In this document: positions 1 through 44,111 of the stretch, one piece after another
How positions within the stretch are numbered: position 1 is the stretch's first letter
How the letters are laid out: every line of letters begins with the position of its first letter
Assembly (NCBI GenBank): GCA_030265965.1
Contig: JAJDHA010000008.1
Coordinates: 1 to 44,111 of the forward strand
Direction: 5' to 3'
Source of the DNA: Odoribacter sp. OttesenSCG-928-L07
GTDB taxonomy: Bacteria; Bacteroidota; Bacteroidia; Bacteroidales; BM520
DNA: 44,111 nt
Position numbers and translations under genes: made by a program
Notes under the pieces: generated by a model
The model's database searches: none
What the model was told of the DNA's origin: nothing
What the model saw: the letters and a program-made list of their open reading frames with translations, nothing else

Positions 1-3000
1 TACTGCATAACCGATTAAAGCACAAGTACCATTAGTATTTGCTCCATAATATGTAGCGCCGTGAGTTAGTTCATCATTAATATCTAATGCTGTTTCTAAT
101 TCAGGTTCTAAGTACCATGTGATACCATAGCCCATTACTGTGATTTCTTTAACAGTAGCTTCATAACAGAATGATTGTGTTGCTACAAGATAGTCATAAT
201 CTGTAGGATCTATTACAATCTCTACTGCAACTCTTTGTGTGCTTTCGCAGTCGTCGCCAACTGTAATAGCAGCATAATAAGTAGCTGTTTCAAGAATATG
301 TTCAGGAGCTAAAACTTCTGTTCCGTCTAATGTTGCGTACCAATTAACATCATCATTAACAACAATACTACTAATCATAGCGCCTTCGCAGAATACTTGA
401 TCTTCAATAACAGGTATTGTTATAATTTCAGATGAAAATGTTATAGGCACAGTAGTAAGCGTTGTACTTTGACATTCGCCAATTACTTGAGAAGCAAACA
501 ATGTTATATTAGAAGTAAGATGTGTTGCAGGAGGCATAACAAAGCTTCCGGCAGCATCTAAGTACCAAACTACTGTTTGTCCGTTAACCGGCAGATCCAT
601 TATTCTGACTGTTCCCATTAAAGTTTCGCATAATTCAATAGGATCTATTACAGGAGCAGGAATTTCCATCTCAGGATCAATCTTAACATAAACATAAGAG
701 CGACCGCTTTCACAATTGCCTATGCTTTGAGATACCCAGTAAGTTGTTCCGTTAACCAACGGAGTTGATAATGGTAATGGTTCAGTACTTGTTTCACTTG
801 CATACCATTTAATATTTACGCCTTGAACTGAAATATTAGCTAAGGTTAAATTACCTGCTACTTCGCACAACTCAACAGGTGATTCCACTGTTGGAGGTGG
901 AACATTATCATAAATTTTAACAAGGACTGCTGCGCGTGCGCCTTCACAAATATCACTTGCGCTATTAGCTGCATAATATGTAGTATTATGTTCGAGCGGA
1001 ATTGTTAATGCAAGCGGAGCATCATCGTCTATTGTTGCATACCAATGTACACCGTGACCTATTACTTCGAGGTCGCCTATAGTTGCTCCTGCACAGAACA
1101 TTTGTTCATCAGGAATAATTGGCGCACTTGGTGTTGTTATTGTAATATTAACAGCTACGCGGGTTGTGTTTTCACATTCTCCTACTGCTTGAGCTGCGTA
1201 ATATGTTCTTGTTTCTAATACAGTAAGTTCTGATAACGGATCACCGCCTGTTGGCGACAAGTACCATACAATACTACTGTTTGGAACAATTACAGAAGCA
1301 AGTATTGCTCCTTCGCAGAATGATTGGTCTGCTATTGCAGGTATAATTGTAATTTCAGGAACTAAGGTAACAGTTACCGGAGTTCTTGTTGTACTTTCAC
1401 AATCTCCTAATACAAGACCTGCATAATATGTAGCACCAGGTACTAATGGTGTATGAGGATCTAATGGAATAGTATGAGTTTCATTAAAATACCAATTAAT
1501 TTCACCATAACCGTTTGTTAACAGATCTGCTACTGTTCCACCTGCACAGAATTGTTGCGGTGAAGTAATAACAGGAGCAGGAACAATCATTTCTTCGGTT
1601 AGAATAACCTTAACAGCAGTACGTCTTTCACTTTCGCAATGACCTAAGCTTTGTGAAGCCCAGTAAACCATTTCGTTTGTGAGAACTGTTGTTAATGGTA
1701 ATTCATTACCACCAACTTCTGCATCGTACCAACGAACATTAATTCCTTGAACTTGTACTGCTGCAAGTGTTAATGTTGTCGGAATAGTTACAACACAGAA
1801 TTCTTGTGGTGATGAAACAACCGGAGGATTAACATTATAATACAACCATACAGTAACAGGAGTAGTTTCGCCAATACATTCGTCATTAGTTTGAGCTGCG
1901 TAATAAGTAACACCGTGTGTTAATGGTGTATCTAAACCAACTTCATCTCCGTTTTCAGGAGCATCAAACCATTTTATACCTGAGCCGGTAACTTTAATAT
2001 TACCAACAGTAGGATTAACATCTTCACAGAAGAATTGTTCAGGATCTGCAATTGGCGCGCTTGGAATACCAACTGTAATTTGTACAGGTACACGCACTGA
2101 ACTTTCGCAATAACCAACAAGTTGAGATGCCCAATAAGTTCTATTTTCTAAAGGAGTATTCCAATCTTCTATCATTGTTGAATTACCTTCAAAATAATAC
2201 CAAATTATGTCATTATTAGGAACAGCTATATCAGCTAATGTCGCACCTTCACAGAATGATTGATCTTCTATTATAGGTATAAGAGTAATTTCATCAACTA
2301 CATTTATTACTACCGGAGTACGTTCAGTACTTTCGCAGTCACCTGCAACTAAAGCAGCATAATAAGTATTTCCATTTATCAATGTAGTATTAATTGGTAG
2401 CGGTGTATCGTCATCTACCGAGCTATACCAAGCTAAATTACTACCATCTGTAATAATATCTGCTAAAGTTGAATTTAATATTGGATTAATAAAATTACAA
2501 ACTTGTTGTGGTGATTCAATTACTGGAGCTTGAAGTTCAATAAAGTCTTTTACAATAGCTACAACCGGTGAACGGAAAACGCTTTCGCAGACACCGTTTG
2601 TTTTAGCAGCCCAGTATGTATTTCCATCAACTAATTCTGTATCTGAATCTAATGGAGTTCCGCCTGTATCAACAGAATACCAAATAATATCTTGACCGTT
2701 AGGTTTAAGATCTGATACATAAGCAGGCTCACAGAAGTTTTGTGGTGAAGTTACAATTGGAGGAAGAACAATAATTTCTTCTGTTGTAACTGCAAGCACT
2801 TCGCCTTCACAAGAACCATTACTTTGAACTGCATAATATATATTACCATCTTCAAGCATTGTAGATAATGGAAGCTCATTTCCGTTTGTTGCGGCATCAT
2901 ACCATTTAACACCTGCACCTGTGATTTCAAGGTCAGCTAATGTTGATCCGTAACAGAAGTATTGTGTTTGTTCAGCAATTGGAGCTTCATTTTCTAATAA

Positions 3001-3705
3001 TGTTATTGCAACCGGTACTCTGTGAGTAATTTCACAATCACCAACACTATAACCTGCATAATAAGTTCTTTGTGTTAATTTAGTATCAGGAGAAAGCGGA
3101 TAGCTATTATCAGGATCTAAGAACCATACAATATTTCCGTAATCGCCAACAACAATATCGCTGATCATAGCGCCTAAGCAGAATGATTGATCTGCAATAA
3201 CCGGAACTATTGTAACTTCACCAACAATATTTATTCTTACAGGTGCACGATAAGCGCTTTCGCAGTCTCCTGCAATAAAGCCTGCGTAATAAGTTACTCC
3301 GTCTGCTAATTCAGTTTCAGGAGCGAGTACATTACCATTAGTTGCAGCATCATACCATACTAAATTAGGATATGTAGTAATAATATCAGAAATAGTTGCC
3401 TCTGCACAGAATGATTGTGGTGAATCTATTTCTGGTGTAAGTAATGTTAATGATTGAACTACGCTAACTTTAACAGGTGAGCGTCTTTCACTTTCGCAAC
3501 CTGCTTCGTCGGTTTGACTTGCATAATAAATTTTGCCATCAACTAAAGTTTCGGTAAGTTCTAAAGCTTCTTCATCTTCTATTGCTGTTTCGTTTTCATA
3601 CCATTTAATATTTAATCCTTCAGCAATAAGATCTGCAACAGTAGCCGGTGAACAGAACTCTTGAGGAGTTGTAACAACCGGAGGCATAATATTAGGACAA
3701 TCATT
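1..3705 (-). repeat. Ig_7 (CHU_C-associated)-type repeat array 2, about 16 copies, continuing off the window
   Basis: Sixteen successive copies from CPNIMPPVVTTPQEFC to YDYLVATQSFCYEATV. Type-C copies (DQSFC) at + strand ~3179, 2252, 1316, 389: spacings 927, 936, 927 bp. Confidence 0.82.
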
Positions 3706-6700
3706 AGCAAGTACAAGGATACTTACCCAAGCAGTACTACAAGTATAAGTACCGTCATAAACACATAATTGATATTGGAATAAGTCGTTTCCATAGAAAC
3801 CTGAATTAGGTACGTATGTAAATGTTCCATTATTGTTAATGTTGGTTATGTATCCGTTAGTAGGTTGAGTTAAGATTGTTATTAATGGAGCGCTATTAGG
3901 ATAAATATCATTTGGTAGAACACCATTGTTAATAACTGTAATTTCAAGTTCTCCATCTTGAGTCATTGAATAGAAGTCAGGGAATGCAATGATTTGTTCA
4001 GGCTCATCTTCAAGAGGTGAAACTATTATAGTTACCCAAGTAGAATCGCATAATCCTATTTCATTACATATTTTGTATGAGAAGTAATCTGTTCCAACAA
4101 AATCTGTTCCCGGTGTATAATCAAATGTACCATCGCCATTATCTGTTAATGTTCCGTGAACTGGTTGAACAAGTACACTGCTTATACTAATAACACCACC
4201 GTCAATATCAGTATCATTATCCATAACACTCATATCATCTATTGAAACATTAACATCAGTTGTATATAAGTCAGGTACTGCTACCGGCGGACGTGGAGAA
4301 ATATATTCGTAAATAACTCTCAAGTACAGGTATGCATGTTGTATGTATCCACAATCGTGTTGTACTGTGTACATTACTGTGTCACAACCAACAAAACCTG
4401 CATTAGGAGTATAAGTATAGTAACCATTAGCGGCAATAGTAATACTACCGTTATTTGGTGTAGTATTCTCAATAACCGTAAGAACTGCATTGCTGAGTAA
4501 GAAGTCGATATCATTATCAAGCACGTTCGCGCTTACAGGTTTATTAACGTAGGTAATATTATAATCATTAACAGCAATAAGATAATTTGTTTCTGTTATG
4601 ATTTCTACATTAGATATGCTGAAAATACATCCATCAGCATCTGTTACCATAATATAGTATCTACCTACAGGTAGATTTGGAGCAGTAAATTTTCCTGGTG
4701 ATTGAATAATAAATCCAAAATTATCTCCAGCTGCAAAATGTGCGAAATAAGGAGCTGTTCCTCCTGTAATGTCGAGAACGATTTCTCCAATTCCTTCACA
4801 TGTTGCTAATGCCGGTGCTGCTGTAACACTCATTCCTGAAGTACTTCCTATAGTAAATTCTTCACTGTAAATACAGCCATAAGTATTTTCAATTTCAATA
4901 GTATGATTTCCGGCAGCTAGTGATGCTTGCGCTTCATTGTTTAGGAACGGCAATAACGGACCACCATTAATTGTGTATCTCCATGTGCCGGTGATGGCTG
5001 GTGGATCGATTGTTATTATTGCTTGACCGAGTGATGCACATGTAGCATTTGTAATATCAATATCGAAATTTAAGTCGCTGCCTGCTGTTTCAACAGTAAT
5101 ATCAACAACATCATAGCAACCTATTTCATCAACTACTGTAATGGTGTATGTGTCGGTAGCAAAACCATTTCCTATTGAGTAAGGATGTGCAGGTATTGGA
5201 AAATAATCCGTTCCGTTGATTGTGTATTCAACTACACCTACTCCACCTGTTACTTGAAGGAAGATTTCACCGTTGTCTGCACTACAATCTGTAGCTGGAG
5301 TTGCGCTTGCTATAGCTTTTAAATCGCTGCTTTCACTTCTTAATGTAAATGATGTATTAATAGCAGGAGCACAATTAGATGTGTTGGTATCCCAAATATG
5401 CATAATGTAAGCGCCTATGGTTAAATCTTCTATTAATCCGTTAGGAGCTAAAGGATATTTAGTATCGCCATTATCGAAATTATATTCGTAACTTCCGCTA
5501 CCACCTATAACTTCAACAACAATACTTCCAGATGCATCAGCATCATCGCATGTTGGGAATGTATTAACATATACAGATCTGACTTCAATAACTGCATTAG
5601 GATCTCTACCTATAACAATATTGTTAAGAGTAAGAACACAATCATCAGCAAAAATAAAGCTTACTGAATATGTACCTTCTGATAGACCTTCGATTGTTAG
5701 ATCTCCGGTTGCAGGAACATCCGATGGAGTATTTGAGCCAATATAATATTGAACAGGTCTGTCTAAATCGTCAAAAGTAATAGTTACACTTCCGCTGGCA
5801 GTACCGTCGCAAAGAGCGTTAGTAAAGTCAACAACTTCTGCAAATTTTTCACCTGGAGCATCAATTGTAATAGTCAGTTCATCTGTACAATAGCCTGAGT
5901 CAAAAACAGTAATGTTGTGGGTTCCTATTCCTACAATAATATCAGTTGTATCTCCAACCATACTTATTTTCGGACCATTGTTTAATTGATAAGAATAGAC
6001 TCCATTACCTCCTGTAACTGTAATATGAACCATACCGTCTTCATCACAAGTAGCTTCTTGCTTTACAGTATAAGCAACACTCATACCTGCATTTGCACCT
6101 ACAACAGCTGTAGTAGAAGCCACACAACCGTCATAATCTTTTACTAAAACACTATAAGTATCTGCATCAAGACTGCCTATGGTATAATTAGCCGGTAATG
6201 CTGAAAAGTCAGCATCAATACCTACCAACATATATTCGTATGGAGCTACGCCACCGCCTATGGATAAAATAATAGTACCATCAGATATAGATGACGAGCT
6301 TGTTTCATCATAACATGAAGAAGAAGGTGTTGTTGCTGCTGTAACTACTATATCGCTATTATACGGATTTAATGATATTGGACCGGCATAAGCAGGACCG
6401 CAGTAATCACCACTATTATCAACAACATAAACAGTATAACTTCCTGCAGCCAAATCTTCAATAATTCCATTTGCTGCTAAAGTATTTGTAAAAGGTCCGT
6501 TTTCATTGAAACTCCATGAGTAACTACCGCTACCACCTACAACCGAAACAAAAATACTACCTGTATTATCTGAACAAGAAGGTTGTGAAACAATATTTAA
6601 AGCATTAATTTCAATGGATGGTAAAACATTTACTTGTAAGTCGAGAGGCAATAATGCTTCGCAACCTGTATCATCTATTGCTGCAAATGCTCTATATAAT

Positions 6701-9700
6701 GTATTTTCTGTTGGAATAACAGTAACAATTTCACCTACATAACCTGAACCAACTAAATTAAGATCTTCGCCATCTACTTCGTAGAATGTGAAGGTTGTAT
6801 AATCAATATGTGATTGGTATGTAATATATTGTAACAAGTCAACACCATCGCCTGCACAAACAGTAATTTCACCGTCTTGAGCTATCGGCTGATAAACAAG
6901 AACCGGTCTTGGGTTAACAACGATTTCACGACTAACTCTCATGATATCAGTTCCGTTAAGCACATAGAATGCTGTTAAATTATATTTACCCGAATTATCA
7001 AATCTAAACCTTGCTTGTGAATCATTCTCAGTTACTGATGAATTTCCTTCCAGAGGAAGACGAGTTGGTGCCGTAGAAGAGCCTGAAACAATACTCATTG
7101 AATATGTGTACATATCCATTCCAGCAGGCACAGTAAATACTTCAATATCTCCAACGCATAATGTATCCGCTCCGAAAAGAGTTGAAATAGGTACAACCAT
7201 ATCATAACAACTACCACCATAATGTACAGCTAATAGCTGATAACCTTCTTGCGCCGGAACACTTATTTCGGGATCAAGTTCGAAAGTTGCACCTGCAATA
7301 TTACCAACAGTAGTGAAGTGTTGTTGAGCAACACGATTACTTTCTATTTTTTCATCAATATCTAAAATACCATTATTGTTTAAATCAATATAAAAATCAA
7401 TAAATAGATCATCGCCAGTATAGAATGCGGAAATGTTTTTTACTTCATATTGTCCTGTCCATTCATCATCAAGCATAACACCGTAACTTTTATCAGATGC
7501 TCCCAAGAACTCCATTTCATACCATTGAACTTTCATGCCGAAATAACTTGGGACTTCAGTTCTATAAAACTTACATATTATTTCATCACATTCTAATTCA
7601 CCACTATGAATTATTTCCATATAGAAGTCATAGGAATCACAAGCTGCTTCTTCGACAGAGAATTGGAAAGTAAAAGTTACTTCTTCACCTATGTCGATAC
7701 CTGTTTCCGGGAACCCGACCATATATTCCAAACCCGCATCATTATTAAGAGATATAGTGGGTTCTAATCCTACATATAGACCAGGATGAGTTGTACACTC
7801 AAAAGATCCCTCAATGTATTCCATTCCCGGAGGAATTAGGAAGTATATTGAATCATGATCATAATCAGGATAATCATATTCAAACTTATAAGTAGCAGTC
7901 CAAGTAATAATAGGACTATTCATTTCATTATCCGCATAATAAATGCGATTGTCATTATTTGTCGGATTTAAATTATTGTTAGGATCATGATTTTCTGAAG
8001 TCCAATCAACTGCTTTAGTAACATTTAAATAACTTATTAAAGAATATGTTGCCGGACTTGACTCATGGAAGTCTAATATGAAAGGATTTGCCGTTATTGT
8101 TTTTGGACTAACAGCATTTCCTGCTTCACCACAAGCATCACTTGCATTAAGAATAAAGTCGAAAGCACCATCAGAGAAGAATCCGCATGTTGCATTTACA
8201 TAAACTTTAAAATCAATAGAGTCTCCAGCAGACAATAAGAAGTCATCATCTTCTGTTGGAAAATGGAAATCTTCTGGCATTGTAAATGTAAAATACTGGA
8301 ATACGCTATCTCTGTCCATTACTATCGGACCAATAGTTGTGTTTGAAATATTATCATAATATTCAAACTCTGCTCTTACTGCATTAATACCTGTTGCAAT
8401 ACGATCGTCGAGTGCAAGAGAAATATTAGAAAGGTTTCCTTCTTCCAGAGCATAAGCCCTTAACTCATAAACTTGTTCTTCACAAGGAGTGATAGGTGAT
8501 TCCGGTTGAGAAACAAATATCAGGGCATCATCAACTGGTAAAGCTCCGTAACCTAATTCTATATCTTTATATATTTCGCCACATACTCCGGTATTAATTA
8601 TTAATCTTACCGTAACAGTATTATTTGTAACATGCGCCGATTGCGGACGATAAGTTACTGTTAGCGCATTAATACTTACAGGTTCTGCTGCACTACCACC
8701 ACTCGAATAAGGGAAGAAGTGTCCATTGCCATCTACAAATACACCACTTGCATTTTTATATTGCCATTGGTAGCGTTGAACTTGAGTAATATTTTCAATT
8801 ATTGGAGATAAGCCAAAAGTTCCTCCCGGACAAACACTTGAGTGAGAAGAAGTGAGTTCCATTGTAGGCATTTCATTTACATTTACAACAACTTCTTTTC
8901 TTTCTTCCGGTAAATTTTCACAGAAGTTAACAGCTGTGATAGCAACAAAATATGAAGTTGTATCTGTTAATACAGGAGTATCAAAAATTTCTCCGTAATC
9001 GCCTCTGCTTGTTAATGGATTATCATCAGCATCGTACCATAAATATGTAACCGGAACTTCAACGCCAGTTGCAATACCTGCAGTAAGCGTTGTTGATGAG
9101 CCTGTACAAATAGTAGCATCTGTTGTTACTATTTGAACCGGAGTTGCTGTTGGTAAAATATCAATTAATATAGGTGTTTGTTCACTTTCGCAATAATCAT
9201 TACTTTGAGATACGTAATAAGTTGCTTCATGAACTAATACGTCAGTTTCTGTTAAAACATTTCCTGCAGCATCATACCAATTAATATCATTACCTGTTCC
9301 TATGTCTGAAATAACAATATTTGCTATTGTAGATTCAGGGCAGAAACTTTGTGGAGAATCTGCTGTTAGAGCTGCCAAATCATAAATTGTAACTGTTACT
9401 GCTGTTCTTTCGCCTTCGCAATCGCCGTTAGTTTGTGCAGAATAATAAGTACTGCCGTTTGTTAATTCAAAATCTAATACTAAAGCTGTTGTAGCATCTA
9501 CTGTAGCAAACCATTTAACGCCTGCACCGGCAACTTCAAGGTCAGCAATTTTTGCAGAAACGCAGAATATTTGTGTTGCAGGAGTAATAACCACTTCAGG
9601 TTCGTCAATAGTAATATATACCGATCTGCGAGTAGAGCTTTCGCAACCATCATAAGCTCTTTGAGCAGCATAATAATATCCTTGAACCAGAACAGTTGAC

Positions 9701-12700
9701 GGGCTCAAAGGTTCGCCGCCTTCTAATGAAGAATACCATACAATATGATCATTAGGAGTAACAAGATTACCTACTAATGCGCCATCACAGAATTGTTGAT
9801 CTTCAATTGCAGGAGGCGTTTGTGGAGTTGCTTGAAGTACTCCTATTTCTGTACGGAGTGCGCTTTCACATTCTCCGGCTACGCTTGCTGCGTAATAGAC
9901 ACTACCGGCAGCAAGAGGAGTAGTAGAATCTAATGGGTCACCACCTGTTTCTGATGAGTACCATACAACATTTAATCCGTTAGTCCATAAATCTGCAACT
10001 GTCATTCCTTCAACAGAACAGAAACGTTGAAATAAAGGTAAAATAATAGGAGCATCTAATTCTAATTCTTCTACTATGATAACTTTAACATAGGAAGCTT
10101 CGCTTTCGCATAATCCGTTATTTTGTGTAACGAAATATATAGAATCATGATATAATGCTGTTGTTGGGCTTAAAAGTTCGCCGGCAGCATTGTACCATTT
10201 CAAGTTAACTCCAAGTGCATATAAATCGGCAACTGTAGCTTCTTCGCAGAATTCTTGCGGAGTTTTTACAGAAGGAGGATTAACAATAAGTTCGTTTACT
10301 GTAACTGCTGTAATTTCACCTTTACAATAGCCGTTGCTTTGAACTGCATAATAAGTTTCACCATCAACTATAGGTGTATTTACAGACAATTCTGTCTCAA
10401 GAGTAAATTCGGCATACCATGTAATACCGGCTCCTTCTACTACAATATTTGCAATTGTAGAAAGTGGACAAACATCTTGTACATCTTCTATTAGCGGAGC
10501 ATCGTATTCATCAATTGTTATTACAACAGGAATTCTTTCTGTTAATTGGCAATCGCCTGTTCCGTAAGCAGCCCAATATGTTCCTGTAACCAAACGTGTG
10601 TCAGGAGTTAAGACAAGGGTAGATGTTTCTGTCGGATACCATGTTACATTACCCGGAACAGTTAATTTAATATCGCTGATTGATGCTGCATCACAGAAGC
10701 TTTGATTTGCTATTGGATGAGAAATAAATTCTGATGCTTCAGTAAATTCAACTTCGGTGCGTAACGCGCTTTCACAAGCGCCGGCAACTCTTGCTGCATA
10801 ATATGTAGCACCGTCTGTAAGAAGAATATTATGATCTGTAATAGGTTCTGTTGCACTTGCAGATTCGTACCATACAATATTACTATAAAGTTGTGTGTAC
10901 AATCCAAGCGTTTCTCCAACACAGAAAGTATGCGCTAATATTGCAGGAGGGTCAAGTTCTTGCTCTCTCAAGAATACTAATACGTATGATCTTTGGTCGC
11001 TTTCGCAAATTCCAACAGATTGGCTTGCATAGTAAGTTCCGCCGTCTTCTAATGGGTAATCAGAAGCTAATGCTTCGCCACCGGTAGGAGCTAAGTACCA
11101 TTTAATATTTTGTCCGGAAGCTACAAGGTCTGCAACAGTAGCAGGAGGACAGAATATTTGTGGTGATTGAACAGATGGAGGAGCAACAACAGGACAAGGT
11201 ATTTGATTTACATATATATAAACCCAAGCCGTATCACAAGCAACATCTGTATCTGTTGCACATAATTTATACATAAATGCATCAGTTCCGTAGAATGTAA
11301 CATCCGGCAAATACTCAAAAGTACCGTCAGCATTCAAGCTTATTGCACCATTTGACGGTTGAGATAATAGAGTAACAACCGGTGTAAATCCGTTATATAA
11401 GTCGTTTCCTAATACTGAGTTTGCTATTAACACCTCATTTTGAGGAACTGTGTACCAATCCGGGAATGCATAGATTATATCTTCATTTGAAGTAACAACA
11501 ATAGTTACCCAAGTAGAGTCGCAAAGATCTTCATATTCATTACTACAAACTTTATAGTAGAATACATCCGTTCCTACGAAGTTAAAATTCGGTTCATAAC
11601 TGAAAGTACCGTCACCATTATCGGTTAAAGTACCGTTTGAAGGTTGAGAAATAATATAAGGATCTGATAAAGTTCCTCCATTACGTTCTGTATCATTAAC
11701 TCTAACATCCATAATTTCTATTTCTTGATTTACATAAGTAGAATAGAAATCTGTAATTGCAACAGGTGGTAATGGGTCTTCAATAATAATATCATCAAGC
11801 ACAGTAATGATCAACAGAGCTTGGGATTCTAATCCGCAAGTGTTAATAACAGTATATGCAATAGTGTCGATACCTATGAAATCTTCTACAGGCAAATAAG
11901 TATAATTTCCAAACTCATCTATATTTATTGAGCCACCTTTTGTAGGCGTTTCGAATCTAACTAATGTCAACAAATTATTATTATAATCGAAGTCATTATC
12001 GAAAATATTTCCTGTTGCTTGAGTGTTTTTATAAATAACATTAAAATCGTTATTCGCATTAATCATTTCGATTGCACGATTAATGGTTATTTTTTCATAA
12101 GTTGCAATACAACCCATTGCATCTATCACAGATAGTGAATAAACACCAACTGGAAGATCGGTAATATTAACATCTCCTGCTTCAACACCGGTCTTATTTA
12201 TAAGATCTTTACCGATAATTGAGTATGGAGCAGTCCCTCCTGCAATATTTAATTGAATGCTGCCTCCTGTTGTTCCATCACACGAAGCATCTTTTGTAGT
12301 AACAGAAGACAGAATAATGTCAGCCGTATTGTCAATATATATTTCAGCATCTGTAATACATCCGTTATTATTACTAACTATTACTTTATGCCATCCGGCA
12401 GTAACGTCTTCAATAACGCTATTAGTTACAAAGGCTCTCCAATCTTTCCCATCGAGTTGATATCTCCATACGGAGTTATCACCAGCAGACGGACTTATTG
12501 TAATATTCATTATACCATTATACATACAATAGGCTGGTTGGACTTGAGACAGAGATAAACCAATGGAAGTAGGATTAACATTTACAGTCGCTTGAGCAGA
12601 AACTGCACAATTCAATTCGTCATCAAATACTGTTACAAGATATGTTCCTGATTTATATAAACCAAGATTACCATCTTCAGGAAATGGGTTAGCCGTAGCG

Positions 12701-15700
12701 TCATCTATTGAATAAGTTAGATTACCCTTATAACCAACAACATTCGCACTAATTGAACCTTCCTCAACATCACAACCGGAAACCGTACTTCCTGTTACAA
12801 AAAGCATAAAGTCGTTGCCTCTTGGCGACAATTCTATTGGATTACTAACAACAGGAGTACAATTTGGATTTAGCGCGTCCCATACATAAATAGTATAAAC
12901 ACCTAAAGATAATCCGTCAATTATTCCATCTCCTAATTCGTACTTATTACTTAAACTTGTAGAATATGCCCATTCATAAGATCCGCTACCACCACTAACA
13001 ATTAATCTTATTGCTCCTCTTATTTCGCTCAAGCAAGCTGGTTGTTCTACCACATATATAGATTCAATTTTTAAATCAGAACTCGGATCTCTACCAATTT
13101 GTATATCATTAATAGTAAAGTTACATCCGCTTTCGTAATAGAAAGTTATTGAATAAGTTCCTTGTGCAAGACCTGTAACAATAAAATCTCCTGTTGCTGC
13201 TGCAGTATAATTAACACCTGCAATAGTGTAAGAGGTTGGTCTTGGAGAGCTTGTAGTTCCTACTCTGAAAATAGCGCTACCACCCGAAGTTCCGTCACAT
13301 GGTGCATCTATTGTACTAATAAGATCAACTCCTTCTTCGCTTTGAGTATTAACATAAACATAATCCGAAGCATAACAATTGTTGGCATCAATTACCTCAA
13401 CAAAATGGTATCCTGCAGGAGCTTCAACTGTTAATACTGTTCCAATTAAAGGAATAGCATTTCCATAATTTAATATATATGAATATTGCTCAGTACCGCC
13501 TGAAACATTAATTCTGAATGTTCCCGGTCTTCCGTCACAATAAGCATATTGAGTTGTTGTCAAAGTTAATTCAATTCCAATTTCTGCTTCAACTGTTGCC
13601 AATGCAGATGCAGTACAACCGTTAGCATCTGTAACATTAACTACATAATCGCCGGGAGTATAAGTTATTCCTAAATTTCCGTGAGCAGGTACTAATGCCG
13701 GAGTAACAACATCAAATCTACTATCAATAATACCTTTTAATGTATATCTATATGGTGAAGTTCCTCCACCTACACTCAAATGTATCTGACCATCGCCAAT
13801 ACCACAGGTAGTAGCAGGTCCTGTTTCTAAAGAAATAGCAAGATCCGTATTATCTTCTATAGTAATATAATCTGTTTTAACAGGAGGACAAGCTAAGTTA
13901 CCGGCTTCACGAACAATAAAATAGTAAGTACCGGCAGCTAAATCCGAAATTACTCCGTTGTCAGCTAATGGTAAAAATGCTCCTTGTCCGTTTATTTGGT
14001 ATTCATAAGTACTTGCGCCTACAGCAGTAATTCTTACTGCTCCGGTAGTTGTTCCACATAAAGGTTGAGCTGCAATGCTTATTGATGTAACATTAATATT
14101 TGGTTCATTGCTCATACCTATTTTAATATTGGTATGAGTTGCTTCGCAACCATCATTACCTAATACATGTAAAGTATATGTTCCTTCAGCAAGATTGTCT
14201 ATTGTTACCGGACTTGCGGTAATATCTATATAATCACCTTCATCTATACGGTAACTGAAAGAAGAACTTGATCCTGTAACGCTAAACGTTATAGTACCGC
14301 CAGCTGTTCCGTCGCACTTAGCATCAGTTTTAATGATATTGGAAATAGCAATATTGCCATCTCTAAATGGGATTACAAATGATCCGGTACGCATACATCC
14401 GTTTGCATCGAATACAGTAATTGAATAATTTCCGGCTGGAAGATCAATTAATGTTTCCATTCCTGCAAATGTTACGTAATCATAACCGCTAACTCTGTAT
14501 GAATAATATGGATTAGGGTCGGTTGAAGGTGGAACTGCAATTGTTAATCTCACCTGACCATCGCTTACACAAGTAGCAGGGCTTACATTTGCAATGCTTG
14601 CAGAGAAACCGTATGTTGAACTAATAACAATTCCGCTTGCATATACAAAACAACCTTCTGCATCTGTAACTTTTAATTCATGTTCGCCGTTAGCAAGTTC
14701 TGTAATCATACCATCAGTACCTACGGTAGTTTCTACACCGTCGAGTTCATATATATAAGGTGCAATACCACCGTCAACAAGAACTCGAAGTGAGCCTGTT
14801 GCATCGCCGCAATATACTGTTGGATTAATTTCTAAAACAGTAACACTAAGATTTGTGTTTTTAGGAGTTAATCTTATCGGTTCGCTTTCAGCAGGAGAAC
14901 ATGTCAGATTATCTAAATCTTGAACATAAACAGTATATACTCCGGCAGCTAAGTCGCCAATGATACCATCAGCGCTTAATGGCTCATAATCTGTTCCGCC
15001 ATCAAGATTATATCCGTAGCGTCCTTCACCGCCATAAACAGTGATATGAATACTACCGGTTTCGTCGGTACAATTAGGTTGAGTAACAACGCTGATACTA
15101 CCTATATTAATATTAGTACCTTTTTCCAATCCGATAGTAATACCGGGATAATTAATATAACATCCGTTATCATCGCTTACTTCTAATTCATAAGTACCTA
15201 CAGGTAAGTTAGGAATAGTAACAGTAACAAAATTAGTTCCTGCTTGTCTTTCTATTTCTTTATATTCTCCATCACCGAAGGTATAGTATAATGTATTAAG
15301 GTTATCATCTAAGAATTCAAGTTTCATAATAATCTGACCACCTGATTCATTTTCGCAAGTTGCATCTATCTTTTCAACACTAACATAAGCAAAACTTGGT
15401 TTTTCATGTTCTATTTCAAAAGTTTTGCTTACTCCACAATTATTATTATCAATAACAATAATAGTATTTAATCCGACATAAGATAGAATCGTAATAGACT
15501 CTTGTCCACGGATGAATTCTTTCCAACCTTGACTGTTTAATCTATATCTATATGGTTCGTTAGTAACATGATAATTATCTATTGTAATTGTTGCCATTGC
15601 ACCAAGTTCCTCACAATCAACATGTGTCTCTTTTGTTATTGTCAATTGCAAATCGTTTTCTGCTGAGATAAGAACTTCTTCAAGCGGATACTCACATTCG

Positions 15701-18700
15701 TCGGAATCTTTAACCCAGATATAATATCTACCTTGTGCAAAGTTTATTGGTAGTATTCCATTATCAGGTAATACATTGTATTCGCTGTTAAGTCTTCCTT
15801 CTACCTTATAATAATAAGGTGCCTTGCCTCCGTTTGCAATAAGTTGAATTTGTCCGTCTTCATCGCCGCAACTTTCAATATTGTTAATAATAATGGCTTC
15901 AGCTGTAAGATCAGTGTTAATCGGCACTAAACTTATAGATAGACTTTGTGAAGGATCGCATGCCAACGCAACTTTATTATGAACATATATAGTATAATGT
16001 CCGGGAGTTAAACCGGTTATTTCCAAAACTCCATTGTCATCTAATGTAAATGGAGTAAAAGGACCATTTGCATTATTAATACTATACTCGTAAGAATTTG
16101 CCTCGTTTTCATTTCTTGCAAATACACCGAGCCAAATTGAGCCGTTATCTTCACCACAATCAGGATACTCTAAAACACCTATTGACCAAATTTCGGGCAT
16201 TTCATCAACGATTACAGTAAATTCAAGAGAGTTGAAAGCCTCGCATCCTTCTTCTCCAACTTGTCCTGTAACAAGATAAGTTGTGGTAACTTCAGGATTA
16301 TCGTAAACAGGTCCGTCTTTGGTAGTACCTACAAGAGTATAATCATATTGTTGTGTTTCTTCATTCAATACAGGTTTGTAGAACGAAAATACTGTTCCTT
16401 CTACCTCGTTTGCATCTTTAATAAATTCACTTAATTCTATGATATTTCCTAAGCATAAACGCTCTGAATCTCCACTAACAAAGTCTAAAAGAGGTGTTTC
16501 GACAACTTCAATACGTATACTAACCGGAACTAATGTACGTTCTCCGAAAGATGAAGTAGCTGTATATGTCCAAGTAAATTCAACTGGACCTACCTCTGGA
16601 AATACCAATATTATCTCTTCAGGAATTTCGTCTCCTTCATCAACTAAATACTTAGGAGTAGCGCCTGTTACACCATCAATCGATTTCGACGTATATAGGT
16701 AACCCGATTTATCCGGTACCGAATAATATGTAACAGGATTACCGTGAATGATAGTTTCTGTAATGTTTCCATTTTCATCTTTTACTTCTTCTATATAACT
16801 TCTACAAACTTTATTAGGTCCGTAAAGTGTTGGGATAGGCATAACATATTCTTCACATAAAAGCTCATTATTAAAAATTCGCATTAAGAATTGTTTGCCT
16901 TTTTCTATCCTTAAACTTGCCTCATCCGGCAACGTAATTCTAAAACCATCATTTTCATCTAATTCTTCAGTAGTATATAGGTGAGTATATATAGCTTCGC
17001 CATCTTCAGAATCTAAAGTGTCGTTATTATTCTCATCTATGTAATATTCAATTGTAAATTCTCCTTCTGCAATAAAATCGGTAAGGTTAGTAAAATCAAA
17101 GTAACCTGTCCAAGTAGTATCTGCAATCGGATTAGCATAACTTTGAAGTTGTCCATAAGTAGGGCTAAGTTCATCATTATCTGTTAAATATTCATAGTCT
17201 AAGTCTATAATATATCCTTCAACTTCAAATTGAACATATACACTACCTAAGGGTTCGTTAATTTCACAAGGTACGCCTTCACATGAAGCTACAATTTCGT
17301 AAAATACTTGATTATAACTTCCGTAAACTCCGCAACTTACATTAGTAACGTCAAAATCAAGTTCCCAACCAAAAGAATCTCCAACTCTTAATTCTGTGGG
17401 TATTAAAATAGAATATTCACTACCTTGGGAGTCAACGATAATCTCATCATCAGAAACCTCATATTCTACTCCGTTTAACCTAAACTCACCTTGTTCATAA
17501 TTTGGTGGTAATAAGAATACCATATATTCAATTCCTGAGGTTACATATTCATCATCAAAGAATATATCATAATTATCTCCACCATCTAAGCTATATTCAA
17601 ACGGTGCATCACCTCCTGTAACAGAAATTGTAATATTTCCTTCATTTAAACCTGTGCTACAACTTGCATCGGTTATATTGGCTAATATATAGTATTGTTC
17701 AATATCTTCTCCAACTTCTCCATAATTTCCGAGAATATCAATACCTACAAATATTTTACCTTCAGAGCTACAACCACCGGCATCAGTTACTTTCCATGTA
17801 TGTAAACCTATTGCTAAATTTATATTAGCATTAGATGCAACAAGACCATCTATATAATAGGTATAAGGTCCGGTACCGGAAATAACATCTAAGTTTATAC
17901 TTCCTGTTGGAGCATCAGTACCGGATGGAGTACTTGTAGCTTGTACTGACAAAATATCAGTAACGCCGATAACAATTTTTCCTGAACCTACAATACAATC
18001 ATTTGCATCTATGATATTAATAAAATGTGTACCCGGTGTTAAATTAGAAATTACAGCACCATCCAAAATTGGTAACCAACTTTGAGCTCCATCCAAACTA
18101 AATCTATAATCGGGAGTTCCACCTGTAATTCCCACTGTTATTGCTCCATCATTAATTTCATAATTTGTAGCGTTAGTAACATCAATATTCAATTCTAAAT
18201 TACTGCCCGATGTTGATATGGTGGCAACTTCACTAAGAGTACATGTATTATCTCTTACATAAATAAAATAAGTACCAGCTGCAAGATTTCTAATTACACC
18301 ATCAGAAGGCAATGCAGCATAAACTCCATTTTCGGTAAACGAATATAGATAAGAATCACTTCCACCATTAACCAAAATGGTAATAGATCCATCATGATTA
18401 CTACATGTAGCATCAGAAGTATTAATGATAACACTATGATTACAACATCCTGTTATTTCTTCAATTGAAACAAGACCAAAATCAAAGGTCTCACCTTTTG
18501 CATCTTTAACACTAATGTCATAAGTCCCAACCTCTTTATCTAAACTTACGCTTGTTGCTGCAATAGTATATGTTGCAGTCCAAGTTCCACTGTTACCTGT
18601 TTCATTAGTATTTATTAGTGGGTCGAGTTCATTTTCGATAACATAAGTAATATTTGCTCCCAAAGCTGTTTCTGTAAGGAAAGGTTTTGAGATAAGGCGT

Positions 18701-21700
18701 TCGTTGATTTTTAAAACATCACAAGTACCTATAGCATCCAATACAACAGTATAATAGTCGCCGCTATAGAAACCGCAATCTCCCATCACCTCAATTCTAA
18801 CCATCACTGATTGATCCGGTTCTAAAATAAATTCATTACTTTCAATATCAGGGAATTTCCAACTTGTAGTAGAAGACACATCTGGGTCATCACGATAGCT
18901 TTCTTCCATTTGTATTCCTTCTCCTACAATTTCGCCATTTGTATCAAGAATAAAATAGTAGGCATCAGATACAGTGATTAAGGTATTGTTTGTATCTTCA
19001 AAAGTTACTTCCATATCTTGTATATTACCTTCGCCTGTTGATTCTATTTTTACTTCATAAAAAACAGGGTCGCAAACTTCCTGATATCCTTCTGGTTGGC
19101 TAACCCATGTCAACTCAGCAGAAGTAGGATAAGGTAATATTTCCAAAGGAAGATTATCAATAATATATCCGCAAATAACAGTATTAACTCTTAGATGTAT
19201 TGAAATATTATTTTCAGTAGCATTTGCTCTTTTATAGTTTGCGTAAATTTCGTCAATACTGTTAACAGTGGCATTAACCTGCATTGGACTAAAAGCGCCT
19301 ATGGGGTCAACTTCATAGCCATTAGGATCGTCTTCATCGGTTAAATACCAGCCAAACCAACCACCTGAAATTGTTTCAAGGTTCTCAATTTCAGCCGATA
19401 ATGCAAAACTTTCAGTATAACATTTTGAATCATTATCAACAAGAATATTAAGTACAGGCATTTTTTGTACTGTTACAGTAATTTCTCTACGCTCATTAAC
19501 AGGGTTTTCACAATAATTAGTTCCCGAAACAGAGATATAATATGTAATAGTTTCTGTTAATCCTGTCGGAGTATATACAGCACCCGTGTGAATAGGTTCT
19601 TCTGCCGTTTGAGAAGTGTACCATTTATATATAGGGGTTGTTACTCCTGAAGCTGCTGCAGTAAGCGTAGTGGTGCCACCCTGTCTTGTTCCACCCTGTC
19701 CGAAATCTAATTCCCCATCTTCACAGATACGGGTAGTACCGGATACTGAAGTTATTAAATCGACAGTTGCGTAAGGGTTAACGGTGATATCAATACTTGC
19801 TCTCGTAGCAGACACACAACCATCTGTTCCAACCATAGCCTCTACATAATAGGTAAATGTAGTTTGGGTAGTTACTGTTGGTAATATTATATTAACAGGT
19901 GTACCCGAACCAATTGATGTTGTTCCGTCAGGACTATCATACCAATTAATAGTTGTACCAATATCTGATGTTGCTGTTAAAGTTACTATACCCCCCGAGC
20001 ATTGTACTTCAGATATTGTTGTTGTAATATTTATTGTTGGCAACGGTGAAACTGTAAGAGTAAACGAAGCGCGTTCGCTATCGCATAATAATCCTGTTTC
20101 ATCAGAAACAAGAGCCACCCAATAAGTTCCGGCCATATCAGATGTTACATTAGTAAATTCGCTATCAATTGGTGTAGGATCAGTCTCTGAAATATAAAAA
20201 TTATATGTTCCGTCGGCAACAGCATTTATCAAATTTATAGTTCCGTTTAAACAAACAGATAAATTATTTGTTGACGGAGCCGGAAGAATAGGATATACCG
20301 TTATTACAACATTAAACGGATCACCTTCACAAGGGTCTTCGGTACCGGTTACGGTAGTAGGAGTAACCGTATAAACTATAGAAACAGGAGTTATACGATT
20401 GCTTGTAAGCGTACCGCTAATAACAGTAGCACCATCTCCGGCAGCTAATCCTGTAACACCTACTGAATCCGGTGCTGCCCAAGAAAATGTTGTTCCTTCA
20501 GGAATTACATCTTCTCCAAGAATATCTTGCGGGTCAATAGAGAAAGAGCTTCCTGTACAAATATCTTCAGTAAACGGATCTTCAACATTAGCTTTTGGTA
20601 ATACTGTAATGACAATATCGTTCATGTCGGTAAAACACATGGATCTATCTATTTGCGCCTGCACTCTGTATGTTGTAGTAACATCAGGAGTAACAACAGG
20701 TGGAGAGATTTGAGTCCATTGCTCATTAATAAATTCATACAAACGTACCGTATATGTATATCCATCAGGGTATTCAACAGGATCCGCTTCTTCACTTGCT
20801 TCATATAATGTTACTAAAGCTTGTAAATCCACTGATTCTCCCTGACATATTGTAAGCTGATTTGCATCAATACTTATTTCTGGTATTGGCAAATCAACAA
20901 GATAAAATGTCCAATAACATATATTATTAGGATCAGTTGGTATGGCATAATATGGTCTCCTATTAGACGGTTCATCAGGATAAAATGAGTTTGGAGCCGG
21001 AAAATCAGATGTAGAGGTAAATTCCACACAGCCTTGACTTGCAAGCGGTCTACCTGGATCATACACCGTACACCCTTCCGGTGCTTTACCTGTTTCCTCA
21101 TCTATATGACTAAAGAATCTAACACCTGCCATAAAATAACTACTAACGGTACTATATTCGGTAGAAGTAGGTGTTTCTCCACACAAACTGATCGTACGTA
21201 TTTCAAATAAATTCTCTTCATTACATTCTTCCGGAGCATTAATCCTTAACACCGGCGGAACAGTAATAGGCTCTTCTTCACATGGGTATCTTTTAAAACC
21301 GTAAACAAAGGGCCACTTTGCAAAACTTACACCGGTTTCATGCCCCCATCCCGAAGACTCTCCAAAAATAGTAACAGCAGGAACACATTCTTGCGCCCCA
21401 GCCAAAATATAACAATCATCTGTAACTACCACTTCAAAAGTTAAGCGTGCCAAAAGGTCATATACCTCTATTTGTATGCAATCAGGATCAGTAAGATCGT
21501 CACCCGGACAAGAAAGTTCGACATGATGTGGCGACTGATAAACATAATCTCCCACATACCATTCAACTTGTCCGCCTGATCCTATTTGCGAATTAAAAAC
21601 AATCTTTGAATTATTATGATCCGGAATTGTAACTCCGGGGTATTTTATGCTATACCCGTCTAAAAGGGCTCTTGTCCAATTATATTGCGCAACAACAGAT

Positions 21701-23628
21701 TCTTCAATAAGTATAGCCGTATAAGGTACCGGCATAACAATATTTAGCTTATCAATAGCTTCTTTCCCTTTATTTCTGATTTCAAGGGTATATTTAATGG
21801 TGTCTCCCGGTAACAATTCAACATCTGGTTGATCTAAGCCGGTTTCCGGGTCATAGGTCCAACTAATTTGTTCGCCATTAACCTCAGATATAAGGTTAAG
21901 CGCTTCCGGCTCGGGAATATAAGCATCAATAGCTGCAACAAAACTATAAATAATATACGTATCTCCAGTAGAACCATACCTGAGTTTCATTGATGTCTGG
22001 TTGTTTGTAACAAAATACTTATCGTATGTAGTTCCTGTATTCTGAAGCTCAAACAGGGCAATATCAATACCGGTATTATTATATTCTATATTAGGATAAC
22101 GAGAATCTGAAGTTTGTACCATACTGTTAAAGAAATTATTGGTACCTGGTGTATAAACATTTCCGCTACGGTTAATGTATCTCCAATCATTTGCTGCCGG
22201 AGTAACAGGAGGCTCTCCACCCACTTGCCTACAAACTTGAAAATAATCTCCGCTAATAGCATAATCGCCTTCTCCCGCCATCAATCCGAGTTTTACTTTT
22301 ACATTTCCTTCCTGCACGGCATGTATCCCATCAATATTAATTGAATAATCATAATTCCCTCCTTGGGTATAAGCATATCCGTCAAATACAACAATATCTC
22401 TCCATGGCATAACCGAGTTTTCATATACCACAACCATGCCCCAGCTACCATAATATCCGGTACCGTCAGCAGCACCTTCTGTTAAAGCCATATCGGCTAC
22501 AGTGTAAACACCCGTACCCCTATTGGCATTACGAACAAAATCTGTAACATCTACATAAGCTGCATACATATTTGCACTACCTGTAGCTGTAGCGCCGGGA
22601 TAAAGTATATCATCTTCATTAGCTGTAAAGGTGCGATAGGCTGCATCACTTTCGTGTTTAATTTTAATTTCTCGTTTATTGTATGTTTTTGATACAGAAA
22701 CAGCATTACCTACTTTTACTCGGGCAGATGCCACAGCTCTTTGTCCATCTTGACCCGTTGTTGTACCCATAACTCTGGTTAATTGATCAACGGTAACAAT
22801 AACACCAGTGCCTCCCGCATCTCTAATTTGTATTGGTCTGAAAGTTACGGTTCTATTGCCATCCGCTTCAACCACACTATAAGTTGGAACGTATGTATTA
22901 ATATTGTCCGTACTGGTACCATATCTTACATACGGTCCTGTTGTATTACTAGCATTTCGATCTGTGTGTGTTGCCTCAACATCTTTAAATTCAATATAGG
23001 TAGTTCCTGAACTTGTTTGAAATGCGTATCTAATAATTTGACCATTACTTTCTCTTGTAACTGTCATTGTATTATTTCCTCCTGAGCTTGGTATTGTATT
23101 ACCATTCTTAATAACTTCTCCGTCACCGTTTCCATTTGTTATTGTACCTTGGATACGTTTAGTAACTTGTGGTATTGGGTTAGAGCTTGTAGCAGTTGTA
23201 GTATTCTGTGCCCTACCCGACCAATATAAGCCTGCGTAAACAATATTGGTACATTCATCGGTAGCACCATTTTCTCCGGAAAACGACAATGTTGCCGAAG
23301 ATGAGTTTAGCGTGGTGGGATCCCCATCAACATCAACATATATCATTGTGTTTTGGTTACCACTTGGCATACTGGTATTCGAACCTCCATTGTAGGTTGA
23401 AATAGAAAAACTATTCAATGTCATACTGGTATTACCAATCAGTGAAAAATCTCCACGTACATTGTATATGGTTCTTTCTTGAGCAGAACCTTGTGTTGAT
23501 TTTCGCGGCTCAAAGTCCTTACGAACCTGAGCATTTACCAAATTCGGTGCAATTACAAAAAAGATTGCAACAATGAGTGCAAAAATTGCAACTCTTTTTT
23601 CCTTAAATAATTCGTAAAAATGTATCAT
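1..23628 (-). CDS. Giant secreted multidomain repeat protein (SprB-like / Ig_7 / cadherin-like adhesin), C-terminus beyond window
   Basis: ATG at 23626-23628 on minus strand starts MIHFYELFKEKRVAIFALIVAIFFVIAPNLVNAQVRKDFEPRKSTQG (signal peptide). Same frame (forward triplets starting at positions 1 mod 3) read as coherent protein at positions 1, 6001, 12001, 18001 and through most of the region without tta/cta/tca triplets. Ends in frame at the edge with ...LTHGATYYGANTNGTCALIGYAV. At least 7,876 aa. Confidence 0.93.
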   Translation of the reverse strand, partial: MIHFYELFKEKRVAIFALIVAIFFVIAPNLVNAQVRKDFEPRKSTQGSAQERTIYNVRGDFSLIGNTSMTLNSFSISTYNGGSNTSMPSGNQNTMIYVDVDGDPTTLNSSSATLSFSGENGATDECTNIVYAGLYWSGRAQNTTTATSSNPIPQVTKRIQGTITNGNGDGEVIKNGNTIPSSGGNNTMTVTRESNGQIIRYAFQTSSGTTYIEFKDVEATHTDRNASNTTGPYVRYGTSTDNINTYVPTYSVVEADGNRTVTFRPIQIRDAGGTGVIVTVDQLTRVMGTTTGQDGQRAVASARVKVGNAVSVSKTYNKREIKIKHESDAAYRTFTANEDDILYPGATATGSANMYAAYVDVTDFVRNANRGTGVYTVADMALTEGAADGTGYYGSWGMVVVYENSVMPWRDIVVFDGYAYTQGGNYDYSINIDGIHAVQEGNVKVKLGLMAGEGDYAISGDYFQVCRQVGGEPPVTPAANDWRYINRSGNVYTPGTNNFFNSMVQTSDSRYPNIEYNNTGIDIALFELQNTGTTYDKYFVTNNQTSMKLRYGSTGDTYIIYSFVAAIDAYIPEPEALNLISEVNGEQISWTYDPETGLDQPDVELLPGDTIKYTLEIRNKGKEAIDKLNIVMPVPYTAILIEESVVAQYNWTRALLDGYSIKYPGVTIPDHNNSKIVFNSQIGSGGQVEWYVGDYVYQSPHHVELSCPGDDLTDPDCIQIEVYDLLARLTFEVVVTDDCYILAGAQECVPAVTIFGESSGWGHETGVSFAKWPFVYGFKRYPCEEEPITVPPVLRINAPEECNEENLFEIRTISLCGETPTSTEYSTVSSYFMAGVRFFSHIDEETGKAPEGCTVYDPGRPLASQGCVEFTSTSDFPAPNSFYPDEPSNRRPYYAIPTDPNNICYWTFYLVDLPIPEISIDANQLTICQGESVDLQALVTLYEASEEADPVEYPDGYTYTVRLYEFINEQWTQISPPVVTPDVTTTYRVQAQIDRSMCFTDMNDIVITVLPKANVEDPFTEDICTGSSFSIDPQDILGEDVIPEGTTFSWAAPDSVGVTGLAAGDGATVISGTLTSNRITPVSIVYTVTPTTVTGTEDPCEGDPFNVVITVYPILPAPSTNNLSVCLNGTINLINAVADGTYNFYISETDPTPIDSEFTNVTSDMAGTYWVALVSDETGLLCDSERASFTLTVSPLPTINITTTISEVQCSGGIVTLTATSDIGTTINWYDSPDGTTSIGSGTPVNIILPTVTTQTTFTYYVEAMVGTDGCVSATRASIDITVNPYATVDLITSVSGTTRICEDGELDFGQGGTRQGGTTTLTAAASGVTTPIYKWYTSQTAEEPIHTGAVYTPTGLTETITYYISVSGTNYCENPVNERREITVTVQKMPVLNILVDNDSKCYTESFALSAEIENLETISGGWFGWYLTDEDDPNGYEVDPIGAFSPMQVNATVNSIDEIYANYKRANATENNISIHLRVNTVICGYIIDNLPLEILPYPTSAELTWVSQPEGYQEVCDPVFYEVKIESTGEGNIQDMEVTFEDTNNTLITVSDAYYFILDTNGEIVGEGIQMEESYRDDPDVSSTTSWKFPDIESNEFILEPDQSVMVRIEVMGDCGFYSGDYYTVVLDAIGTCDVLKINERLISKPFLTETALGANITYVIENELDPLINTNETGNSGTWTATYTIAATSVSLDKEVGTYDISVKDAKGETFDFGLVSIEEITGCCNHSVIINTSDATCSNHDGSITILVNGGSDSYLYSFTENGVYAALPSDGVIRNLAAGTYFIYVRDNTCTLSEVATISTSGSNLELNIDVTNATNYEINDGAITVGITGGTPDYRFSLDGAQSWLPILDGAVISNLTPGTHFINIIDANDCIVGSGKIVIGVTDILSVQATSTPSGTDAPTGSINLDVISGTGPYTYYIDGLVASNANINLAIGLHTWKVTDAGGCSSEGKIFVGIDILGNYGEVGEDIEQYYILANITDASCSTGLNEGNITISVTGGDAPFEYSLDGGDNYDIFFDDEYVTSGIEYMVFLLPPNYEQGEFRLNGVEYEVSDDEIIVDSQGSEYSILIPTELRVGDSFGWELDFDVTNVSCGVYGSYNQVFYEIVASCEGVPCEINEPLGSVYVQFEVEGYIIDLDYEYLTDNDELSPTYGQLQSYANPIADTTWTGYFDFTNLTDFIAEGEFTIEYYIDENNNDTLDSEDGEAIYTHLYTTEELDENDGFRITLPDEASLRIEKGKQFLMRIFNNELLCEEYVMPIPTLYGPNKVCRSYIEEVKDENGNITETIIHGNPVTYYSVPDKSGYLYTSKSIDGVTGATPKYLVDEGDEIPEEIILVFPEVGPVEFTWTYTATSSFGERTLVPVSIRIEVVETPLLDFVSGDSERLCLGNIIELSEFIKDANEVEGTVFSFYKPVLNEETQQYDYTLVGTTKDGPVYDNPEVTTTYLVTGQVGEEGCEAFNSLEFTVIVDEMPEIWSIGVLEYPDCGEDNGSIWLGVFARNENEANSYEYSINNANGPFTPFTLDDNGVLEITGLTPGHYTIYVHNKVALACDPSQSLSISLVPINTDLTAEAIIINNIESCGDEDGQIQLIANGGKAPYYYKVEGRLNSEYNVLPDNGILPINFAQGRYYIWVKDSDECEYPLEEVLISAENDLQLTITKETHVDCEELGAMATITIDNYHVTNEPYRYRLNSQGWKEFIRGQESITILSYVGLNTIIVIDNNNCGVSKTFEIEHEKPSFAYVSVEKIDATCENESGGQIIMKLEFLDDNLNTLYYTFGDGEYKEIERQAGTNFVTVTIPNLPVGTYELEVSDDNGCYINYPGITIGLEKGTNINIGSISVVTQPNCTDETGSIHITVYGGEGRYGYNLDGGTDYEPLSADGIIGDLAAGVYTVYVQDLDNLTCSPAESEPIRLTPKNTNLSVTVLEINPTVYCGDATGSLRVLVDGGIAPYIYELDGVETTVGTDGMITELANGEHELKVTDAEGCFVYASGIVISSTYGFSASIANVSPATCVSDGQVRLTIAVPPSTDPNPYYSYRVSGYDYVTFAGMETLIDLPAGNYSITVFDANGCMRTGSFVIPFRDGNIAISNIIKTDAKCDGTAGGTITFSVTGSSSSFSYRIDEGDYIDITASPVTIDNLAEGTYTLHVLGNDGCEATHTNIKIGMSNEPNINVTSISIAAQPLCGTTTGAVRITAVGASTYEYQINGQGAFLPLADNGVISDLAAGTYYFIVREAGNLACPPVKTDYITIEDNTDLAISLETGPATTCGIGDGQIHLSVGGGTSPYRYTLKGIIDSRFDVVTPALVPAHGNLGITYTPGDYVVNVTDANGCTASALATVEAEIGIELTLTTTQYAYCDGRPGTFRINVSGGTEQYSYILNYGNAIPLIGTVLTVEAPAGYHFVEVIDANNCYASDYVYVNTQSEEGVDLISTIDAPCDGTSGGSAIFRVGTTSSPRPTSYTIAGVNYTAAATGDFIVTGLAQGTYSITFYYESGCNFTINDIQIGRDPSSDLKIESIYVVEQPACLSEIRGAIRLIVSGGSGSYEWAYSTSLSNKYELGDGIIDGLSLGVYTIYVWDALNPNCTPVVSNPIELSPRGNDFMLFVTGSTVSGCDVEEGSISANVVGYKGNLTYSIDDATANPFPEDGNLGLYKSGTYLVTVFDDELNCAVSAQATVNVNPTSIGLSLSQVQPAYCMYNGIMNITISPSAGDNSVWRYQLDGKDWRAFVTNSVIEDVTAGWHKVIVSNNNGCITDAEIYIDNTADIILSSVTTKDASCDGTTGGSIQLNIAGGTAPYSIIGKDLINKTGVEAGDVNITDLPVGVYSLSVIDAMGCIATYEKITINRAIEMINANNDFNVIYKNTQATGNIFDNDFDYNNNLLTLVRFETPTKGGSINIDEFGNYTYLPVEDFIGIDTIAYTVINTCGLESQALLIITVLDDIIIEDPLPPVAITDFYSTYVNQEIEIMDVRVNDTERNGGTLSDPYIISQPSNGTLTDNGDGTFSYEPNFNFVGTDVFYYKVCSNEYEDLCDSTWVTIVVTSNEDIIYAFPDWYTVPQNEVLIANSVLGNDLYNGFTPVVTLLSQPSNGAISLNADGTFEYLPDVTFYGTDAFMYKLCATDTDVACDTAWVYIYVNQIPCPVVAPPSVQSPQIFCPPATVADLVASGQNIKWYLAPTGGEALASDYPLEDGGTYYASQSVGICESDQRSYVLVFLREQELDPPAILAHTFCVGETLGLYTQLYSNIVWYESASATEPITDHNILLTDGATYYAARVAGACESALRTEVEFTEASEFISHPIANQSFCDAASISDIKLTVPGNVTWYPTETSTLVLTPDTRLVTGTYWAAYGTGDCQLTERIPVVITIDEYDAPLIEDVQDVCPLSTIANIVVEGAGITWYAEFTLETELSVNTPIVDGETYYAVQSNGYCKGEITAVTVNELIVNPPSVKTPQEFCEEATVADLYALGVNLKWYNAAGELLSPTTALYHDSIYFVTQNNGLCESEASYVKVIIVEELELDAPIILPLFQRFCSVEGMTVADLWTNGLNVVWYSSETGGDPLDSTTPLAAGSVYYAASVAGECESALRTEIGVLQATPQTPPAIEDQQFCDGALVGNLVTPNDHIVWYSSLEGGEPLSPSTVLVQGYYYAAQRAYDGCESSTRRSVYITIDEPEVVITPATQIFCVSAKIADLEVAGAGVKWFATVDATTALVLDFELTNGSTYYSAQTNGDCEGERTAVTVTIYDLAALTADSPQSFCPESTIANIVISDIGTGNDINWYDAAGNVLTETDVLVHEATYYVSQSNDYCESEQTPILIDILPTATPVQIVTTDATICTGSSTTLTAGIATGVEVPVTYLWYDADDNPLTSRGDYGEIFDTPVLTDTTSYFVAITAVNFCENLPEERKEVVVNVNEMPTMELTSSHSSVCPGGTFGLSPIIENITQVQRYQWQYKNASGVFVDGNGHFFPYSSGGSAAEPVSINALTVTYRPQSAHVTNNTVTVRLIINTGVCGEIYKDIELGYGALPVDDALIFVSQPESPITPCEEQVYELRAYALEEGNLSNISLALDDRIATGINAVRAEFEYYDNISNTTIGPIVMDRDSVFQYFTFTMPEDFHFPTEDDDFLLSAGDSIDFKVYVNATCGFFSDGAFDFILNASDACGEAGNAVSPKTITANPFILDFHESSPATYSLISYLNVTKAVDWTSENHDPNNNLNPTNNDNRIYYADNEMNSPIITWTATYKFEYDYPDYDHDSIYFLIPPGMEYIEGSFECTTHPGLYVGLEPTISLNNDAGLEYMVGFPETGIDIGEEVTFTFQFSVEEAACDSYDFYMEIIHSGELECDEIICKFYRTEVPSYFGMKVQWYEMEFLGASDKSYGVMLDDEWTGQYEVKNISAFYTGDDLFIDFYIDLNNNGILDIDEKIESNRVAQQHFTTVGNIAGATFELDPEISVPAQEGYQLLAVHYGGSCYDMVVPISTLFGADTLCVGDIEVFTVPAGMDMYTYSMSIVSGSSTAPTRLPLEGNSSVTENDSQARFRFDNSGKYNLTAFYVLNGTDIMRVSREIVVNPRPVLVYQPIAQDGEITVCAGDGVDLLQYITYQSHIDYTTFTFYEVDGEDLNLVGSGYVGEIVTVIPTENTLYRAFAAIDDTGCEALLPLDLQVNVLPSIEINALNIVSQPSCSDNTGSIFVSVVGGSGSYSWSFNENGPFTNTLAANGIIEDLAAGSYTVYVVDNSGDYCGPAYAGPISLNPYNSDIVVTAATTPSSSCYDETSSSSISDGTIILSIGGGVAPYEYMLVGIDADFSALPANYTIGSLDADTYSVLVKDYDGCVASTTAVVGANAGMSVAYTVKQEATCDEDGMVHITVTGGNGVYSYQLNNGPKISMVGDTTDIIVGIGTHNITVFDSGYCTDELTITIDAPGEKFAEVVDFTNALCDGTASGSVTITFDDLDRPVQYYIGSNTPSDVPATGDLTIEGLSEGTYSVSFIFADDCVLTLNNIVIGRDPNAVIEVRSVYVNTFPTCDDADASGSIVVEVIGGSGSYEYNFDNGDTKYPLAPNGLIEDLTIGAYIMHIWDTNTSNCAPAINTSFTLRSESSDLKAIASATPATDCSADNGEIFLQVTGGVGVVEYTINGTDYFPIPAHPYSIGNGFATDTYTITVVDEIGCYDVVDITVETAGSDLNFDIDITNATCASLGQAIITIDPPAITGTWRYTINGGPLLPFLNNEAQASLAAGNHTIEIENTYGCIYSEEFTIGSTSGMSVTAAPALATCEGIGEIVLDITGGTAPYFAHFAAGDNFGFIIQSPGKFTAPNLPVGRYYIMVTDADGCIFSISNVEIITETNYLIAVNDYNITYVNKPVSANVLDNDIDFLLSNAVLTVIENTTPNNGSITIAANGYYTYTPNAGFVGCDTVMYTVQHDCGYIQHAYLYLRVIYEYISPRPPVAVPDLYTTDVNVSIDDMSVMDNDTDIDGGVISISSVLVQPVHGTLTDNGDGTFDYTPGTDFVGTDYFSYKICNEIGLCDSTWVTIIVSPLEDEPEQIIAFPDFYSMTQDGELEITVINNGVLPNDIYPNSAPLITILTQPTNGYITNINNNGTFTYVPNSGFYGNDLFQYQLCVYDGTYTCSTAWVSILVLANDCPNIMPPVVTTPQEFCSPATVADLIAEGLNIKWYENETAIEDEEALELTETLVDGKIYYASQTDEAGCESERRSPVKVSVVQSLTLLTPEIDSPQSFCAEATISDIITTYPNLVWYDAATNGNVLAPETELADGVTYYAGFIAGDCESAYRAPVRINIVGEVTIVPVIADQSFCLGAMISDIVVGDYGNIVWFLDPDNSYPLSPDTKLTQRTYYAGYSVGDCEITHRVPVAITLLENEAPIAEQTQYFCYGSTLADLEITGAGVKWYDAATNGNELPLSTMLEDGNIYYAVQSNGSCEGEVLAVTTEEIIVLPPIVTSPQNFCEPAYVSDLKPNGQDIIWYSVDTGGTPLDSDTELVDGNTYWAAKTNGVCESVFRSPVVAIVKDFIELQAPVIESPQQVCNFINPILNSTLADIITDGSNLAWYSSVDDDTPLPINTTLINGNTYYAALVAGDCESTERTPVVINVVDEITLIPIIEDQSFCEGATLADIAVPNNDIIWYYFEGNSTMIEDWNTPLENRTYWASQLVGYCESSVRVPVQITVGIPSAPIADPEQFFCEDVNPTVGNIKVTGSGIKWFDAPENGDEVGLDTPLTHGVTYYAAQTNDECIGETTPVTVWLYYNVNPPVVSSPQEFCVVTIPTTLTLAAVQVQGINVRWYDAEVGGNELPLTTVLTNEMVYWASQSLGHCESERRTAVKVILTEEMIVPAPVITSPQQFCAGGTVADLLTNGYGEINWYFNETHTIPLDPHTPLVPGATYYAGLVLGDCESTTRTPVTVTLVPEITIIPAIADQSFCEGAILASVIVPNSSIVWYLSPTGGDPLSELTVLETRTYYAAQAVGECENTTRVAVNITITTPSAPIIPDEQMFCAGATIGDLEVIGHGVHWYATIDDDAPLALTIPLEHNTTYYAANSASDICEGARAAVLVKIYDNVPPPTVESPVELCEVAGNLTLANISVQGVNIKWYASETSTEPLPLSTPLVNGTTYWVSQSIGNCESGRSYVYVKIDPEMEIPAPVIDPIELCETLMGTVRIMDLPVNGQTVVWYLDAAGSFVMPPATHLTSNITLFASQVIGECQSTTLTTVPITFSSEIITIPVIEDQVFCEGAMISSIVVNDDVNWYATLDGTEVLAPEHILETATYYAAITVGDDCESTQRVAVEIVIDPTDYDYLVATQSFCYEATVKEITVMGYGITWYLEPELETALDINDELTHGATYYGANTNGTCALIGYAV
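3710..4600 (-). other. Three cadherin-like (Big_9-type) domains in super-unit 2
   Basis: PPVAVPDLYTTDVNVSIDDMSVMDNDTDIDGG...QPVHGTLTDNGDGTFDYTPGTDFVGTDYFSYKICNEIGLCDSTWVTIIV and two flanking copies. Confidence 0.75.
4600..6625 (-). repeat. SprB-like repeat array 2: about 8 repeats, 2 quartets of ~1.02 kb
   Basis: Quartet phase A starts at PSIEINALNIVSQPSCSDNTGSI (~6620) and NAVIEVRSVYVNTFPTCDDADASGSI (~5595); array ends at ~4600 before NYLIAVNDYNITYVNKPVSANVLDND. Confidence 0.78.
9150..11200 (-). repeat. Ig_7 (CHU_C-associated)-type repeat array 1, about 9 copies
   Basis: Repeats of the form PPxVxSPQxFCxxATVxDLxxxGxNIKWYxxxxxxxxLxxxTxLxxGxTYYAxQxxGxCES. Type-C landmark cagaa-g/t-tgat on + strand at ~10694 and ~9790. 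Confidence 0.8.
11205..12080 (-). other. Three cadherin-like (Big_9-type) domains in super-unit 1
   Basis: PPVAITDFYSTYVNQEIEIMDVRVNDTERNGG...QPSNGTLTDNGDGTFSYEPNFNFVGTDVFYYKVCSNEYEDLCDSTWVTIVV, plus one preceding and one following copy. Confidence 0.75.
12080..16195 (-). repeat. SprB-like repeat array 1: about 16 repeats arranged as 4 quartets of ~1.02 kb
   Basis: Repeated pattern C..G.I.V.V.GG..PY.Y.L......L..G.Y.V.V.D..GC. Phase landmark CDGT-GGS (gttccgtc-ca on + strand) at 14305, 13289 and 12271: spacings 1016 and 1018 bp. Confidence 0.8.
17600..18470 (-). repeat. Additional SprB-like cluster (4 repeats) within super-unit 1
   Basis: VIINTSDATCSNHDGSITILVNGGSDSYLYSF..., LNIDVTNATNYEINDGAITVGITGGTPDYRFSLDG..., SVQATSTPSGTDAPTGSINLDVISGTGPYTYYIDG..., YYILANITDASCSTGLNEGNITISVTGGDAPFEYSLDGG. 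Confidence 0.7.
21400..21930 (-). other. DUF11-like domain of the giant protein
   Basis: Translation ISWTYDPETGLDQPDVELLPGDTIKYTLEIRNKGKEAIDKLNIVMPVPYTAIL is typical of DUF11/CARDB-like folds. Confidence 0.55.
21950..23560 (-). other. N-terminal beta-rich domain of the giant protein
   Basis: Translation contains LYWSGR, AAYVDVTDFVRNANRGTGVYTVADM, YYGSWGMVVVYENSVMPWRDIVVFDGYAY; resembles the N-terminal region of large Bacteroidota surface proteins. Confidence 0.5.
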
Positions 23629-23640
23629 AATTGTTTATTT

Positions 23641-24237
23641 TTATTGTAGTATTGATAATTGATATAAAACTGTTACAGGTTTATTTCCTGCTTTTATCAT
23701 ATTTTGCGTTCTTGTGAGTAAACAGGAATCACTCATATTACCACAAGCATCGTAAGTAAAACTTATAACAATATATTCTAAATTGTCAAAGTTTTCAAGT
23801 TGAGAAATATCCAAATCGGAATAAGCGGCTCCATCAACATAAATACGAAGCACTTTGACTTCTTTAAAAGATTCGTTCCCGCTATACAAACTATTAATTG
23901 CGTTATTATGACAATATGCAACAACAGGAGTTTCATGAGAATTTTGCCCCACTCCTTCGGTATTAATCGTAATGTACGGATTCATTCCGAACAATAATTG
24001 GTTTAGTTGTTCATTGTTATTAACAACTTGTTCCACCGGCAAAAAAGTTATTTCGCCTGTTGGCACAGGAGTGTTAAATAATATACTCCGAGAGTTAGTA
24101 GTTTCATTGATAATGCTTGCCGGAGTAATTTCATTGGCAGCATTTAAGTTGGTAAAACCAAATATCAAAACTGATATTAGCACCATACCCACAGATGAAA
24201 TGCGGGTTTTTGATTTTTGTGTCTCTTGCTTTCTCAT
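23641..24237 (-). CDS. Small secreted hypothetical protein upstream of giant gene (198 aa)
   Basis: ORF track; signal-peptide-like N-terminus MRKQETQKSKTRISSVGMVLISVLIFGFTNLNAA; same strand, 12 bp before the giant ATG. Confidence 0.8.
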   Translation of the reverse strand: MRKQETQKSKTRISSVGMVLISVLIFGFTNLNAANEITPASIINETTNSRSILFNTPVPTGEITFLPVEQVVNNNEQLNQLLFGMNPYITINTEGVGQNSHETPVVAYCHNNAINSLYSGNESFKEVKVLRIYVDGAAYSDLDISQLENFDNLEYIVISFTYDACGNMSDSCLLTRTQNMIKAGNKPVTVLYQLSILQ

Positions 24238-24788
24238 TTTTTTATTATTTTTTATTTATTTTATTATACTTAGAATTTACAATCTCATATACGCAAAATA
24301 TTGATGTCATTAAAAACATCATCGACATAATTTTAAAATACGTGGTAAATAAAATTAAGAAATTGTAAACTATTGAAATCTAATTAGAAATCTTTTAATT
24401 TTTGCAAGCAATTAATTTAGTTAAATTGCCTACTCCAATATTTCAATAAGTTTAATATTAATTAACTTATCTCCCTTAAAAACATAATGCAAAGATAATC
24501 TTTTTTATAAATTATTGTATTTTTTTTGTGAATTTTCGCACTTTTTTCAAAATATTTTGTAAATGATTGAAAATTAAAATCATATTGTTTAACATTTTTT
24601 AGTTTTAAGCTCTTTTTATGTTATATTTAGGCGATATTTTGCTGTCAAATTGGAATATTATGTGGTTTTTTTAGCTCTAAATGGCTCCAAACGGTGCTTG
24701 GGTGGTATTTTAAACGGAAAATGACAGGCAGATTTTGTTGAAGCACGCAGATGACACAGATTTTACAGATGAGCACGGATTTTATATA

Positions 24789-25291
24789 GGGCTGAAAGCC
24801 TGTATTAAAAATAAAAACCATGTCACAATCATTATCAAAATTATTTGTTCATATCGTTTACCATATCAAAACAACATCAGTAAAAATACGAAATCAAGAT
24901 AGAAAAGATTTGTATGCATATATTGGTTCTATCATCAAAAACAATGAATGTATCCCAATCATAATCAACGGTACAGAAAATCACATCCATATTCTTTGCG
25001 TGATGTCAAAGAATATATCATTAGTAAAATTGGTTGAAGATATTAAGTGTCAAAGTAGCCGATGGATCAAAACATTTAATCCTTATTACAAAAAGTTTGC
25101 ATGGCAGGGAGGGTACGGAGGATTTTCTGTAAGTTCTTCATTACATGATAAAACCAAAAATTACATCAAAAATCAGGACGAGCATCACAAAAAAAGAACG
25201 TTTCAAGAGGAGTATCAAATGTTTTTAAATGAATATGATATTGAATTCGATGAACGTTATATTTGGCGAGATTAACTCAGGCTTTCAGCCC
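24789..25291. mobile_element. Putative minimal IS200/RAYT-like element bounded by 14-bp perfect inverted repeats
   Basis: GGGCTGAAAGCCTG at 24789-24802 and its exact reverse complement CAGGCTTTCAGCCC at 25278-25291 flank the transposase ORF. Each is also a small hairpin (GGCT-GAA-AGCC). Confidence 0.6.
24820..25275 (+). CDS. IS200/IS605-type (Y1_Tnp, REP-associated-like) transposase
   Basis: 151 aa; FVHIVYHIKTT..., HUH motif ENHIHIL, ...KLVEDIKCQSSRWIK, ...FAWQGGYGGFSVS, YIKNQDEHHKKRTFQEEY (candidate catalytic Tyr). Confidence 0.9.
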   Translation: MSQSLSKLFVHIVYHIKTTSVKIRNQDRKDLYAYIGSIIKNNECIPIIINGTENHIHILCVMSKNISLVKLVEDIKCQSSRWIKTFNPYYKKFAWQGGYGGFSVSSSLHDKTKNYIKNQDEHHKKRTFQEEYQMFLNEYDIEFDERYIWRD

Positions 25292-25503
25292 TCTGATTAT
25301 CTGATACATAATTCTCAATAGTCCAACACTTTGCATTGGGCTGAATTAGAGCGGGTTTTCAACCCCTTATATTTTGCAGCAAACATAAAACATTTACCGC
25401 ATTTTTGCGGCGATTAATGATTTTATTTACCGCAAAATTTTGTTGTTTGATAAAAGAATCCCAAATTCCCATCGGGAATTCATATCAATAGAATTTTTTA
25501 ATT

Positions 25504-26907
25504 TTGCAAAAAAATCATGTATTGAAAAAAAAGATATCGATAATTATCATTTTTATTATCACCACGATAATTTTTAATATCGCCGCATTCTACCTGCCGC
25601 CAAATTTTCATGGAATACGGTTTTATGGTTTGTTGTTTTTGGTGGATATATTCGTATGGCGTATAATCCGTATAGACGCAATAAATTGCGTCTCAATACG
25701 GCAACGATACGCATGGCAACGATACGCACGGCAAAGAGACGCAATAAATTGCGTCTCCACATTTGGTTTTTTTCTGCCATATTTTTTGTTGGTTTTGGTT
25801 GCGTTGGCGGGAATTTTTTATCCAATTCCGGATTGGAATATTTATGTTAAATTAACAATTTCGACGATTTTGTTCGCATTTTGGATGTCTCATGCGGTAT
25901 TTGTTGTGTGTGAGATGATTGTAAATTTTAGATTCCAGATTCTAAATTCCAGATTCCAGATTCTAAATTCCAGATTCCAGATTCTAAATTCAAGATTGAA
26001 AATTTCAAATTCCAGATTGCAAGCAAAACGAAACCATCCATCTTTCAGTTTTCTCTTTTCTGTTTTCATTTTACTTGTCTGTTTAACAGCGCCTTTCACA
26101 TGGACTAACAAAATCAGAACTTCGGAGCTTGTTGTTTCTAATAAGGATATTCCTATGGCTTTTGACGGATATAAAATCGTGCAACTTTCTGATATTCACG
26201 CGGATTATTTTCCAAAAGGGAAACTGTTGGAAGAAGCGGTAGATATTATTAATAAGGTAAATGCAGATCTGATTCTTATCACCGGCGACTTTGTTTCTTA
26301 TAAGTCTGCGGAATTAAATCATCTGATGGAAATTCTGAAGAGGTTTCAATCGACTGATGGTGTTTATGTTGTTTTAGGTAATCACGATTATGGAACATAT
26401 TATCATTGGAAGAATGAAGAATTAAAGGAAAATAATTTTAAAGAACTTTTGTCGTGTTTTAATAACTTGGATTGGAACCTTTTACAAAATGAAACCGTAT
26501 TTATTGTTAAAGATAATGATTCTATTGCGCTTGCTGGAACGGAACATTATTCTCGTAAGGAATCTCATTATCCCAGCGCGGCAAATATTAATCTTGCACT
26601 CAAAGATGTTCCTAAAACTATGCCTGTAATCTGTATGACTCATAATCCGGAATATTGGGCAGATACTATTCGTTATATTGATAATTATGTTTTTTTAACA
26701 TTAAGCGGACATACTCACGGAATGCAAATCGGCATACACGGAAATGCTAAAATAAATATGTATCGACTGAAAAATAAATTTACAGCCGGCTTATATAAAA
26801 ATGGTAATCGATACCTATATATTAATACGGGATTCGGAACTGTTGGTTTTCCGTTTAGAATTGGCTTGAAACCGGAAATCACGGTTGTTGAGTTACGGGT
26901 GATGTGA
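25504..26907 (+). CDS. Membrane-anchored metallophosphoesterase (YkuE/Calcineurin-like)
   Basis: Motifs LSDIHADYFP, LITGDFVS, VVLGNHDYGTY, MTHNPE, LSGHTHGMQIG; N-terminal TM segments. The TTG start called by the track probably lies inside a promoter box (see findings). Confidence 0.9.
   Translation: MQKNHVLKKKISIIIIFIITTIIFNIAAFYLPPNFHGIRFYGLLFLVDIFVWRIIRIDAINCVSIRQRYAWQRYARQRDAINCVSTFGFFLPYFLLVLVALAGIFYPIPDWNIYVKLTISTILFAFWMSHAVFVVCEMIVNFRFQILNSRFQILNSRFQILNSRLKISNSRLQAKRNHPSFSFLFSVFILLVCLTAPFTWTNKIRTSELVVSNKDIPMAFDGYKIVQLSDIHADYFPKGKLLEEAVDIINKVNADLILITGDFVSYKSAELNHLMEILKRFQSTDGVYVVLGNHDYGTYYHWKNEELKENNFKELLSCFNNLDWNLLQNETVFIVKDNDSIALAGTEHYSRKESHYPSAANINLALKDVPKTMPVICMTHNPEYWADTIRYIDNYVFLTLSGHTHGMQIGIHGNAKINMYRLKNKFTAGLYKNGNRYLYINTGFGTVGFPFRIGLKPEITVVELRVM
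25674..25757. repeat. Pair of intragenic palindromes AGACGCAATAAATTGCGTCT with intervening 15-bp repeats
   Basis: Palindrome copies at 25674-25693 and 25736-25757 (63 bp apart); between them CGGCAACGATACGCA / TGGCAACGATACGCA / CGGCAAAGAGACGCA. Confidence 0.9.
25930..26013 (+). repeat. 21-bp tandem repeat (AGATTCCAGATTCTAAATTCC), ~4 copies, in frame
   Basis: Copies at 25930, 25951, 25972 and a degenerate one at 25993; encodes RFQILNS x3 then RLKISNS. Confidence 0.92.
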
Positions 26908-26908
26908 G

Positions 26909-26938
26909 GATTTGAAGATTTGAAGATTTGAAGATTTG
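26909..26938 (+). repeat. 8-bp tandem repeat (gatttgaa) after the metallophosphoesterase stop
   Basis: gatttgaagatttgaagatttgaagatttg. Confidence 0.85.
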
Positions 26939-26975
26939 CATTTTCATCAAATCAATTGCATTTTTGCCCCTAAAT

Positions 26976-26987
26976 CCCCTAAAGGGG
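26976..26987. terminator. Possible terminator / small hairpin between convergent genes
   Basis: CCCCT-AA-AGGGG followed by acttttt; located between convergent metallophosphoesterase and rmuC. Confidence 0.4.
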
Positions 26988-27019
26988 ACTTTTTGCATTT
27001 TCATCTCATTATCACATCA

Positions 27020-28423
27020 TCAAATCACCAAATCTTCCTCAATTTCAACAGCTTCTCCAATGAGCGTTATTGCTTGATCTTGTGGCAATTCTTGTACTGT
27101 TCGTAGTTTTCTTTCAATGGCGCGCGAGCGTACTCCTGCTTGATCTATTACGTTTACTGTTTCTTGTAATTTCTTTTTGGTTTTATCTAAAATTACTCCG
27201 AAATTACCAAATTCTGTTTTTACTGCGCCAAGAATTTCCCAAACTTCGCTTGAACGTTTTTCTATTGCTAATGTTCTGAAACCCATTTGTAAGCTGTTTA
27301 GAAAAGCTGCTAAGTTTGTCGGACCGACAACTGTAACTTTACACTCTCTATGTAGGTTCTCAACTAATCCCGGACGTCTTAAAATTTCTGCATATAGTCC
27401 CTCTGTGGGAACAAACATTATAGCAAAATCTGTTGTGGTCGGTGGATTAATATACTTGTTTCTAATATCTTTGGCACACTTCTTAACTGAGTTTTCAAAT
27501 TGTACCGCTATGGTTTCCATCTCTTTAGGATTGATATTTGCAAGATTATCATAACTATCTAACAATCGTTGATAATCCTCAATCGGAAACTTCGAATCAA
27601 TTGGCAACAGTAATGATTTATCATCCATATTTCTTCCCGGTAGTTTGATAGCATACTCAACTCTCTCCTGACTACCCTCTTTAACCATCGCATTTTTCTC
27701 ATATTGCTCAGGAGAAAAGATTTGTTCAAGGATTGCACCAAGTTGTATTTCGCCAAGACTTCCGCGTGTTTTTACATTTGTCAAAACTTTCTTCAGGTCG
27801 CCAACTCCTGATGCTAAAGTTTGCATTTCGCCCAGTCCTTTATGCACTTGTTCAAGTCGTTCGCTTATCATCTTAAACGATTCATTGAATCTTTTTTCGA
27901 CAGTTTCTTGAAGTTTTTCATCAACAACCTTACGCATTTCATCAAGTTTTTTGCTGTTATCTTCTTGTAAGGTTTTAAGTTTATTCTCCACTGTTTCACG
28001 TACTTCCTTTAGTTGTTCCTTTTGTTCTGCCCTACTATCTTTTGAAGATTTATCCAGTTGTTCTTGAAGAATTCTTGTTTTCTCGTCAAAATTCTTTAGC
28101 AATTCTGCAAGTTGTTTAGAAAAAATATCAAACTGATTTTTCTGAGTATTAGAAAGATCCATAACTGTTCTTGAAAGATTATCGCCAAGAAGTTTGAAAG
28201 AATTATTTAGTTCTTCTCTATTATCTTTGAAGGATTTTTGATTTTCTTCTCGATTACGAGCAAATTCATCACGAATGATGGAATCTAACTTAGAAAGTGT
28301 TGTGTCAATTCGAAGGAGCTTCTCGTTGATTTCGTCCGTATTTACGACGGATTTTTTTGTAAGTGTGATTGTTAGGGTTACTATTGATATTATTAATAGT
28401 ACGATGATTAATATTGTTGTCAT
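27020..28423 (-). CDS. rmuC: RmuC family DNA recombination protein
   Basis: Single TM N-terminus, long coiled coil, then RGSLGEIQLGAILEQIFSPEQYEKN...VEYAIKLPG...LLPIDSKFPIEDYQRLLD...FAIMFVPTEGLYAEI...VVGPTNLAAFLNSLQMGFRTLAIEKRSSEVWEILGAVKTEF. Confidence 0.95.
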   Translation of the reverse strand: MTTILIIVLLIISIVTLTITLTKKSVVNTDEINEKLLRIDTTLSKLDSIIRDEFARNREENQKSFKDNREELNNSFKLLGDNLSRTVMDLSNTQKNQFDIFSKQLAELLKNFDEKTRILQEQLDKSSKDSRAEQKEQLKEVRETVENKLKTLQEDNSKKLDEMRKVVDEKLQETVEKRFNESFKMISERLEQVHKGLGEMQTLASGVGDLKKVLTNVKTRGSLGEIQLGAILEQIFSPEQYEKNAMVKEGSQERVEYAIKLPGRNMDDKSLLLPIDSKFPIEDYQRLLDSYDNLANINPKEMETIAVQFENSVKKCAKDIRNKYINPPTTTDFAIMFVPTEGLYAEILRRPGLVENLHRECKVTVVGPTNLAAFLNSLQMGFRTLAIEKRSSEVWEILGAVKTEFGNFGVILDKTKKKLQETVNVIDQAGVRSRAIERKLRTVQELPQDQAITLIGEAVEIEEDLVI

Positions 28424-28522
28424 ATTTTGTTATTTTTTTGGTTTATATCTGTGGGATGCTGAGCGTGTTGGATCTGTGGGTTCGCTGTACTCTCCATAGG
28501 TTTGCGGCGTTCATTGTTGAAT

Positions 28523-28549
28523 CCGTGGGTTCGCTGCGCTCACCCACGG
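28523..28549. repeat. Palindromic intergenic repeat CCGTGGGT-(11 nt)-ACCCACGG
   Basis: 8-bp perfect stem, loop tcgctgcgctc; degenerate upstream copy gtgggttcgctgtactctccatagg at ~28476-28500. Confidence 0.75.
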
Positions 28550-28576
28550 TTATGGGATTAGGTAATGTTTTTAAAT

Positions 28577-29185
28577 CTACTCAATTTGTGATGAGGGTGG
28601 TCGAAGCATCAACTCATTAAGGTGTTTTTCTACTTTCTCGACTGCTGTTCCGTCTTCTCTGTCGGGACGTCTATTGCCGAAACTATTGTAAAACTCGGCA
28701 CCATTACAGAAAACTTTAATGTCTTCTACATAAGAGCCTTCGTCTCCGCCACCACAAGTGTAGAATGGGACTATTTTCTTGCCGGAAAAATTATACTGCT
28801 TGACAAAAGAAAAGATAGGTGTTGCCGCAGTTCCATACCAAATCGGTGTACCTATAAATATGATGTCATATTCATCAATGTTTTCCACTTTGTTACTTAT
28901 CTCCGGTAGATAATCTTTTTCCATCTCAAGCCTTACAATATCAATCACTGTTTTTTCATCTGGCGGATAAGGTGTTACAAGTATAATTTCAAACATATCT
29001 CCTCCAAATTTATTGTGAATTTGTTCCGCAACAGCCTTGGTGTTACCGGTTAAAGAATAGTACGCTATAAGTATCTTAGGTTCGGGATCTTTTTCAACCC
29101 TGACTGCGCCTGTTTCTTTTTTGGCGTTGTTACATGACATTAACAACACACTTATCAAAATAAATAAAATTGTTTTTGCTTTCAT
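28577..29185 (-). CDS. Flavodoxin-family lipoprotein
   Basis: LISVLLMSCNNAKKETG lipobox; ILIAYYSLTGNTKAVAEQIHNKFGGDMFEI and FIGTPIWYGTAATPIFSFVKQYNFSGKKIVPFYTCGGG. Confidence 0.9.
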   Translation of the reverse strand: MKAKTILFILISVLLMSCNNAKKETGAVRVEKDPEPKILIAYYSLTGNTKAVAEQIHNKFGGDMFEIILVTPYPPDEKTVIDIVRLEMEKDYLPEISNKVENIDEYDIIFIGTPIWYGTAATPIFSFVKQYNFSGKKIVPFYTCGGGDEGSYVEDIKVFCNGAEFYNSFGNRRPDREDGTAVEKVEKHLNELMLRPPSSQIE

Positions 29186-29255
29186 CTTATATAAATTTAA
29201 ATGTTTTTATTAAAATTATTTTCTTTTTATTAATTCAATTATTCTAACAAATATA

Positions 29256-31589
29256 TCAATCTTCAAGAAATATTGTTGAATTTAATTTAATTTCTGTTGA
29301 AGAACCTCCAATCATAATTGTAAATTCTCCTGCTTCTATAATCTTGTTAAAGTTTAAATCAATAATACTGAAATCATGTGGAGTTAACACAAAATGTTGC
29401 CTTAATGTTTCCCCCTTTTTTAATTTAATTCTTTGGAATTTCTTTAGTTGTTTTATTGGTTGAACAACGGATGCGTAATTATCTCTCAAGTACAACTGAA
29501 TAACTTCATCACCATCATAAATTCCCGTATTTTTCACATTAAAACTAACGTTAAAGGTTCCGTTTCCAATATTTTCAATCAATAAATCAGAATATTCAAA
29601 AGTTGAATAGCTTAAACCATACCCAAATGGATATAAAGCATCTTCACTCATTTCAACGTAATCATGATTTTTGGGGTTTTTCTTATTATAATACACCGGT
29701 AATTGCCCAACATTACGAGGAATTGATATTGGTAATCTACCGGCAGGATTATAATCTCCAAAGAGAACATCAGCAATTGCATTGCCGCCCTCTTGTCCCG
29801 GATACCAAGCTGTTAATAGAGCGTCGGCATTTACCGCCGCCCAATCCATATCCAAAGGCCTACCTTGTATATAAATTACTATCAACGGTTTACCTGTGTT
29901 TTTTAGTGCATTAAGCAACTCAAGTTGATTTCCAAGAAGATTTAAAGAAGCTCTATCAAAGCCTTCTCCAGATTCCATATCACTAATTATTTCCGTGCTC
30001 GTAATAGCAGCGCCAGTATCTAAATAACTTGTTTTGAAGTCTCTCGCGCTTGAACCGCCAACAACAGCAACAATTACATCAGATTTTGATGCAATATTAG
30101 CAGCTTCATTTATTTCCGAATTGGAAGTATCTCTTATTGAACATCCTTTAATATACTTTATATTGGAATTCTTTACTTTTGATTTTATTCCTTCTAACAC
30201 TGTCACGACATTATCAATATCTTGAGGAGCAGTATAATCCCCAAGCTGATTATAGATATTATCAGCATTAGGACCTACAACTGCAATTTTGATATCTTTT
30301 TTCAGAGGAAGAATATTATTATCATTTTTCAAAAGAATTATTGATTCTTGAGCTATCTTTCTTGCTAAATCAATATGTTCATTCGATCTTACTATTTCTT
30401 CAGCAAGATCAGAGTCAACATACGGGTTTTCAAAGAGATTCATTTCAAACTTTAAACGTAAGACTTTGTAAACTGCAGAATCAATTACAGATTCTTCGAT
30501 TTTTTTCTCTTTAACTGCATCTATTAAGCTTTTGAAAGCGTTTCCGCCCAGATCTACATTTACTCCAGCTTGAATTGATTGGATTGCAGCATCTTGAACA
30601 TTATTTGCAGTAAAATGACTTGAATAAAGTCCTTCAATACTTCCTAAATCTGAAACTGTAAAACCATAAAACTTCCATTCTTCGCGTAAAACATCAGTTA
30701 ACAAATATTTATTAGAAGTACATGGTACTCCGTCAATTGAGTTATAAGCAGTCATAATTGAAAGGGCGCCGGCATCTATTACAGCTTTAAAAGGAGGAAG
30801 AAAATTTTCGTGCAATTCACGCAAACCAATCATAGACACATTTCCGTTATGTCCTCCTTCGGGGATACCATAAGCTGCAAAATGCTTGACTGTCACGATT
30901 GTTGAGAATTGACTTTCAACTCTTCCTGCTCCGGCACCTTTAACTATTGCGGCAGCAAGATTTGCAGTAAGCAGCTGGTCTTCGCCGTAGCTTTCTTCAA
31001 CTCTCGACCAGCGTGGGTCACGAGACAGATCTATTACAGGTCCGTAACTAATGTGTCCTCCTTGAAGACGAATTTCCTTAGCAATTATACTCCCCATTTG
31101 CTCCAGCAATTGTGGATTCCAAGTTGATGCCTGACCAATTCCCGTTGGAAATACTGTTGTGCCGATAGCCATGTGACCATGCGGAGCTTCTTCTGCAATA
31201 AAAATTGGAATTCCAAGACGTGAGTTTTCAATCGCATATTTTTGTAAAGCATTTGCAGTTTCAGCTGCTAACTTTGGATTTAAACCATTTTGTAAAGTTT
31301 TTTTAGTCCATGGATCTGCTCTGAAAACAGCCCAAAACATTCCGGCATAATACTCATTAATCTGTTTTTCAAACTCTTTGCTATGAATAACAGAGTTTCC
31401 GTTTTTAACATACATTTCCCATGCAGGCGCGCATAACAGCTGACCTACTTTCTCCTCTAATGTCATTAAACTTAGAAGGTCTCTTGTTCTTTCATCGGCG
31501 CTTAAACTCGCATTTTTGTAGCTCTGGGAGTATAGTGCAGATATAGAGAAACTTAAACACAACATTAAAGAAAAAAGTTTACTACTCAT
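29256..31589 (-). CDS. bglX: Glycoside hydrolase family 3 beta-glucosidase
   Basis: 777 aa; signal peptide; LMTLEEKVGQLL, GPVIDLSRDPRWSRVEESYGEDQLL, TVKHFAAYGIPEGG, GFTVSDLGSIEGL (nucleophile region), C-terminal Fn3-like YPFGYGLSYSTFEYSDL. Confidence 0.93.
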   Translation of the reverse strand: MSSKLFSLMLCLSFSISALYSQSYKNASLSADERTRDLLSLMTLEEKVGQLLCAPAWEMYVKNGNSVIHSKEFEKQINEYYAGMFWAVFRADPWTKKTLQNGLNPKLAAETANALQKYAIENSRLGIPIFIAEEAPHGHMAIGTTVFPTGIGQASTWNPQLLEQMGSIIAKEIRLQGGHISYGPVIDLSRDPRWSRVEESYGEDQLLTANLAAAIVKGAGAGRVESQFSTIVTVKHFAAYGIPEGGHNGNVSMIGLRELHENFLPPFKAVIDAGALSIMTAYNSIDGVPCTSNKYLLTDVLREEWKFYGFTVSDLGSIEGLYSSHFTANNVQDAAIQSIQAGVNVDLGGNAFKSLIDAVKEKKIEESVIDSAVYKVLRLKFEMNLFENPYVDSDLAEEIVRSNEHIDLARKIAQESIILLKNDNNILPLKKDIKIAVVGPNADNIYNQLGDYTAPQDIDNVVTVLEGIKSKVKNSNIKYIKGCSIRDTSNSEINEAANIASKSDVIVAVVGGSSARDFKTSYLDTGAAITSTEIISDMESGEGFDRASLNLLGNQLELLNALKNTGKPLIVIYIQGRPLDMDWAAVNADALLTAWYPGQEGGNAIADVLFGDYNPAGRLPISIPRNVGQLPVYYNKKNPKNHDYVEMSEDALYPFGYGLSYSTFEYSDLLIENIGNGTFNVSFNVKNTGIYDGDEVIQLYLRDNYASVVQPIKQLKKFQRIKLKKGETLRQHFVLTPHDFSIIDLNFNKIIEAGEFTIMIGGSSTEIKLNSTIFLED

Positions 31590-31794
31590 TTGTAAAATTA
31601 TTAGGTTTGTAAATTTGATGTTGAAAAATCCACAATCTCATGTTGGAAAATTTAATTTTAGACAACAAAAGTACATTAAAAAACTAATTTTTTCAAGCGC
31701 TAATAAAAAATGTATGAACTCTTTTTTTCTCAATGAAGAGTCAGAGCTCGTAGCAGCAGAGCAGATATGAAACCTGAAAGTTAAAAGTTTTTTC

Positions 31795-31802
31795 TACATT
31801 TG
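31795..31802 (+). promoter_or_regulatory. Bacteroidota -7 box TACATTTG upstream of DNA alkylation repair gene
   Basis: Matches TAnnTTTG; 14 nt before the ATG at 31817. Confidence 0.6.
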
Positions 31803-31816
31803 CAAAAAATTAAACA

Positions 31817-32524
31817 ATGACGATTCTTGAATTAAGAAAACAACTTTTTGAATATGCTGATGAGGAATATCGTGAGTTTCATAAAAATTTAGTTCCAGGC
31901 AATAATGAATTTATTGGTGTACGTATTCCACAACTTAGAAAGTTGGCAAAAGAAATTGCAAAGAATGAATATGAATGGCATGAACTTGTTACTGACAAGA
32001 CTGAAACTAAATACGTTGAGGAATTATCTTTTGTTGGATATGTAATTGCTTATGCCCAAATGGATAATGAAGAGCGATTTAAGCTGCTTGATGATTATGT
32101 GCCACGAATTAATAATTGGGCAACTTGTGATACTTTTTGCGGAACATTAAAGTTTGTTGACAAGAAAGAAAACAACAAACTAATGTGGGATTTCATTCAA
32201 AAGTTTTTAGTGTCGGATAATGAGTTTGAAATTCGCTTCGGAGTTGTAATGATTTTAGGATATTTTGTTAATGTCGAGTATATTGATTCTGCTTTTCAAT
32301 GGTTTAACAAAATTAATCATGATGGATATTATGTAAAAATGGGTATCGCATGGACTGTTGCAGAGTTTTATATTAAACATCCTGAGAAAACATTTAAATT
32401 TTTGAAAGACAACAAAATGGATAATTTTACTCACAATAAAAGTATTCAAAAAATCAACGAATCATTTCGCGTTGAGAAAGACAAAAAAGAGGAATTGAAG
32501 AAATTGAAACGGAAAAATAAGTAA
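31817..32524 (+). CDS. DNA alkylation repair protein (AlkD-like HEAT repeat)
   Basis: GVRIPQLRKLAKEIAK, ELSFVGYVIAYAQ, INNWATCDTFCGTLKFV, EIRFGVVMILGYFV, YYVKMGIAWTVAEFYIKHPEKTFKFL. Confidence 0.92.
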   Translation: MTILELRKQLFEYADEEYREFHKNLVPGNNEFIGVRIPQLRKLAKEIAKNEYEWHELVTDKTETKYVEELSFVGYVIAYAQMDNEERFKLLDDYVPRINNWATCDTFCGTLKFVDKKENNKLMWDFIQKFLVSDNEFEIRFGVVMILGYFVNVEYIDSAFQWFNKINHDGYYVKMGIAWTVAEFYIKHPEKTFKFLKDNKMDNFTHNKSIQKINESFRVEKDKKEELKKLKRKNK

Positions 32525-32538
32525 TTGAAAAGAGAAAA

Positions 32539-34176
32539 TTAGATTTCTTCTAACTTAAATTTAATATTCTTGTATTCAAAATTAGCGTTTTTTGAGTTAT
32601 ATAAGTAACACTTGAATGGTTGATGTATCGGATTACCGTAAACATTTAATTTTATGGTAGCTGAGAAGGTCTCCCATTCTCCACTATTTAATTTCGTTTT
32701 ACTCTTTATCTCTATAGACTTCCATAACAAATTTTTATTGTTTTTAGATATAGAACAAACAATACACGGAAGTTTTGTAAGTTTGTCTGTCGTTTTTATA
32801 TCGAAAGAAATCGTAGCCACCATATATCTTTGGCGTTTTTCGAATTGAAAATTATCTATTAGGTGTAAATATAATTTTGAACTTTCTCCTAAGTATATTT
32901 GTTCTGTAGGATCAACCTCAACTATCAAGCCTTTTGACGGAATAATTGCATAATTTATTGTAACCAATGCAGTTGAAACAAATAGAGCAATTATTAAAAT
33001 AGCATTTACAACGGTAGAAGTTATATTAATATTTCTAATCTTATTTAACCCATTTCGAATAATAATAATACATTTATCAAAAATTTTCACTAAAAATTTA
33101 TATAAAACATTCGCAGCTATAGCAACTCCTAAAGCACTAACAACAAATAAAAAGCCTACAAATAATGTCTTGCCAAAATTATTATTTGTTGAAGCAATTG
33201 CATTAAACGGACCTCTCATAAATCCATGAACAGCAAATAAAACCATCGACAAAGAACCAAAATAAGCTAAAAATCTTTTTACATATTTCTTATCAACATT
33301 TTCTTTTTTTAATAATGACGAATTGAATGCCCACATACATAAATATGTGATAGACAAAAATGTAAAAGGGAAAAGGGCATGAAAATAGTTTCCAAGAACG
33401 AAGACAACTGCAGCTAAAATTCCAAAAATATTATTTATTTTTTTATCTTTATTAAGTGCAAATAGAATTCCAAAAGCAAACTCCGGCAAATGTCCTGGTA
33501 TATTTTGCAACAAATCAACCTCTTTAAGGTTTACATAAAAATATTGTGAGATAAAAATCCAAATATAACAAATTAAGCAAATGATTAAAAATGCTCTAGA
33601 GTTATATTTTTTTATCAACTTATAAACAAAAGGAAAGAACAGATATAATTGAAAAATTAAACCGAAAAACCACCAAGGACCAACTATCGACAAACCTTCA
33701 TTCGGCAAAAACGTGTGAATAAATAAAAGTTTATGTTTTAATGCCGACCATTCATAATTACCTATAAAATGAACTTTGTAAACCACAGTCCATAAGATAT
33801 ATACAATGATTCCGGTAAGTAATAATGGATATAATTTTTTTAATCTATCTACAACAAAAGTCATCCATTTTGAGTTTTTTTTCAGCATAGACATTGCAAG
33901 ACCATAACCACTAATAAAAATAAATAATTGAACCCCATAATGTCCCAAAAAACTGAAGAGAATATTAATAATTTCAAATGGTTCACTACCAATTAAATGT
34001 AAAAATTCTTTAACTAGATTTGCGGAAAAATAAAATTCATTTTCACCAATATTCATTGGAGCAATATGATGAAAAAGATTGTGCAACATAATACTCAATA
34101 TTGCAATACCTTTTATTACATTTGTGTTATCCTTAGATATAGTACGGATTTGCATATTTGTAAAATTATCATGCAA
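32539..34176 (-). CDS. Membrane acyltransferase (acyltransferase_3 family)
   Basis: NVIKGIAILSIMLHNLFHH, HYGVQLFIFISGYGLA, GPWWFFGLIFQLYLFFPFVYKLI. Likely true ATG start at 34155 (MQIRTISKDN). Confidence 0.87.
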   Translation of the reverse strand: MHDNFTNMQIRTISKDNTNVIKGIAILSIMLHNLFHHIAPMNIGENEFYFSANLVKEFLHLIGSEPFEIINILFSFLGHYGVQLFIFISGYGLAMSMLKKNSKWMTFVVDRLKKLYPLLLTGIIVYILWTVVYKVHFIGNYEWSALKHKLLFIHTFLPNEGLSIVGPWWFFGLIFQLYLFFPFVYKLIKKYNSRAFLIICLICYIWIFISQYFYVNLKEVDLLQNIPGHLPEFAFGILFALNKDKKINNIFGILAAVVFVLGNYFHALFPFTFLSITYLCMWAFNSSLLKKENVDKKYVKRFLAYFGSLSMVLFAVHGFMRGPFNAIASTNNNFGKTLFVGFLFVVSALGVAIAANVLYKFLVKIFDKCIIIIRNGLNKIRNINITSTVVNAILIIALFVSTALVTINYAIIPSKGLIVEVDPTEQIYLGESSKLYLHLIDNFQFEKRQRYMVATISFDIKTTDKLTKLPCIVCSISKNNKNLLWKSIEIKSKTKLNSGEWETFSATIKLNVYGNPIHQPFKCYLYNSKNANFEYKNIKFKLEEI

Positions 34177-34181
34177 AGGTA
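34174..34181 (-). promoter_or_regulatory. -7 box TACCTTTG for the acyltransferase
   Basis: Reverse complement of caaaggta; 18 nt upstream of ATG at 34155. Confidence 0.55.
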
Positions 34182-34221
34182 AAATAAAAATTTTCAGTTT
34201 TCATCTTTCAACTAATAATAT

Positions 34222-34229
34222 TATCTTTG
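34222..34229 (+). promoter_or_regulatory. -7 box TATCTTTG upstream of His/Cys-rich protein
   Basis: TAnnTTTG match, 8 nt before ATG at 34238. Confidence 0.6.
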
Positions 34230-34237
34230 CAGCGTAA

Positions 34238-34792
34238 ATGAAAAAGCTATTTTATAAAATATTATCCTTTGCAATGATTGCTGTATTGTTAGTGTTTTCA
34301 TCTGGAATACACGTACTTGTACATCATTGCCTTGTTGAAAATGAAACTGAAATAGTATTTAATGCAGAACGAATTTCTTGCGATCATCACGAAACTACGG
34401 AAAAAAGTTCGTGTTGCAACCATCATGAACACGATTGTTGTAAGGCTCAAGAAAGTGAACATCGTTGCAACCATTTGCATTCTGCAACCGCAAATTCAGA
34501 AAAACCACTTGATAAAATTTCATTTTCCCCAATTACTTGTGAAGTTGTTTCTTTAGATTTAATCCTTGATAAAAACAATATTTCAAACTCTCCTTCCTTC
34601 GATTTAGAACAAGATTTTTCATTGTTAATAACAAACACCTTATGCGAAAATCTTCTCAATGATACTCATTCTCACAAAGATATACTTCTATCAAAGTTTC
34701 TATACCCCGACAATCAACCTCTTTTATTTACGGGAATCGAAATAGTATATCTCTTCAACTGTCCGAAAATCCCACACAATTATTATTGTTAG
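34238..34792 (+). CDS. His/Cys-rich membrane/periplasmic protein (HYC_CC_PP-like), putative metal binding
   Basis: N-terminal TM; HHC, CDHHETTEKSSCCNHHEHDCCKAQESEHRCNHLH cluster; immediately upstream of TonB receptor and HMA gene. Confidence 0.7.
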   Translation: MKKLFYKILSFAMIAVLLVFSSGIHVLVHHCLVENETEIVFNAERISCDHHETTEKSSCCNHHEHDCCKAQESEHRCNHLHSATANSEKPLDKISFSPITCEVVSLDLILDKNNISNSPSFDLEQDFSLLITNTLCENLLNDTHSHKDILLSKFLYPDNQPLLFTGIEIVYLFNCPKIPHNYYC

Positions 34793-34997
34793 TAAATTCA
34801 AGGTGTGTCAAACAGTATAGATATGACACTGATTGTACAGATGCTTCTTTTTTCATCTATATCAATCATACGATATCTGATAAACCTGAGTCATCTATGT
34901 GCAAAACAGACTTTTGACATTCCTTTATTAAATATATTTCATCAATTTTTTCTCTGAAGTTTGATAAAAGCTTCATAAAATTTAAAATCAAATAAAA

Positions 34998-37277
34998 ATG
35001 AAAAAAATATTAATAATAATAAGTATAATTTTCCCTGTTTATCTTTTTGGTCAAAATGTTACCGGTACTGTTTATGAAAAAACCGGCGAAAACGAAGCTC
35101 CAATTCCCGGAGTAAATGTTTATTGGGTGAATACTACAATTGGAACAGCAACCAATTTAGAGGGAAAATTTAAAATAGAAAGACCGTCTAAAGATTATAA
35201 ACAGCTTGTTATTAGCTATGTTGGATATGATAATGATACTATTTCCATTGATAAAAAAGAAAAAGATTTGGAGATAGTTTTGACAATGAACAAAGAGTTG
35301 CAAACTTTTGAAGTTGTTAGTCGCGCTCCCGGAGCACACATCTCGCGCCTTGAAGCAATGACTGTTGTTGAAATTACCGGCACTGAATTATGTAAAGCCG
35401 CTTGCTGTAATCTCGGCGAAAGTTTCGAAACAAACGCTTCTGTTGATGTACATTATAGTGATGCTGTTACAGGAGCAAAACAAATTCAATTACTCGGCTT
35501 GTCAGGAACTTACGTTCAACTGATGACCGAAAATGTTCCGAACTTGTATGGATTAGCACAACCTTACGGCTTGTCGTATATTCCGGGAACTTGGATGAAA
35601 TCAATTTCTATTTCTAAAGGTTCCGCTGCTGTTTTAGATGGGTTTTCTTCATTGGCAGGACAAATTAATACTCAAACCAAAGATCCTGATGATGGTGAAC
35701 GTCTTATTGTCAATGGACTAATAAACAGCATGCTAAAATATGAAGCAAATGTTGTAACAAGGTTTAAAATTACCAACAAACTTTCTACAAATATATTGCT
35801 TCATGCTGAAAATAATTCAACTGCTCACGATGGCAATGGCGACGGATTTGTTGATGCACCTATGATTACTCAATTTAATTTGATGAACAAATGGAAATAT
35901 AGAATCAATGAAGGCAGCATGATAATGTTCGGTATAAAGGGTTTGTACGAAGATCGTCGCGGCGGTCAAGTCGATTACTACAATACTGAAAATAATTCTG
36001 ATTTATATGGAATTGACATTAAAACAAAACGTTTGGAAGGATTGCTAAAAGGCGGTCATGAATTTGCAAACAATAATTTTAATGTTGCTTTGAAATCAAC
36101 CGCTTCTTACCATGAACAAAAATCGTTCTACGGTAAGAATAGATACGATGCAACACAAACCAGCGTTTATGTAAATACTGTATTCCAAGGAGTTTTCGCT
36201 AATAATCCTGAGCATTCATTCTCAACCGGACTCAGTTTTGCTTACGATAATTATGTAGAAGAGCTACACATTAATACGGTTGCAAACGCTCCTGAATCTC
36301 CTTTTGGAGGTGCATCATTGAATGATACAACTATGACAACTAAGGAAATTGTTCCGGGAGCATATTTTCAATATACTTTTAATAAAGAAAAGTTTCCTAC
36401 AATAATTGCCGGTCTCCGTGGAGATTATCACAATGAATACGGATTTTTTGTTACTCCTCGATTACATGTAAGATACAATATTAATGATAAAAATATCATA
36501 AGAGCTTCTGCCGGAATGGGATATAAAACACCCAGAATAATTTCTGAAAATACTTCTTTGCTCGCCAGCTCAAAACAAATTTTTGTGCTTGGAAATCTTG
36601 ATATGGAAAAAGCTTGGAATTACGGAATTAATTATACAAGGTACTTTACTATCAACGATAAAGAATTAGTTTTAAACGCTGAGGTTTATCGTTCAGATTT
36701 TGTTAATCAGATAATTACAGATATGGATCAAGATTACAGATTTGTTTATTTCTATAATCTTGACGGAAAATCTTATTCCAATGTTTTTCAAGTAGAAGTT
36801 AATTACGAATTAATTCGAGGTTTGGATATGGTTCTGGCATTCAGATATCAAGATGTTAAAGTTACTGAAATGAACAAAGGTCTGGAAAGAAAACCAATGG
36901 TAAATCGTTATAAAGGTTTGATAAACTTATCTTACGGAACTCGTATGGATAAATGGCGTTTTGATTTTACCACTCAATTCAATGGCGACCAAAGGTTACC
37001 TATTCCTGATTATTCTGTTGGCGGTTCTTCAATTCCTGAATGGTCAGGAGATTTAAAAGATAATTCTCCGATGTATGTTATTCTCAATGCACAAGTTACA
37101 AAGAATTTCAAAAATTGGAGTGTTTACATAGGTGGCGAAAACCTTACAAATTACAAACAAAATAATCCTATTATCGGTGCAGATAATCCTTTTTCCGAAT
37201 ATTTCGATTCTTCAAGAGTTTGGGGTCCAATTCATGGAATTATGGGATATATTGGTTTCCGTGTAAACATAAATTAA
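34998..37277 (+). CDS. TonB-dependent outer membrane receptor with carboxypeptidase-like (CarboxypepD_reg) N-domain
   Basis: GTVYEKTGENEAPIPGVNVYWVNTTIGTATNLEGKFKI; plug domain LCKAACCNLGESFETNASVDVHYSDAVTGAKQIQLLGLSGTYVQLMTENVPN; beta-barrel C-terminus. Confidence 0.92.
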   Translation: MKKILIIISIIFPVYLFGQNVTGTVYEKTGENEAPIPGVNVYWVNTTIGTATNLEGKFKIERPSKDYKQLVISYVGYDNDTISIDKKEKDLEIVLTMNKELQTFEVVSRAPGAHISRLEAMTVVEITGTELCKAACCNLGESFETNASVDVHYSDAVTGAKQIQLLGLSGTYVQLMTENVPNLYGLAQPYGLSYIPGTWMKSISISKGSAAVLDGFSSLAGQINTQTKDPDDGERLIVNGLINSMLKYEANVVTRFKITNKLSTNILLHAENNSTAHDGNGDGFVDAPMITQFNLMNKWKYRINEGSMIMFGIKGLYEDRRGGQVDYYNTENNSDLYGIDIKTKRLEGLLKGGHEFANNNFNVALKSTASYHEQKSFYGKNRYDATQTSVYVNTVFQGVFANNPEHSFSTGLSFAYDNYVEELHINTVANAPESPFGGASLNDTTMTTKEIVPGAYFQYTFNKEKFPTIIAGLRGDYHNEYGFFVTPRLHVRYNINDKNIIRASAGMGYKTPRIISENTSLLASSKQIFVLGNLDMEKAWNYGINYTRYFTINDKELVLNAEVYRSDFVNQIITDMDQDYRFVYFYNLDGKSYSNVFQVEVNYELIRGLDMVLAFRYQDVKVTEMNKGLERKPMVNRYKGLINLSYGTRMDKWRFDFTTQFNGDQRLPIPDYSVGGSSIPEWSGDLKDNSPMYVILNAQVTKNFKNWSVYIGGENLTNYKQNNPIIGADNPFSEYFDSSRVWGPIHGIMGYIGFRVNIN

Positions 37278-37448
37278 TGTAGGAGTTTTTTGTGGATAAA
37301 GTCGGAAAATGGATAAAGTCGATAAAATGGATAAAGAGAAGTAAACTTTATATGTTTTATTCTTATGTGCAATTGTAAATTCTAATATTCTGTTCAAATG
37401 TTATAAAAAAATATTAAATAAAATTATTAACCAATAAAAATTAAAGTT

Positions 37449-37901
37449 ATGAAAAAGTTAAGTTTCTTATTAGCAGGTTTATTTGTTTTTGGTGCTTTAA
37501 ACCTAAGCGCACAAAATGCTGATGTTCAAAAAGTGCAAAAAACAGCTGAAGGTCAAAAAGTTGAAAAAGCAGATACTCACAAAGGTTGCTGTTCTGCATC
37601 CAGTTCAACAAAAGAATGTTTAACATACTCAAAAGAGGTGAAAGCAAAAAAAGGCGAAAAATTACTATTAATTAAAGCCGATGTTGACTGCAACAACTGT
37701 AAAAGCAAAATCGAAAAACAAATGTCTTATGCAAAGGGCGTTAAAGATGTTAAAGCAGATGTAACTACAAAAGCAGTAACGATTGCTTATGATCCTAAAA
37801 AAACTGACGAAGCAGCTCTTTTAAAAGAGGTTCAAAAGTTGAATATGGGTGGAGAAATAGTTCGTGTAAAAGAATGTTCTTCAAACTGTAGCAATCATTA
37901 A
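37449..37901 (+). CDS. Secreted heavy-metal-associated (HMA) domain protein
   Basis: Signal peptide MKKLSFLLAGLFVFGALNLSAQ; KADVDCNNCKSKIEKQMSYAKGVKDVKADVTTKAVTIAYDPKKTDEAALLKEVQKL; extra CC and CSSNC motifs. Confidence 0.88.
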   Translation: MKKLSFLLAGLFVFGALNLSAQNADVQKVQKTAEGQKVEKADTHKGCCSASSSTKECLTYSKEVKAKKGEKLLLIKADVDCNNCKSKIEKQMSYAKGVKDVKADVTTKAVTIAYDPKKTDEAALLKEVQKLNMGGEIVRVKECSSNCSNH

Positions 37902-37937
37902 GAGTTAAGTAGAAAATTTCAATTTCGAAATTATTTA

Positions 37938-37979
37938 AGGATGTATTGAAAACCGACACAAGGGTTTTTGGTACATCCT
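37938..37979 (+). terminator. Intrinsic terminator downstream of HMA gene
   Basis: AGGATGTA (37938-37945) pairs with TACATCCT (37972-37979); inner stem AAAACC/GGTTTT; followed by atttttattta. Confidence 0.7.
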
Positions 37980-38056
37980 ATTTTTATTTATAAGCTAATA
38001 ATGTTATTAATGCTTGTGCCATGAATTTTTTTGTTGAAATGATAAATAAAATATAC

Positions 38057-38064
38057 TATTTTTG
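38057..38064 (+). promoter_or_regulatory. -7 box TATTTTTG upstream of TPR-HTH regulator
   Basis: TAnnTTTG match 17 nt before ATG at 38082. Confidence 0.5.
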
Positions 38065-38081
38065 TAAGGCAAAATATTCTT

Positions 38082-39875
38082 ATGAAGATTTCAAAGATAT
38101 ATATTGGCTTAATAAGCTTATTCTTACTGTGTTTCACAAAAATTGAAGCGCAAAACGAAGCAATTGATACAGCATTTCTTCATCATCACATCACTTCATC
38201 ACACTTCGAATATGACTTTCTACCAGATAGTCTCCGCTTAAAAATAAATCAAAAGAATAACAATGATTCTATACTCATTGAGTCTTTAATATCTGTAAGT
38301 GATATTTTAGTTGACCTTCGCGAATATAGTATGTTAAAATCATTGGCTGAGGAAATCATGCTTCTTTCCGAAAAACACAATTTTCAGTATGGAATAACTC
38401 TTAGCGACTATTATCTTTCTGCATTTTATTTAAACATAGATGATTATAGCAAAAGCATTGATCATTTAACAAAAGCGTATTCGAACATAAATAATGTTAA
38501 AGACTGTAGAGAAAAGTCCATATTATTTTTGCGTATTCATTTAGCGTTTAGTGTTTATTATCATCGATTATCAATGCTTCCGCAAGCTTTAGAACATGTG
38601 CATCAGGCAATGGAGATAAACGCTGAACTAAATATTTTAAAATATGAAATAACATGTTTGAACAATCTTGCAGGTATTTATGCAGATATTGATAATCCAA
38701 ATAGAAGCATAAATATTCTTAGATCATTACAGAAAAATCCAAACTTAACAAAACAAGATTTGTTTTTGATAAATGTTAATATTGGAATATTATTTTCTCG
38801 GCAAAACCAACATGATTCCGCGTTGACATATTTCAATTATGCAAAACAGTCTGTAAGTACATATAAAGACGAAATGACTCTTTTATACATGATGGGGAAT
38901 ACTTATTTAAGTGAAGGTGATACTGATAAAGCTCTTAAATATTTGCACGAAAGCATATCCTTAGAAAATGCCCCGAATAATACAGATACATATTCATTAA
39001 GCGTAATTAGACTTGCAAATTTATATTCAAATTTAGAAGAAAATGATTCAGCTTTGTATTATATCAATATGGTTATGGATGATATATCTTCATTATCTTT
39101 AAAATGTAATGGGCTCTATATCAAATCAAATATTTTAAAAAATTTAGGAAGATATGAAGAATGTGCAGAAGTTCTTGAAGAGTATATTAGCTTAAGTGAT
39201 AGCTTAAATGATATAAAAAATGTTTCAAAAACAAGTCAGATGATGTTTGATTATGAAAAGAAACAAGAGAAAATGCAAGCGGAGATTGATCATTATATTA
39301 TTGAAGCAGAATACAATGAAGAAAGAAACAAATTAATAATATTATGTATTTCATCATTAATGGGAGTTATTATTGTTTTATTATTATTTAGTAGGAATAG
39401 AATAATATTAAAAAACAAAAAAGAATCCGAGTCTATACTAAAAGATCAGTTAGAGTTAAGGAACAAAGAGTTAACCACAAAGATTATGCTTCAACTACAA
39501 AAGAATGAAGTTATTGAAGAAATTATAAAAATTATTAATGACACTAATAAGAGCAGTGAAAATATGTATAATAAGAAGCATATATCAAATAAATTAAGAA
39601 ACTTAAAAGAAAATAGTTCTTGGAGCGACTTTGATTATGGCTTTATTAAAGTTCATCAAACCTTTTATGACAAGCTTTTAAGAGAATTTCCCGATTTAAG
39701 TCTGAGTGAAAGACGTTTATGTGCTTTAATTAAATTAAACCTCAACACAAAAGAAATAGCAACCATAACAAATTTAAGTCCGGATAGCGTTAGAGTTGCG
39801 CGTACCCGTTTAAGAAAAAAACTTAATCTTACACATTCTGAAATTCCTCTCTCAACTTTTTTTGCAAACTACTAA
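38082..39875 (+). CDS. TPR-repeat transmembrane regulator with C-terminal LuxR-like HTH
   Basis: Signal peptide, TPR-like repeats, TM LIILCISSLMGVIIVLLLF, coiled coil, C-terminal LSLSERRLCALIKLNLNTKEIATITNLSPDSVRVARTRLRKKLNL. Confidence 0.87.
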   Translation: MKISKIYIGLISLFLLCFTKIEAQNEAIDTAFLHHHITSSHFEYDFLPDSLRLKINQKNNNDSILIESLISVSDILVDLREYSMLKSLAEEIMLLSEKHNFQYGITLSDYYLSAFYLNIDDYSKSIDHLTKAYSNINNVKDCREKSILFLRIHLAFSVYYHRLSMLPQALEHVHQAMEINAELNILKYEITCLNNLAGIYADIDNPNRSINILRSLQKNPNLTKQDLFLINVNIGILFSRQNQHDSALTYFNYAKQSVSTYKDEMTLLYMMGNTYLSEGDTDKALKYLHESISLENAPNNTDTYSLSVIRLANLYSNLEENDSALYYINMVMDDISSLSLKCNGLYIKSNILKNLGRYEECAEVLEEYISLSDSLNDIKNVSKTSQMMFDYEKKQEKMQAEIDHYIIEAEYNEERNKLIILCISSLMGVIIVLLLFSRNRIILKNKKESESILKDQLELRNKELTTKIMLQLQKNEVIEEIIKIINDTNKSSENMYNKKHISNKLRNLKENSSWSDFDYGFIKVHQTFYDKLLREFPDLSLSERRLCALIKLNLNTKEIATITNLSPDSVRVARTRLRKKLNLTHSEIPLSTFFANY

Positions 39876-39929
39876 ATATTGCTATATATTTTTATTTTTA
39901 AATCTTATTATCAATATTTTAATTTAAAA

Positions 39930-39981
39930 TTGTTTCCTTATTTTTTTTTATAATTTGAATTTGTTTCCTTTTTGTTTCCTT
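39930..39981 (+). repeat. Three direct repeats TTGTTTCCTT in the intergenic region before the T9SS cargo gene
   Basis: Exact copies at 39930-39939, 39961-39970 and 39972-39981. Confidence 0.75.
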
Positions 39982-40059
39982 ATATAAATATATGTATATG
40001 GAGAATATTCAATAGATTTGTCAAAATTTTCAAAAATTAATCAATTTAAATAAAAAGAA

Positions 40060-42936
40060 ATGAAAAAAACAATTCTACTATTAAGTGTATTTATTTTGAG
40101 CATTGTATCTTTAAATGCTCAAGAAAACGTGAGAGCCGGTCAAATTCATGATTTAGGTTCTGAACTTTTTATTATGGACGTATCGTCAAACGGCGAATAT
40201 GTTGTTGGATATCAGATGGGAGGCGCATATTCAGTATTGTGGACAGAAAGTGGTGGTTCGCAAAACATTTATTCAGAAGGTGGATGCATGGCATTTGCCG
40301 TTGCTAACAATGGAGTTTTTGCTGGGCAATTTTTTGACCCGAACATTACATATTTTGATTGGGAAGGAAATGAATTACCTCTTTTAACTGCTGGTTATTA
40401 TCAAGATGGCCAGTGGGTAAGTCTTGGAATTAGGCCCGAATTAGATCCTGTTGAAGAAATGAACGGAAGTATGGTTGATGGAATTTCTGATGACGGAACT
40501 ATAATGGCTGGCGCAATGTATAGTCAAAACTGGCAAATTTATCCAACTGTTTGGACTAATGGCGTTTACGAAGAGTTAGAATGTGAAATGATTGGTCAAG
40601 GAGGAAGAGTTCAAGCTTTATCCGGTGATGGCAGCGTTGCTGCAGGCTGGGTTGCTCCATATAATACAAGAATACCTGCAGTTTGGGTCAATGGCGAACT
40701 TAGAATAATGACTATTAATGGAATGATTCATGTTGGAGAATGTTTAGGAGTTAGTTCAAATGGACGTTATGTTGGTATGTGTATTAATAATTTGGGTGCA
40801 ATTTATGATGTACAAGAAGACAAATTAAATATCATAGGAAAAGGCAAAAATGCTTTTAGTGCAAGCGTTAATGATGTTTCTGATGACGGAATTGCAATAG
40901 GTTATAACCAAATGGGTATGCTATTTGATCGCGAAGCTTTTATCTATCATGAAAGAATGGGAATGGTTAATCTTAAAGAATATTTAATAAGTTTGGGTGT
41001 TGAAGGTGCAGAATATGCCGGAATTGAATGTCCAATTGCTATTTCAGCAGACGGCACAAGAATAGTTGGTTTCGGATCATCTTTTAATGGATTTGTTATT
41101 GATGTAGAACATAATATCTCAGGTTATTATTCACCAAAAGATTTAAGCGTTATTGAAACTTCTTTCAGAGAAATGAAATTAGAATGGACAGCAGCTAATA
41201 ACGATCCGGAAAATACATTGAGTGGTTATAATATTTACTGTAACGGCAACAAAGTAAATCCAACAATAATTACAACCACCTCATATACAGATAATATTAC
41301 AGAAGATGGCATTTATAATTATTATGTAGCAGCAGTTTGGAATGAAGTAAATGAGTCTGCACCAACAAATAACGTTAAAGTATGCTCAGGAATATTACCT
41401 CTACCTTTCTTCGAAGAATTTAATTCAATGGACTTTGTTACAAATCTTTGGACAATACAACCTATGGCTGAAGAAAGATGGTTAATGTTTGATTATGTAG
41501 GAATTGTACCTCCAGCTGTTAGTTATGCAACTGTTTCAGGAACATATAGCGAGAGTTTAACATCTGCTTTTATTGATGCAACAGAGGCTGAGGAATTATT
41601 CTTATCATTTAATTTAAGTATTCCTACAGCAAGTAATGATAATACAAAAGATCTTTTTAAACTTGAAATATTTGATGGTAATGAATGGAACACCATTGAA
41701 GAGTTTTATCCTTTGATCAATGAATGGGGAGCATTTGTTCCTAAACAGTACGATATTACAAATATCGCAGCCGGAAAAACTATTAGAATAAGATTTACAG
41801 CTATTGGAAACAACTCCGAAGGAGAAAACATGTATTGGTCGGTTGACAACATCAATGTTTTTTCTCCTGAAAATGCGTTCACTCTCGAAGTTCCTCGTCG
41901 TGTTACTGCACATAAATCTGATGATGGTACTGTTCATGTAAATTGGGCTGACCCAGGTAGATTGGCAACATTATCTTATCTTGAAAGCGATTATTTAGTT
42001 GATGGAATAGGTAATGAAGGAGTTCCATTTATGGTTGCAAATAAATTTGAAGCTAATGATTTAAAAGGCTATGATGGCTATTATTTGGAATCAATATCTG
42101 CATATCTTACCGGTGCAGTGTCTAGTCCTTCCACATTTAAGTTAGCTGTATTTTTAGGTAAAGAAAGAATAGTTGACCAAGATATTGACAATTACACTCA
42201 GTACGAATGGAATACCTTTAATTTACTCGAGCCAATACTTATTACAAAAGAAATCGACCAAGATCTTTACTTCGGTATTGAAGTTGTAAGTCACCAAGAA
42301 GGTGATCTTCCACTTGGTGTTTGCGACAGACCGATGCTTGATTGGGAAAATATGTTATACAGCTATGAAGGTCGTTCTAATATTTACTCTGAAGATGGAG
42401 GACAAACATGGGGTACTCTTTCTGAATTTGATCTCTTCTACTCTTGTGGTTTAAAAGCTCATCTTATTGGTGCCGAAAATCCACAAGCTAAAGAGAGACT
42501 TATGGGATATATCGTATATCGTGAAGGAGAATCTTTACTGGGTATGGATTGGCTTGGAAATAAAAATCTTACCGCTCTTAATAATTTTACCGACACAACT
42601 TCTAATGTAAATGAAAAAGCTTGTTATCAAGTAACTGCATATTATACAGTTCAACAAGAATCTGAATCTACACAATTTTGTCTTGGTGATGAAATCGGTG
42701 GTATTACAACAGTTAATACAGAAAATCAATATGTTGTTTATCCTAACCCAACGTCAGATATTATAAATATTAAAGGCAATTTTACTAATGCTACACTTTA
42801 TAGTGCAGATGGTAGAATTTTGATGAAAACATCAGAAAGCTTAATAAATCTTAACAAATATCCAAGAGGTGTTTATTTTATTAAAATTAATTCTGAAAAT
42901 AATACTTCTGAAACCCAGAAGATTATAAAATATTAA
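40060..42936 (+). CDS. T9SS type A sorting domain-containing secreted protein (HAF-like repeats, Fn3, choice-of-anchor J-like)
   Basis: Signal peptide; SxDGxxxxG repeats; Fn3-like DLSVIETSFREMKLEWTAANN; FFEEFNSMDFVTNLWTIQ...; C-terminal VYPNPTSDIINIKGNFTNATLYSADGRILMKTSESLINLNKYPRGVYFIKINSENNTSETQKIIKY. Confidence 0.9.
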   Translation: MKKTILLLSVFILSIVSLNAQENVRAGQIHDLGSELFIMDVSSNGEYVVGYQMGGAYSVLWTESGGSQNIYSEGGCMAFAVANNGVFAGQFFDPNITYFDWEGNELPLLTAGYYQDGQWVSLGIRPELDPVEEMNGSMVDGISDDGTIMAGAMYSQNWQIYPTVWTNGVYEELECEMIGQGGRVQALSGDGSVAAGWVAPYNTRIPAVWVNGELRIMTINGMIHVGECLGVSSNGRYVGMCINNLGAIYDVQEDKLNIIGKGKNAFSASVNDVSDDGIAIGYNQMGMLFDREAFIYHERMGMVNLKEYLISLGVEGAEYAGIECPIAISADGTRIVGFGSSFNGFVIDVEHNISGYYSPKDLSVIETSFREMKLEWTAANNDPENTLSGYNIYCNGNKVNPTIITTTSYTDNITEDGIYNYYVAAVWNEVNESAPTNNVKVCSGILPLPFFEEFNSMDFVTNLWTIQPMAEERWLMFDYVGIVPPAVSYATVSGTYSESLTSAFIDATEAEELFLSFNLSIPTASNDNTKDLFKLEIFDGNEWNTIEEFYPLINEWGAFVPKQYDITNIAAGKTIRIRFTAIGNNSEGENMYWSVDNINVFSPENAFTLEVPRRVTAHKSDDGTVHVNWADPGRLATLSYLESDYLVDGIGNEGVPFMVANKFEANDLKGYDGYYLESISAYLTGAVSSPSTFKLAVFLGKERIVDQDIDNYTQYEWNTFNLLEPILITKEIDQDLYFGIEVVSHQEGDLPLGVCDRPMLDWENMLYSYEGRSNIYSEDGGQTWGTLSEFDLFYSCGLKAHLIGAENPQAKERLMGYIVYREGESLLGMDWLGNKNLTALNNFTDTTSNVNEKACYQVTAYYTVQQESESTQFCLGDEIGGITTVNTENQYVVYPNPTSDIINIKGNFTNATLYSADGRILMKTSESLINLNKYPRGVYFIKINSENNTSETQKIIKY

Positions 42937-42963
42937 TTATTTATCTCTAAAAAAACAGTAATG

Positions 42964-43005
42964 AATTGCCGTTTCTTGCATATTATAAGAAACGGCAATT
43001 TTTTT
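42964..43005 (+). terminator. Strong intrinsic terminator downstream of the T9SS cargo gene
   Basis: AATTGCCGTTTCTT / AAGAAACGGCAATT 14-bp perfect stem, 9-nt loop, followed by T-run. Confidence 0.92.
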
Positions 43006-43009
43006 AGAT

Positions 43010-43375
43010 ATGAATAACAGTCATGAATTAGGAAAACTCGGCGAAAACCTTGCAGCCGATTATTTAAAATCGCAAGGATATACAATAGTAGATCAAAATT
43101 GGAAAAGCGAAAGGTATGAAGTTGATATCATCTGTGTTAATAAAGAGAATATTGTTTTTGTTGAAGTAAAAACACACGACTCAAACAAATTATTTGATAT
43201 TCGAAAACTTGTAGATAAAGAAAAACAGAGAAAAATCACCCTCAGCGCCAATAGGTACGTTCGATGGAAAAATATTACACTTGATGTGCGCTTTGATATA
43301 ATTATCGTAATAAAACAAAAAGAAAATTATGATATTCAACATATTCCTGATGCGTTTTATTGCGTCCGCCGATAA
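43010..43375 (+). CDS. yraN: YraN family (UPF0102) endonuclease-like protein
   Basis: LGKLGENLAADYLKSQGYTIVDQNWKSERYEVDIICVNKENIVFVEVKTH...VDKEKQRKITLSANRYV. Confidence 0.93.
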   Translation: MNNSHELGKLGENLAADYLKSQGYTIVDQNWKSERYEVDIICVNKENIVFVEVKTHDSNKLFDIRKLVDKEKQRKITLSANRYVRWKNITLDVRFDIIIVIKQKENYDIQHIPDAFYCVRR

Positions 43376-43389
43376 TCTGTGCACACAGA

Positions 43390-43493
43390 TGACATAATTA
43401 CAAAATTACATAATCTACATATCATTATTAATAAAATTATTACAGATATAATACTATCAAATGTGTTAATTTTGTGATTTTGTAATTCTGTCA
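43390..43493. repeat. Imperfect inverted repeat pair bounding a ~104-bp intergenic element
   Basis: TGACATAATTACAAAATTAC (43390-43409) vs reverse complement of 43474-43493, TGACAGAATTACAAAATCAC: 18/20 identical. Confidence 0.75.
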
Positions 43494-43550
43494 TATTGCT
43501 TATTCTCAAAATCTTTCATTTTTTACCTTTCATCTTTCAACTAAAAGAAC

Positions 43551-43558
43551 TACTTTTG
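43551..43558 (+). promoter_or_regulatory. -7 box TACTTTTG upstream of the right-edge ORF
   Basis: TAnnTTTG match 14 nt before ATG at 43573. Confidence 0.6.
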
Positions 43559-43572
43559 CAAAATTTTTTAAG

Positions 43573-44111
43573 ATGACAAAAAACGACAAAGAAAATTCTT
43601 TACAGAAAAGATTTTCAAAAGATAAACAGGAAAATTCAGAAGATAATTCTTCATCATTACCAAGAAGAAGACCTCAAGTAAAAAGAGATGATAACATTCT
43701 TTCTTCTGACGATTATTCCATTTCTGAAACAGGAATTGAATATACTCCTAAAAGAAGACCAAGAATCGACGATAGAAGAAGTGACGACAGAAGAAGCGAT
43801 AGCAGGAGAAGTAATGAAAGACGAAGCGACGACAGACGAAACGATAATAGGAGAAGTAACGAAAGACGAAGCGACGAAAGACGAAGCGATAATAGGAGAA
43901 GCGACGATAGAAGAAATGACTCAACAAAACCGTATGACAGCGAAAGAAACTCTAGAAAACCTTATGGCGATAGAGACTCAAGGAAACAATACGGTGACAG
44001 AGAAGCTAAAAAACCTTACGGTGATAGAGATTCTAAGAAGCCATTCGACAAAGATTCGAGAAAACCTTATAACAACGATAGGGATTCTAAAAGATCATAC
44101 GACGATAAAGA
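43573..44111 (+). CDS. Partial protein with charged low-complexity N-terminus, possibly an rRNA pseudouridine synthase (RluB-like)
   Basis: MTKNDKENSLQKRFSKDKQ...DDRRSDDRRSDSRRSNERRSDDRR...RKPYGDRDSRKQYGDREAKKPYGDRDS, open to window end. Such extensions are seen on Bacteroidota pseudouridine synthases; catalytic domain not in window. Confidence 0.55.
   Translation, partial: MTKNDKENSLQKRFSKDKQENSEDNSSSLPRRRPQVKRDDNILSSDDYSISETGIEYTPKRRPRIDDRRSDDRRSDSRRSNERRSDDRRNDNRRSNERRSDERRSDNRRSDDRRNDSTKPYDSERNSRKPYGDRDSRKQYGDREAKKPYGDRDSKKPFDKDSRKPYNNDRDSKRSYDDK

Follow-up and report, generated by a model that had tools for sequence, protein, structure and literature searches.

The giant gene and its repeat arrays

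The window analysed here is a stretch of 44,111 nucleotides, corresponding to one entire contig (C96) of the draft genome of Odoribacter sp. OttesenSCG-928-L07 (1.67 Mb, 74% complete), hereafter G000. Its minus strand carries a giant open reading frame, the orthologs of which are a frame of 11,884 codons, interrupted by one in-frame TAA, in a genome of the same genus (G001) and a 14,117-codon frame in a Bacteroidales MAG (G544). A second contig of G000 (C39) is also concerned. The features are as follows.

1..23628, minus strand: giant open reading frame of at least 7876 codons, starting at 23628 and open at the contig edge
9151..11181, minus strand: upstream second Ig_7 array of the same protein, with ABCD at 11181-10279, ABCD at 10278-9373 and one A-like domain at 9363-9151
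3685..4128 (limits approximate), minus strand: Big_9/cadherin-like region, from Big_9 and Cadherin_4/5 matches in the protein of 12000..3706
2764..3684, minus strand: quartet 1 (A 3684-3439, B 3438-3208, C 3207-2989, D 2988-2764), ortholog of quartet 1 (Q1) of G001 and of G544
1828..2763, minus strand: quartet 2 (A 2763-2530, B 2529-2281, C 2280-2059, D 2058-1828), ortholog of Q2 of both relatives
898..1827, minus strand: quartet 3 (A 1827-1579, B 1578-1345, C 1344-1126, D 1125-898), ortholog of Q3 of both relatives
1..897, minus strand: quartet 4 (A 897-658, B 657-418, C 417-196, D 195-1), its D cut by the contig end
G000 contig C39, 18183..9526: locus L046, assigned as the downstream part of the window's gene, with a T9SS C-terminal domain
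G000 contig C39, 7963-9453, minus strand: OmpA-family gene following L046

The last 1228 residues of the frame form the 16 Ig_7 domains of the main array (3684..1, minus strand), 15 of which are complete while the 16th is cut at 65 aa by the contig end. Their order is (ABCD)x4, which bears out a sequence-only reading of this DNA that had described about 16 Ig-type repeats cycling through four types; the head motifs given there for types A to D hold essentially as stated, with deviations in repeats R13, R14 and R16. In Pfam, the protein of window positions 1-3705 scores 287.6 bits against Ig_7 (PF19081, curated cut-off 27.3) over 8 stretches. The Big_9/cadherin-like region sits immediately N-terminal to the first A repeat, and SprB repeats are also present elsewhere in the giant protein. 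In the upstream array, the second domain of the second ABCD is ambiguous between A and B. The cycle of this upstream array is also found in both relatives; the additional A-like domain is shared by G000 and G001, whereas G544 has exactly two quartets.

Twelve bp upstream of the giant gene and on the same strand lies a 198-aa open reading frame (23641-24237) with a signal-peptide-like start, which has no match in Pfam or NCBIfam. The giant gene also has an IS200-like Y1 transposase gene close upstream (24820-25275, plus strand).

On C39, the downstream part comprises D(ABCD)x3, other domains and then a T9SS type A sorting domain. Judged by orthology with G001 and G544, C39 continues the gene of the window, the join between C96 and C39 being itself unassembled. 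C96 stops within one D and C39 starts within another, hence the rest of a D and an A, B and C, possibly together with whole further quartets, are missing in the gap. The product of the whole G000 gene has a length of at least 10,762 residues. At its C-terminus, the T9SS sorting domain TIGR04183 scores 50.4 bits (cut-off 23), and SprA_N is present in all four genomes checked (G000, G001, G544 and the more distant G395). The N-terminus of the giant protein resembles a signal peptide, as judged by eye. At the position that matches the OmpA-family gene, G001 has a 491-codon frame (446239..444767).

Four-domain period of the window array

The type-C domains of the window start at 3207, 2280, 1344 and 417, which reproduces exactly the spacing of 927, 936 and 927 bp reported from the sequence alone. 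Mean amino acid identity between the 16 repeats is 33.5, 31.1, 33.7, 43.4, 35.7 and 31.3% at lags 1 to 6 and 31.1, 40.7, 33.6, 30.5, 31.6 and 36.8% at lags 7 to 12. Lags 4, 8 and 12 stand out, every other lag falling between 28 and 36%, and lag 4 exceeds lags 1 to 3, the comparison on which the sequence-only reading had staked its claim. The in-register excess amounts to 8.9 points for protein and 6.1 points for DNA, and none of 20,000 shuffles of the repeat order was as extreme for either. Growth in two steps, first of a pair and then of a pair of pairs, was considered and rejected, as lag 2 has the lowest identity of the short lags (31.1%).

Clustering of repeats n and n+4 had likewise been predicted. 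When the 16 repeats are placed in a maximum-likelihood tree, each type forms one side of a branch and the labels require the fewest possible changes, a value reached by 0 of 200 shuffles. Support is 99/97 (starred) for C, 92/90 for D, 74/47 for A and 15/0 for B; that C alone is strongly supported is expected, since the alignment has just 77 columns. The type-specific columns cluster in linkers, domain ends and loops (columns 1-7, 20-25, 46-48, 54-56, 62-66 and 72-76).

At the DNA level, the copies of the window are old. Identity at lag 4 is 56% and the longest exact repeat is 18 nt, hence the domain order in this array records descent and not ongoing DNA homogenisation. The description of the array as satellite-like is apt as an analogy of organisation but wrong for age, the copies being ancient. 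A dot-plot with diagonals at about 930 bp over weaker ones at about 232 bp had also been foreseen. The DNA of the window shows this pattern only in part: of five blastn self-matches, four lie at lag 4 or 12, in agreement with the longer period, one lies at lag 5, and none lies at lag 1. At identical degenerate residues, the codon is shared in 47.7% of the cells that are in register and in 42.0% of those that are not, with 42.1% expected from codon usage, a comparison given without a p-value because the cells are non-independent. This codon sharing points to descent over convergence as the probable source of the likeness in register.

Phase-locked arrays in related genomes

In G001, the ortholog lies on a 493-kb contig and its main array of 52 domains reads (ABCD)x13. 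The in-frame TAA (G001:C1:459346-459348, locus L044) falls in the A domain of quartet 5 and divides the gene into frames of 7544 and 4339 codons; it is either a point nonsense change or a sequencing error. In G544 (Bacteroidales bacterium isolate Fux382_bin47, contig JAIRVY010000066.1), one frame of 14,117 codons encodes the entire protein; its upstream array reads (ABCD)x2, and the 80 domains of its main array read (ABCD)x20. Outside the arrays the proteins are colinear. The best local alignment of the window protein with that of G001 has 55% identity over 5889 columns and the one with G544 has 41% identity over 5995 columns, both reaching the main array.

The domains of G001 and C39 were typed with models built from the 16 repeats of the window alone, which called 52 of 52 and 13 of 13 domains in cycle, respectively. 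For G544, the models were built from G000 and G001, none being trained on G544 itself; all 80 domains were called in cycle, with a smallest margin of 11 bits over the second-best type. The nearest neighbour of a domain is in register for 50 of the 52 domains in G001 and for each of the 80 in G544. Consequently, not a single phase slip is found among 161 typed domains from three species (29 in G000, 52 in G001 and 80 in G544).

All of these genomes are drafts, the longest exact repeat in the array being 114 nt in G001 and 22 nt in G544. With just 22 nt, the count of 20 quartets in G544 is robust to short-read collapse, while the count of 13 in G001 could be slightly off owing to its 114-nt repeat. 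In G003, a genome of the same genus that is 98% complete, the quartet profile has no match, hence the distribution of the giant array across the genus is patchy.

Conserved ends and a renewed centre

The quartet tree resolves each of Q1 to Q3, and each of the last two quartets, as a 1:1:1 clade of the three species with starred support. Central quartets mostly group by lineage, and quartets 5-18 of G544 join no quartet of G001 or G000. The nearest relative of quartet 4 of the window is Q8 of G001, a quartet of central type. The same division is seen within G001, where Q1-Q3 are only 44-47% identical to their own neighbours and Q12 is 47% identical to Q13, whereas the central quartets Q4-Q11 are much more alike (54-84%). 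Mean identity to the other quartets is 41-48% for the first three and last two and 52-58% in the centre. The sharing of end quartets and the lineage grouping of central ones imply that the ends are old and that the centre was renewed and changed in number (13 versus 20).

Recent exchange of DNA is visible in G001. Exact 20-mers recur chiefly at distances of 933 and 1866 bp, nearly all the remainder lying near whole quartet multiples. Domain pairs with more than 65% DNA identity number 68 in register and 0 out of register, and near-identical tracts, present in this array at offsets of one and two quartets, are absent at offsets of one, two or three domains. One fresh tract, of about 270 nt, is shared by the A domains of Q5 and Q7; the other, of about 500 nt, is shared by B-C of Q5 and Q6. 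Being shorter than a quartet, these tracts speak for in-register conversion more directly than for whole-quartet duplication, the gain of whole quartets being inferred from copy number.

Between-quartet distances agree across domain types in G001 (Mantel p<0.03 in 5 of 6 pairs, with r=0.84 for C and D). The signal is weaker in G544 (p<0.03 in 3 of 6 pairs, r up to 0.34), as expected of saturated old copies, and does not prove block copying there.

The proposal that the array expanded by quartets and not by single domains was thus corroborated by three observations in the relatives: 13 and 20 quartets in phase, recent DNA exchange in G001 at whole-quartet offsets only, and outer quartets that are orthologous across species around a lineage-specific centre. 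The array shows lag-specific identity beyond chance and has a multi-domain block as its duplication unit, the two marks of a super-repeat; the second follows from the 13 versus 20 copies, the orthologous ends and the fresh in-register DNA.

Lone quartets and other Ig_7 arrays

Lone ABCD quartets were found in more distant genomes, once in Spi319_bin22 (L070) and twice in G395 (L080 and L088), with a weaker case in L072. In L070, L080 and L088, and weakly in L072, ABCD fits better than any alternative arrangement of the types and clearly outscores its rotations. In the other order-level matches, L081-L087 and L089-L090, and in L071, the ABCD order gave no convincing fit. A second protein of G544 holds another lone match, at the level of the quartet as a whole. 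In the window protein itself, the upstream quartet U1 is the sister of Q1 of the main array. The lone quartets, together with the relationship of U1 to Q1, indicate that the module was present, and was moved, as a single unit prior to the long arrays or independently of them. The proteins of G395 and the second protein of G544 end in a different tail: quartet-profile matches L098 (G544:C132), L099 and L100 (G395) lie in proteins in which a dockerin-like GDxNxD tail, recognised by eye, stands in place of the T9SS domain.

Twelve other Ig_7 arrays of at least 8 domains each, a non-random sample drawn from the best-scoring matches, were surveyed. Nine have no period, one has period four, one has period five and one has a doubtful period three (L116). 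A four-domain cycle as a generic trait of Ig_7 arrays was accordingly rejected. The array with period four (L056, G053:C722, frame from base 8466) has 19 domains and 59% amino acid identity at lag 4; common ancestry with it was rejected because its types do not map on A-D. The array with period five (L126, G372:C4, minus-strand frame, aa 724-1627) has 11 domains and an excess of 6.6 points, reached in 0 of 500 shuffles. Block duplication therefore recurs in the Ig_7 domain family, and the array family of the window is the longest and most regular among those surveyed.

Predicted structure and role

AlphaFold2, run with an alignment of 19 quartets, modelled quartet 3 (898..1827) as four beta-sandwich domains with a pLDDT of 91 and a pTM of 0.84. 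The best PDB matches of this model in Foldseek are fragments of Aureispira GhpA (9fls_A, E 1.5e-11), with low TM-scores (0.19), and vertebrate Ig proteins follow close behind. A search of PDB chains with the quartet profile returned chance matches only, and the N-terminal 4876 aa of the protein matched no chain at E<=0.001. The likeliest role would be that of a secreted, surface-exposed stalk, to judge from the T9SS signal, from the SprB and Big_9/cadherin-like repeats and from the usual character of proteins of this kind.

Proposed mechanism and alternatives

The preferred reading, to which we assign a probability of roughly 0.88, is that the array is a super-repeat in which the ABCD module came first and was later multiplied as one block, mainly in the interior of the array, the product being a putative T9SS-secreted stalk. 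Direct observation supplies its basis, namely the four-domain cycle, the phase-lock, the conserved ends and variable centre, the in-register copying in G001 and the lone quartets. Four Ig_7 domains would have differentiated into the four types to give a fixed module, which would then have been amplified in tandem as a unit of about 310 aa (about 930 bp), chiefly mid-array. Unequal recombination in register, or gene conversion between quartets, may drive this amplification, so that end quartets would be retained while the number of central quartets shifts by lineage. Recombination between quartets would be the mutational step, its register presumably set by the greater likeness of DNA at lag 4. 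The product would be a long, stiff, adhesin-like extracellular stalk secreted by the T9SS, the reach of which would depend on the number of quartets.

Selection for the four-domain cycle as a functional unit, for example one turn of a superhelix or a composite binding site, could be added to block copying and does not compete with it. Under such selection, single-domain insertions and deletions would be eliminated, as suggested by the lack of phase slips in 161 domains, and the phase-lock would be a ruler-like property of the sort proposed for titin. G544 even keeps phase at 51% DNA identity at lag 4, which is seemingly too low for homologous recombination now. The linkers are type-specific, the four-domain AlphaFold2 model is confident, and the lone quartets of other proteins retain the ABCD order. 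However, the phase could persist passively if single-domain insertions and deletions lack the homology to arise, and selection for the cycle is considered possible but on balance doubtful. Equally tentative is a broader idea, which sees the quartet as a structural or binding unit under selection and the protein as a bacterial ruler or stalk that changes length only in four-domain steps, by insertion in mid-array, as a counterpart of the titin C-zone.

It is improbable that the number of quartets was fixed in an array built once, long ago, with only in-register gene conversion since. The fresh tracts of G001 are conversion-sized, and the short longest exact repeats of G544 (22 nt) and the window (18 nt) imply no fresh copies there, but 13 quartets in G001 and 20 in G544 between 1:1 orthologous ends require that quartets were gained or lost since the split. 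A GhpA-like grappling-hook protein, as in Aureispira, would explain the top Foldseek matches of the quartet model; given the low TM-score, the nearly equal closeness of vertebrate Ig proteins and the lack of a PDB chain matched in sequence by the N-terminal 4876 aa or the quartet profile, this identity is very unlikely, and membership of the GhpA group was rejected for want of sequence homology, the likeness probably being one of Ig fold only. Least probable of all is growth domain by domain with later selection making repeats n and n+4 alike by convergence on four structural roles, since, even if type-specific columns lie at domain ends and loops as positional constraint predicts and 9 of 12 other Ig_7 arrays have no multi-domain period, the excess sharing of synonymous codons in register is a sign of descent, recent DNA copying occurs in register only (in-register DNA identity already largely refutes convergence), quartet distances are concordant across types in G001 and the end quartets are 1:1:1 orthologous.

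Comparison with known systems

Within the Bacteroidota, ordinary Ig_7 arrays (PF19081) share the domain family and occur in similarly large proteins, the difference being that 9 of the 12 surveyed have no period. The Acinetobacter protein BAP is also a giant protein made of several distinguishable Ig-like module types; neither BAP nor other giant adhesins with Ig arrays are known to have a strict multi-type cycle, and they are not T9SS proteins (PMC4647330). Periscope Proteins are bacterial surface rods of tandem folded domains, in which highly identical repeats vary in number at the population level (PMC9704523). By comparison, neighbouring repeats of the giant Ig_7 array are about 25-45% identical and their number varies between species, each represented by one genome; with 43% amino acid identity at lag 4 and a longest exact DNA repeat of 18 nt, the window array does not consist of the highly identical tandem repeats that characterise these proteins. 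A search of the open-access literature found no bacterial four-Ig super-repeat array.

For protein domain repeats, expansion by several domains together, often in mid-array, is described as the rule, the seven-domain super-repeat of nebulin being the type case; in the same survey, Ig is among the domains most often duplicated singly and repeats are rarer in prokaryotes (PMC1553488). The giant array resembles nebulin in its autocorrelation peak at a fixed multi-domain lag and in the expansion of several domains at once, but the recent duplications of nebulin are biased to the C-terminus (PMC1553488).

There is also a close likeness to the C-zone of the titin A-band, which contains 11 copies of an 11-domain super-repeat, with central blocks most alike and diverged ends, and for which growth in mid-array was proposed (PMC10665226). 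Both arrays consist of tandem Ig-superfamily domains in a fixed order, duplicated as blocks, in which domains at the same position resemble each other, and G001 displays the same gradient of identity from the ends to the centre. The titin C-zone, however, is eukaryotic, mixes Ig with FnIII domains and attaches to a thick filament whose periodicity is known, whereas the giant Ig_7 array consists of a single domain family with period 4, in a bacterial secreted protein, and its copy number varies between related species. Multi-domain duplication as such is already known from nebulin and titin, and the long phase-locked bacterial array is a new variation. Block duplication has been known mainly from these animal giants; here it is found in bacteria, with 52 and 80 domains strictly phased, ends conserved and centre variable. 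The array makes it testable what determines how large a duplicated block is and whether selection or in-register recombination maintains super-repeats, and it offers a second system, free of the constraints of muscle, for comparison with titin.
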